From Aphrocallistes beatrix (taxonomy: Eukaryota; Porifera; Hexactinellida; Sceptrulophora; Aphrocallistidae): a stretch of DNA of 64,000 bases. Within the stretch, counting starts at the first letter, position 1. Every line of letters begins with the position of its first letter. The stretch covers positions 4,669,148-4,733,147 of the forward strand of contig OY725499.1 in NCBI GenBank assembly GCA_963281255.1. Reading direction: 5' to 3'. Below are positions 1 to 64,000 of this stretch, piece by piece. The notes beneath the pieces were generated by a model. The model searched no databases, had not been told where the DNA came from, and saw nothing but the letters and a program-made list of their open reading frames with translations. The translations under genes and the position numbers were made by a program.

Positions 1-1878
1 AAATGCCATTCGAGTCATCTCGAAGTGTCCTCTTGGCGTCGAGAACGCGGTCTTTGGCTGATCGAGACTGTCAATAGGCACAGCCCAGTACGCGCTTGCG
101 CAGTCCAGAGATGAATAGTAGTTATCACCGAGTAGGCTGTCTAGTATATCGCGAGGGTTGGGCATTGGATAGGCATCTTTGCGGGTTAGGTCATTTAGCG
201 ACCTGTAGTCCACGACGAATCGAGTTCCTCCGTCCTTCTTCGTGACGAGTATGATTGCGCTGCTCCACGGGGAGTCGGATGGACGGCATATTCCGTTCTG
301 CAACATCTCAGTTACCTGTCCGTCTATTTGAGCCTGCGTGGCCGGGGACGCTCGTCTCTGCTTGTGTTTGACTGGCAGATGGTTACCCGTGTCAATCCTG
401 TGGGTCGCATTTTGTGTCATCGACGGTGACTTTGGGTTTTCAGCAAATACGTCGCAGAATTCATCGATCAGAGAGGCTAGCTGTCTTTTCGCTCCTTCAG
501 GAAGGTCTGGGTTGATAGAAACCTTTTTCTGCGCCCCGCTGCTACATCTGTTAGCTGCGTATTTGCACCCGCGTCCTTGATAATCTTGCTGGCATTCAAG
601 AGCTGCAACCGCAGATCGTGACAAGGCATCCCCACCTTCGAGAACCGCTCTGGTGTCCTTCCAAACCGTGCCCAGTCGTACCCGGTGAGTGTCCCAGTCA
701 AATTCTGTGGAACCGAATTTCTTGAGTAGATCCCTGCCCAGTATACGAGTTTTGCTGTTGTCATGCAGCACTCCAAATGAATGACAAGTCACTTGATTAT
801 CTCCTATGTCGACTTCCAATGTAATGTTCCCAATGAGCTCAACCGGGTTCTGTCCCACGCCATAAACCCTCCCTACTCGTCTGATTACCCGCTTCTCCAG
901 ACCCAAGTCCCGGATGGTCCCCAAATCAATAACCGACGGTCCGGCTCCGGAGTCTAAGATCATCTCCAACGTCGCATTGGCTATCTTCACGGGTAATAAG
1001 ACGGATAACTCAGAACCGAGGGTCGTTACTTGCATTATACTGTTCCTGGGTGCGCCACTCTTTTTCCTATGGCAATCGCTGATGGAATGTCCTCGGTTCC
1101 CACACACTGGGCAGCACTTCTTCGTGCAGTAGCGCCACTGGTGGTCCTCTCCACAGATATAACAGCCTGATTTGGGGGGTTGTGCTTGTGCTCGATATCT
1201 TCGCCCTCTCTTTCCCCTCTGCTGGGTATAGGCTATCGATCGCTCTGATATTTCATCTTTTTCTTTATCTGCCTCGGACGGGTCATCATCGGCGGTATCG
1301 GACAAGGCAGCCACCTTGACAATCCGCTCGAAGTCGCGGCATCCCATGTCGAGTGCATGACCCCGGTCATTCAACTGCCGTTTTATATCCGCGAGTAGCT
1401 TTCGGCTATCAGCACTCTCTAAATCGCCACCAACCTCTAAAACCGTACCCTTAATCTTGGCTTCCACGTCTCGAGGTAGCTGAGACGCTACTAACGCAGC
1501 TACGAATTTGAAGTCCAGCCCGGCCTCGGACGCCAGATGTTTGGCAGTAAAAAAGAAGTGGTCTATAGAATCGCCCGGCTGCCAACTGAGTCTGCACAAC
1601 GCCTGTCTTGAGCTGTACTGGTCCGAAGGGGGGTCAAGTGTGGCAGACAGGGCGTCAAGTGCTTCCTCTACTGTCGCTGCGGTCTTCACCACTTCGCGCA
1701 CGCACTCGCGGTCTGCGAAAGAACGATTGATGTATGCAGGAAGCATCTGAACGACCCTCTTCTCGCCTTCCTCCTGGGCTCGGATCGTACCTGTACTTGC
1801 TTCAAATATTATACGCCAGTTCGCGATTCGTTCGCCTTGTCCAAGCGGGGGGACTACTGGCTGTTGATTTGTCGCCAT
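1..1878 (-). CDS. Gag-Pol polyprotein (gag, zinc knuckle, protease, RT start), partial
   Basis: I translated the minus strand from the ATG at 1878 to the window edge: 626 codons without a stop. Residues 1 to about 250 look like gag. A CCHC zinc knuckle (CX2CX4HX4C, CPVCGNRGHSISDC) starts near residue 256. The protease motif LDSGAGPS lies near residue 309, and reverse transcriptase begins around residue 530, with the typical VVDYRSLN motif near 555. Gag and pol share one frame with no frameshift or stop between them, so the product would be a fusion cleaved by its own protease. No disabling lesion is visible in this part, so the copy may be young. The frame continues beyond the window. Confidence 0.85.
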   Translation of the reverse strand, partial: MATNQQPVVPPLGQGERIANWRIIFEASTGTIRAQEEGEKRVVQMLPAYINRSFADRECVREVVKTAATVEEALDALSATLDPPSDQYSSRQALCRLSWQPGDSIDHFFFTAKHLASEAGLDFKFVAALVASQLPRDVEAKIKGTVLEVGGDLESADSRKLLADIKRQLNDRGHALDMGCRDFERIVKVAALSDTADDDPSEADKEKDEISERSIAYTQQRGKRGRRYRAQAQPPKSGCYICGEDHQWRYCTKKCCPVCGNRGHSISDCHRKKSGAPRNSIMQVTTLGSELSVLLPVKIANATLEMILDSGAGPSVIDLGTIRDLGLEKRVIRRVGRVYGVGQNPVELIGNITLEVDIGDNQVTCHSFGVLHDNSKTRILGRDLLKKFGSTEFDWDTHRVRLGTVWKDTRAVLEGGDALSRSAVAALECQQDYQGRGCKYAANRCSSGAQKKVSINPDLPEGAKRQLASLIDEFCDVFAENPKSPSMTQNATHRIDTGNHLPVKHKQRRASPATQAQIDGQVTEMLQNGICRPSDSPWSSAIILVTKKDGGTRFVVDYRSLNDLTRKDAYPMPNPRDILDSLLGDNYYSSLDCASAYWAVPIDSLDQPKTAFSTPRGHFEMTRMAF

Positions 1879-2060
1879 TTAGATCGAGGTTAATTTGGTA
1901 ATTATGTTGTGCCGCGGGTTCGGACGAACAGAATTAATCTAAGTGATTATAATAGAATTACCAAATTAAGATACGCATACACTAACATCACAGGCGATAG
2001 CCTGACCTATAAATATGCGAGTAAGAGTTGGTGAAGTCCTACATGACTAGCACCATGGGT
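1..2060 (-). mobile_element. Ty3/gypsy-like LTR retroelement, 5' part
   Basis: The minus strand encodes gag, a retroviral-type aspartyl protease and the start of reverse transcriptase in the gag-pro-RT order of Ty3/gypsy elements. RNase H, integrase and the 3' LTR would lie left of the window. The 5' LTR should lie above about 1900, but only one end of the element is visible, so LTR limits cannot be set. A CCA followed by TG at 2052-2057 would fit a primer-binding site next to an LTR, but this is weak. The element sits just upstream of a CNOT1 exon, in opposite orientation, probably within an intron. Confidence 0.8.
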
Positions 2061-2252
2061 GGTACTAACTAGGGGGTAACTACGTTTAGCGGTGAGATCC
2101 TAACAGTATGCTTTGTGGTCTATTAATATTTTAAAAAATCTCTATTAATATTTTAATAAACTTTTTGATTGGTTCCAAACTGAGTAACTTTCCTTAAATT
2201 TATCCAATAACTCCATTCTATTGACAAGAATAGCCATTCACTGTACGTATAT

Positions 2253-2369
2253 GGTACGATACTGCTACATTCCAATGGTCCTATTCTGTCTCCGTGTAGG
2301 TCTGGGACCATAGTGGTACGATACTGCACATTCCAATGGTCATATTCTGTCTCCGTGTAGGTCTGGGAC
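2253..2369. repeat. 62-bp direct tandem duplication
   Basis: The segment beginning GGTACGATACTGC at 2253 recurs at 2315 with a 62-bp period and only small differences, each copy ending GTAGGTCTGGGAC. The second copy runs into the 3' splice region of the first CNOT1 exon in the window, so the pyrimidine-rich acceptor context (CTGTCTCCGTGTAG) is present twice. Confidence 0.8.
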
Positions 2370-2377
2370 ACGTGCAG

Positions 2378-5300
2378 GGGACGGAGCCAGGGCTGCCCTC
2401 TCAGGCGGAGCTGTACGGACAGAGCGGCGGGATTGGCGGGCTACCCGGACACATCCTCTCAGACCTGGACCCCGGACTCCTGGCCGCACACCTCCCTCAG
2501 ACCCCAGGCCCGGACCTGTCCGCTCCTCACCCCAACCCCCTCTCCCGCATGCAGCCCCCCCACAGTGAGTTCACACCTCTCCCGCCATCCCATTGGCTGG
2601 GATACTGCTTGAGTATCGCAGAGTTTGATTCGCTGATAATGTCCTCAATAAGAATTCCTCTGAATGAGCTCGTTAATCGAAAAGCTACTGCGCTTAACGA
2701 GCGTTAAAAACTGTTTGGTGGCGAATATTTTGAATATTCTAGGAGTAAACTAGGCGCTTTTTCACTGATTTTAACTCGAAAATTCTAGCGACTAAGACCA
2801 TTCCCTTCAGTATGGAATTAGAACAATGTACTCTTACTTGAATTTTGCCGTTAATGGTTCAAACTGGTCCGAGTCGTGACAGCTGCTATCCTAACAGCTC
2901 CTTCCCAGCACGGAGGTCTGGAGGACCCGCCGGGGCTGGCGGAGAAGGTGGAGCTGCTGCTGTCCGAGTGGGTCCGCTCGTACCACCACCCCATGCTGGT
3001 GAAGGACATGGACCAGGTCTACTTCATGTTCATGAACAAGCTGCAGCAGCAAGGAATCATGACCAACGGAGACCTCATCACCAGGTTCTTCAGGATCTCC
3101 GTAGAGATGTGCGTTGGACTCTGCTACAAGTGAGTTCCTCTCTCTGCTTCTGTCTCGGAGCTTTTGCCTTCAGAATGAACAGTTGGACCAGGGATGCGCT
3201 TGAAGCGAACTAGTCGTAGGCCTTTTAATAAAACTGTAGAATGCTTTTGATCAAAAACATGTCAATTCCTTGAGAAATATTTTCTAGATAGCACTTGGTG
3301 ATTTTTCTAGAAAGAAAATCGGGGGAATTTTACATTATGGAGGAGGAGCAGGATTAAATTAACTGTTGTATCAGTTACCTTATTCAGATGTTCAGAGGGG
3401 CGAATTGCCTCCTTTTTCCCTTATAAAAACCCTGACACTCTTTTCCGGATTCTCCTGTGTCTATTTATACTTCTCAGGTCCATGAATGAGCCTGACAACC
3501 AGAGGCTAGCACGGGCTAAGTGCTACCACACCATGGATGCGTTTGTTAAACTGGTGGCGGTACTGGTCAGGTTCACTGGAGACCCGTCCAACATTCCTCC
3601 CAAGGTCAACGTCCTCCAGAATGTCATCTCCACTGTCACTCAGGTACTTACATACCTATGTACTGAACCTGTCACTAGGCAGATTGTCTACTCATTCCTC
3701 ATGTATAATCAGATATTACATTCTCAGATACAGTATAATGTCTTTATGCTTTCAAATATTCAATCTTATCTGATTCTCGATTATCCAATCTCTTCGTTAT
3801 TCGGATTTTTCCAGTCACAAATATTTCATATAATTTCACTGTAATAAGGAATCTGTAAGACTTGTTTTTCTTCAGATGAAGATGTGAATACTAATCTATG
3901 TAAATGCAGCAGGGTTGCCGTGGGAATTGAATTTCAATTCCCATCCCAATCCCACAGAAACCCACAGGAATTCCCATAGCCTTAAAGTCATTCCAATCCC
4001 ATATGGGAACCTGTGGGTTTTCCAATTCCCATATATTCCCATTCCCACGGCAACCCTGAAATGCACTGATTAGGGAATACGAGTTTCTAGAATATCTACA
4101 GTGCTGCTAATACTACAGATTACACATTCTAACCTTGCATTACCGTTGCTAGGTGCTGCTCCAGGACCACCAGAACCGAGGAGTGGAGTTCCACCAGCTG
4201 CCCTATCAGAGGTTCTTCATCATGCTGCTGACAGAACTGAATGCCAGAGACCCAGCGTTCGAGCCCATGAGTCAGCACGTGCTCACCATATACTCGCAGG
4301 TCTGTACACTAGTCCTGCTTCAATACACTCAGCAGTGTTATCTATCATCTCACTCTGAACTCACTCACCATGCAGCTAGTCCTGCTAAGTAGTCTAGTCT
4401 CACCATTTCACCATCTCATCATTAAGGAATGGTTGAGTGCATCGGTTTCAATATTTTTGCCTTGAAGCCTCTGTAGTATTTCGTTTTGAGGACTTTGGGG
4501 AAGGATCACTGATAATCGTCTAAAATACTAACTATGAATTTATAGCTATTCACTATGAGATGTGAATCAAATCTAAGAAATATGAGATACGTATATGAAT
4601 GGCATCAACACTATTCTATAAAAAGCACACTCGAACTCTCATTTATTTCGTGAGGAAGAAGGTCATTACAGTTATTGGGCTAGAATATATTATCTGATCT
4701 AAGAGCTGGCATCCCAATTGAACATTCTCTGTTAGTTTAATGGGAGTTAAGTGTGTACTGACAGGACAGAAGTCTGACATTCTCTCTCTCAGGTCTACCA
4801 CGAACTGAGGCCGGCTAAAGCTCCGGGGTTCGCGTACGCGTGGCTGGAGCTGGTGTCGCACCGGATCTTCATAGAGAAGGTGCTGATACAGACTCCTCAG
4901 CCCAAAGGCTGGCAGTACCTGCAACAGCTGCTGGTGGACCTGTTCTCCTTCCTCGCCCCCTTCCTCAGGAATGCGGACTTGGAGAGACCGCTACAGATTC
5001 TGTACAAAGGTATTTTCTCTCTATCAGCACTATAATCCATCTTACTGCATCTACCAGACCTTACTCATGCTAACAAACAGTAGAACTCGGATAAGACGTA
5101 CCCCTCTGGGAAGCGAAAAATAGTACGTATAAGTACGTACTAACTGAGTTGATATTATATAGGAATCTATATGATAAGTGCATTTTGGTTCAGAAAAATG
5201 AGTACGTACTAAGCCGAAGTACGTCTTATCCCGAGCACGTACTAACCGAGTTCTATTGTATATTTAATGCATTCCTATGACCACAAATGGTCACTAGGCA

Positions 5301-8300
5301 CCCTCCGCGTGCTGCTGGTGCTGCTGCACGACTTCCCTGAGTTCCTGTGCGACCACCACTTCGTGTTCTGCAACGTAATTCCTCCCAACTGCATTCAGAT
5401 GCGGAACCTCATCCTGTCCGCCTTCCCGCGCAACCTCAGACTCCCAGACCCATTCACTCCTGACCTCAAGGTCAGTTCTCACCAATGTTCACTCAATTGC
5501 ATTGTTCTGATTGGTTCTTTTTATTCCAGATTTTCAACAGTTTAGTTATATAACTGTACTTACATACTAGAATAAGAATGGAGGAAAGATAATGCGATTA
5601 TTCATAATGAATCTAGGCGATTGATTTAAACTTGATAGAGTATTGTGTATTTCCCTCATATTACAACTTCCAATAGCGGAAATAGTTCGAATTGTGGATT
5701 TAGGAAATAGTTCGACCTTTTAGCATTAGGGTTAATGGTGGTTTTTATGTGAACTACTTCCTTTTTTGGGAAGTCGAACTATTTCCACCATACCCCCAAT
5801 AGCTATGTCAGAGGTTTATGCAATGACTGTAATATTCCACAATCACTAAGCTACAAAACTTGATAGCAGCATGGTTCTATAAATTCACTTCGCAATTAAA
5901 GTGGCCATTAGCCCTATCCAACATATCCACTCACATAGTGCACTAATCCTGAATATTGCACCACTAATTAGCACGCATACTTTGCTAATGTTATCTGATG
6001 CTGTGTTTGTAGTTCGAGGAACTGCCAGAGATAGCTCAGTCCCCTCGCATCCTGGGAGACTACCTGGTGATCATCCCCCCGGAGTTCAAGTCTCAGCTGG
6101 ACGCATTCCTACAGGCGGAATCGGTTGACAAGAGCTTCCCAGCTAAGCTGAGAGAGGTATGTGTAACTATTTCACACCTTGCAAGCTCCAGCTGGTCTGT
6201 CTGTCTAGACTCTCCTTCCTAACGCTTGCTACACTCAGACAGAGTTTGAGACGTGTGTCACAGCTCGTTATAGAATCTGTCCACATTCTTCCACCTTTAA
6301 GTCTGCATTTATTTCGTTCAAATTAGAAGAATCTGTCCATTTTTCGTATGCAACGAATGTTTCTCCCTAACCACTGATAGGCTTGCATCAGAATACATCA
6401 CTGCGAATGGGATTATATCACCAAACAACGAATTTACGATTTCTCCATAAGTGTTGACCACAAAGCACTCTAGCGTATCATTTAACTCCCTTGCCATTAT
6501 TACAACTTCCTAAGTAATAATTTGTATAAAACTAACGTTACGTCCGTATAAGTGTGCAGTATCTGAGATAGAAGTGTCAGGAAAGACTCGTAATAGTGAC
6601 AAATCACTGGCGAACAGTTTTTATGTCAAATCATCCCGAAATCTCATGAGAAAGTATATTTTCTCTTCTCGAGACTATATTAACCTTAAGAATCAGTATA
6701 GACTGAGTAGAGAGAATGAGACTCTGTAACACTCAGGTACTCCAGAGCACTGCTACCCTTCCGGACAGCTACAACATTCCTCTCCTGAACGCACTCATCC
6801 TGAGCATCGGACAGTCCGGCATCCTGGCTCTGCAGGAGTCGGGGGCGGCCATCTCCTCCCAGAGCGTGCAGGAGTCCCCGCACTTCTCTCTGCTGCGCGG
6901 GCTGGTGGCTCAGGTAGACACGAAGGGGCGCTACTTGCTCCTGAACGCAGTGACCAATCAGCTGCGATACCCCAACTCTGACACCCACTACTTCTCCCTC
7001 GTGCTGCTGGCGCTCTTCCTCAAGGCTCAGTCCGAGATGGTGCAGGAGCAGATAACCAGGGTTAGTACTGCTACACTGTACACCGTACAACATCCATAGT
7101 CCTACGCTGTTTTAAAATAGTTGGTGTTGAGCAGTAGAAATTGGAATGAATAATCACACAGTTTTTTCGTTTCCTAACGGGTGTAGGATTATGCAGGTTC
7201 TCCTGTACATATTAATTTGGGTTTCAGATGGCACTCTCTCCCTCGACAGTAGCCTACCACTCCCATCCTATGTTCTGCTGTTCTCAGAATCTACACGCTT
7301 GTAAATCCTAGGCGAACTGCTGAAATATGTATATATTCGTGCTTATTTTGGAATCAGTTTACTTTATTGATATACCAGTATTGTAAGCAAAGGTGTGTGT
7401 AGGTACTGCTGGAAAGACTCATCGTGTACAGACCGCATCCCTGGGGACTGCTGGTCACCTTCATCGAGCTGATCAAGGGGGAGGAGTACAACTTCTGGGA
7501 ACACAGGTACACACCTATTTATAGTACAAACCTGAACTGGTTATTATTATCCAAGAATATTAAATTCAAAGAAAGCGATACCAGTTTTAAATATGTTAAA
7601 ATTTTCCACAAATTATTAGTGAAAGGAGATATTTTAATATACAGTAGAACTCGGTTAGTACGTACTCGGGATACAACGTACTTCGGCTTAGTACGTACTC
7701 ATTTCTCTGAACCAGAATTCATTTATTATATAGATTCGTATGTAATATCAATTCGGTTAGTACGTACTTACGGATAGTACGTACTTTTTTCTGCTTCCCG
7801 GAGGGGCACGTACTAACCGAGTTCTACTGTATATATATCTCCTTGGAGTTAGTATCTCTATTCCATATATGGAGTGTGTAGTATCTCTATTCCATATATG
7901 GAGTGTGTAGTATCCTTATTCCATATATGGAGTGTGTAGTATCTCTATTCCATATATGGAGTGTGTAGTATCTCTATTCTATATATGGAGTGTGTAGTAT
8001 CTCTATTCCATATATGGAGTGTGTAGTATCTCTATTCCATATATGGAGTGTGCAGTATATCTATTCCATATAAGGATGTGTCGTATCTCTGTTCCATATA
8101 TGGAGTGTGTAGTATCTCTATTCCATATATGGAGTATAGTATCTCTATTCCATACATGGAGTGTGTAGTATCTCTATTCCATATAAGGATGTGTCGTATC
8201 TCTGTTCCATATATGGAGTGTGTAGTATCTCTATTCCATATATGGAGTGTGTAGTATCTCTATTCCATACATGGAGTGTGTAGTATCTCTATTCCATATA

Positions 8301-11300
8301 TGGAGTGTGTAGTATCTCTATTCCATATATGGAGTGTGTAGTATATCTATTCCATATATGGAGTGTGCAGTATCTCTATTCCATATATGGAGTGTGTAGT
8401 ATCTCTATTCCATATATGGAGTGTGTAGTATATCTATTCCATATATGGAGTGTGCAGTATCTCTATTCCATATATGGAGTGTGTAGTATCTCTATTCCAT
8501 ATATGGAGTGTGTAGTATCTCTATTCCATATATGGAGTGTGTAGTATCTCTATTCCATATATGGAGTGTGCAGTATATCTATTCCATATATGGAGTGTGT
8601 CGTATCTCTGTTCCATATATGGAGTGTGTAGTATCTCTATTCCATATATGGAGTGTGCAGTATATCTATTCCATATAAGGATGTGTCGTATCTCTGTTCC
8701 ATATATGGAGTGTGTAGTATCTCTATTCCATATATGGAGTGTGTAGTATCTCTATTCCATATATGGAGTGTGCAGTATATCTATTCCATATAAGGATGTG
8801 TCGTATCTCTGTTCCATATATGGAGTGTGTAGTATCTCTATTCCATATATGGAGTGTGTAGTATCTCTATTCCATATATAGAGTGTGTAGTATCTCTATT
8901 CCATATAAGGATGTGTAGTATCTCTATTCCATATATGGAGTGTGTTGTATATCTATTCCATATATGGAGTGTGCAGTATCTCTATTCCATATATGGAGTG
9001 TGTAGTATATCTATTCCATATATGGAGTGTGTAGTATCTCTATTCCATATATGGAGTGTGTAGTATCTCTATTCCGAGTGTGTAGTATAGTATATATATT
9101 CCATATATGGAGTGTGCAGTATCTCTATTCCATATATGGAGTGTGTAGTATCTCTATTCCATATAAGGATGTGTCGTATCTCTGTTCCATATATGGAGTG
9201 TGTAGTATCTCTATTCCATATATGGAGTGTGTAGTATCTCTATTCCATATAAGGATGTGTAGTATCTCTATTCCATATATGGAGTGTGTAGTATATCTAT
9301 TCCATATATGGAGTGTGCAGTATCTCTATTCCATATATGGAGTGTGCAGTATCTCTATTCCATATATGGAGTGTGTAGTATATCTATTCCATATATGGAG
9401 TGTGTAGTATATCTATTCCATATATGGAGTGTGTAGTATCTCTATTCCATATATGGAGTGTGTAGTATCCTTATTCCATATATGGAGTGTGTAGTATCTC
9501 TATTCCATATATGGAGTGTGTAGTATCTCTATTCTATATATGGAGTGTGTAGTATCTCTATTCCATATATGGAGTGTGTAGTATCTCTATTCCATATATG
9601 GAGTGTGCAGTATATCTATTCCATATAAGGATGTGTCGTATCTCTGTTCCATATATGGAGTGTGTAGTATCTCTATTCCATATATGGAGTGTGTAGTATC
9701 TCTATTCCATATATGGAGTGTGCAGTATATCTATTCCATATAAGGATGTGTCGTATCTCTGTTCCATATATGGAGTGTGTAGTATCTCTATTCCATATAT
9801 GGAGTGTGCAGTATCTCTATTCCATATATGGAGTGTGTAGTATATCTATTCCATATATGGAGTGTGTAGTATCTCTATTCCATATATGGAGTGTGTAGTA
9901 TCTCTATTCCGAGTGTGTAGTATAGTATATATATTCCATATATGGAGTGTGCAGTATCTCTATTCCATATATGGAGTGTGTAGTATCTCTATTCCATATA
10001 TGGAGTGTGTAGTATCTCTATTCCATATAAGGATGTGTCGTATCTCTGTTCCATATATGGAGTGTGTAGTATCTCTATTCCATATATGGAGTGTGTAGTA
10101 TCTCTATTCCATATATGGAGTGTGCAGTATATCTATTCCATATAAGGATGTGTCGTATCTCTGTTCCATATATGGAGTGTGTAGTATATCTATTCCATAT
10201 ATGGAGTGTGCAGTATCTCTATTCCATATATGGAGTGTGTAGTATCTCTATTCCATATATGGAGTGTGTAGTATCTCTATTCCGAGTGTGTAGTATAGTA
10301 TATATATTCCATATATGGAGTGTGCAGTATCTCTATTCCATATATGGAGTGTGTAGTATCTCTATTCCATATATGGAGTGTGCAGTATATCTATTCCATA
10401 TAAGGATGTGTCGTATCTCTGTTCCATATATGGAGTGTGTAGTATCTCTATTCCATATATGGAGTATAGTATCTCTATTCCATACATGGAGTGTGTAGTA
10501 TCTCTATTCCATATAAGGATGTGTCGTATCTCTGTTCCATATATGGAGTGTGTAGTATCTCTATTCCATATATGGAGTGTGTAGTATCTCTATTCCATAC
10601 ATGGAGTGTGTAGTATCTCTATTCCATATATGGAGTGTGTAGTATCTCTATTCCATATATGGAGTGTGTAGTATATCTATTCCATATATGGAGTGTGCAG
10701 TATCTCTATTCCATATATGGAGTGTGTAGTATCTCTATTCCATATATGGAGTGTGTAGTATATCTATTCCATATATGGAGTGTGCAGTATCTCTATTCCA
10801 TATATGGAGTGTGTAGTATCTCTATTCCATATATGGAGTGTGTAGTATCTCTATTCCATATATGGAGTGTGTAGTATCTCTATTCCATATATGGAGTGTG
10901 CAGTATATCTATTCCATATATGGAGTGTGTCGTATCTCTGTTCCATATATGGAGTGTGTAGTATCTCTATTCCATATATGGAGTGTGCAGTATATCTATT
11001 CCATATAAGGATGTGTCGTATCTCTGTTCCATATATGGAGTGTGTAGTATCTCTATTCCATATATGGAGTGTGTAGTATCTCTATTCCATATATGGAGTG
11101 TGCAGTATATCTATTCCATATAAGGATGTGTCGTATCTCTGTTCCATATATGGAGTGTGTAGTATCTCTATTCCATATATGGAGTGTGTAGTATCTCTAT
11201 TCCATATATAGAGTGTGTAGTATCTCTATTCCATATAAGGATGTGTAGTATCTCTATTCCATATATGGAGTGTGTTGTATATCTATTCCATATATGGAGT

Positions 11301-13341
11301 GTGCAGTATCTCTATTCCATATATGGAGTGTGTAGTATATCTATTCCATATATGGAGTGTGTAGTATCTCTATTCCATATATGGAGTGTGTAGTATCTCT
11401 ATTCCGAGTGTGTAGTATAGTATATATATTCCATATATGGAGTGTGCAGTATCTCTATTCCATATATGGAGTGTGTAGTATCTCTATTCCATATAAGGAT
11501 GTGTCGTATCTCTGTTCCATATATGGAGTGTGTAGTATCTCTATTCCATATATGGAGTGTGTAGTATCTCTATTCCATATAAGGATGTGTAGTATCTCTA
11601 TTCCATATATGGAGTGTGTAGTATATCTATTCCATATATGGAGTGTGCAGTATCTCTATTCCATATATGGAGTGTGCAGTATCTCTATTCCATATATGGA
11701 GTGTGTAGTATCTCTATTCCATATATGGAGTGTGTAGTATATCTATTCCATATATGGAGTGTGTAGTATCTCTATTCCATATATGGAGTGTGTAGTATCC
11801 TTATTCCATATATGGAGTGTGTAGTATCTCTATTCCATATATGGAGTGTGTAGTATCTCTATTCTATATATGGAGTGTGTAGTATCTCTATTCCATATAT
11901 GGAGTGTGTAGTATCTCTATTCCATATATGGAGTGTGCAGTATATCTATTCCATATAAGGATGTGTCGTATCTCTGTTCCATATATGGAGTGTGTAGTAT
12001 CTCTATTCCATATATGGAGTGTGTAGTATCTCTATTCCATATATGGAGTGTGCAGTATATCTATTCCATATAAGGATGTGTCGTATCTCTGTTCCATATA
12101 TGGAGTGTGTAGTATCTCTATTCCATATATGGAGTGTGCAGTATCTCTATTCCATATATGGAGTGTGTAGTATATCTATTCCATATATGGAGTGTGTAGT
12201 ATCTCTATTCCATATATGGAGTGTGTAGTATCTCTATTCCGAGTGTGTAGTATAGTATATATATTCCATATATGGAGTGTGCAGTATCTCTATTCCATAT
12301 ATGGAGTGTGTAGTATCTCTATTCCATATATGGAGTGTGTAGTATCTCTATTCCATATAAGGATGTGTCGTATCTCTGTTCCATATATGGAGTGTGTAGT
12401 ATCTCTATTCCATATATGGAGTGTGTAGTATCTCTATTCCATATATGGAGTGTGCAGTATATCTATTCCATATAAGGATGTGTCGTATCTCTGTTCCATA
12501 TATGGAGTGTGTAGTATATCTATTCCATATATGGAGTGTGCAGTATCTCTATTCCATATATGGAGTGTGTAGTATCTCTATTCCATATATGGAGTGTGTA
12601 GTATCTCTATTCCGAGTGTGTAGTATAGTATATATATTCCATATATGGAGTGTGCAGTATCTCTATTCCATATATGGAGTGTGTAGTATCTCTATTCCAT
12701 ATATGGAGTGTGTAGTATCTCTATTCCATATAAGGATGTGTCGTATCTCTGTTCCATATATGGAGTGTGTAGTATCTCTATTCCATATATGGAGTGTGTA
12801 GTATCTCTATTCCATATATGGAGTGTGCAGTATATCTATTCCATATAAGGATGTGTCGTATCTCTGTTCCATATATGGAGTGTGTAGTATATCTATTCCA
12901 TATATGGAGTGTGCAGTATCTCTATTCCATATATGGAGTGTGTAGTATATCTATTCCATATATGGAGTGTGTAGTATCTCTATTCCATTTATGGAGTGTG
13001 TAGTATCTCTATTCCGAGTGTGTAGTATAGTATATATATTCCATATATGGAGTGTGCAGTATCTCTAGTCCATATATGGAGTGTGTAGTATCTCTATTCC
13101 ATATATAGAGTGTGTAGTATCTCTATTCCATATATGGAGTGTGTAGTATCTCTATTCCATATATGGAGTGTGTAGTATCTCTATTCCATATATGGAGTGT
13201 GTAGTATCTCTATTGTGTTTTAGGTTCGTGCACTGTGCTCCTGAAATAGAACGCTTATTCGAGTCGGTCGCTCAATCTTGCACTCAGCAGAAACAGGCGC
13301 ATCAGCAGACGGGGACAAGAGAAGAGGAGCTCGTTGCCTAG
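2378..13341 (+). CDS. CNOT1: CCR4-NOT complex scaffold subunit 1, C-terminal exons
   Basis: This is the C-terminal part of the scaffold of the CCR4-NOT deadenylase, which organises cytoplasmic mRNA decay. The fragment covers the C-terminal Not1 superfamily homology region, known to bind the NOT2-NOT3 module. Exons: 2378-2564, 2898-3129, 3478-3643, 4153-4299, 4793-5009, 5298-5470, 6013-6156, 6737-7060, 7403-7506 and 13224-13341. All phases chain, giving 1812 nt, 603 residues and a TAG stop. Recognisable stretches include [49 protein letters not shown] and the tail [19 protein letters not shown]. The first exon is a proline-rich linker; its acceptor could instead be at 2361, which keeps the same frame and adds six codons. 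Upstream exons are outside the window. The last intron (7507-13223) is swollen by a minisatellite, leaving only the final 39 codons beyond it. Confidence 0.95.
3910..4058. mobile_element. hAT-type MITE in a CNOT1 intron
   Basis: A 149-bp element with terminal inverted repeats beginning CAGGGTTGCCGTGGGAAT, the right end being its reverse complement. It is flanked by near-identical 8-bp direct repeats (AAATGCAG left, AAATGCAC right). The CAGGG terminus and 8-bp target duplication are those of the hAT superfamily. The interior is rich in the motif ATTCCCA on both strands, so the transcript could fold into a hairpin. Confidence 0.8.
5081..5261. mobile_element. Tc1/mariner-type MITE (GTACGTACTAA family), copy 1
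   Basis: Ends are CAGTAGAACTCGG and the inverted TAACCGAGTTCTATTG. The interior repeats GTACGTACTAA several times on both strands. A second copy lies at about 7643-7832. CAGT-type termini next to TA suggest the Tc1/mariner/pogo superfamily. It lies in a CNOT1 intron and shows no coding capacity. Confidence 0.7.
7643..7832. mobile_element. Tc1/mariner-type MITE (GTACGTACTAA family), copy 2
   Basis: Same family as the copy near 5081: termini CAGTAGAACTCGGTTAG and the inverted CTAACCGAGTTCTACTG, with internal GTACGTAC repeats. It lies just left of the minisatellite in the last CNOT1 intron. Confidence 0.75.
7850..13214 (+). repeat. 29-bp minisatellite (about 185 units) with CArG box, in CNOT1 last intron
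   Basis: The unit reads GTAGTATCTCTATTCC followed by ATATATGGAGTGT, 29 bp in all, repeated head-to-tail over about 5.4 kb. Each standard unit contains CCATATATGG, a perfect palindromic match to the SRF/MADS-box CArG consensus CC(A/T)6GG. The commonest variant unit contains CCATATAAGG, which also matches. Rare variants break it (CCATACATGG, CCATATATAG). A shortened unit (ATTCCGAGTGTGTAGTATAG) recurs at intervals, for example near 9072, 9906, 10280, 11402, 12238, 12611 and 13012. Because 29 is not a multiple of 3, the open frames in it cycle through the same peptides; they are intronic and I do not call them genes. Confidence 0.97.
8048..12707 (+). repeat. Higher-order duplication, 2330-bp period, within the minisatellite
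   Basis: Variant units recur in the same order at a constant offset of 2330 bp. Matching landmarks are at 8048 and 10378, 8305 and 10635, 9027 and 11357, 9689 and 12019, 9862 and 12192, and 10091 and 12421. The array therefore holds at least two nearly identical copies of an approximately 2.33 kb block, with a partial third afterwards. This implies recent unequal exchange or an assembly artefact. Confidence 0.85.
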
Positions 13342-14047
13342 CATTCCTATGTGTTGTGACTGTTGTTGAGATGAATTGTGTGTATGCTACTATCTGATTC
13401 TCTCTAGGGGAGGGGAGGTTCATTATGTCATAAAGCAGGTAGTGCCATGCACGAACCAGATTACTATTCAGAGCATCCATTTGTTCTAACATTGTTAGGA
13501 AGGTAGGGAATCCCAGTTAGCTAACTGTTACTGGTGCATGGAACCTTGGTGTTTAGCATCAATCGGCTTTGATTCAACAGAATGCTTGGGAGATATGTCC
13601 GTACCTTTAGGAAGGGATGGACTAACCCAACTAATTGGCATGGAAAAATCTCACCTCCTCTGGGCACGGGACATTTAATAGAGTCACCAAAAAGTATTTT
13701 TTAAAGGAGCCTAAGGAGGAGCTCCTAAGTTCTGAGTTTAAGTATTTCTACGGATTATGTAATTTACAATTGAGTTCGATTAACAGCACATTATGAACGT
13801 GTCTTATCGGGAGTGGTTAGAAGTTTTTATAGTTTTAAAGCTTTCTATTCTCTTGGCTCAAGTACGATCAATTCCAAATTAATTATACGTACTAGTCTGG
13901 TTTTAAATGAAGGGTTCGGATATCTCGTGTGTCCAGGTAACTGATGTTCCACTGACATGATTAGTATATCCACAAAAACACTACGCCGAATCAGGTGATT
14001 CTACTTATATATGGGAAAATACTGCGTAATTATTATGATTTTATAGA
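13342..14047. other. CNOT1 3' flank, no feature recognised
   Basis: This follows the CNOT1 stop and should contain its 3' UTR. I see no clear AATAAA close to the stop and no coding frame. The sequence is AT-rich without obvious repeats. Confidence 0.5.
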
Positions 14048-15370
14048 CAAGCGCGCTTCGCTTGCTTGCGCTGCGCAGCTGCCAGACACTATACGCCAGA
14101 GACGCCCTTTGGGCGCCTAGGCTCACATTGATTAATTATAAAGTACATGTGTAGATAATATCTCTAAATACGTCTGTTTTACTGTTATAATCGATATCGC
14201 TCGAAAAATCACAAAATTTGTAAATTTTAATCTTTTTGATACGTAATGATGACGTCATAACAGCGTGATGAGTCATCATTTTTTATTATAGTAGCAACAT
14301 ATTTGAAAATATTAATATACACATTCTATTAAAATTTCAGTCCTTTATCACCTAAACTGACTGAACTATGGTCGAAAAACTGAAATTTCTAATAATAAAA
14401 AAACCCCCCACAGACGGGATGGAAGTGTGCTTCCAAATCTCATAAGCCACCTTTATTATACTTAAATAGTCAATTCCAGTCCATGTCGTTAAAAGTTATT
14501 TTATGATCGAATTGATTGATCGTAGCATATAACACACTTTAATTCTTGTGAACAATCAAATTGTAGACTGAAAATAGCAGTATTCAATCATTTATATGAA
14601 ATAGAATCGTGTGAATGGCATTATAAAAGGCTGATAATTGATTGGTTCACATAAACCAATGAATTTCAATCACAAATAGTTCTTATGATTGTATGCATAA
14701 GTCAATACTATTTTATTCCAATGTATTTGCACTGTTGCATGATATTTCTACTACCGTGATATTCTTACTACCTTTAATAGATGGACCATGGATACTATTA
14801 ATCCATGATATTTCTACTACCATGATATTCTTACTACCATTATGTTAGTTAACAATCGCCACCAAATTGTGTCAAGCGTCACAATTTAATAGCATGCGAC
14901 ACAATTTGATGGCACGCGACATAATTTAGCTTGGTAAGACTCATATGGACCATGGATGCAAAAATTTCTGGCGACACAATTTTGTATATGATCTTATCAT
15001 ACTAAATTGTGTTGAATTGAGTCGGATGCCACTAAATTATGTCGCGTTCCATCAAATTATGTCGGGGCCATCAAATTGTGACGCTCGACACAATTTGGTG
15101 GCGATAGTTTGACTAACATAATGGTAGTAAGAATATCATGGTAGTAGAAATATCATGGATTAATAGTATCCATGGTCCATCTATTAAAGGTAGTAAGAAT
15201 ATCACGGTAGTAGAAATATCATGCAACAGCACTATAAAATAATCGAATTTGATTGGCCAGCACATTTTGTCACCTATCTCGAAGAGGTGTGAACTCGGCG
15301 AGGTGTGAACACCGAGGTGCACATCTCCATATCACTTTGCACCTCTTGTAAAAATTTCAAGACGATATCT
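14048..15370 (-). mobile_element. Helitron-like element with GC-rich 3' hairpins, split by a palindrome
   Basis: The 3' end on the minus strand is a GC-rich module with short hairpins (GGCGCCCAAAGGGCG, then CGCAGCGCAAGCAAGCGAAG) ending CTTG at 14048-14051, followed by T. The part near 14460-14720 is the inverted relative of 35210-35480, and 15245-15320 continues the same relationship, so both belong to one family. A 498-bp palindrome (14732-15229) is inserted in it. TGACGTCA at 14250 and TGAGTCA at 14269 match CREB and AP-1 consensus sites. The 5' limit is uncertain. Confidence 0.55.
14732..15229. mobile_element. CTGTTGC palindromic element P1
   Basis: A 498-bp near-perfect inverted repeat starting CTGTTGCATGATATTTC and ending with its reverse complement. 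It is flanked by CA on both sides (14730-14731 and 15230-15231). Each arm carries two direct copies of a block containing GATATTTCTACTACC and GATATTCTTACTACC. The centre has CACAATTTGATGGCACGCGA-like segments shared with P5. The empty version of this site is present near 35200 in opposite orientation. Confidence 0.85.
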
Positions 15371-15423
15371 CTTAAACTCTGTTCAGGACACGAATTTCGG
15401 ACGGCCGGCCGGAACATCCTCAT

Positions 15424-15498
15424 TTTAGTACTGTGCATCCTATACTATTAGTATAGTAGCTATGCTACTATACTAATACTATAGGAAGCACACTAAAA
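15424..15498. repeat. 75-nt hairpin-forming inverted repeat
   Basis: The segment 15438-15460 is the reverse complement, with one mismatch, of 15464-15486, separated by the 3-nt loop TAT. The pairing continues outward through TTTTAGT...ACTAAAA with a small bulge. It could be a tiny MITE or a short hairpin transcript; nothing distinguishes these in the sequence. Confidence 0.7.
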
Positions 15499-17209
15499 AG
15501 GTGACAATGATGTCATAATTCCTTGAATTAGAATCAAAGCACAAATTTCTATCGTCATCAATGTATTACCAATGAGACAGAATGACTGTGCAGTATGTAC
15601 ATATATGTACTATACAAGGGCGAAACAACAGGTTCGGCGGGTATGTGAAAGCCGTGTCACTTTTTGGAGTGGTCATACTATAGCATAATGATTAAGGAAG
15701 CTAGTTTACACAAACACAAGATTATTTCTCTTAAAATGCTTTGTTTTTGTCACGAGCTATACTAACTTGATACAGTACATCTAATCACTCGAAAACCGGG
15801 GCGCCCAACTCTGGTCCCGAAGTGGCCCTGTTTTCGGAAGTGGAATGTATTTTCGAAGTAATACGCGTCAGTATTGCATATTTGATTTCGTCAATCATAA
15901 ATAAAATACACTACTACTACTACTACGTAATATTAGACAGATCGATGGCACAGGAAAATGAGATTGGGTGGGCTTTAAAAGAGAAAAACTAGTAACTCTA
16001 GGGCGTTCGCTGAATTTTTAGTATCCCAATCTATTTTTATCTCGAATTAGTGATTTTATTCGGAAAAGGCCCTCATTGGCCTCCCAGTTCTTCGCGAAAT
16101 ATTTCCTACTGAAGTAGTCCCTGCATCAATTAACATTTTCATCGTCTTCCTTTGATCAAATTGAGTCATTCTAGTATTTCTTGATCCAATAGTCTTGAAA
16201 GTTGTACAGTGATGTCAGTAGCTACCACACCTTTTATTCCAGGATTGTTCCGTTCGGTTTTATAGTCATTAGCAAATTAGAGTATGATGAATGGCCGCAT
16301 CACTTTGAGATGACATGCTACTCCATTGGTGATTGCAATTCTGATTAAAGACACCTACAATTGCCAGTTACTGCTTAAATTTATATTTCACTTTATTTAT
16401 TTTAATTGTTTTGTATTAATATTAGTTTTGCGGGAAATACTAAACAAGCTCATACACACAGACGCTTTTCACTACAATGACAGATCTCCCCAAGCAGATT
16501 AGCTCGAAAAAATGTATGTTAAACTAGACATTCCAACCTGAATTTTAAGTTGCTAGGGTTCGCACGAAATTATTGGGTTGGGGCCTTGGTTGTATGTGCC
16601 ACACCCTCGCTACGCCTCTGACCACAGGAATTCCGAATTCCAGTAAAATGAGTAATTTGCATTCCCTTAAATGCTGGAATTGATGTTTATCACGATACAT
16701 TGGATTTCACAGTTAACTAAGTAGACTCAGCTCCTTTGAATATCGCATATCTCCGAGCATTAAACATTGGCTACCTCCTTAAGTGGGCCACAAATCTGTC
16801 AATTCTTGTTACGGTTACATCGCCATGACCGTAGCAAGAACTGGCATTAGAAACTTATTTGGAAACAACGTAATAACTAAAATTATACTTATAAAAGCAA
16901 AAATAAATAAATCTAATCATTATATAATAATTATAGAATATATATTGGTATTCAGCACCAATTTCATACCAAAATTAGGCGGGCCAATTTTTGTATTACG
17001 ACCACAAACACGCGGGCCCCAGGTTGCTCACCACTGTAATAAATAGTTATCTAAGCCATTTCGATTTTCTATTTCCCTTAATCGGACACTCGAATGTTCG
17101 CACTCATTGAAAACTCCTTTGCAATTACAACCTTCAGGCCAAAATGGTTTTAAATAAATATTATTCTATATTCCAGACTTTAATCTGTTAAAATGTATTA
17201 TATTTTTAG
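15499..17209. other. Intergenic, no feature recognised
   Basis: AT-rich sequence with no supported exon, RNA gene or clear terminal repeat. A short CTA microsatellite lies near 15911-15926. Confidence 0.4.
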
Positions 17210-18693
17210 ATGACACAGAAACTGATCATGCATCTTTGGCTGAAATACGAGGTATTCAAACCGAGTGAATGTATTCTAGGAAATATATTCTTATGACATA
17301 ATTTCTTTTAATTTGTTGACAATGATATACAGTCGAAACTCTTTCGGCACGATTGTGTAGAAAGTCCAATGGCATACACTTCCTGGACAGAAGTATTCGG
17401 ACACTTCATTATTTCACATGCAAATTGTACTAAAATGGGTCCATTCTTGGAGAGAAATACTTCTAAATGGTGAAAGACACAACTGATCGGGTTTCATATT
17501 CGATATACGTAACACCTTGGAATTATCCTAGTAGAATGCTTCTAATCAATCCCAACGTTTTCAAATTATTAAGAACTGCCACTTTACCCACATATGTCCA
17601 TTTTACCACTATATATGATGGTGACGAGTTGCATCTGATGGCAAAGGTTGATAATTTTATTCTTTGAATGAGTAATTTATTAGAATAGTACTTCAACTAT
17701 GACTAATTCGAATGCGTAGATCCGAATCTGAAATCGAACTTTTAGTATCTCTTATGGACCAGTCTTTTAGAAATATGTAGAAGTTTCGGAATGTCTACAC
17801 ATTCCTGCGTTGCTAGGCAATTGTAATGTACTAACCTGCAGTGGGCTTTATCTTGAAAGTTCCAATTGTCTTTATTTATAGTTGAGACCAACAACAAATT
17901 TTAGATTTGTAATCAGAGCTAATCTACACCATAATTCGTATGGAAAATAATGAAGCGTTCAAATACTTTATCCAGGTAGTGTGAAAACAGTCAACTATGT
18001 TTCAGGTGGACCTTTGGGGAACATTGGTCAGTCTTTTTATAATTATCCACGAGTAGCGGTCTCTACAGAACTATTAAATAAGATGTGGACCAATAGAGAA
18101 ATATTTAATTAGGAAAGATATACTGTATTTCTAAAATTCCGATTTTAAAAAACCTGATTCGACAGACTGATAATGCAGCTCCAATAGTTGACTCGTAGGA
18201 CACGAAACGTGATATTTGAAATATACATACTAAATACCATAAACTAGGACGACTTTGGTCCTAAGAGGTGACTCTGTCCCACAATAGCAATCTTAATAAA
18301 ATATACTCAAACTAATGAATCAATGTAATCACATTGATAATATGTTGAATGAAACTCTCAATATATCCTAAGATATTTAAACCGCAATATTTCTAAGTTT
18401 GAGTATATTTTATTAAAATTGCTATTGTGGGACAAAGTCGCGCCAGTTTACGATACCAATAGTAATCATGGAGATCTCGCTTGATTATTCATATTGACAT
18501 AGTTCTAAAATAAATACACATTATATCCGTTTTTTTAGAATATTTCACATTTCATGTCTTTATAGTTATCATACTCTATCTTATAGATGCAGCAAAAAGA
18601 AACGCAGCTGTCACTAAGCCTACTGAGCCACCATCTGAAGAGAAGCCCCAGGCAGCTGAATCTGGTCATTCTAAGGAAGGACCATCGAAATGA
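17210..18693 (+). CDS. Possible 3' end of an unrecognised gene (two exons)
   Basis: Two exon-like segments fit each other. 17210-17251 (42 nt) follows TATTTTTAG and ends before GTATTC. 18587-18693 follows CTATCTTATAG and ends in TGA. Both start with the last two bases of a codon and the first ends with one base, so they join in frame. The joined peptide reads DDTETDHASLAEIRD, AAKRNAAVTKPTEPP, SEEKPQAAESGHSKEGPSK: a charged, low-complexity tail rich in K, E, P and S. I recognise no family and found no upstream exons. Codon-like composition in an otherwise AT-rich stretch is the main support; it could be the 3' end of a gene whose earlier exons I missed, or chance. Confidence 0.35.
18240..18455. 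mobile_element. MITE with about 45-bp inverted repeats (GTCCCACAATAG family)
   Basis: The left arm CTGTCCCACAATAGCAATCT and its AT-rich continuation are matched by the inverted right arm ending ATTGCTATTGTGGGACAAAG. The outer ends (AAACTAGGACGAC and the reverse complement of GTCGCGCCAGTTT) also pair. No coding sequence. The superfamily is not assigned. It lies in the intron of the possible gene at 17210-18693. Confidence 0.7.
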
Positions 18694-18927
18694 TCGGCTT
18701 CTGTTGAAATGGATTGAATAACGGAACAGAGGGTTCTAACTCGGGTTCTTTTAATGGAATTGAAAATTGAATTAAATAATGATGCCTTTTTCTATTGGTT
18801 AATTTTTGTAAGTATTACTTTAAATCATTTGTTCCAGTGTTGTCACTAGGTTTAATAATGGTGACCAAATGGTATTGTAAAAATATGGAGTTATTAGTGA
18901 AGGGAAATTTTGGATTATTGATAGAGC

Positions 18928-20363
18928 CATAGCCTAATGTATATAAGGCCTGTCGCATGAAAAAATGCCCCCACCATGGATATTCATGTAATATGGGGGG
19001 GGGCAAAATTTCATGGAGTTAGCGTGAAAAATTGCCCCCCCGTGAAAAAATGCCTCCACCATGGATATTCTAAAGTATGCCAATGCTTATACAAAACATT
19101 TTGAATGCTATTTGGCTTCCATTCGTTTACTAAAGCATTGCAAATCAACAAACTAGTCGTGTGAAGTAATAACAATGACTTTCATAAATGTATCGTATAT
19201 AAATAGTATCAGCAATACTTAGTGTTAAACTCAAGAATATCCATGGTGGGGGCATTTTTTCACAGGGGGGCAATTTTCCACGCTAACTCCATGAAATTTC
19301 CCCCCCCCCTCCCATATTACATGAATATCCATGGTGGGGGAATTTTTTCATGCAACAGGCCTCAACAGCAACTTGCGGATTTGTGACTAGGAATGCAGTA
19401 GAAGATGGTTGAACTAATACATCAGCTGCCTTAAATCATTTCAAAGCACAATAGAGCTTAGGAATGTATTACCAGCATATATAAATATGGTGTCAAAGTA
19501 CCCATATCCGTTGCTAAAGTTAATATTAGTCACCATATGGTTGCGCAATAGGTTATATTTGTGACAAATTTGGTGATTTTCAGATGCTGTTTAGGGGAAC
19601 TTCTAAGTGTTTTTATTATAAAATCTTTCGCATAAAACTGAGATGTGAATGAGTTAATACGAAAAATTTGGAAATTTTTCATGGAATGTTGCTTCATTCC
19701 AGTGTTGCTATGGAAACGTGTTTTGGTCAATTGGGGTTATATCTTGAAAACTGCGATAGCTAGACATTCAAATGTAATTCCATTTGATAGCGAATATACT
19801 ATTTTCTATTAAGCGATAATATAATTTCGACCTCTAAATTCAATGGTTTACGAGATATTCGACAAATTACCAAATGTGACCAATATTATACATTGTCAAA
19901 TATCTCATAAACCATTGAATTTAGAGGTCGAAATTATATTATCGCTTAATAGGAAGTAGTATATTCGCTATCAAATGATATTACATTTGAATGTCTAGCT
20001 ATCGCAGTTTTCAAGATATAAGCCCAACTGACCAAAACACGTTTCCATAGCAACACTGGAATGTACCAACATTCCATGAAAAATTTCCAAATTTTTCGTA
20101 TTAACCCATTCACATTTCAGGTCTATGCGAAACAATTTATAATAAAAACACTTAGAAGTGCCCCTAAACGACCTTTAAAAATCACCAAATTTGTCACAAA
20201 TATACCCTATTGCACAACGGATATGGGTACTTTGACACCATATTTGTATATGCTGGTGATACATTCCTAAGCTCTATTGTGCTCTGTTAATGATTTAAGG
20301 CAGCTCATGTATTAGTTCAACCATCTACCGCATCCCTAGTCCCAAATCCTACAGTAGGCTATG
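18928..20363. mobile_element. CATAGCCT palindromic element Q1, 7-bp target duplication
   Basis: Ends are CATAGCCT and AGGCTATG, flanked by ATAGAGC on both sides (18921-18927 and 20364-20370). The two arms are long inverted copies that pair around about 19890. The same arms recur at 25433-27438, 38128-38422, 43397-44739 and 47840-48919. A CTGTTGC palindrome (18950-19358) is inserted near the left end. The inverted open frames at 19530-19730 and 20061-20270 are the two arms, not genes. Confidence 0.85.
18950..19358. mobile_element. CTGTTGC palindromic element P2
   Basis: Begins CTGTCGCATGAAAAAATG and ends with the inverse GCAACAG, flanked by GC on both sides. Each arm has two direct copies of a block containing TGAAAAAATGCC and CCACCATGGATATTC. 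Removing the element and one GC restores AAGGCCTCA, the sequence found at the same place in Q5 (47859-47867), so the insertion event is documented within the window. Confidence 0.85.
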
Positions 20364-21103
20364 ATAGAGCAAATTTTCAATATTGAGACATCATATTAGT
20401 ATTTTTACTTTATGGTATATCTCAATGTCACATTCATAAAGCTCTGAATCATTATTTCCAGATCTATTAAAATATTCATTTCTTGTCAATGAATCACTTC
20501 ATGGAGCTATATTAACAATATGTCTGACATTTTTTTGTGTTTTTTGGAGCTGCATTTTACCGACCGAAATTATTTTTTAATGATAGAATACATCTTATGC
20601 GTTGAACAATTTTTAACTAACATTTTATTATATGCGAATACATCTGAAGTATTACGATCATTAGGAGCACTAGAAGAGAATCTGATTACGTTTGCTATGC
20701 TTACATTCTTGATACTTTTCAAATTTACTACAGTCAAACCTCCGATAGTGAACACCTTAGTTCGAACAAACCTTTATATCTCAATTATAGTGAATCCCTG
20801 GTTAATGAACACTTCGATGTACTGAATAAACCTCGGGTCCCGAAGGCATTCAATATACACTACCAGGACTAAAGTATTCATTTTAATTCAAATTGAAAGT
20901 TCAATCAATAGCTTAGAGAGATAAACAATTCATGTTTATTAAATAAATACTAATACTAAAATTTCAAATCGTTCTTGCTTTGAGAGAGAGCAAGTAATGA
21001 AATAAAGAGAAATGCTCCAAGTCAGGATCAAATTTGAACGCGCGTTGAGGAATGAAGTGTTAAACCTATAAAATATAACATAAATACTTGGCCGATTATA
21101 ATA
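20364..21103. other. AT-rich spacer, no gene recognised
   Basis: A CAGTCAAACCTCCGATAGTG terminus at 20731, preceded by TA, resembles the Tc1/mariner-type MITEs elsewhere in the window. I could not identify its partner end with certainty. Confidence 0.35.
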
Positions 21104-21557
21104 CAGGTATCCCTCGCCGTTCGCGGGAGTTCGTTCCTGAGAATTGTCGCGAATGGCAAAATCGCGTACGGCAAGACGTTAGTTCAATGAGACTAGTGGG
21201 TTTACGTTCCTATATTATAAAACGACGCTAGATACAGTTTGCTAAATACGTAATTGACTCAATAGTTGAGCTGTAATACTGATGATACAAACACTGGCAC
21301 AAGTAAATTGGTAGTAATAAATGAAGTGATAAATGAAAGATATAGATTCCTAGTAGCAAACCTAAGTACCATATCTAAATAGTAAAGTCTAGCCTTTAGT
21401 ACTAAACCTACATTGTAGACACGTATAAGGTTATGGACTTATGGTAGCCCATGAAACTACTGAAGAGAGTGATGAAAACCGCGAATAGTCGAGGGAACGA
21501 GTCGCGAATAGCAAAACAAGACTCAAAAAAATTTCCGCGAACGGCGAGAGTTTCCTG
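21104..21557. mobile_element. Tc1/mariner-type MITE (CTCGCCGTTCGCG family), copy 1
   Basis: Left end CAGGTATCCCTCGCCGTTCG and right inverted end CGCGAACGGCGAGAGTTTCC. A second, right-truncated copy is at 42251-42694. The ends resemble pogo/Tigger-type termini. No coding frame of note. Confidence 0.75.
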
Positions 21558-21727
21558 TACATACCCTAATTTACCATGAGGTGTATATTCCTTTAATACT
21601 AAGACTCCAAATATTTGGATATAGCATTTCAACACTCCCCATTCTCTATCTCTCTACTATATCTTTATAAAAATCGGAAACTAGTTTGGGGTTGTACAAT
21701 ATAAGTTATAACTTACCTTTTTTGAGA

Positions 21728-24700
21728 TTAATCTTGGGGTTCAACCTCGACATAAACCTTCTTAGCTGTCTGTTGGAGCCTTCCTAGCGGTTCTGGGTTC
21801 GGACGGGAAAGTTCAGATTTGGAGATCGTAATTTTTCTTAACTTTCGAAGTGTCTGTATAAGACAGCTAAGAGTGTTGCACGAAGCAGAGGTGAGTTCAC
21901 ACTCTACTATCAATAGCCTCCTTATGCCAGGATGACAAACTAGGCCATGACATAGCTCCATCATCCCAGAGTCACGTAGTGGGATAGCGCGCAGTACTAA
22001 ATGAACGAGTGAGGTTAGTGCTGCGATGCTGTTATGCCAACTTATGTCTTCTAAAATGAATTCGGAATAAGTCAACTTTAACGACATTAGATTAGAACAT
22101 AAAGCAATGCAGTTTAGGAAACTACTCCAGCTATCAATCCCTATGCTGTGTAATTCAGTGAAGTAGATCGCTTTTAACGAATCGTGATTTTTTGCGATTA
22201 TTTCGGTCAATAATTTCCCGTGGGAGGTATCAGGAGGCACTTCATCTGTAGAGAATAGCGTCAGGTATGAGATAGAGCTGAGGTGCTGTATATAGGGCAG
22301 GACTTTGTATGAATCTCTTTTTGTCCACCATTCTATCTCTTTGGAGACAGATGATAAGGTTTGAGGTATCATTTGCAGATAATCATTACGGTCAACAATG
22401 TAGATTCCATTTATCGGATATGCTAGCAAGCGTTGGAAAATTTGAACCCGGATCAGCCCATCAGATTCTTCTTTATGAGGGGCATAATAGAAATTATCTA
22501 ATGATTTGAATTGGTTGACGAGTGAGTCTAGTCTTTGAAAATCTATTTCAGAATTATCGATTCTTAAACTCCCAGCAAGTTTATTGACAGGAAATAATTG
22601 TTGTTGAGAAGGAATGGGACTTATCAATTTGCACCTTACAATATTGATACTGATTTTGGTGTTGGGAGGCAGAGAGACAGAAGAGAGGAAGTTAATGTAA
22701 GGATATATTGCATCGAAATCTTTTTCAACGAACAGCAGTGCAAAGTAGTGTAGTGAACAGGTGTAGGAGTTCAGTTTATTTAGGAGAGAGCTGAACTGTT
22801 CACTGGTAACAAAGTCAGACCGAATGCAAACAATTTGATATTCTCGAATATATTTCAGCGACTGAAGGAAGCAATGCCATTCGTTCGGGGTCACGGTATC
22901 TAGGAAATACAGATAGTAAGGTGATGGAAACTCCTTTTTGAGAAATGCAAAGTGCTTAGAGATTTTTGATGTAGTTTCGATAATCACTGTGGAAAGAAGA
23001 AGGTAGGACTGAGTGAATTTCCGCCAATCCGACATGTCAACAAGAGATATGTCGTAACGTAGTTGACAGCACATAGGCGCTTCACGGAGTGACATGGGTT
23101 TAGGGAAAGTATGGCGGCAGAGGATGGGTGTCATACGGCCTGCTTTCTCTTTTAAAATGCCAGCCATGAAACGAATTACCATTTTGTACATTGATATATA
23201 CTGGCTGGAAGATGTGATATAACGAAGGATGAAGCATTGATTGGGCCAGGAGTTATTAGAGATGGATACAGCGGCCATATACTCCTGAATGGTTAAGTGC
23301 TGGAAGGCCCATACCTTGACACGCACACCATACTTATCAACTTTCAAATGCACTTGCATTAAACCGAAGCGCTCACTGGGATAGATCTTACCATCGATCT
23401 CAAAAGAGATATTCTTATCGGATGTCATGACTCGCTCAAATATTCCCTGATTCGCCTCAAGTGCAACCTCATTGATGCACTCTCTAATGGCCGGGTGGAA
23501 TTCAGACATGCTTAACTTCTTGCTTTCCTCCTCGAGATCCATTCGGGACAATTGGCGACGGATGAGATACACTATGAGCTTAGTGTAGAGGTGTGATAGT
23601 GTTTCAGTAAGGATATCCTTTGACTCGTTGAAGAGAGCAGTAAACAAGCTCGCATTCACTGGCACTAGAGACAATTGTTTTATTTCATTGTGAAGCTGAA
23701 ACATTTCGTGGACCTGCTTTAGCTTGTCATTTGTCTCAATATTTTTTTCGAAGTATACATCTCGGTTCGCGGGAGAAAATCCTAACACTTGAAAATTCGT
23801 AGATTTAAAGTTTGCGTCGTACTTATACTTGAAATCGTACCAGGCGCTAGGTCGGCTGGTTACGAGGATGGTACTAAGTGGTAGGAACTGTCGCGCCAGC
23901 AACTTATACAGCAAAGAGGTTTCAAACGGGACACTCCTCGTGAACTCGTCTGCCCCGTCTATTATTATGAAAAGATCCTCTCCTTTGGTTGAGACCAAGT
24001 GTGAGGCAAGACATTTGCTCCAATGTTCGTCGGGAGACATGCTGAGTAAGAGCCAGCTAATAACAAATTCATTATCGACATTCTGATTTTTTTCATGTCT
24101 AACCTCCTCTAGTCTGTGCCATTCCTTACTCCTGCATGGAATTGAAACAGTGTAAAGAAAATTATTCAGCCTACCGGTTCCGTACATGTGAGCGAAGTGC
24201 TTGCAAAGAAAACTTTTACCGCTGCCGGGATTCCCGATCATGCACCAAAGTTGTTTTTCGCTCGAATCGCAACTTGTGACAATCTTATCAAAGTCTACTA
24301 CCTCAACAGTTTCATATTCATCCTGTTCGTTCATTTGACGTAAGAATTCAATCTCATTAAGCCCACTCTCTTCGACTTCTCTCTCCATACCAGGTTTAAT
24401 CTCTACTACGGTCAAAGGAATGTATATTGACTCTATCGGAACACGTTTATCTCCAAGCAATACACTAACATCTTTACTTTCCTTGAAAATAAATTCTATT
24501 AGATTTTTTTGCCCAATATTCTCGTTTAGATTGCTTTTGAGAATTACTTTCAACTGTTGATTACTAAATTTGTTAAAAGTAGATTCATATTTAAGAACTT
24601 TGCCAGCAAGATCATTAAGTTTTATTTTAACCAAAATCGAGTATAGTTTTCCTATGTTATTGGCGAATAGGTCATTTTCTATGCATAATTCCAAAGCTAT

Positions 24701-25084
24701 TTCTGCATTTATTTGTCCTATTCTTATCACTGAAATAGCTCGCAAGATTTTCTTCCAGTTTTCTGCTGTTAACTCTGCTTTGAGTAGATCTATAAAGGTT
24801 TTGGCACTTTGGATTTTCATTTTTTTTCGTCTGCATAACGATGGAATTTTGTCAGCAATAGGGACCAAGTCAGCTCTGCCTATCGCTTTCAAGCCAGCAC
24901 GGAATCCTTTTAGTTCAAAATTATCCCACTTCTCTAACGTAGCCAAGAAATCAGTTGCATCATCTATTTGCTCTATTAAGCCTGCAGGCATGTCCAGAAC
25001 ATTTTGAAGTTTCTTAATATTCTCTTTGGTTAGTTTCTCAGTCATTTCTTGGAATGGCTCAATATCTTCTTTGTTATCCGCCAT
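21728..25084 (-). CDS. DED-DED-NACHT-LRR-like receptor A
   Basis: A 1118-residue protein in one exon, likely a cytosolic NLR-type sensor. Residues 1-88 form a death-effector fold (LTKENIKKLQ, then RADL near 70). Residues 90-180 form a second, divergent one. The NACHT NTPase follows: Walker A GNPGSGKS at 284-291, Walker B LFIIIDGADEF near 371, and the sensor-like TILVTSRP near 405. The region to about 700 fits NACHT helical domains. The C-terminal third has leucine-rich-repeat-like segments (LTSLVHLVLRAIPLRDSGM). Upstream, TTTCTTAG on the minus strand 6 nt before the ATG suggests a spliced 5' UTR. A GTAAGT donor 10 nt after the stop suggests a 3' UTR intron or an alternative C-terminus. Receptor B on the opposite strand is a paralogue of equal length. 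All NTP-binding motifs are intact. Ligand and pathway are unknown. Confidence 0.9.
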   Translation of the reverse strand: MADNKEDIEPFQEMTEKLTKENIKKLQNVLDMPAGLIEQIDDATDFLATLEKWDNFELKGFRAGLKAIGRADLVPIADKIPSLCRRKKMKIQSAKTFIDLLKAELTAENWKKILRAISVIRIGQINAEIALELCIENDLFANNIGKLYSILVKIKLNDLAGKVLKYESTFNKFSNQQLKVILKSNLNENIGQKNLIEFIFKESKDVSVLLGDKRVPIESIYIPLTVVEIKPGMEREVEESGLNEIEFLRQMNEQDEYETVEVVDFDKIVTSCDSSEKQLWCMIGNPGSGKSFLCKHFAHMYGTGRLNNFLYTVSIPCRSKEWHRLEEVRHEKNQNVDNEFVISWLLLSMSPDEHWSKCLASHLVSTKGEDLFIIIDGADEFTRSVPFETSLLYKLLARQFLPLSTILVTSRPSAWYDFKYKYDANFKSTNFQVLGFSPANRDVYFEKNIETNDKLKQVHEMFQLHNEIKQLSLVPVNASLFTALFNESKDILTETLSHLYTKLIVYLIRRQLSRMDLEEESKKLSMSEFHPAIRECINEVALEANQGIFERVMTSDKNISFEIDGKIYPSERFGLMQVHLKVDKYGVRVKVWAFQHLTIQEYMAAVSISNNSWPNQCFILRYITSSSQYISMYKMVIRFMAGILKEKAGRMTPILCRHTFPKPMSLREAPMCCQLRYDISLVDMSDWRKFTQSYLLLSTVIIETTSKISKHFAFLKKEFPSPYYLYFLDTVTPNEWHCFLQSLKYIREYQIVCIRSDFVTSEQFSSLLNKLNSYTCSLHYFALLFVEKDFDAIYPYINFLSSVSLPPNTKISINIVRCKLISPIPSQQQLFPVNKLAGSLRIDNSEIDFQRLDSLVNQFKSLDNFYYAPHKEESDGLIRVQIFQRLLAYPINGIYIVDRNDYLQMIPQTLSSVSKEIEWWTKRDSYKVLPYIQHLSSISYLTLFSTDEVPPDTSHGKLLTEIIAKNHDSLKAIYFTELHSIGIDSWSSFLNCIALCSNLMSLKLTYSEFILEDISWHNSIAALTSLVHLVLRAIPLRDSGMMELCHGLVCHPGIRRLLIVECELTSASCNTLSCLIQTLRKLRKITISKSELSRPNPEPLGRLQQTAKKVYVEVEPQD

Positions 25085-25432
25085 TTCTATCTAAGAAATT
25101 AAAATATTATATTTGTTGCTTTTAAGAACAATTATGTATAAAGAAAAAGGAATATTTCCGTGTATGCTGTTTGTCTTTGGAACCAAGTACATTCCAAAAC
25201 TGTAGGGATGAAATATTATGAAATTTCGCCTTTAAAATACTTCCTTACTTATCCATTCTATTAATACTGTTTTCAGCATTTTTTACGATTTTCCAATATT
25301 AGAATGATTTTGTAGTTATTTTTACCTTATTTTGTACAGCTATTTTAGCAACAAATTGCTTCATAACAGTGAAACTGTTATATTTATTATTTTGAATTCC
25401 TACAGCCAACCATAACATAGATCATAGCCTAC
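25085..25432. other. Spacer upstream of receptor A
   Basis: AT-rich sequence that should contain the 5' UTR, intron and promoter of receptor A, transcribed leftward. No core promoter motif stands out. Confidence 0.35.
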
Positions 25433-27438
25433 TTTAATAATGCCTCACAGTAGACTGAAAATAATGGACTAGGGATAAAGTAGTAGCCGAATGGATTAAT
25501 ACACGATTAGCCTAAAATCGTTAACCATACAGAATAGGCATTAAGAATGTATTACCAGCATATATAAACATGGTATCAAAGTACATATATCCGTTGGAAA
25601 AATTTCGATTAGTCATCATATCATTGCGCAACAGGTCATTCTAAGGACAATTTTAGCGATTTTCTAAGCTGTTTTAACCCTATTTCTAAATGGTATTAAG
25701 GCGTGATTTTTGTGTAGAACCAAGATTAATACGAGCTGATTTGAAAAATTTAGAATTTTTCAGTGGAATGTTGCTTCATTCCTGCGTTGCCATGGTAAAT
25801 CATTTTGATCAGTTTGGGCTATATCCTGCAAACTATGTTAACTAGATCTTCAAGTTTGTTCGTGTTTGATAGGCAATGGCCTACTTCCTATTAGGTGATA
25901 ATACAACTTGAACTTCTAAATTCAACGAGTTTTGAGTTATGGGTTGATTTTAAGAATGTGACAAAACCACTAAATTGTCGCATAACTCTATAGTCTGTTA
26001 ATTTAGAAGTTTAAATTGTATTATTACCTAATAGGAAGTAGCCAATTGCCTATCAAATACGATTAAATTTGAAGACCTAGTTCTTATAGTTTGCAGGATA
26101 TGGCTCAAACTGATCAAAATACTTTACCATAGCAACGTAGGAATGTAACAACATTCCATTGAAAAATTCTAAATTTTTCAAATCAATTCGTATTAATCTT
26201 AGTTCTATACAAAAATACTACCTTAATAACATTAAGAAGTAGGGTTAAAACAGCTTAGAAAATCGCTAAAATTGTCCTTAGAATGACCTGTTCCGCAATG
26301 ATATGATGACTAATCGAAATTTTGACAACGGATATATACTACTTTGATGCCAAGTTTATATATGTTATGCGAGATGTTGTCATTTGGAAGATGTTGTCAA
26401 TCGCCAACATCTCTCATGCGAGATGTTGGTGTGTGAAAAGGTATGGCTTCATGTATTCATTGATATGGTTTCTAGGTTGTGTTTTATGGTTTCTATCGGT
26501 AGTCACAAGACATTGTCATTCCATAATTAGTTTAAGTGCTATTATGTTTAAGATTATTATTTGCAATGACTGATACATATCATCAAAAGAAATTTGAAGA
26601 ACTTGTTAACATTACAACATTTGATAAATTCATACACAACTAGCAGTCTACTATTGAAAATAAGCTAACATCTCTCGTTTGTAGAACCTGCAAGCGTCAG
26701 AATTATGTTATACGAATACAAGGGGATTTTATACAAACTCCATTATTAATTCTAGAATTTGGCAACCTTTCCTGGAAAGAGCATCGAAAAGAAAATTCAT
26801 CTAATCCATCAATACAGACTCCAATACTTCCAGCTCATTGGATATACACTCCTGTTCGGAAATCATTTCACCCTAAAAGCTCTGATAAATACAACTTGTT
26901 ACCATTACGATGGAATGAGAAACAAAAAGATACAACTTGAAGAAACTTCAAATCTTCAAAAACACAGTTTAGTCAATTTTGTAGTGTATTTGGTTATTCC
27001 TAGTTAGTCACTCTCTTACATGTACTTAGACCTAGAAAGTTCTTGTTGGCTAGTATTTCGATAGATTTAGTTCAGAGAAATAAGTTCTTACATATACTAT
27101 TTATACATTTGTAGCACAATTGGAATACGGACAAATAACAAACAAACTAATGGGTACAATAGTGATTAGAATTTGTTTACAAAAGTATTCTTCAACCTAG
27201 AAACCATAGTAATGAATACATGAAGCCATACCTTTTCATACATCAACATCTCGCATGAGAGATGTTGGCGAATTGACAACATCTTCCAAATGACATTTCG
27301 CATAACATATATACTGGTAATACATTCTTAATGCCTATCCTACATGGTTAACGATTTTAGGCTAATCGTGTATTAATCCATTCGGCTATTACCGCATCCT
27401 TGGTTATTTACTGTGAGGCATTATTAGAGTAGGCTATG
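25433..27438. mobile_element. CATAGCCT palindromic element Q2 with a nested palindrome
   Basis: The ends CATAGCCTAC and GTAGGCTATG are flanked by CATAGAT and CATAGAC, a 7-bp duplication with one mismatch. The outer arms match the Q family over several hundred bp. Inside, about 26366-27300 is another inverted repeat with arms containing AACATCTCTCATGCGAGATG and AAGGTATGGCTTCATGTATT. The small open frame at 26759-27007 lies in the centre and matches no family I know. Confidence 0.75.
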
Positions 27439-27929
27439 CATAGACATATAGTCAACTCCCACAGTCCCATTATTACCAAATCCATTCAACGCTCATTGTT
27501 CAAAAGTTCTAAAATGAGTTTCTCATCTAAGAGTTCATAAAGATATCACATAACACGACACGATAGCAGGTGCAATCCTACACGTGGTCCAATCAATGCA
27601 ACTCTATCTCTTTTGAGTTCCAGGATAATTAGTTGTGATATCTCAAACACATTCTTACGGTGTATTAACAAAGTGATCTCTAAAATGAAAAGAGATTATG
27701 GCTTGTGGTCTCCCAAATGGACAGTGCCATAACATCAGAAAAGATTTCTGCAGACAGATGCAGCAGTGTTCTAAATGTTCAAACCACAACAAAGCTATGT
27801 GAACAAATAAATTTGTTAGGCCGAAGGTATGATCGATAATCATTTGACCCAGTCTCATAGATATACGTAATCCAACTGAAAATTATAATGTAATTAGAAA
27901 AATGGATAAATTTGAAATGTCAACAAATA

Positions 27930-28089
27930 CAGTTGACTCTGCTTAATAGGGTCGCATTGGTCAGAGGACATTTGCCCCCAATAAGCGGAGAACCCTATTA
28001 ACCGAAAATATTTTGTATTAGTTTATATTGTGAGAGTTATTCCGATCCTAGCCCGATTAAACAGTGACCCTCTTAAACGGAGTTGACTG
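27930..28089. mobile_element. Tc1/mariner-type MITE (CTTAATAGGGTC family), copy 1
   Basis: Ends CAGTTGACTCTGCTTAATAG and the inverse TAAACGGAGTTGACTG, 160 bp, flanked by TA on both sides. The interior carries the inverted pair TAGGGTC/GACCCT. A second copy is at 45788-45977. It resembles pogo/Tigger-derived MITEs. Confidence 0.8.
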
Positions 28090-28379
28090 TATTACTATTG
28101 CTTTGTGTCCTCATTCCCCCGTTGGGTTACTCCACCTTTTAAAATAACTATTTTCCTGTTATATTTTGGATTAGAAAATATTTCCTCTATTATAGTCCAA
28201 AATAGCAGCAGTTATTACTCAAAATCGAAATGTTGTTTCTGTTCTGGCAGTTTGTATAGATTGATAATTTAACACTTCACATACTTTTCCTGAATGTTTG
28301 TATAATTAATTCTAAGTCACTTATATTTGTAATCTACTAAATACTTGTATATCGTGTGACATTGACTTTTCATTAAAAA

Positions 28380-28465
28380 CAAGCGCCCTTCGCGCACTTG
28401 CGTAGCGCGGCTAGCGAACAATTTGTGTTCGCAGAGTCGCTCTGCAGACGCCTGGGAATGCAATC
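28380..28465 (-). mobile_element. Helitron-like 3' terminal module
   Basis: The GC-rich hairpin module (CGCACTTGCGTAGCGCGGC and GAACAATTTGTGTTC) ends CTTG then T on the minus strand. It is one of about nine such modules in the window. The 5' limit of this copy is not determined. Confidence 0.5.
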
Positions 28466-28735
28466 AAATCAAATTCAAAATCTCCTATGGATGCTAAATA
28501 TCAATACTTTCACTAATCGATTTCAAAAATGATTACTTTATGGATATATTTAAACAAAAAATAATCACTGTTAAATCGAGAATATCATATTCAAACTCTA
28601 CACTCCTCAAAACTCCATGTCAACCGTTGGAAGCTAGTCTCTAAATATTTTTCAAATTCGATAATATGTATATAAGGTGTTAAAATATACACAATATTTT
28701 TTATTGCTATACACTATACTAAAATCAAGACATCT

Positions 28736-29237
28736 CAGTAGAGTTTGCTTATTAGCAATTGCCTTATTAGCAAGTTTTTTCAGTGCACAGAGCAAAGGTA
28801 TAGGGATTTATGTATAAACAAGTTCGCTTATTAGCAAGTTTGCTTATTAGCAAGATTCGCTTATTAGCACGTTTTTTTAAGGTCTCAATGGACCAAAATG
28901 TATGAATTATGTTCCCTTATTAGCAAGTTCGCCTATAAGCAAGTTTTCTCGTGCAAAACACGACTTGCTAATAACTTAATAAGCGAACTTTTAGTTCGTT
29001 TATTAGCACGAAAACTTGCTAATACGTACACGGACTTTTAGTTCGTTTATTAGGAAGAACTTGCTAATAGAGATTATTCTGTATTATGAATTAATTAATT
29101 TACAATCTTCAATTTGAAGAAAATTGTGGTTGCTTTTGAATAGCGTAGAAAGTTTCGTAAGTATTATACATTAGAGTTCGCTTATTAGCAAGTTTTTCTC
29201 GTGCAAAACCCGACTTGCTAATAAGCGAACTCTACTG
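28736..29237. mobile_element. Tc1/mariner-type MITE (TTCGCTTATTAGCAAG family)
   Basis: Ends CAGTAGAGTTTGCTTATTAG and the inverse CTAATAAGCGAACTCTACTG. Copies of CTTATTAGCAAGTT occur at least eight times on both strands inside, so this may be several nested or tandem copies. No coding sequence. Confidence 0.75.
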
Positions 29238-29451
29238 TATATAAGTTATGGCTTTGAAGTATTAATATCAAAGATGTCTATTGTCGTTTCGTACAATGAT
29301 TTCTATTATGAGTGTGAAGTCATATATATTGTATAGAAAAAGTGTGAAAAATTGTTCTCAATATTTGCAGAGGTGTGAAAAGGAGCATGCTATCAGTGAT
29401 GCATTCCTCTTAGATTCGCCGCTTGATCTTAATACCTTCTAGTTTCTAGGG

Positions 29452-29757
29452 CAGGGGTTCTTAACCGGGGGGGAATTCCCTCCTAGGGGGAAATTTGGAG
29501 GATTTTTTTAGGAAATTTATTTATCAAATTGGGTAAACCTTATAATATCTGAAAAAAATGTGCAAGTGTCACATTAAATGCTAATACTAGAATCTACTAG
29601 AATATAGAATATTAGATATATATACGGTATACTCTAATATTCAGACCGTTGGTTAAAGAATGTTATAATACAATTTAATGTTAATAAGTCAGGGAGAGGG
29701 GAAGGATGTCTTGAAATTTCGCTTTGGTAACATGATTGTTTCGGTTAAGAACCCCTG
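29452..29757. mobile_element. hAT MITE with exact 8-bp target duplication
   Basis: Terminal inverted repeats CAGGGGTTCTTAACC (15 bp, perfect) enclose 306 bp, flanked on both sides by TTCTAGGG. The terminus closely resembles hAT-Charlie ends known from many animals. No transposase remains. Confidence 0.9.
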
Positions 29758-31047
29758 TTCTAGGGGCTATACAAAAAGTTGAATTTCCGAGGGATAATGT
29801 CTAAAAAGCAAAGGTTCATTAGGCGTATCCTCTCGGATGCCCTAGGTAGAAACATTGGACAATAGCTAATAACTTAAATATTGCACCATGTTTGAAACAT
29901 AACAGTCGAATATCCAATATATTATTTTTTTGTTGATTAAGAAAGTGAGTGTACGATGTTTGTACGCCCATCTAAACATTCTTGTGGAAACTACTAGACC
30001 GATTATGCAAACTTGGATCATATTTTCCTTATATGGTAGATTTGTACCTGATGTAACGATTATTCATATTTTCACACCTTACCACAATAAGTGAAAAATG
30101 TACTGACCAAGAAAATTGAGATTTAATATTACAGTGGCGTTGAAAATAATGTTAAAAGGGATTGAGCCTAATTCAATGCATACAAATAATTCACAATGGC
30201 TCCTAAAATTGAAATCTGATTGGTTGACATGAAAAATAGTTTCCAAAGCAATTATAGCTGTATAAAATGTTAAAATTGTAACTCACTTGATTTGGATGTA
30301 TACACAAATAGTTAAAGTCTGTAATATATCGCACGATTTTAGGCTGTAAACTATAAAAAATAGAATAATGGATAAAAATATATAACTCTAATGAATAGAA
30401 CAAATAATGATCTCACTTGTTTCAGACTGAAATATGTTAATCTCTGTGGATTCTTGTTTCGGAAAATAATTTGAATATTTTCAATTAAATTTGAAAAAGA
30501 TTGTGTCGTGTGTGTCTTTTGTATTTGATTGTAGTGTTTCGATGTATTAACTGTTAGGGGAAGAATCAATATAGTTATTGATTAAGAATGGCCTACTATG
30601 CCTTAAGTAATACGATCCACTTTTATTATAGAGTATATCACATTCAAGATATATTATAATTAGTGCACTTAGCCTAATTTTAGAATCTTGAGGGATATAA
30701 TAAGTTTGTCTATGTTTGTTTGTTTGTCCGGAATTGTTTGAAGAGATGATAAGAACCTGAATTATGAAAATTTGTAGCAAAAAGATTCATACAAACCAAT
30801 AGTTTTCTGGCTCTTATTTACGTAGCTAATAACTTTTTGTTTAATACTAGGTTCATATAGAATTGATAGATTTAAAAAACTGTATTACACGCCAATTGTT
30901 GAAAATAGAGCTTGCATTAAGATGGATAAAGTGCAATGCCAGAGTTTGGATACAGTTCGACTCTCATTCACAGTAGCGATTTTTAACCATAGCGAACTCT
31001 ATGATGTATTGAGTCACGTCACAAAACCCAAGTGTTTGAGGATAACA
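29758..31047. other. AT-rich intergenic stretch
   Basis: No gene recognised. A TGTTTGTTTGTTTGTCCGGA tract near 30710-30730 resembles the 5' region of the Helitron-like elements at 34988 and suggests a further remnant. Confidence 0.35.
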
Positions 31048-31048
31048 A

Positions 31049-31270
31049 CGCGCTTCACTTGTTTGTGCTGCGCGGCCGGCGGACACAAAGTGTCCGCCGG
31101 AGTCGCCCTTTGGGCGCCTAGGTTCACGTTGATTAATTATAATGTAGATAACAGCTCTAAGTACGTCTTTTTTACTGATTGATACCACTCGAAAAATCAC
31201 AAATTTTTAAAAAAATTTTTTGATGTCTAATGATGATGTCATAACAGAGTGGTGCGTCATCAATTTTTAG
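31049..31270 (-). mobile_element. Helitron-like 3' module
   Basis: Contains the three GC hairpins of the family, including the perfect GGCGGACACAAAGTGTCCGCC-type palindrome near 31077-31098 and GCCCTTTGGGC. On the minus strand it ends GCGTTG before T, a one-base variant of the usual end. The CRE-like TGATGTCA site near 31232 is a degenerate form of the intact sites in other copies. Confidence 0.55.
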
Positions 31271-31889
31271 GATAGTTGTATAATATTTGAGATATAATTA
31301 CTACTACCTGTAGTATGCTTGTGGTATCATATCAATTCCTGCGTAGATATTCTGTAATTGTATTCTGCCAGAAATGTCTTTATCCTTTACTGAGAATTAG
31401 TGGCGCTACAAACACGATTCCGTGGGTTATTCCTCCAATCTCCTGAGAGCTTAAATTTTTCGTTTGTTAATTGAAACCTTTTTAAAAATGTGGTTCCTTA
31501 CAATTTTCGAATATAAACCCTTGCTTTCCCTTAATTTACCCATTAGAACATTATTTTTGAAAATTTTGATTTCATACCCGCCAGAATATTTGGCCCGATC
31601 CTAGTTTGAGGATTGTCCTATCAGACCATGGCTGTAGTCCGAAGCGAAGCCCGACACTCTTCCTTGTCCCGAACGGACCTCGAGCTGGGCTCTAACACAT
31701 CCAATCTCCATCACTCTTCCATTGAGTTAATTCATTTTAATGAGGCACCGCTCAATGAATTTGTTTTATGTCTCACATTTTGGATGTGTGTATGCGAGGT
31801 TTACGTCGCGTTCCGCTATTTCTTTTTGCTCAGTTTGGCTTGTATAGGTTATCACTGGGTATGATGGTGAGAATGTTTTGGATTGTTCT

Positions 31890-32046
31890 ATAAAGCAGTG
31901 CCCGCGCCACGGTTTTAGAAGTGGTCCGGCTTTACCGAACCAACTGGACCACTTTTGAATGTTGTCGGTTTACTGGACAACCTGGGGCACTTTTGAAAAG
32001 TGAACCGGTTAAACCGTACCAACCTGACAGTGGCGCCGGCCCTGCT
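31890..32046. mobile_element. Short GC-rich MITE (CAGGGCCGGCGCCA family), copy 1
   Basis: The right end is the inverse of CAGGGCCGGCGCCACTGTC and the left end, AGTGCCCGCGCCACGG, is a diverged partner. The interior repeats GGACCACTTTTGA-like motifs. A related element is at 61018-61136. Probably hAT-derived. Confidence 0.55.
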
Positions 32047-32132
32047 GAAGGACAGTACATCAGTATATTAATTCTTTCATCAGCGAATTTAATTAAACCA
32101 TTTATACGAATTGTATCGTATAACTATCAGTT

Positions 32133-32256
32133 CAGTAGAACTCATTTTATAAGAACGGATATTTTATCTTCGGAGGAAAATATATGTAAATCATTACGGT
32201 TAATACAAACAAAATTCTTCCCTCCGCTGATATTCGTAATTAACGAGGTTCTACTG
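32133..32256. mobile_element. Tc1/mariner-type MITE, 124 bp
   Basis: Inverted ends CAGTAGAACT and GGTTCTACTG enclose an imperfect palindrome with TATTTTATCTTCGGAGG near its left part. No coding sequence. Confidence 0.55.
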
Positions 32257-32727
32257 AATAGTTTTTCAGATCTTAGTTTTAGCAATAATAATTTCTGATT
32301 CTTAATATCCATATACCTCAAGACAGCCAATTTTCAGAGGCCTGAATACTCACCGGATATAGTCCCTAATATCAGGTAACAGTAATATAGTATTTCAATG
32401 TTAGCCACCTTATGTATTATTTATTTGATATATCAAAAGTTGTAAAGTTACATATGTCACAGCATTTAGCTTTTATTGCATAGCTGAGGTATCATATAGG
32501 CACAACTCCTAAATATTTCATTACAAGCCAACCCTCAAGCATTTTAACGATAATCCTTTATCATATTTCGAATTTTTGGATAACATTCAAAATACTTCTA
32601 TCGAATTCGTCGTGTCCAGCTAATTTCATAAATCAGGTTGAGATCTTTTTAGTTCAGATAAATGAACAAAAATTGAACATGTGTAAATATATCAGATGCG
32701 ATCTTTTTCTTGCAAAATACCCAGATA

Positions 32728-32912
32728 CAGTCAGGGTCGCTTATTATGAACCCGCTTAATATGAACATTTGTTTATTCTGAACTAACCCCCTGGTCCCAA
32801 TTTTATTTTTTAGATAGGATTTGTATTGAATCAAGTTCGCTTAATATGAAGTATCTCTATTATGAACATATTTTTTGGTCCCCTGGTGGTTCACAATAAG
32901 CGACCCTGACTG
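32728..32912. mobile_element. Tc1/mariner-type MITE (CAGTCAGGGTCGCTTATT family), copy 1
   Basis: 185 bp with perfect ends CAGTCAGGGTCGCTTATT and its inverse, flanked by TA on both sides. Other copies are at 37941-38124, 58179-58347 and 60157-60302. Internal TATGAAC and GTTCACAATAAGCG repeats are shared by all copies. Confidence 0.85.
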
Positions 32913-33380
32913 TATTATGTTTATTTTCTACTTCGTTTAACAAAGCCCCTCGAGCAGAGACGTAGTCAGTCACTCCGATCAAGGCCTTCCGGGAGGCCCT
33001 TGGCTATATCTTTTCTCTCAAGACGAAATGGTAGTAGTGCTCTATCCCTAGGTTGACATATTTCATGCATCATCAACCCAGGAATATAGAAGCACACTCC
33101 CATCCCGTATGTTTTTTCTTTCGCCACTTTTGTTATAGGATAGATTTTTAGTGACAAATATCCTCGATTCGGACTTACAATCTGTATCATCACAATAAAG
33201 TCCGTGCTTTTAGTTGTAATACAAACGTGCTCGCCCCCAGGGCCTGGGGATATCGAAGAATTCAGTGTGCCTAATATTTATTAATTTCACTATACCATGG
33301 ATGCATAAGTTAAATTAAAAATATAAGAAAAGTTACAATTACGTCTTCATTCATCATAATTAAGCATTTCAAATATGTGA

Positions 33381-33440
33381 CAAGCGCGCTTCGCTTTCTT
33401 GCTCTGCCCGGCTGGCGAACAATTTGTAAACCCTCACAGG
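33381..33440 (-). mobile_element. Helitron-like 3' terminal module
   Basis: CAAGCGCGCTTCGCTTTCTTG at 33381 is the minus-strand end of the GC-hairpin module, terminating CTTG then T, here with a truncated hairpin set. Confidence 0.45.
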
Positions 33441-33761
33441 TGCGATGGAAATCTTTCCAAATTCAAACTTCCTGTGATAATACACATGTGCAAGGTTGAG
33501 TAATTTAGTCACTGTACCCCGATTTTCGAGTTGTGCTGACTCATAATTCCCATTGATTTATTTATGTGCATTGAGTTAGGGGTCTAATCCAATATAATAA
33601 ATTTTATTGAATTCTGCAGTAAAATGTGCAGTGGAAATTCATTTATCCAAACCCCTTTTGGTTCCACCATTTTTTGGATATCTAAGATTCACTTTATTTA
33701 CATTTTTTATTAATCTGACTCGGTTTTCCATAATATTGCTCTTTTATTTTAGGTCCTATCA

Positions 33762-36700
33762 ATGTCAGGATATAGAGTCCCCAACACTTGTTTATCAAAG
33801 TTTTGCAATGCTTTAACTAGAGATGATATAGAAAAATTAAAAATTGATATTGTAGCTGCTGTGGGTGAATTTGATAATGTTTTTGAGCCTATTGATTTTC
33901 TCATTGTCCTCAATAACCGTGTGGATCATAACCCTTATCAGTTTGATTCAGCCCTTCAGCGTGTTAGGCCTGATCTCGTGGAAAAGGCTAGACTCATCCC
34001 CTGGCTATCTCTTCAGAGTTCAGGTGACGAGGAGAAAAACGGAGATGTGCTCAGTATGAAGAGCTTTGTCCATTTCCTAAATGCAAAAATCTCGCCTCGA
34101 GTTTGGAAGAATTTCCTTAATCAAAACGAGATCTACATTACCAAACTAGACTTAGCAGAAGTTGCTATATTATGTTTGAATAATAAGATAATCGAAAAGG
34201 ATTTGATAAACTTGAGGAACTTTTTTGAAAGTTTGAAAAAAAAAGACCTCCTTTTGAAACTGGAACCATATGTGAAAATGTTTTCTAAAATCAATGAATG
34301 GGAATTTGGAGATTATTATTTCTGTGAAACTCAAAAGGTAATCAAGTTAAGAGATGGTAAGTCAATATTTTTTATTATATTATTAAACAATATTATACAT
34401 AAATATTGTTAAAATGGGACATTTATTTGTAGTTATTTGCTTGTTGTACGTAAGATATACAATACGCTTCACGCACTTGCGTAGCGCGGCCAGTGAAGAC
34501 TTTGTGTTCACTGGCCGCGCTACGTAAGTTAGTCGCTGAAGAAGCGCGCTTGTTAGATATTATACGGGTTGCAATCCGAAGGAATTGCTTCAAGAAATAC
34601 TCGAACTTGGGCTATCTGCTATGTTCCCAAATACCATAATTGCACTACATATTTTTGTTAGTTTGCCTACATCAGTGGCTTCAGGAGAACGCACCTTCAA
34701 TGTTTTGAAGTAAGTTAAAAATTACCACCGTTCAACTATGGCTCAAGAGTGTTTAACTGGGCTGGCCATGCCTAATATCAATTATGATATTGCTATTGCA
34801 CGAAGATTATATTTTACCTCATTAATTGATGCATTCGCACAGAAAAAGCCTAGAAAAAGTATCAATTAAAGTTCGTTTGTATTCACATAATTACACTTAT
34901 ATTATCGTATAACATTTATCACTTCTTCTCATGTTTTCATTTATTGGAATTGTGGTCTCTTAATGACAATATCAATCTATTGTAATATCTTATATATTAA
35001 AACTCTAGGATTTTTTTTTTTTTGTTTTTTTTTGTTTGTTTGTCCGAATTGATTGAAGAATTGGCAAGTCGTAGAGATACGAAAATTGGCATGTAGGTGT
35101 CAAATGATGAATCTAGGATTAATTTCGAAGATCTAAGCGAAATGTTCGCACCTCGCCGAGATAGGTGACAAAATGTGCTGACCAATCAAATTCGATTATT
35201 TTATAATGCAAATACATTGGAATAAAATAGTATTGACTTATGCATACAATCAAAATAACTAATTGTGATTGAAATTCATTGGTTTATGTGAACCAATCAA
35301 TCATCAGCCTTTTATAATGCCATTCACACGATTCTATTTCATATAAATGATTGAATACTGCTATTTTCAGTCTATAATTTGATTGTTAACAACAATTAAA
35401 GTGTGTTATATGCTACGATCAATCAATTCGATCATAAAATAACTTTTAACGATATGGACTGGAATTGATTATTTAAGTATAATAATCTTTAGCAATGTGA
35501 ACTTTGTGTATTCAAATTGAGCTTATATTCAGGATAGTTGACTTAAGACTTAATACGAATTAAATTATATTTATCACGAAACAAAATTTCTGCTACAATT
35601 CTGATTTCATTAATGTAACCGTAGACAAATGGCAATCCAGCGTACTTAGTATAAAACAAGAATGCGACGTATTGTTTCTCTAATATCCCCAAGCACCCAC
35701 TGGGTAAATCTGCGGACACGCAGTGTCCGCAAGCCGCGCAGCGCAAGCAAGCGAAGCGCGCTTGTATATATTACAATGATTTCATTGTGAGTGTGAAGCC
35801 ATATATTTTGTTTAGAAAAGGTGTGGGAAATTGTTCTCCATGTTTTTTGCAGAGGCGTGAAAATTTCACTTAGATCTTAGAACTTAATCGCAGTCATATC
35901 ATTTGACACCTACATACCAATTTTCATGTCTCTACGACTTGCCAATTCTTTAATCAATTCGGACAAACAGAAAAAATCCTAGCGTTTTAATATACAAGAT
36001 ATTAACATGTACTACGGGCGTTCAATAAGTAGTCGTTATTGCAATTTATCTTGGTTGTTCCATTTAATTCAGAATTGGGTTAGCATATCTAATGTAGCCC
36101 TACCGATGCTCTTTCAAATGATACTTTACTTTTTCAATTCTGAGCTTTGGTTTTTATACTGTGGCTATTATTAGTTTGGCATTTTTATATACTGGCATTT
36201 ATTATGGCTTCCGAGAGTGCAGATTTCAAAACTGAGCAGCGAGCCTATGTAAAGACTCATACACTGCTCCAAGTTTCTTCAACCGACATCCACAAGGATT
36301 TGATGGAGGTTTATAATGATAGAACTCTTCCATATTCCACGATAGTTGACAGGACCCGACGTTTTCGTGAGGGAAGAGAGTCGATAGAAGATAAGCCCAG
36401 AGCAGGGAGGCCGATTTCCGGCGCCAGTGACAAATTTGTCCTCGAGGTTTCCGAATTACTTGAAGAAGACCCCCTATTTCATTGATGGAGATAGCTAATG
36501 CAGTTGGGGTCTCAACGGGAACCGCTCATACCATTGTGCATGACAATTTTCAATTTAGGAAAATCTGCGCTCGGTGAGTCCCGCATGCACTAGCACAGGC
36601 CCAGAAAACTAAGAGGGTTCAATGTGCTCAAAAGTTGCTTTCTGACTTCGATAGAACCGACTCCAGGAGTCTATTCGAGATCGTGACTGGTGATGAGACT

Positions 36701-39700
36701 TGGGTGCGTTATAGCGAGCCTTTGTCAAAGGAAGCTAACAAAGTATGGGTAGCTAAAGGCCAGGACCCACCAATAATCCCTCGATATGACTTCCGGAACC
36801 CCAAGGTTATGTACTGCATATTTTTTGATTCTTATGGTCCAGTGTGCCAGATTTGTGTCCCCAAGAATACCACTATTACTGGATCATTTTACATGAGTGA
36901 GTGCCTATCTGAGGTTGAGAAATTCTACCACAATCGACGGCCAAGGACTGGAACTCGAGGATTGAGATTATTGCATGATAATGCCCGACCCCACTAGACC
37001 AAACTGGTAAGGGAAAAGTTGGAAAGTCTGAGAGTTGTAGAGCTAGATCATCCTCCCTAATCACCAGACCTCGCTCCATGCGACTTTTGGCTCTTCCCTA
37101 AGCTGAAGAAACACCTTTCAGGGAGGGAATTCGAAAGTCGGCCTCACCTCGGATCTACGATTTTTCAGTATATGAAAGGTATACCACGTGGAGACTTCAA
37201 AAAAGTTTTTTGGATTGGATTAAGAGGCTAATACTAGTTATACAGCATCAAGGAGAGTAGTTCGAGAAATTGCAGCATTGATATTAATTATATTACTTGT
37301 TTTGGGGAAAGTATACTATGATAACGACTACTTATTGAATGCCCGTAGTAGTACTGTTGTGTATGATTTTGAGACCCGTATGATTTTGAGACCAGTTATT
37401 AACTAGCTTATACACCACTGACCAAGACAATATCGCATGTGTGCAAATTTTAAGCTATAAGGAACAAACGGGCTAACCAACAACAAGCTTGTTTTAATAG
37501 TAAAAGTTTTCAAAATAATCATTCATTTCCACGATAAAAATTAAATTGCTCAACACCAATTGTTGTACACTATAAATATCAACAGATAATTATCGTTATC
37601 AATCACCAAGTCGAAAATTAATAGCTAGAATAGCAATGCCACATTGTATTGAACACAAAACAATTTAGCAAAGGCAAGTTACAACGATAGATTAATATAT
37701 ATATCCCAAGATTTAAACATAGACAATGAAACAATGGATAACTAGTATTAATAACTGGTCTCAAATCACACGGGTCTAAAAATCATACGCAACAGTACAA
37801 ACAAACTTCGCTTGCTTTCGCTGCGCGGCATGCGCGCATTTTTTTATCTGGCCAAGTCATCCTTCGGGATCTTTTCTTATACATTCCGTATTTTATAGAA
37901 AAGCCCATACTAATTAGATTTATTCATAGTTTACTTTATACAGTCAGGGTCGCTTATTGTGAACCCGCTTAATATGAACATTCGTTTATTATGAACAAAC
38001 CTCCTGGTCCCAATTTCATTTTTAGATAGGATTTGTATTGAATCAAGCTCGCTTAATAGGAAGTATCTCTATTATGAACAGATTTTTTGGTCCTCTGGTG
38101 GTTCACAATAAGCGACCCTGACTGTATAAAGCCTAATAATAAAAGCACTTAGAAGTGCCCATAAACGACCTCTGAAAATCACCAATATTGTTACAAATTT
38201 AACCTATTGCGCAACCGGTGACTAATGATGACTAATCTAAATTTTAACAACGGATATGGGTACTTTGACACCATATTTATATATGCTGGTAATACATTCT
38301 TAAGCTCTATTGTGCTTTGTTAATGATTTAAGGCAGCTCATGTTTTAGCTCAACCATCTTCTACCGCATCCCTAGTCCTAAATCCGCATGTTACTGTGAA
38401 GCCTTATATACAGTAGGCTATGATTGATTATATTATTGGGTTCGCTTATTTTGAGTCTGCATGATATGAAATTAAATATACGTATCTCAACTATTACCAA
38501 CGTTTGATTGACTGTTTATTTCCTAGTTTTACTCTTTCCTTTTGTGCAATCCTTTAGATCTTCTTACAGAGATTCGGGATAGAGGAGATGATTTTACTGA
38601 GCTCTATGAGCAAGCTTGCCTAGAAGGTGAGCATGACGTTCAGTTTTTCAGGATTTTGATAGTGGGACCTGAAGGAGTGGGAAAGACTAGCTTACTGAAA
38701 GCTTTGAAAAATCAACCTTTCAATGAAAATGAGGATTCTACAAATCTCATTGATAAAACAGATATTACTATTGCGGATGTAGGCATGGAATGGATTCAAG
38801 ATGTGAATGTAAAAGATCATTTAATCGAGACAAGAGAGAATTGCGCTGCTAATGTAGCCATATACAACTTTCAAAATGAAAAGGAGACAAGAAGTACTAA
38901 TATAAAAAAGGTTTCATATGAACAAGATCCTGTAGGACAAGTTCAGGTTAAACCAGTTGATGAAATTCCTGAAGATCAAAATTGGGATCAAAAAAATCCC
39001 AGAGATCAGGTTGGGAAAAACAACGTGCCTGAAAATCAAGGTATAGGGAAGAATAATCCTAAAGATCAATTTACCGATAAAACTGTTTCCGAAAATCAAG
39101 TGATGGGAAAGACAATTCCTAAAACTAAATTTAAGGATAAAAGAGTTCCTGAAAATTTATTCACGGAAAAAGCTATTCCTAAAGCTGAAGTTGCAGATAA
39201 AAGGGTTCCTCAAAGTCAAGTTACGAAAAAAACAATTCCTGAAGATCAAGTCAGGAAAAATATCATATCTGAAAATCAAATTAACGAGAAGACATTTACT
39301 GAAATTAAAATGAAGGGAAAAGTAGTTAATGAAGAACTCGTGGATAGGATACGGAAAAATTTAGATAACGACCATCCCTCTGATCCGCTCAAATTTTTCA
39401 CAGTTTGGGATCTAGCAGGACAATCCTTTTTATTCAGTATGCATCCTCTGTTCCTTGCACAAAAAGCTGTCTACCTAGTCGCTGTTGATCTCTCGGTTAG
39501 CCTCAATGATAAAGTTATTTTTAGGAAAGATAGAAAGTTTAAAAGATTGGATAGGCGTGAATTGGAAGAGAAAACATACTTGGATATAACATTATACTGG
39601 ATACGTACCATATACTCTGTGACAAGTTCTGCTGGAAATAAAAAGGGAAAATGGAAATCTAGAATTGTGATAGTTTTTACTAAATCTGATAAAATACTTA

Positions 39701-42042
39701 ATCCTGAAGATAAAGCTAAAGCTAACTTTGAGGAAATTAAGAGAAATCTCAATCAGAAAACTAATTGTATGGAGATGGTAGACAAGAAATATCACATAGT
39801 AAGTTCAAAAGTGAGGTCTATTGAACATTTAAAATCGTTAAAGAATTATATTATCAGTAAAGGCGAACTTTTAAACACAAAACTACCCATCAACTGGTTA
39901 GATTTTGCTTTAAAGATTTTTTCACATGAAAAATCTGCTTTGGGCGGAAGAGATATTGAGAAGTTCGCGAATGATGCAGAATGTGAGGGACCCGTACAGA
40001 TCCTGGAGTGGTTCCACTCAATAGGAATTTTCTTCTTTAGAAGAAACATTCTATTCAAGTCACCGTCTGATTTGTTAGAGGTGATTTTTCATATTATTGC
40101 GCCAGAGTACTTGTATGTAAAAAAAAAATCAGATTTTCCACCGGACGTTGACAAAGCTGTGGAGAAAGCACTTCCAGACATTGATAGAGCTATGAATGAA
40201 GCACTTTTAACTGAAACATTTCTAAACATTATTCTAGAGATTAACTCCCTTCTCCATGTTAAATCTGAGATACTTCAGCTATGGGGAGAGTTTGGTATAA
40301 TATTGTACGAACACAAAGAACAACAGGAGTACTACATTCCTTATTTGTTCACTCAAGACTTAGAAAATGTTTACAATTCTAAACCAGATTATCAAAACAC
40401 TCTAATTCTCTACATTTATTTTTCTGATTTCCAGATACCCACTTCATTCTACTTTGCTTTCCTATCACTTTGTGTCGGAAGAAATCCTGAATCAGTTCTG
40501 GATCATGGATTTGATTGGGTGAGGTTTAAATGGGATGATAACATTACCTGCATAGTTGATAGTCCTAAAGAAGACCCATACATCCGTATTATCCTTCTGG
40601 GGATCAATTTAACACATTCCTCATCTGATATATCCTCTCTAACCCTTCAACTCGAAGAATGGATTCTAGACATAAAACTTACTAACATTGTAACTGGGAA
40701 AAATGCGAAAATAGTTCTTAACTGTCCTTGTGGTTCGTTTAAATCTAAACCTATTATTCCTTGTGCTTATTACGAAGCTTATATAAAGTGTTTACCTTAT
40801 GAGCCATTAGTCTGCAAAAAAATAGACCAAGAAACCTCAAAATATAATCAGTATTCTTGGTCATTTTTTAATAGGTACACAAATCCATTCAAAAATATCC
40901 CTTCTCAACTAGGAAAGGACTTTCTTGCGAAAAAAAATCCAAAATTATGTGAAGACTTTTTTGAGGGAAATACTACCTTTGATCAGTTAAACTTGATACC
41001 TCTTCTGAAAGATTTGCGCATAAATGATTTGATTGATTATGATGAATTTGCTGAATTTTATCAGTTGAAAGAGACTGAGAAGAGAAATTTTTTATTAGAA
41101 AAGCTTCCAAAGGGAAAGGCATGGGCTCAGAAATTCTATGAAATATTGAAACATAATAATGATTATCGCGATGCTACAAATTTGTTTGAAAAATATGTTA
41201 TTGAATGGCTCAGTTCAGATAAACTATCAGAGAACCCAGGTTTCACGCGATATCCATTTTATCACAATCCTTGTGGAGTCTGTCTTATAATCAACATTTG
41301 TAACTTCGACGATGCCGAGGGAATTAGGAGGAATGGCTCCGAGGCTGATGTTCTTAATTTAGAACAGACTTTTGAAAGTATGAATTTTCTGATTCGTTCA
41401 TACCAAGATTTAAAGCGGTCTGAATTTCTAGAAGTGTTGAACGATATTCGCACTTTAGATCACTCAGATTATGACACATTTTTCTGTATAATAATGTCGC
41501 ATGGTGATGAAACGGGGATATTTCCAAGTGACGTAGCTACAGAAGATCAAATCTCTATCAAAGAAATTCGAAATCTTTTCACAGATGAAAACTGCGAAAG
41601 TTTAAAAGGAAAGCCTAAAATATTTATTGTTCAAGCATGCAGGGGAGATAAAAAGCACGAAATCCAGAATATAAAGAAAGGTTCATCAAAATACACGGAT
41701 CTAGACTCTGGCGAAACTCCCAAGCCCAAAACTGAAACTCCTCAGAAAGAAATAGAACAATCTAGGAGAGAACAAAAGGGTACGATACCTGCTGATTTTT
41801 ACACACCACAAGCAACAGTGAAAGAATATGTCTCATATCGTGACCCCATAGAAGGAAGCTATTTTATTAAGACTCTATGTTCAGTTTTGAAAAAACAGAG
41901 ATTCAACCATCATCTGGTTGATATTATGATAGAGGTGCGTAGACAAGTATCTGAAGAAGAAATAAAAATAGGAACACAAATAACACAACAATGTACAGAA
42001 GATGATAATAACACATTGAGGCACCCATTTTTTGTATATTAA
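33762..42042 (+). CDS. DED-DED-Roc-COR-CARD-caspase fusion protein
   Basis: Two exons, 33762-34356 and 38558-42042, give 1359 residues. Acceptor TTTATTTTAG lies 9 nt before the ATG, donor GATG/GTAAGT follows exon 1, and acceptor CAATCCTTTAG precedes exon 2; phases match. Residues 10-85 are a DED (LTRDDIEKLK, RPDL) and 97-175 a second. Next is a Roc GTPase: P-loop GPEGVGKTS at 235-243, DLAGQ near 483, TKSD at 573-576. A 12-copy, 10-residue repeat (334-453) lies between P-loop and DLAGQ. COR-like sequence follows (INWLDFALKIF, ILEWFHSIGIFFFRRN). About 1005-1080 is CARD-like (LLEKLPKGKAWAQKFYEIL). The caspase domain keeps His in MSHGDE (1180) and Cys in QACRGD (1226), plus the p10 motif YVSYRDPIEGSYFIKTLC. 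An acidic linker (YTDLDSG) between subunits is a possible self-cleavage site. Inferred role: a GTPase-switched, self-contained caspase receptor. Joining exon 1 to exon 2 rests on phase and lack of alternatives; no transcript is available. Confidence 0.82.
34356..34556 (+). mobile_element. Helitron-like 3' module in the DED-caspase gene intron
   Basis: The GC module occupies 34462-34556, with a long palindrome (GCGCGGCCAGTGAAGAC and GTTCACTGGCCGCGC), ending CTTG then T. It lies directly downstream of the first exon of the DED-caspase gene. The start of the element is undefined. Confidence 0.45.
34988..35764 (+). mobile_element. Complete Helitron-like non-autonomous element
   Basis: Starts TCTTATATATTAAAACTC after A, contains a T-rich TTTGTTTGTTTGTCCG stretch, and ends with GC hairpins (CGCAGCGCAAGCAAGCGAAG) and CTTG followed by T. 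No terminal inverted repeats or target duplication are needed to explain it, as expected for Helitrons inserting between A and T. The usual 3' end is CTRR; CTTG departs from that. To its right, 35850-36000 is an inverted copy of the 5' end, so a second element may abut it. No helicase is encoded. Confidence 0.6.
36012..37348 (+). mobile_element. mariner element, full length, transposase dead
   Basis: 1337 bp with 28-bp terminal inverted repeats (starting CTACGGGCGTTCAATAAG; right end CTACGGGCATTCAATAAG inverted, one difference overall) and a TA duplication at 36010-36011 and 37349-37350. It carries a broken transposase. It sits in the intron of the DED-caspase gene in the same orientation. 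Confidence 0.95.
36204..37237 (+). pseudogene. mariner transposase pseudogene (DD34D)
   Basis: The reading starts MASESADFKTEQRAYVKTH at 36204, with the paired helix-turn-helix region (RRFREGRESIEDKPRAGRP), then loses frame near 36480. It continues in another frame with a stop near 36580, then VTGDETWVRYSEPLSKEANK, HDNARPH followed by a stop, and SPDLAPCDFWLFP after a second stop. The catalytic aspartates (GDETW, HDN, CDFW) are spaced as in DD34D mariners. One frameshift and three in-frame stops make it inactive. Normal length would be about 345 residues. Confidence 0.92.
37354..37795. mobile_element. CTGTTGC palindromic element P3
   Basis: 442 bp starting CTGTTGTGTATGATTTTGAG and ending with the inverse CATACGCAACAG, flanked by TA on both sides. 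Each end has two direct copies of GTATGATTTTGAGACC, slightly diverged at the right. It is inserted three bases from the TA duplication of the mariner element. The interior (37420-37730) pairs less perfectly than in P1, P4 and P5. Confidence 0.75.
37941..38124. mobile_element. CAGTCAGGGTCGCTTATT MITE, copy 2
   Basis: 184 bp, same ends and interior as the copy at 32728, flanked by TA on both sides. It lies in the intron of the DED-caspase gene. Confidence 0.85.
38128..38422. mobile_element. CATAGCCT-family element Q3, right half only
   Basis: Matches the right arms of Q1, Q4 and Q5 from CACTTAGAAGTGCCC through GGCAGCTCATG to the end AGGCTATG. The left arm is absent, so the palindrome is broken. 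Confidence 0.7.
38962..39321 (+). repeat. Twelve 30-bp coding repeats inside the Roc domain
   Basis: Twelve consecutive 10-residue units of the form (V/I)P(E/K)xQxxxK, for example NVPENQGIGK, TVSENQVMGK, RVPENLFTEK and TIPEDQVRKN. They lie between the P-loop and the DLAGQ motif, where Roc domains carry only a short switch region. The array stays in frame and is rich in K, E, N and Q, so it is probably a disordered, charged insertion. Confidence 0.9.
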
Positions 42043-42250
42043 GCAAATTAATCGACTTTATTTGAATGCAAATTTTGCTACGTAAAACTTCATTAATGGC
42101 AAGAGTCTTTAGTATGCTATGGCTAGAGACCATCTTTCAGCTGATATAGGACTTTTTATTTTAAATATAATGTTTTCGAAAGTGTACGATATTTTTTTGT
42201 TCTTTTTTTTACAATAATTACATAAAGTAAAATATCTTGAAAATCTTATA
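42043..42250. other. 3' flank of the DED-caspase gene
   Basis: AT-rich, presumably 3' UTR. No perfect AATAAA is obvious. No coding sequence. Confidence 0.4.
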
Positions 42251-42694
42251 CATGTATCCTTCGCCGTTCGCGGGGGTTACGTTCCTGAGAATTGTAGAGA
42301 AGGCAAAATCGCGAACGGCAAGACGTTAGTTCAATGAGAATAGTGGGGTTACGTTCTTAGATTATAAAAACGACGCTAGATACAGTTTGCTAAATACGTT
42401 ATTGATTCAATAGTTGAGCTGTAATACTGATACAACACTGGCACAAGTGAAATGGTGGTAATAAATGAAGTGATAAATGAAAGATATAGACCCCCTAGTG
42501 GCAAACCTAAGTACCATACCTAAATTGTAAAGTCTAGCCTTCATTTCTAAACCTAAATTGTAGATACGTGTAAGGTTATAGACTTATGGTAGCCCATGAA
42601 ACTACTGAAGAGAGTAATGAAAACCACGAATACTCGAGGGAACGAGTCACGAATAGCAAAACAAGACTCAAAAATTTTCCGCGAATAGTCGAAT
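42251..42694. mobile_element. CTCGCCGTTCGCG-type MITE, copy 2, right end replaced
   Basis: Follows the copy at 21104 closely from its left end through GAACGAGTC and AAGACTCAAAAATTTTCCGC. It then switches at about 42694 into the GAATTGATTGAA 5' sequence of the Helitron-like family instead of the inverted terminus. Confidence 0.7.
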
Positions 42695-42850
42695 CCGAAT
42701 TGATTGAAAAATTTGCAAATTGTAGAGATATGAAAATTGGCATGGAGGTGTCAATGATATGACTACGATCAAGTTCTAAGATCTAAGCGAAATTTTCACT
42801 CCTCTGCTAAAAATGGAAAACAATTCTTCACGACTTTTCTATAAATTATA

Positions 42851-43315
42851 CGAGGGTCGGCTGAAGAGTTTATAGGTTGACTAGTCATGAGTTATGTTAG
42901 ACCAATGAAATTTTGCTACCATTTTTATTACAAAATGCATTTTTTATTTACCACTAAAGCATTATTTAGTAGTTCATAGATTACTTTGAAAGTTGGTAAT
43001 AGCGAGTATTTGCAAAAATGTACAACATTTTGCATCGTGGATTTATCAAGTACAATCGCCATATTCTCCTGATTTGGCACCATCTGACTTCCATCTGTTT
43101 CTGAACTGGGTAAACATTTGGCTTTAGAGCAATGTTGGAGCGATGACGAGATGATACCCGCTGGAAAGGACTGCTTTACCCTTCCCGGAAGAAAAATTAT
43201 ATACCAAGGGGATCCAGGTGCTGCAATACCGGTCCCACACATAGTCCCATCCCACACATGGTCCCATCCCATAAGGATATCATACTTAGCCTACGAACTT
43301 TTCAGCCGACCCTCA
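42851..43315 (+). mobile_element. Second mariner, internally deleted
   Basis: Inverted ends CGAGGGTCGGCTGAAGAGTT and the inverse of TGAGGGTCGGCTGAAAAGTT, flanked by TA. Near 43051-43110 the plus strand still reads YSPDLAPSDFHLFLN, the last catalytic region of a DD34D mariner transposase; the earlier two-thirds is gone. The downstream remnant has frameshifts and stops. A different subfamily from the element at 36012. Confidence 0.85.
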
Positions 43316-43445
43316 TATATGACTTCATTATCACAATAGAAATATTGTCCGACACTACAATAGATTGTCATTGTATATAATATTTTGTATATAATATTCA
43401 GAGTAACTTGCGGATTTGAGCCTAGGGATGCGGTAGATGGTTGAA

Positions 43446-44408
43446 CTGTTGCGTGGTATTCTGAGGCACCGTGGTATTTTGAGGCACTAGTCAAATTAAC
43501 CATGGATATTCAACTTGCGTGGTATTCTGAGGTACCGTGGTATTCTGAGGCAACACCAACCTGTGATCATGATGCGATCATTTACATAGTTCTAATTTAG
43601 ACAATGACTTTCCATTTGAGTAGTGATACTTGTATGTTTTCCCTGCTCTAAATAGTGTATTGTGCTTCATGACCTGGAATGCTTATTAAATAATATGTTT
43701 ATTCGTCTCATTATTCAGGACATACAATACAAATAGAAAAAAATCTGTGAGTACTGTTGCGTGGTATTTTGAGATATATCGTAGTATTCTGAGATTTTGT
43801 TTCGCTTACTCAAATGGCATTGTGGTTCAATCGGTTTCATCGTAACCTGATAACCACCGCCACCAAATTGTGGAACATGACACAATTTGATGGCACGCGA
43901 CACAATTTACTATGGTAGAACCCCATATGGACCATGGATAAAGTATATGTTTCATTCATGCCATCAAATTGTGTCATGTTCCACAATTTGGTGGCGGTGG
44001 TTATCAGGTCACGATGAAACCGATTGAACCACAATGCCATTTGAGTAAGCGAAACAAAATCTCAGAATGCTACGATATATCTCAAAATACCACGCAACAG
44101 TACTCACAAATTTTTTTCTATTTGTATTGTATGTCCTGAATAATGAGACGAATAAACATATTATTTAATAAGCATTCCAGGTCATGAAGCACAATACACT
44201 ATTTAGAGCAGGGAAAACATACAAGTATCACTACTCAAATGGAAAGTCATTGTCTAAATTAGAACTATGTAAATGATCGCATCATGATCACAGGTTGGTG
44301 TTGCCTCAGAATACCACGGTACCTCAGAATACCACGCAAGTTGAATATCCATGGTTAATTTGACTAGTGCCTCAAAATACCACGGTGCCTCAGAATACCA
44401 CGCAACAG
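43446..44408. mobile_element. CTGTTGC palindromic element P4 (outer)
   Basis: Two arms of exactly 306 nt (43446-43751 and 44103-44408) are inverted copies meeting at GTGAGTACTCAC, so the original element was a 614-bp palindrome with no loop. It starts CTGTTGCGTGGTATTCTGAG and is flanked by AA on both sides. Each arm carries several copies of GTGGTATTCTGAGG. Element P5 is inserted at its exact centre. Confidence 0.88.
43754..44100. mobile_element. CTGTTGC palindromic element P5 (nested in P4)
   Basis: 347 bp, starting CTGTTGCGTGGTATTTTGAG and ending with the inverse, flanked by TA on both sides. Arms contain GTAGTATTCTGAG-like subrepeats and a core with CACCAAATTGTGGAAC and ATATGGACCATGGATA shared with P1. 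Removing it and one TA restores the dyad centre of P4. Confidence 0.85.
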
Positions 44409-44739
44409 AACTAATACATGAGCTGCCTTAAATCATTAACAAAGCACAATAGAGCATAGTAATGTATTACCAGCATACATAAATATGGTGTCCGTTGTTA
44501 AAATTTAGATTAGTCACCATATGGTTGTGACAAATATTTCTTATTGCGCAACCATATGGTAACTAATCTAAATTTTAACAACGTACACCTTATTTATATA
44601 TGCTGGTAATACATTCCTAAGCTCTATTGTGCTTTGTTAATGATTTAAGGCAGCTCATGTATCAGTTCAACCATATTCTACCGCATCCCTAGTCCCAAAT
44701 CCACAAGTTAATGTGAGGCCTTATATACAGTAGGCTATG

Positions 44740-45787
44740 CATGCACCTAACTTTTCTTCTCCTGTTCTGGGTTACATTTTTTGGGCAACTAGCATGCAAC
44801 TACACTAGTCCTGCCATACTAGAGTATAGTGATTTGTATAAATAGATAAAAGTGATTCTCAGGAAACATATCAAAACGTATTTACAGCAGATTTCAACAA
44901 ATTTTCAACGCTTCCTATTGATTCAACATTGAAGTAAGTTTATTAAAATATCAATATCTTTCTGAGTGGTTTAAACATTTACGTGATATGTGATACGTGA
45001 TGAAATTCTCAATTAAATATATTTAAAAATGTGAAATTTAAATAATCTTATTCAGGAACGGCACTAGCTTGGTACCAAAGTACAGCCTATTTTAGTGTTT
45101 GGAGGGGCGCACACATTTGTTAAAATATTGGGGATCTTTTATAGCTGTCGATTTGTATACTTCTCGTCCTTTAGCAAAAATGAGATGATATGTACGTACT
45201 TCTTTGGCGACTTGCCATTAAATTATATAGTTTTGGATTTTCTGGTGTCGAACGTACGTCTGTCTGCTCGCTCGTTAGCTTGACTTTTGACTTATTGATA
45301 TGGATTATACCCAACTCAATGATATATACAAGTTAAAATACTCTCTAACCTGATGTAAGGATTATTCATGATTTCACATTTTGCCTCAAAATGTGACTTA
45401 AGTGGTGACCAATAAAATTGGAGGATTTCAATTTAACTGCAGAATTAAATAAAATTGGTCAGTATGGTATACTTAGACCTGACTCTATACAAGTTAGTAC
45501 CAGTCTCTAATCTTGAAATTTGATTGACTGAAATGAAAGAATGTTGACAAAACATAACTCTGCTGACTAATGAAATTTTATTGGAAACTACGCTTGGGAA
45601 ACCTTAATTCCCTTGGTTAATGCGGCTTTTCAGAGATATCATACTATTTTGTGACGCTGCTTCTCATTATACTGAGCCATGATGCTAATAGTGATAGTTA
45701 ATTTGCAGCTATGAGTCGGTGACTCTGCTACAATTGAAATAATATAGTCCTAGCTCATGTTACCAACGAAATTGCACTTAGTATATA
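44740..45787. other. AT-rich intergenic stretch
   Basis: No supported gene. An exon-like snippet at 44889-44937 (between TATTTACAG and GTAAG) has one short open frame but no partner exon. Confidence 0.35.
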
Positions 45788-45977
45788 CAGTCGACTCCGC
45801 TTAATAATAGGGTCACTGTTTAATCGGGTCAACCGCTTAATTGGACCACTTTTGGCAGGACCGGAATAGTTCTCACACGTAGAAGCTAATACAAAATATT
45901 TTCGGTTAATAGGGTTCTCCGCTTAATCATGGAAAATGTCCTCTGACCGATGTGACCCTATTAAGCGGAATCGACTG
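45788..45977. mobile_element. CTTAATAGGGTC-type MITE, copy 2
   Basis: Ends CAGTCGACTCCGCTTAATA and the inverse TTAAGCGGAATCGACTG, flanked by TA. Same family as 27930-28089, with diverged interior. Confidence 0.8.
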
Positions 45978-46870
45978 TAGTACAGAACCATAATCATATG
46001 TAGTCGGAATTATACGTTTCCCGAGTATTCAATAGACAATGACAATACATTAAGTTGTATCATTTCTCCTGAAAACTGGTTTGCTAGAGTTGGACTAGCT
46101 CGATCCCCTGCTATGGCCATGCTCTAAACTTTTTTTAAATATTTTAGCAACTGTTTTAGGTAAAATTATTTAAATATACATCAATTTAAAAGAGTATTGA
46201 TGTGATGTGCATTTTTAACACTTCTGGTTGGTATTGTAAAAGAAATACATTATTGTTGCATCGATATTTTTAGAGATTTGTAGATTTTTATTATCTTTCA
46301 AGACTTTAAACTAAAGAATATAGTATTGGTAAAGTTATGCTGAATAACTAATTATAATGGAGGAGTGTCAGGTAGTTTCAAGGTCAGAAAGTGGTTGCAC
46401 CATTGATTGTGTCCTAGTAAGACATCTCCACCAGTGTGACGTGTCTAAAGGCTGGCCTAAGAATATTCTAGAAAAGATTATAAAAGATTATTGTAACTTG
46501 AACTAATCAGTATTTATGACTAAATGGTAAATTCCATTTGTATTTGTATCATCGATCTTAAAACATGCTTAGTTCTGAAACCACGCCTTACACAGAAAGT
46601 TCATTGAATGCAGCACAATTACATTTTATTCAACTCATTTTGGAAAGATTTTTGCTAATTCAAATATAAACACGTATACTCCTTGCACACTAAAATATTC
46701 TCATATAATTATCTTCTATTAATGGAGTCAGTACCATATGATCATTAGTGGATGTACGTAATTTAGCTTCAAATTCGTATTCTTCTCATTCGAGTTACTC
46801 ACTATTTTTCGTGCGATTTCGATTATAATAGTAGGACAGACATATTTAGAGATGTTATCTCCCATATAAT
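45978..46870. other. Intergenic, nothing recognised
   Basis: AT-rich, no supported exon or terminal repeats, apart from the diffuse start of the Helitron-like remnant at its right edge. Confidence 0.35.
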
Positions 46871-46961
46871 TAATTAATAGTGACCGCAGGCGCACAAAGG
46901 GCGCCTCCGGCAGACACAAAGTGTCCGCCAGCCCGCAGCACAAGCAAGCGAAGCGCGCTTG
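46728..46961 (+). mobile_element. Helitron-like 3' remnant
   Basis: Contains TTAGAGATGTTATCTCCC, then the GC hairpins (GCGCACAAAGGGCGCC and GCAGACACAAAGTGTCCGC) and ends CTTG at 46961 followed by T. The same order of blocks is seen in the complete unit at 48924-49456. Confidence 0.55.
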
Positions 46962-47112
46962 TTGTATTTAAGTTCTCTTCTATGGAAAGATGCCTTTATG
47001 ACATTGATGATTCTACGACCGTCCATATTTGGGGATGTACAATTGCACTTTGCTTGCTAGGGCTGCGCAACAGGTGGTCGCTTTAGATGCCTACGCTTAC
47101 TTTAATTAATTA

Positions 47113-47190
47113 CAAGCGCGCTTCGCTTGCTTGCGCTGCGCGGCTTGCAGACACTGCGTGTCCGCAGAGTCGCCCTGCGGGAGCCGGGGG
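47113..47190 (-). mobile_element. Helitron-like 3' terminal module
   Basis: CAAGCGCGCTTCGCTTGCTTG at 47113 reads on the minus strand as the usual end CTTG then T. It faces the module ending at 46961, about 150 bp away. Confidence 0.5.
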
Positions 47191-47473
47191 ATTAATCAAT
47201 AATTTACTATTGATCACTCTCACTAATTAATGACCAAATTAAGTAGATGAAATTGAACTGTCATGTTAGAGTATCTTTTTGTTCCATACCTTAATTCCAT
47301 TTAAACAAAAGTAAACAAATAATTTATCAAATTTACTTGAAAATATGATATTCTAAATCTACACCCCTGAAAACCCCATATCAACCATTTTATCCTTTAT
47401 AATTAATCATTGTGTCCGCCTGCCACGCATATAAATACTATATTAACATTATTTTAGCTCATTGTCTTGATAG

Positions 47474-47819
47474 ATGTCTTCTATGACAGTTAATATGCAG
47501 AATTTAGTGTTCTTCTTAAAAACGGAAGTCTCCTCTGGAATTTGGAAGAGATTGCTCCTCACTTACAGATTTGGTGCTCTTGAGTTGGATTTGGAAGAAG
47601 CTTTTAAGTTTTGTTTAAAAAGAAAGATAATCCAAAAGGATTTGATAAACTTAAGTGTTGCCTTTCAGAGTGTCGAAAGAGATGATCTTGCGTCTAAACT
47701 CCAACCATATATGTTGTCGTTTTCTGAGATGAGTGACACTGAATTTGAGAATTATTTTTTATTTGTTACTAAGCAAAATAAGAAAAAACATTATAGATAT
47801 TATACAGAAGATAATTCTG
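47474..47819 (+). CDS. DED exon (second-DED type), probable 5' exon of receptor B
   Basis: An open frame from ATG 47474, directly after GTCTTGATAG (a possible acceptor), to a donor at 47820 (TCTG/GTTAGT). It encodes about 115 residues homologous to the second DED of the DED-caspase gene (KRKIIQKDLINLSVAFQSVE and LASKLQPYMLSFSEMSDTEF correspond to NKIIEKDLINLRNFFESLK and the following helix). It ends in phase 1 and the receptor B exon at 50374 begins with the two missing bases, so the two join in frame (EDNSG-IYDLFNLKEL). It is either the first coding exon of receptor B, giving three DED folds, or a leftover cassette. No first-DED exon was found upstream. Confidence 0.6.
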
Positions 47820-47839
47820 GTTAGTTCATTAAGTTATCC

Positions 47840-48919
47840 CATAGCCTACTATACATAAGGCCTCACAACTGATTGTGGATTTTGGACCAGGGATGCGGAA
47901 GAAGACCGTTGAACTAATGCATGAGCTGCCTTAAATCATTTACAAAGCACTATAGAGCTTAGGAATATATTATCAGCATATATAAATATGGTGTCAAAGT
48001 ACCCATATCCATCGTTAAAATTTGATTAATCACCATATGGTTGCGCAATAGGTTATATTTGTGACAAATTTGGTGATTTTCAGAGGCCGTTTAGGGGCAC
48101 TTCTAAGTGTTTTTACTGTAAAATTTTTCGCATAGAACTGAGATATGAATGGGTTAATACGAAAAATTTGGAATTTTTTCATGGAATGTTGGTACATTCC
48201 AGTGTTGCTATGGAAACGTGTTTTGGTCAGTTGGCGTTATATCTTGAAAACTGCAATGGCTACACATTCAAATGTAATTCCATTTGATAGCGAATATACT
48301 ACTTCCTATTAAGTGATAATATAATTTCGACCTCTAAATTCAATAGTTTATGAGATATTCGACAATGTACCATATTGGTCACATTTGATAATTTGTCGAT
48401 TATCTCATAAACCTTTGAATTTAGAGGTTGAAATTATATTATCACTTAATAGGAAGTAGTATATTTCCAATCAAATGGAATTACATTTAAATGTCTAGCT
48501 CTTGTGGTTTTCAAGATATAATCCCAACTGACCAAAACACGTTTCCATAGCAACACTGGAATGTACCAACATTCCATGAAAAAATTCCAAAATTTTCGTA
48601 TTAACCCATTCATATCTCGGTTCTATGCGAAAAATTTTACAGTAAAAACACTTAGAAGTGCCCCTAAACGGCCTCTGAAAATCACCAAATTTGTCACAAA
48701 TATAACCTATTGCGCAACCATATGGTGACTAATCAAATTTTTAACAATGGATATGGGTACTTTGACACCATATTTATATATGCTGATAATATATTCCTAA
48801 GCTCTATTCTGCTTTGTAAATGATTTAAGGCAGCTCATGCATTAGTTCAACGGTCTTCTTCCGCATCCCTGGTCCAAAATCCACAATCAGTTGTGAGGCC
48901 TTATGCATAGTAGGCTATG
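47840..48919. mobile_element. CATAGCCT palindromic element Q5, exact 7-bp target duplication
   Basis: 1080 bp with ends CATAGCCTACTATACATAAG and the inverse CATAGTAGGCTATG, flanked by GTTATCC on both sides (47833-47839 and 48920-48926). The arms pair almost throughout. It supplies the uninterrupted versions of the sites into which P2 and P4 inserted. It is only 20 bp downstream of the donor of the DED exon. Confidence 0.9.
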
Positions 48920-48923
48920 GTTA

Positions 48924-49456
48924 TCCTTACTATTAAAACTCGATTAATGTTTATATATATCTGTAACGAATTGATTGAAGAAACTGCCGGTCATAGAAAG
49001 CTAATTTTTGGCATGTGGGAGTATTTTGGCTATGGCTCCAGTAAGTTCTGAGCTCAGAGCAAAATGTCGACTCATCATGGAATTATGACGTCATTGTCAC
49101 ATTTTTAAAAGTTAAGCAACACAGTTATTCGGGCATAACTCAGCCATTATAGGAGATAGAAGGCTGAAATTTTAATAGAATCTGTATACTAATATACCTC
49201 ACATATGATGCGACTTTCATCAAAAAATGATGACTCATCACTTTGTTATGACGTCATCATTACGCATCAAAAATTTTAAAATTGACAAATTTGGTGATTT
49301 TTCGAGTGATATCGATTAGCACAGTAGAACAGACATATTTAGAGATGTTATCTCCCTTATAATTAACCAATGTGACTCCAGGCGACCGAAGGGAGCCTCC
49401 GGCGGACACGAAGTGTCCGCCAGCCGCGCAGCGCAATCAAGCGCGAAGCGCGCTTG
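48924..49456 (+). mobile_element. Complete Helitron-like unit, first of a tandem pair
   Basis: 533 bp, starting TCCTTACTATTAAAACTCG after A and ending CTTG before T, with the three GC hairpins before the end. It contains TGACTCA at 49231 and TGACGTCA at 49249. The next base begins another copy with the same start. Confidence 0.6.
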
Positions 49457-49830
49457 TCCTTACTATTAAAACTCGATTAATGTTTGTATATATATATATA
49501 TATCTCTGTTACGAATTGATTGAAGAAACTGCCAGGCCCAGAAAGCTGATTTTTGGCATGTGGGAGTCTTTTTGGCTATGGCTCTAGTAAGTTCTGAGCT
49601 CAGAGCAAAATGTCGACTCATAATGGAATTATGACGTCATTGTCACATTTTAAAAAAATTAAGCTACACAGTTCTTCGGGCATAACTCAGCCATTATAGG
49701 AGATCAAATTTTAATAGAATCTGTATACTAACACGTCTCACATATGATACAACCATCATCAAAAAATGATGACTCATCACTCTGTCATGACGTCATCATT
49801 ACCCATCAAAATTTATATGCACTCTGGACT
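49457..49830 (+). mobile_element. Helitron-like unit, second of the tandem pair, 3' truncated
   Basis: Begins TCCTTACTATTAAAACTCG immediately after the end of the first unit and follows it through TGACTCA (49770) and TGACGTCA (49788), then loses similarity near 49805-49830. A TA microsatellite near its start is longer than in the first unit. Confidence 0.6.
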
Positions 49831-50373
49831 TGTCAATATATGAATTTTGATGGTCAAGATTTCTTGTTGAGTAGTGTGAGCGATATTCTCGACATCACTG
49901 GTATTCCTATTGCAAAAATATTCAATATATACCTAACGTAACTAAATCTCAAAAATTTGCTCGATATTGTCACTTTTGATTTTTTAGAGTCGTGTATTCC
50001 CAAATCGTATTTCATATATGTCATTACAACTGAAAATATGGCTCAACATTGGTCTTGATTATATACGCTTTCGTTATAGTAGAATGACTTTTAGGTAGCA
50101 TGTTTTGTTGATTGTTATTCAACCCCATACTTGCAAACTGTCCCGTTTTTAAATGAAATTTTCCCATTATATGTCCCGATTTTTTTAATTCTATGTATAA
50201 TACTTTTTTATTGCGTCCCGCCATGTCCCGCGAAATTCAACGCTGCTTCCCTTTTTTATCATGGCTCAGGTTGGCTATGCAACCCAAAATTTACTTCTGT
50301 GACTATTTTCTTATTTAATGTGCATACTAAGATTTTAAAATACCCTATAATTTTAACATTTGTATTTCTACAG
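49831..50373. other. Intron upstream of receptor B main exon
   Basis: AT-rich, ends in a good acceptor (TTTGTATTTCTACAG). No other feature recognised. Confidence 0.4.
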
Positions 50374-53300
50374 GGATATATGACCTGTTTAACCTGAAAG
50401 AACTCATAGAGAGACTGAGCAGAGACGACATCAAGAAACTGCTCGATGCTCTGTCAGTACCAGAAGGTGTCTACCATTGGGAATCTGATGCAACATACTT
50501 TCTGATCGCGTTGAAAGGATGGACAGAATTCAACCCTTTCAGTTTCTACAAATGCCTTAACTCCGTACGACCAGACTTAGTTCCTATCGCTCTCAATATC
50601 AAATGGTTGTGCACTAACTACCCTGTAACTCTAACCACAGAACCATTAACCATCAAAAGCTTCATTGAAACGCTACAGAATGGAATATCGATCCTAGACT
50701 TGAAAATACTGCACATCGAGCACTACAAAGGAAAAACCAGTGAGGAAGTTTGCTTTGAAACTACGATGCAACTTTTGGTTACAAACAATTTGATTCAAGG
50801 AGACTTGTCCAGTTTATCTCAACTACTGAACAGCCTCAAACTGAACGAACTTGTACAAAGACTCCAACCGTACAAAGCAGCCTTTCAAACTATGTCAGAT
50901 CAAGAATTCACTTCCAAATTCAAGAAAGAATTGACTCGTCTTGGAAAGCAAATAGTCGAATGGGAAAATTTAGTGAAAGTCCACCTAGAAACCCAATTCA
51001 GGGACGTGAAACAGATGTTAGGGAGTGATACGGCTGTCAGCCTAGAGAAGGTGTACGTCGATCTGACAATACTCAAGCAGATGCCGAGAAGAGTGAAACT
51101 AGAAGATGAGACGACATACAACGAAATTGCATATTTGAGGAAAATTGCGAATAAAGAAGTTGAAGTTTCTCCGATAAACTTCACTGAAGAACTGAAATCC
51201 TGCGACCCGTCCAAGCCAGAAATATGGTGTTTCATCGGAAACCTCGGATGCGGTAAAACATTCCTGTGCAACCGCACCGCACTCAGATTCGGGAATAACG
51301 AAGTATCCGCATTCTCCTACTCTCTGTGCATCCCCTGCAAGAATAAAGAGTGGCACGAGATGGAGTCTTCACGTGTGGACGCAGGTTTCCCAATCACCAC
51401 CGAATTCATTTGTCAATGGCTTTGCCTCGGTCTACCAGTCGGTCCCAGTTGGACGACACAACTGGCAAAGCACATCCATATACAGACGGAGAAGGACTGC
51501 TACTGATCGTAGACGGTTTGGACGAATTCACAAAAGATGTCCCCTTCGACAAAACTCTCCTCTTCCTCCTCCTGACCAGACAGACTCTGACACGGTCCTT
51601 CATCCTACTGACCAGCAGGCCTGGCGCCTGGACAGATGTGTCAACTTCGCACCAGCTCCACATCTCCACCTTCTTCCAAGTGTTGGGGTTCTCTCCTGAA
51701 CAGAGAGACCTGTACTTCGAGAAACAATTTGAGGACACTTCCCTGTTCGATCGGTGCACTGGCCTCCTCGATCGTTACGACGAGATGAAACAGCTGTCTC
51801 TGATTCCAGTGAACGCGTCCCTGTTCGCTGCCCTGCTGAAAAGTGAAGAAGGAGCTCGCATCCACACACTGACACAACTCTACTACGAGCTGATTCTGTA
51901 CCTGATACGGCGACAGCTGGACCGAATGGGATTCGAAGAATTAACTGAAGTAAACGAAATCTGTGAGCTGGATAGCGGCGTTGTGGAATGTCTGCACGAG
52001 ATCGGTTATATCGCGTACCAGGGCGTGGCCATGAGGGAGATGATCTCCGACAAAAAGGTGCCACTGCAAATTGGAAGTGTGAAGATGGCCAGCCACTGTC
52101 TGGGTCTCGTGCACGAATATGTGAGAGAGGAGAAGATGGGTTACTTCACGAAGGTGTGGTCTTTCGCTCATCTGACCATCCAAGAGTTCATTGGTGCCAT
52201 CTGGCTTCATAGCACGAAATGGCACGACCAGTGTCTGTCCGTGAGGTTCATTGTGCATACGAACGACGTGTTCTCCCAGTTCCGCATGGTGGTGAGATTC
52301 CTGTGTGGACTGTTGTCCGACCAGTCAATGAATGTGTTTTATCTCCTCTACAAACACGTGACACCTCGCCCTGTTCCCATCTCCCAACTTCCTGAAGTTA
52401 TCCAACTCAGGTTTCAAAGTTATGTATTATTCAAATACACAGGCTGGAATGAATTCACGGAAAAGTTTCTCCAACTGAACGCCATGCTACGTGAATCGAA
52501 CTCTGAATCCATTTCGAAATATTTCAACGCGTGCAGACGTTTCCTGCCTGAATCAATCTGTTTGTACATTGAGAGTGCAGTGACTCCCAACGAGTGGCTC
52601 TGTTTCCTCGAATCCCTGCCACTTCTTAGCCACATCCACCTCATTTATGTGGATTCTTATTACGTCACTCCGGAACAACTCTTCCTTCTATTAGAGTCCG
52701 TTGAACAATGCTCTGTGGATTGTGTAGCATTGAAATTATCCAGGAAATCTAACACAGAAGTTCTCCCTTATGCGAATGTAATCCAACGCACTCAGCTGTC
52801 TAACACTAAGCTAAGTTTAGACCTGTACGATAGTAAGCTAACTGAAACTGAAACAGTCAAAGCCTTATTCTCCTCCTCAGCCAATCAGATTATATCAGGC
52901 CTGCGTTTATATAATAATGAATTTCCTCCTGACACTTACAGTCTGCTGACCAATCAGATATCAACTTGTCAGAAGTTAGTATATATACACAGTGACACCT
53001 CTGAAAGTGAAGTTCTATTTTCAGCTCTTTCCTCTGCCACACACATCAATGGATTACACCTCTATCTCATTCCCACTAAATACCATCAACAGCTGTTCTC
53101 TCTGCTGCCTACACTCCCTAACCTCAGAGAAATATCATGGGATGACTACTCTATTCTACCTCACATAACACACCTCTCTACTCTGTCCTTCCTAGATATA
53201 GGATATAATCAGGATACTCGTGTCAACCTCTCAGACAGTCTGCTACAGCTGCTGGACTCAAACAGACACTCAATCAGAGTATTGGAATTATGGAATTTAG

Positions 53301-53731
53301 AGAATATAGGATTCAGCAGTTTAGATGGATTTCTCCGTTGTTTGCATTTCTGTACTAATTTAGTACAGCTGGAACTACATGATGCTCGTTTAAGTTGTGA
53401 TGATGTCACTCTCTGGTGCTCGACACTTCACAGTCTCACTTCTTTACTATATTTGCGTATTTCCGATGTCTTCCTATCTGACTCAGGAATGTTGAGTCTG
53501 TGTAGAGGTCTTCTCTTCCATCCTACCATTAGATATTTGTGGGTATACGACTGTAAACTGAGTTCCGATTCCTGTCAACCTCTCAGAAACCTGATTCCTA
53601 CCCTCACACAGCTGAAGTACCTGAAAGTGGATGGACTCTCTGGACCAGAAACTGAACCTATCAAACTCCTCAAGCTAACAGCTGATCAGTATGCTATAGA
53701 GCATGAACTTGATTCGGTAATAATAAGTTAA
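50374..53731 (+). CDS. DED-DED-NACHT-LRR-like receptor B, with a frameshift
   Basis: The main exon starts after TTTCTACAG and encodes about 1118 residues, the size of receptor A. Domains: DED (LIERLSRDDIKKLLDALSVP, RPDLVPIA), second DED (IKSFIETLQN to QRLQPYKAAF), NACHT with Walker A GNLGCGKT at 51237, Walker B LLLIVDGLDEF at 51497 and FILLTSRPGAWTD, then LRR-like repeats (LTSLLYLRISDVFLSDSGM). Between the Walker motifs the frame shifts by one base near 51494-51497: the first frame stops at 51506, and the second is open to 53731. Everything on both sides is intact, so this is a one-base deletion, either genuine (a null allele or young pseudogene) or an assembly error. The true start lies in an upstream exon, perhaps 47474-47819. 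Codon use is less AT-rich than in receptor A. Confidence 0.85.
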
Positions 53732-55043
53732 ATTTAGAATATGTAACTGGTGTCAGTTCGTAATCTCACTTTACAACACTAAATATTGACTATATTAATC
53801 TTTCATTTCAGTTTTTATGATCAACTGAGTTTCTGTTCCCACTCCTGATTCGGCACTTCACACCTCCCGAACCTCTCTAATTCTGAACAATTTTTGCATT
53901 TTTGTGAAATTGAATTCCTTTTACTGATGATTAATTTGTTGTTTATTTTTCTAGACAAACATTTAGGTGACTTCCTGTGCTGATCCTTTAGCCGCAGACA
54001 TTCCTATCCCCCCTTTTCATCTCTATTAGAACTCTATTGACTTAATCTTGTTTATTTGTGGTTTTGTTGATTTCTGAATAATTTTGTGAGTCTAATTATG
54101 TTTCAAACACTTGGTCGGGTAATTAAATATCTGATCTCAGAAATCGCTGAGATCCTTGAAATAGCGGACATACAAATCGCATCTTTGAATATTCAAATTA
54201 TTTTAATTCATTGCATGTGGCTTCTAGTGTCAGTCCGTCCTACGACCGTATGTCCTTTCCTGGAAAATCGATTGGACCAAATTATACCGAAATTATTCTG
54301 ATATTCCTTATATAGTTATCACCTGAGTCAAAGCTTTGAACACTCAGATGCCTCTGTGATATTAAATCCCTATAATTTCATTCTGTGATATAAAATCCTA
54401 TAAACAGAATGGTAGACACTTTCTGATGGAAATTTAAGGGAATCTCTAAAGAGCAGATCAATCAAAGAAAACCCTGTATCGTTTTTAATTTGAATATCTT
54501 TGGACAAGTTAAAAATTCATGGCAAACTAAACATTCGGAGGATTGGTTAAAATAAGAAAATATTGCATATCCGGCAACATAATTAATACATTCAATTTGA
54601 GAGTATCAAAAATAGGGGTTTTAATATTAAGCAAAGTATCTGTGAAAGATTATATATCAATTTCTAAATATATTTCTTCGTCATTATCATCTGCAAAACT
54701 TAATTAAGGCATATCGTATCGGAAGTTCGGAACCAGTTTGTTCAATATACAGACATTTAAGAAGGTTAGATAACTGAAAATTTGACAAAAGGATATGTTA
54801 TAATGGGAGCCAGACATTTATTGGTGATAAAGAGTGATGCTCTAGTGCAAGTATTGCTATTGATGCAGCTGAGGAGCTGAATTAACCGTGACCTAAACTT
54901 AAATTCATCTCTTCCGTAACATCAGTTAGTTTCATTACAGGTGTTCTGCTCCCAGTTACTCAGAATCTCGTTTTATCCAATTCCTGACAGTTTATCACTA
55001 CGGGATCAGTCCTAACTGCTGCCTGTAGCTATCATTAGATTAG
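53732..55043. other. Spacer between receptor B and MAPK15
   Basis: Contains the 3' UTR of receptor B and the presumed promoter of MAPK15. A possible acceptor (TTTCATTTCAG, 53811) could pair with a donor just before the receptor B stop and give an alternative C-terminus. No other feature recognised. Confidence 0.4.
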
Positions 55044-58000
55044 ATGAGCGGGATGAGTGAGGAGGTGGAGGGACACATATCACGGCACTACGACGTGAGT
55101 AAGCGCATCGGGAAGGGCGCGTACGGAGTGGTCTGGAAGGCGGTGGACCGCCGCAACGGAGAGATCTGCGCACTGAAGAAGATCTGGGACGCATTCCGCA
55201 ACACGACGGACGCTCAGCGCACGTACCGAGAAGTCTTCTTCCTGACTCGCTTCTCCTCGCACCAGAACGTGGTGCAGCTGCTCAACGTTATCCGAGCAGA
55301 CAACGACCGAGACCTCTACCTCGTGTTCGAGTACATGGACACAGACCTGCACCAGGCCATACGCGCCGGGATACTGGCAGACGTGCACCGCTCTTACATC
55401 ATGTACCAGCTGCTCAGTGTGAGTACGGCCGAATACCGGGATAGTACCAGAATAATACCTGGATAGTACCGGGATATTTGAGTGGTTGAACCAGGGATGT
55501 ATTCTGATATGTCAGTGTCATTGGAAAGAGAGGTGTAATGTTTTTAGCAGTGGTAATAGCCTGAAGGGTATTTATGAAATAACCAACGAATTTATAGGAA
55601 GTTCTGTGAGCACATTTATACAAATGTTCTGTTTCAGGAATATCCAGAGCACAAAAACTAGTCTTAGTTAGCTTGCGATGTGAGTCTACATTGGGGCTCT
55701 GGATTGTCTGATGAATCTTGGGAATAATTGGCGCCCGTAGGACCGATACGATTAATACATTTCTATGGATGCATACGTAATATACGAGTCTAGAATAAAT
55801 AAGAAGTTCATATTTCTATGTAATAAGAACGCATTGGTTTACTTCACATTCCTCTGTAGGCTACTTGCTATTTGCACTCTGGAAACGTGATTCACAGAGA
55901 CTACAAGCCTAGCAACGTGTTACTCAATGTGGAATGCTTCGTGAAAGTAGCAGACTTCGGATTAGCTCGCTCCCTCTGCCAAATTCCACCCTCCCATTCC
56001 GGTAGTCAGGGCGAGGAGCTGTCCAGCGTTCCTTCTGAGCCTCTCATGACGGAGTACGTGGCCACCAGGTGGTACCGCGCGCCAGAAATCCTCCTCAGCT
56101 CCTGCCGCTACACCAAGGGAGTGGACCTGTGGTCTCTGGGCTGCGTCCTCGGAGAGATGCTCTCCAGCCAGCCGCTGTTCTCAGGTGACCCCACCTCCCA
56201 CTTAACTCTATGCACGGACTCATCCATGGTTATAATAACCTCAACAATATACGAACAGTGCTAAGCATTTTATCTAGCTAGTCTGGTATCATGCGTGGAA
56301 CCAGCATGCTTGTAGTGTGATTCGATTTTGTGCCGGGTTTCAACATCCCTGGAATTACAAGATTAACCCCTGTGTGGGTGTTATATTATTTTCATCACCT
56401 TTACAAAAAGTGTCGGACTGGAAAATCCTAGATAAACCCATGGTTCAACCTAGACAAATATATCGTCCAATATGGTGCGATTTGGTCCAATAAATTTGCT
56501 AGGAACGAGAAACGTACGGACATTATACGCAGGTAATGCCATAAGGTATCTATGCTGGAACTGGACAAACTACGGATTCACGAATAAATCCCAGTCCCTA
56601 GAACTGCTCTGATTGGCTGCTGTGTAGGTAGTTCCAGTCTGAACATGATTTCCCTCATCAGCTGTTCGCTGCCGGCTCCGTCGCGCGATGACGTCACGAG
56701 TCTGCAGTCTCCATACGCGGAGTCTACGCTGCAGCACGCGCGCGGGAAGAAGCGCCGCTCCCTGGCGGACCGCTGTCCGGGGGCCGGACCCGAGGCCCTG
56801 GACCTCCTCTCCCGGCTGCTCAGGTGGAACCCGGACAAGCGGGTCCCCGCCAGGGACGCTCTCTCGCACCCCTACGTCTCCAAGTTCAGCGACGGACACG
56901 AGCTCTCCGACCTACGCAGTGACGTCATACCAGACATCACAGGTTAGTCTGACAAGACCAGACTCTGCATCCATGGTTCATTAGCACTGAGATTAGTGCT
57001 GTTATGACGTGACAGTAGATAGATTTGAGTTCTATAACAGTAACGCCGATTCATTATAGCTTGATATCACCATGGATCATAGGCACCTAGTTTTGGAAAG
57101 TAGAACAAAACCTGGAGGGCTAAGGGCGAGCGACGGTAAGGGGGGTATGGGGGGCTTGCCCCCCATAATTTTTAAAAAATCTTAGAAGCTAAAATATCAA
57201 TATATAGCTATTGTTGTTACCTAAGGAAAAGAAAATCTCGTACTATGGTGGAATAAAATTGTAATTGGGATATATATTTAGACTCAATTAATTAACATAA
57301 TTTTGGGGTTTAGTTGTAATCTATAAGTTTGTGTGAGTTCTGCCATACCACAGCTTCCTCCACTGTTATACTGCCCAGCACCACGGCCCCCCACAGGCTC
57401 CTAACCTGCCCCCCCAGGTACCCTCACTTGGCGCCTATGCCATGGATACACAAAGCCTTTAATAAATACCTTAAAACCCACGCTTGCCACAGGAATGTGT
57501 TGCGTCATTTCCGGTTTAGGCCATTTTCAATGGGGAAGCCATACAAGTTTGGGGTTATTACTATAAATAGAAAAATCCCAAATGCTTTCAAGGGTTAAAT
57601 TCCAGGGGTCATTTCTATTTATAGCAAATACCGCACTTCTAAGGTTTTCCCGCCCAAAATGACTTCGGAAATGAGTTAGCAAAAATCTAGCTCCATTTAA
57701 GAGTTTTAATTAATACCTTGCGCATCCATGGTCCATATTGGGTATCAAACTAGATTGAAACTCAATACAGTTCTGAGTCAGTTCATTCTCGTCTATTTAT
57801 ACTCTAATATTAAATCTGCATTGTAGATGACGTCATCCTATCAGTGAGTGAGTACAGAGAGAAACTCTACTCAGATATCAAACTGACCAATGAGAATAGA
57901 GCAGATAAGCGCGCCAAATCAGTTGAACCACTAGCCACACATTCCATAGACGCAACCCCGTCTCTTAGCACTGCTCGCACCCTGAGAGAGGTCAGTTCCC

Positions 58001-58765
58001 GGAGAGAAGTTCCACTTTTCTCTCTCAAGAGCACTCCTGTCCTCCTCAGAGGCTCCTACAGCCCCAAACAGGCGCCAAAACCTCCTCCTCCAGCTGGGAA
58101 GCCCACCGCCCCTCTCAGACCAGCTGTCTCTCCAGGTCTGTTCAGCCAATCAAATCTGAGCTCCACTGAATCTGTGTACAGTCAGGGTGGCTTATTATGA
58201 ACATTCGTTTATTATGAACTAACCTCCTGGTCCCAAATTCATTTTTAGATAGGATTTGTTTTGAATCAAGTTTGCTCATAATAAAGTATCTCTATTATGA
58301 ACAGAATTTCTGGTCCCCTGGTGGTTCACAATAACCGACCCTGACTGTAATTGCACTGTTCTATCACGAGCTTAGATCTTGATAGAATGTGTATACATTC
58401 ATATATGGTTCAGTGAGAGGAACCTTTGCACCACATTGACCTTCTATTCCAATGGTCAGGTGTCAAATAGTTCAATCCAGAGGCGTAGTCAGGGTGCGGC
58501 CGAAACCTCAAAGGCTGTGCCACTAAATTTCACAAACTAGCATTGGGTGCCACTCTCTCATAGAATAGAACTGGATTGCCGCACCTAACATAGTTTATAT
58601 CCAATAAGTCTACCCTGGTGATGGATGTGGCATGAGTTATGTGTGACTTCTGTAGGCGCCGGGATCAGACACTCGGACAGTCAACTGTCGCTGAAGGCCA
58701 AGAACCAATCGTTCGGAGTCATCAGCCGCGCAGACATGCGCAGTGTTCTGAACAAACCTTTCTAG
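55044..58765 (+). CDS. MAPK15: Mitogen-activated protein kinase 15 (ERK7/8 type)
   Basis: Atypical MAP kinase of the ERK7/8 class, linked in animals to ciliogenesis, autophagy and growth control. Exons 55044-55418, 55860-56184, 56628-56942, 57827-58135 and 58656-58765 chain in phase to 477 residues. Visible: glycine loop [11 protein letters not shown], lysine in ICALKKI, catalytic HRDYKPSN (Tyr where most relatives have Leu, Gln or Met), DFG, and the activation-loop TEY in [14 protein letters not shown]. The MAPK insert [11 protein letters not shown] is preserved. After the kinase, the [12 protein letters not shown] helix and a proline-rich tail ([17 protein letters not shown]) are typical of the family. 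The last exon gives the tail [20 protein letters not shown]. Without the donor at 58136 the frame would run into a MITE and stop at 58200. Confidence 0.92.
58179..58347. mobile_element. CAGTCAGGGTCGCTTATT MITE, copy 3, in MAPK15 last intron
   Basis: 169 bp, ends CAGTCAGGGTGGCTTATT and the inverse, flanked by TA. It starts 44 bp after the exon 4 donor, and its left end supplies the TGA that terminates read-through of exon 4. Confidence 0.85.
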
Positions 58766-58876
58766 ACAGCCAATCAGATTTAATGCACTGTTCCATACTA
58801 ATTAAGTTCTGTACTCTCTTTCTTACTCGGCGCTATATTCTATAATATCCACACTTCCGCTAGCTGATTGGTAGAA

Positions 58877-60796
58877 ATGGCGCTGAGGGGGCTGAGGGTC
58901 CTGGAAATGGCGGGTTTGGCGCCCGCCCCGTTCGCGGGTCTGATCCTCTCCGACTTCGGCTGTGACGTCATCCGAGTGGACAGGTGCTCGCCGCACCAAA
59001 CGGACACTCTCTCCCGCAACAAGAAGTCCGTCGCGCTCAACCTCAAGCATTCCGAGGGCGTGTCCCTGTTGCTAGGGCTGGTACGTGCGAGTGACGTCAT
59101 CATAGAGCCGTTCCGTCCGGGCGTGATGGAGCGGATGGGTCTGGGTCCGGACGTCTGTCTGCGGGAGAGGCCGGGGCTCGTATACGCGCGGCTGAGCGGC
59201 TACGGACAGGAGGGACCGCTGCGGGCCAAGGCGGGCCACGACGTGAACTACCTCGCCGTGAGCGGACTGCTCTCCTGCCTCGGACCCAGGGGACACCCGC
59301 CACACCCGCCAGTCAACTTCCTGGCAGACTTCGCAGGTCAGTCAGCTAGCTGTGTAATGTGTGGGGTCTTAGGATCAGTCTCTGTGCTATAGCAAGGTCG
59401 GTGACCTATGGGAGCGGAGTTGGAAATATTTGTGGGTCGACAGACTGACATTTATGTAGATTCAGGGTTGGTAACTCTAGACAGGCGTGCCACTAGCACA
59501 CAATGTCATGAATATATTTGCATTATAAGTGAACTGGTACACTTCACTCAGAAGGTTGCCTACCTCTGCTATAGCATTCCTCCATCAGATTCCATTCTGC
59601 AGTGGTTTTGTAGAATTGGTGTGAACTCACTATTATAATGCTTGTGGCTGAGGTTAGCTTATCAGAAGAGTTAATATTAGAATATATGCATTGACACTAA
59701 CCAAGCACTGCTTGGCTGAGCTGCCACTTCACACCTTTCCTCAGGTGGCAGTCTGCTGTGCGTGGTGGGAATCCTCTCGGCTCTAATCTCGCGCTTCAGC
59801 AGCGGACGCGGGCAGGTGGTGGACGCCAGCATGGTGGACGGGGCCGCCTACCTGTCCACATTCCTTCTCTCCACTCGGTCGCTAGGGATGTGGCAAGGGG
59901 AGCGGGGGACGAACCTCTTGGACGGAGGCGCGCACTTCTACTCGGTGTACCGGACCAGGGACGGGAAGTTCCTGGCGGTGGGCGCCCTGGAGCCTCAGTT
60001 CTACGCTCAGCTGCTGCAGGGACTCCAGATATCCGGCGAACTCCCCCACCAGATGGACTCAGACACCTGGGCCGGGATGAAGGAGAAGTTCCAGGAGGTA
60101 ACACCTCTTAGCTCATCTTCTAAGCTCCAATCCTTGCACTGTCCTATATAAGGCTGCAGTCAGGTCGCTTATTGTGAACCACCAGGAAAATATGTTCATA
60201 ATAGAGATACTTCATATTAAGCGAACTTGATTCAATACAAATCCTATCTAAAAAAATGACATTGGGACCAGGAGATTTGTTCAGAATAAGCGTCCCTGAC
60301 TGTACTTATTGCCATATATGGCAGTGCAACCAGATTATTTTAGGATTAGTTAGTATCTCTGTTGATTTAAATATATTCCACCTTTGCTGTAGAAAGTCAG
60401 TTGTTAGTGTTACTCGTGTTGATTCATAGAACAACCAATGAATAACCTGAGTTGTCTCCTCAGATATTCCTGAAGAGAGATCGAGATGATTGGCTGGAGC
60501 AGTTCGAAGGTTTGGACGCTTGTGTCACTCCTGTCTTGGACCTGCATTCCGGAGAGGCTGCCCGTGACAACGCTAACGCCTCCAGGAATGTGTACGACCT
60601 ATCTTCACAGCCCTACATTCCAAACCCAGCTCCCCGTCTCCAGGAAACGCCCGCCTCTTCGCTCCCTTCAAGAACTCCCTTCGTGGGGGAGCACACACAT
60701 TCCATTCTCTCAGAAGTGTTGTCAATGAGTGATCACAAAATTCGAGATTTATTTGAACGAAAAGTGGTACAATCTTACCCAGCAACGAAACTCTAG
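58877..60796 (+). CDS. AMACR: Alpha-methylacyl-CoA racemase
   Basis: CoA-transferase family III enzyme that interconverts (R)- and (S)-2-methylacyl-CoA in branched-chain fatty acid and bile-acid-type side chain oxidation, in peroxisomes and mitochondria. Exons 58877-59336, 59745-60097 and 60464-60796 give 381 residues, the usual family length. The start MALRGLRVLEMAGLAPAPF is the typical N-terminus; TTG codons just upstream are not used. Catalytic His-Asp pair in KAGHDVNYLAVSG and the conserved Asp in NFLADFAGGG are present. The C-terminus ends ATKL; the last three residues TKL are a weak variant of the peroxisomal PTS1 signal. ATTAAA at 60835 is a likely polyadenylation signal. It begins only about 110 bp after the MAPK15 stop, on the same strand. 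Confidence 0.95.
60157..60302. mobile_element. CAGTCAGGGTCGCTTATT MITE, copy 4, in AMACR intron 2
   Basis: 146 bp with ends CAGTCAGGTCGCTTATTGTG and the inverse, in reverse orientation relative to copy 1. One side is flanked by TG rather than TA, so one flank has mutated. Confidence 0.8.
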
Positions 60797-60834
60797 TGAA
60801 GGAATTTGTATAGAGTGTACATTTTAGAGATTTT

Positions 60835-60840
60835 ATTAAA
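60835..60840 (+). terminator. AMACR polyadenylation signal (ATTAAA)
   Basis: ATTAAA lies 38 nt after the AMACR stop codon, followed by a T-rich stretch (CTTTATTCTTCG). It is a common variant of AATAAA. Confidence 0.5.
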
Positions 60841-61017
60841 CTTTATTCTTCGTTCCTAGTTCCTCTCAAAATGTGACCGAAGCGCGTTTAGCAGAACTTG
60901 GACAGTTTACTTTTTAGTGCGGCTCTTAGCATAGGAATGTCTTATGTCAGATCTGCGTCTAACGTACGTCTGCTCACTCCTGGAAATTCTATTGGACCAA
61001 ATTTGGACCATATATTC

Positions 61018-61136
61018 CCAGGGCCGGCGCCACCGGGGGTGGTCCAGACACCCACTGCGTCCTGTTTTATCATATTGTACAATATATATCCCTCCTTAAA
61101 TGGACACCCACTACCGATAAAACATGGCGCCGGCCA
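61018..61136. mobile_element. Short GC-rich MITE (CAGGGCCGGCGCCA family), copy 2
   Basis: Left end CAGGGCCGGCGCCACCGGGG and right inverse ATGGCGCCGGCCATG, with a short interior containing CACCCACT. It lies between AMACR and RPL5 and is related to 31890-32046. Confidence 0.6.
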
Positions 61137-61307
61137 TGATTCCTTATATGGTAGAGATTTGAACCTGGGTCCAAATTCTGAAAATAAGAATGGACTTTCT
61201 TGGCACTATAAAACTACAAACAACTAAAACCGTGGACAATTCTAAATTTAGAACCGCTGTCACTCCTCACACTATTCTATAATGTATTGTTCCTAGTTAG
61301 CTCTAGA

Positions 61308-62966
61308 ATGGGAGTAGTGAAGTCCGCTCGCACGAAGGCCTACTTCAAGCGGTACCAGGTGAAGTTCCGGCGGAGGAGAGAGTGCAAGACGGACTACTAC
61401 GCGCGGAAGCGGCTCATCACTCAGGACAAGAACAAGTACCGGTCCCCCAAGTACCGGCTCGTGGTCCGCTTCTCCAACAAGGACGTCGTCTGCCAGATCA
61501 TCTACGCCAAGATCGTGGGCGACCACGTCATGTGCGCCGCCTACTCGCACGAGCTCCCCAGGTGCGAACTCAGCTATAAATAGAACTGACACCAGCGCTG
61601 GTAGCGATTCTGGGATGAGCCAAATCAAACTCCCTCTCCCAGAGTTTGAGCCGAAATTAACCGTGAATTCCTCGTAGAGAATCGTGGATATTTCCTTTAC
61701 GACACTGCTCCAATTTAAAATATTTCGGTTGCCTCGTCCCAATCCTTGAACGTCGAATTGCGCTTGGATTAGCTTTATTTATCGTTTATTGGTTATTTCA
61801 TAATATCAGTGTCGACACACAATGTTAAGATCTCGCATATGCATACCACAGGAGTTAACTGTGCATTCCAATGAGGCGTTGCTGTTGCTAGGTACGGCGT
61901 GAAGGTGGGGCTGACCAACTACGCGGCTGCCTACTGCACGGGTCTGCTCTTGGCGCGGAGACTCCTGACGCAGCTGAACATCGCAGACAAGTTCGAGGGC
62001 AAGACCGACCTGGAGGAGGAGGACTCCACTCTGGCGCCCGATTCCGCATTCCGCGCCTTCCTGGACGTTGGCCTGACGCGCACGAACAAAGGGAACCGAG
62101 TCTTCGCCGCCATGAAGGGAGCCGTGGACGGAGGCCTGGACATTCCTTTCAAGGAGAAGTGTCTCGTAGGGTGAGTTCACTGCGAGGATTGAGCCAGTCT
62201 ATTGGCTGCATTCCATAACCAATCCATGTTGCTAGGTTAGTGTTATTATAACGGAGTCACTGTCTGTTACTAATATGTACCAGTGTTAAATCTCATTCAT
62301 TCCATCAAATACTAAAACGAACCAGAAATCCTCTCTGTATCCCTGGGCTAACTTCTCTCTTAGTTATTCTTCGCTGCAGTGTTTGAACTAACTTCACTGG
62401 TTTGAACGTTCAACAGCATTTTGTTTAATCGAAATATTCTGTTAATTAATCTATTTATAGATTATTAATTGTAATCCTCACTGTTTGCCTACTCAGTTCA
62501 GTGTAAGCTCAGATTCATGGATTTTGTATGCGAATTCTCGTAAACAAAGAATTGCAATTGCAACTAACATTATTGTCTAATCGAGCAGACAACAGAGCTG
62601 TCCTGCGATGTCTGAGATCTGCGAATCATGAATAATACGCAGCGAGAGTCTCATATAAACTCAGATCCACTAGCTTATGCCGATAATAGTACTTAGGAGC
62701 TGAGCTGAACTGACATTCCATTCCTCCCTTCCCGTAGCTACAACGACAAGGAGAAGGAGTTGGACGGCGCAAAGCTGCGCAGTCAGCTGTTGGGCGGACA
62801 CGTGGCGGGCTACATGCACAGACTCCAGGACAAGAAACCCGAGGAGTTCCAGTCCCACTTCTCCAGATTCATCAAGGAGGGACTCACTGCGGAGGGTCTG
62901 GAGGAGATGTACAAGTCCGCACACGCAGCCATCCGTGCGGACCCTTCCCGCCAGAAGAGAGAGAAG
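61308..62966 (+). CDS. RPL5: 60S ribosomal protein L5 (uL18), 3' end missing
   Basis: Large-subunit protein that binds 5S rRNA and is imported and assembled with RPL11. Exons 61308-61561, 61892-62170 and 62738-62966 chain in phase and give 254 residues; the last exon or exons, about 40-50 residues, lie beyond the window. Recognisable stretches: [53 protein letters not shown] and [20 protein letters not shown]. The start [13 protein letters not shown] fits the family. Introns two and three of RPL5 host snoRNAs in other animals; I could not identify convincing C/D or H/ACA motifs here. Confidence 0.96.
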
Positions 62967-64000
62967 GTGAGGAGTGTTCCCGATCCCGTCAGTTGCTCCA
63001 CTGACCAATGAATCCGCTCCTTCCGCTTTGATTTCTGCATAAACTCGTTTCTATAAATAGAGAAGTCCAGTGTCATTTCTGATTTAGCTTTAAACAGCTG
63101 TTGGAGTGAGTTCGTTTACGTGGCTTATTAACAAATTCTAAATTACTGTTAATAAGACTTTCTTCCCCAAAGATTCCATTATAGCTAGATAGCTCTTGCT
63201 CTACTGTATTGTTGTAACAACAAATTAGTTGCTTTCAATAGTTATTAACAATAAATAGAACATTAGCAATTTTGCATAAACTTAAATTGAAATTTTCCAA
63301 AACCTAAATAAAAATTTTGATTATTAATGCATTTATATCTAAAATACACGCTTCAAACGAGTATTAAAATATTAAAATGTTGTTAACAAGAGTGCTGTTT
63401 CTATTCTGAAATTCACTGATCAATTAGCCGTATAGTACATACTATACTGACTAGTACTAGTTTGTGTATAACGCACCACGAATAAGACTGAACTAATTCA
63501 AATGGAATATTGCGAAGACATTCAAACACTACAATATGTTTAAACTAGCTGCCAGTATTAGTGCAAATTCCAGAGTCTCATAACCTAGCAACCCTCAGAA
63601 CCTAGTTAGGCAGAGTAGGTGTTATCATAGCAACGCTAGCAGGTAGGAAGAATGCTGGTTAGTGTGAACTGAGCTAATTCTAAGAGAATCCCGTTTCTAC
63701 AGTTTCTCATTGTTAACCTCAGCTGTGTTATGCTCTGAGTGCTAATTATATAACGGCTGCACACACTCGTTTGCGATTGGTTGTAATTACGAGTTGAATC
63801 AGCTGATTTGGTGCGAGAAGCTGACAGCTGACATTGATTGACAGATTCTATCTGAGAATCAGAGCTATTCCATTCAGTGACAACTTCCGTGTATCCTACT
63901 AGCAGCATTCCAGAGCTCAGGAATGAAACGCGATGATAACTGTAAATACTGAGTCGAACTGTGAATTCTGATTCGTTCCTAGCTATGAAATCCACAGCTA
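62967..64000 (+). other. Intron of RPL5, running off the window
   Basis: Begins with the donor GTGAGG after codon AAG. Over 1 kb of AT-rich sequence without a recognisable next RPL5 exon, so the intron continues beyond the window. The minus-strand open frame at 63636-63995 shows no recognisable domain. Confidence 0.6.

Follow-up and report, generated by a model that had tools for sequence, protein, structure and literature searches.

A predicted glass sponge gene that places a putative tandem DED in front of a ROCO-caspase core

The 64,000-nucleotide stretch of the Aphrocallistes beatrix genome analysed here (the window) contains a gene of two predicted exons, in which a probable, divergent tandem DED is followed by a Roc GTPase, a COR-like region, a putative CARD and a caspase. 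The gene is real and unusual, and it combines known kinds of component (ROCO, caspase and DED) with no new kind of domain. Comparison with related sequences leads us to favour, with moderate confidence, the view that its product is a transducer resembling caspase-8, equipped with its own GTP switch and recruited by the DED-NACHT proteins of this sponge. Death-pathway docking domains, an LRRK2-like GTP switch and a protease usually reside on several proteins and here apparently share one; if the gene is expressed, the GTP switch of a death pathway and its protease would be found together on one animal polypeptide. The control of an attached effector by Roc-COR nucleotide state is still debated for LRRK2 and DAPK1, and the protein would permit a direct test of Roc-COR nucleotide cycling over such an effector, with caspase cleavage as the read-out.

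The features of the gene and its surroundings are collected in Table 1. The exons lie in open reading frames of 219 codons (33753-34412) and 1171 codons (38527-42042), in agreement with the coordinates and frames of a preliminary description of the window. The matching phases it reported were also confirmed: the donor at 34357 (GATG/GTAAGT, the slash marking the exon end) and the acceptor at 38558 are each in phase 1, and the predicted join runs in frame for 1359 amino acids without an internal stop. The junction is not unique, however, because a second in-frame splice pair is present (34338 with 38527, phase 0), which would give 1363 amino acids. Exon 2 has no Met 5' of the P-loop, so that with ATG starts a further coding exon must precede it. 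Its use alone is for the same reason thought unlikely, although a TTG start is possible, as in database entry P0001, which is the same ORF. A chance ORF was rejected in view of the length of the longer frame and its presence at ten loci and in database entries. A hidden NACHT exon was rejected as well, since tblastn found no NACHT remnant either within the intron or over the 8.6 kb that precede the gene; the same search gave two chance-level NACHT matches, both upstream of the related locus L016.

Table 1. Predicted features of the DED-ROCO-caspase gene and of nearby DED sequences (window positions)
Feature	Position	Strand	Remarks
Neighbouring tandem-DED-NACHT gene	21728..25090	-	1120 codons; C-terminus repeat-like by eye; proposed partner family
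Acceptor-like site directly 5' of exon 1	exon start 33753	+	
Exon 1, tandem DED	33762..34356	+	ATG start 33762; DED1 ~33786-34016, DED2 ~34056-34313
5' splice site GTAAGT	34357..34362	+	phase 1; GTAATC at 34338 (phase 0) as an alternative
Predicted intron, 4.2 kb	34357..38557	+	contains several inverted-repeat elements
Element in intron, which we take to be mariner-like from its sequence appearance	36010..37350		terminal inverted repeats of 30 nt; two transposase-like frames (36144-36485, 36578-36997)
Exon 2, Roc-COR-CARD-caspase	38558..42042	+	phase-1 acceptor, AG 38556-38557
Roc GTPase	38647..39861	+	P-loop GPEGVGKT 38665-38688; WDLAGQ 39406-39423; TKSD 39679-39690
Low-complexity Roc insert	~38857-39381	+	60-nt tandem repeat inside
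COR-like region	39868..40731	+	approximate limits; Foldseek to 3dpu/6hlu; weak Pfam COR-A in relatives
Putative CARD	40903..41217	+	limits drawn from model helices
Caspase (Peptidase_C14)	41275..41988	+	MSHGDE His 41500-41502; QACRGD Cys 41638-41640; SYRDPIEGSYF motif
Lone DED2-like ORF	47474..47824	+	closest to exon 1 among DEDs compared, 40% over 91 columns
Second DED-NACHT gene	50331..53731	+	two overlapping frames: DED in first, NACHT in second

The caspase of exon 2 gave a Peptidase_C14 match of 164.6 bits (E 3.9e-48, Pfam), above the curated cut-off, and matches caspase-3 and caspase-8 chains in PDB. With both catalytic residues in place (MSHGDE and QACRGD), as had been described, and the SYRDPIEGSYF motif also present, the caspase is apparently intact. 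The GTPase motifs reported for Roc were likewise recovered (GPEGVGKT, WDLAGQ and TKSD); the domain scored 46.3 bits against a Pfam cut-off of 27 and carries a low-complexity insert of ~175 residues. Roc was matched by Pfam in 9/9 family members (E <=0.01), and a profile of nine members found LRRK2 in PDB (E 3.3e-10). The COR-like assignment fared less evenly. With a poor model of exon 2 (mean pLDDT 48), Foldseek placed the Roco Roc-COR structure 3dpu first (E 1.6e-8, 474 columns), but the superposition was poor (rmsd 14, TM 0.36 on the target), and Pfam, COR-A included, gave no COR match in the window protein. C. tepidum Roco occupied Foldseek rows 1-3 (3dpu, then 6hlu), LRRK1 row 5 and LRRK2 rows 7 and 12, with caspases between; all 50 best VIA-align rows for this model were caspases and are therefore uninformative on Roc-COR. 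COR-A was matched in one of the nine family members (E <=0.01), and reached 24 bits in P0010, below the cut-off of 35.3. For the CARD-like helix bundle of the preliminary description, seven of seven family members scanned matched CARD in this region at E <=0.5 (best 3.1e-9); the CARD region of the window copy remained below the cut-off of 23.9 (18.8 bits, E 0.0016), and the whole exon-2 ORF gave a CARD match at E 0.48 (Pfam). CARD was not matched in P0010 or P0011. The domains named in the preliminary description hold overall, the sequence signal of COR and CARD being weak in the window copy.

Exon 1 alone, to which the DED folds had been assigned, had no Pfam match, its search against 5.8 billion proteins returned only itself, and its poor, low-confidence model (mean pLDDT 62, built on four sequences) found nothing in Foldseek at E <0.001. 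It probably encodes a divergent tandem DED. The genome contains at least 150 matches to exon 1 (173 candidates, of which 150 were scored), and among the 150 listed 87 lie in frames of at least 1000 amino acids and 44 in frames shorter than 300. NACHT was present in both family genes that were scanned, namely the two neighbours in the window, neither of which matched a Pfam LRR; the split form of the second (50331-53731) would reflect either a pseudogene or an assembly error. The lone DED2-like ORF had no Pfam match at E <=0.001. From these sequence relationships we infer that the exon-1 DED is of the adaptor type, and belongs to the same family as that which fronts the expanded DED-NACHT genes of this sponge.

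The DEDs of caspase-8, FADD and FLIP assemble into filaments, proximity activates initiator caspases, and Roc-COR is a nucleotide-dependent dimerisation device. By analogy, a transducer of the kind that we favour would dock through DED-DED contacts between its exon-1 pair and oligomerised DED-NACHT proteins of the same sponge, while the nucleotide state of Roc-COR would decide whether the chains dimerise and the CARD would contribute filament contacts. Crowding would then activate the C-terminal caspase, which could cut itself free at the linker and so lead to cell death or inflammation.

The polypeptide could instead be a self-contained receptor, as the preliminary description suggested; a ligand or stress would then act on it directly, and its own DEDs and CARD would oligomerise it. 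Adaptor, switch and effector would indeed share one chain, and a paralogue, L012, joins NACHT to the same core. In neither exon, however, did Pfam recognise an LRR, WD40 or any other sensing module; NACHT and LRR, which together define an NLR, are both missing from either exon; the Roc insert is of low complexity; and the DED is common to a large family in the genome. Since no sensor domain was matched, and since nearby DED-NACHT genes have a DED of the same family, we prefer a transducer, and regard a receptor as unlikely for the window gene. The idea of a self-contained receptor is a better fit to the NACHT version at L012.

The genome that was searched (100.5 Mb in 28 contigs) holds ten ROCO-caspase loci, comprising the window, L014 and L016 on contig C7, L012 and L013 on C18, L009, L010, L011 and L047 on C17, and L015 on C1, to which a degenerate piece at C7:4236684 is additional. 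The reading frame is broken at L016 and L047, L011 is without the WD[LF]AG pattern, and L013 and L015 are without the TKxD-like pattern. The four loci on C17 lie in a dense cluster of caspase-family sequences (C17 338000-450000). In protein databases, exon 2 retrieved 12 rows, consisting of the window, ten Roc-plus-caspase proteins and one Stylophora ROCO without a caspase (7998 candidates scored), and P0011 retrieved 33, in which 26 had Roc and caspase, three caspase only and four Roc only. Sought elsewhere in this manner, the Roc-plus-caspase core recurs in 33 entries besides that of the window, some perhaps from the same species; both searches scored only candidates sharing words with the query, and carry no inference on absence from other animals. 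The three named entries (P0009, P0027 and P0039) are all from the glass sponge Oopsacas minuta, and are listed as caspase-3 or caspase-3-like. Among 40 database relatives, fragments included, the P-loop was found in 37, WD[LF]AG[QR] in 36 and a TKxD-like pattern in 28, and the caspase His and Cys motifs in 36 and 35, respectively.

At L012 a single ORF of 1739 amino acids (L012:4300-9516) reads NACHT-Roc-COR-CARD-caspase, with NACHT, Roc, CARD and caspase all above cut-off; its counterparts are P0002, which is probably from the same species since the branch lengths between it and the L012 core are zero, and seven further NACHT/Roc/caspase database proteins. Support is weak for an LRR region lying between the NACHT and Roc domains. 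L012 itself had no Pfam LRR match, and the signals in relatives were LRR_1 at E 0.14 in P0002, LRR_4 at E 4e-4, below cut-off, in P0005, and a precomputed PF13516 for P0008. Judged from its sequence, the L012 type is possibly a true all-in-one receptor-protease. Other members carry caspase-like sequence at the front. L013 (L013:3283-9201) has a second caspase-family match of 34 bits within its N-terminal 700 amino acids, and the N-terminus common to L015 (L015:4003-9150), P0010 and P0011 aligns weakly to caspase (hhalign probability 79%, E 1.5e-5); despite this extra region, P0010 and P0011 contain the catalytic patterns only once, in the C-terminal caspase. The predicted proteins thus have a constant ROCO-caspase core, whereas the front module varies between NACHT, a tandem DED and caspase-like sequence. 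On the reading that we favour, this glass-sponge family has exchanged the module preceding Roc, and a phase-1 intron was the route for the DED version.

The arrangement seen in the window is not confined to it. A DED-like ORF lies upstream of the Roc exon, on the same strand, at four loci (the window, L009, L010 and L047, one of them degenerate), and each of the four DED exons has a phase-1 donor, although the first half of that at L009 reads N. The gap to the Roc exon is 0.5-2.6 kb at L009, L010 and L047. No upstream DED was found at L011, L014 or L016; in the case of L014, N fills half of the preceding 9.1 kb. The Roc-exon acceptor, which by eye stands at the identical position, before EIxxRG or its counterpart, in 7/7 DED-type and related loci, fits in phase in six, among them L047 with an in-frame stop just after; at L011 this fit has been lost. 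In the NACHT version this position falls within continuous coding sequence. Because the DED exon recurs at four loci, the acceptor position is the same at all seven and the P-loop of exon 2 is not preceded by a Met, it is well supported, though not proven, that both exons would contribute to one polypeptide as the preliminary description proposed. At L010 the pre-acceptor sequences of the DED and Roc exons (1800-1916 versus 4900-5051) look alike by eye, which would fit a duplication of the exon that also took in the end of the intron.

Chance proximity bears on whether the two exons belong to separate genes, in which case exon 1 would be a gene for DEDs alone, similar to FADD or FLIP, and the ROCO-caspase would use a different first exon or start at a codon other than ATG. 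At the density of the whole genome (150 matches over 100.5 Mb) the probability of a same-strand DED within the 4.2-kb gap is 0.3%, and at the high local density (three other DEDs in 64 kb) it rises to ~9%. That exon 1 reads only ~18 codons past its donor, that so many of the listed DED matches (44/150) lie in short frames, and that P0001 was called from TTG are all consistent with two genes. At L009, L010 and L047, however, the arrangement, the strand and the phase-1 donor are repeated across short gaps, for which the genome-density probabilities are 0.04-0.2%, these three loci being paralogues and therefore counting as about one event. Exon 1 does contain a compatible donor, no NACHT remnant was found in the intron or the preceding 8.6 kb, and we consider two genes quite improbable.

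The origin of the DED exon is less clear than its recurrence. The DEDs of L009, L010 and L047 nest among nearby DEDs of the family (support 100/98), and their donor, GGTAAGCAA, lies within the codons for LGKQ; in the seven related DED genes compared these codons begin GGAAAGCA, and the donor thus differs from coding sequence by a Gly-synonymous base. Holding the four DED-ROCO DEDs together was rejected (p-AU 0.0068), but was not rejected with the lone DED2-like ORF added (0.052), earlier runs without L047 having given 0.018 and 0.060; such topology tests suffer from rows that are long or short, as are those of the window copy and the lone ORF. In the core tree the window copy groups with L014/L016 (96/97) on a long end branch of 1.25 changes per column, and the clade test (p 2e-31) rejects only a clade that omits L011, L014 and L016. 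As no DED was seen at L014 or L016, one early gain followed by losses or swaps is possible. The case for separate origins of the DED in the window gene and of those on C17 is thereby weakened; the sequences suggest repeated recruitment of DEDs. Among the DED exons of L009, L010 and L047, dN/dS is ~0.6-1.0, indicating little constraint. It is very improbable that the window gene is a relic or a non-enzymatic gene, weakly or not expressed and at most a scaffold, as might be read from its long branch, the broken frames of L016 and L047 and these dN/dS values, for it keeps an open frame of 1171 codons with every tested GTPase and caspase motif.

Among known systems, caspase-8/-10 resemble the predicted product in that a tandem DED precedes the C-terminal caspase; there it does so directly, whereas in the window protein ~700 residues (Roc, COR-like and CARD) intervene. 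ROCO proteins (LRRK1/2, DAPK1, MFHAS1 and bacterial Roco) share Roc with a COR-like region; in the window protein, by contrast, a caspase takes the place of the kinase as output, a tandem DED provides the input, and Roc has its long low-complexity insert. The NACHT-ROCO-CARD-caspase proteins of glass sponges (L012 and the 'Caspase-3-like' P0009 of O. minuta) have the same core at ~39-41% identity, but in them NACHT and the weakly supported LRR region replace the tandem DED and one continuous ORF replaces the two exons. The preliminary description knew of no described system with this domain order, and the titles and abstract openings among the matches listed (open-licence PMC, without bioRxiv) did not contradict it, none describing DED-Roc-COR-CARD-caspase. 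Fusion of Roc-COR to a C-terminal caspase is, however, in print: bacterial AP-GTPase-COR conflict proteins bear C-terminal effectors that include caspase, and differ in having N-terminal LRRs, with no DED or CARD on the chain mentioned in the accessible portion of that paper (PMC8195603). The amphioxus shortcut hybrids (TNFR-caspase and DED-NACHT) are similarly sensor/adaptor-effector fusions made by domain shuffling, and differ in that Roc, COR and GTPase do not occur in the available text (PMC2575513). In Trichoplax there are at least 17 ROCO genes, whose further domains include CARD, death, LRR, TPR and AAA, TIR appearing in a legend (PMC4104024, in part); exon shuffling is recorded in brown algal ROCOs (PMC11378527, in part) and ROCO domains in Aplysia TLRs (PMC9334734, in part), and PMC6321704 (in part) was also among the literature compared. 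In the accessible part of the Aphrocallistes genome paper, Oopsacas minuta is treated as a glass sponge, and caspase, NACHT and Roc do not occur (PMC10282587).

More tentatively, and with less conviction than for the transducer itself, we suggest that glass sponges have combinatorial all-in-one ROCO-caspases with NACHT, a tandem DED or caspase-like sequence in front. The DED version would act as an AND-gate, in which the caspase fires only if DED-NACHT proteins assemble the DEDs and the nucleotide bound to Roc-COR is permissive, and would thus be the equivalent of caspase-8 under GTP control. The DED fusion may have more than one origin, one lineage arising from a DED-NACHT-type DED through a donor in the conserved Gly-Lys codons after DED2. 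The gene also bears on how sensing might be wired to death in glass sponges, where tandem-DED-fronted genes contrast with the NLRs of the demosponge Dysidea avara, which carry CARD or Death, with seven DED, in the part of the source available; a legend there lists COR and CASc as domains, whether of the same protein being unstated (PMC12909245).

Elsewhere in the window, Rfam gave no matches, and a scan of ten small ORFs yielded one Pfam match at E <=0.001 (CoA_transf_3), which marks a CoA-transferase family III exon at 58868-59389 on the forward strand. Directly downstream of the ROCO-caspase gene, at 43446-44408, lies a 450-nt inverted repeat, the arms of which are 99% complementary and 63 nt apart.
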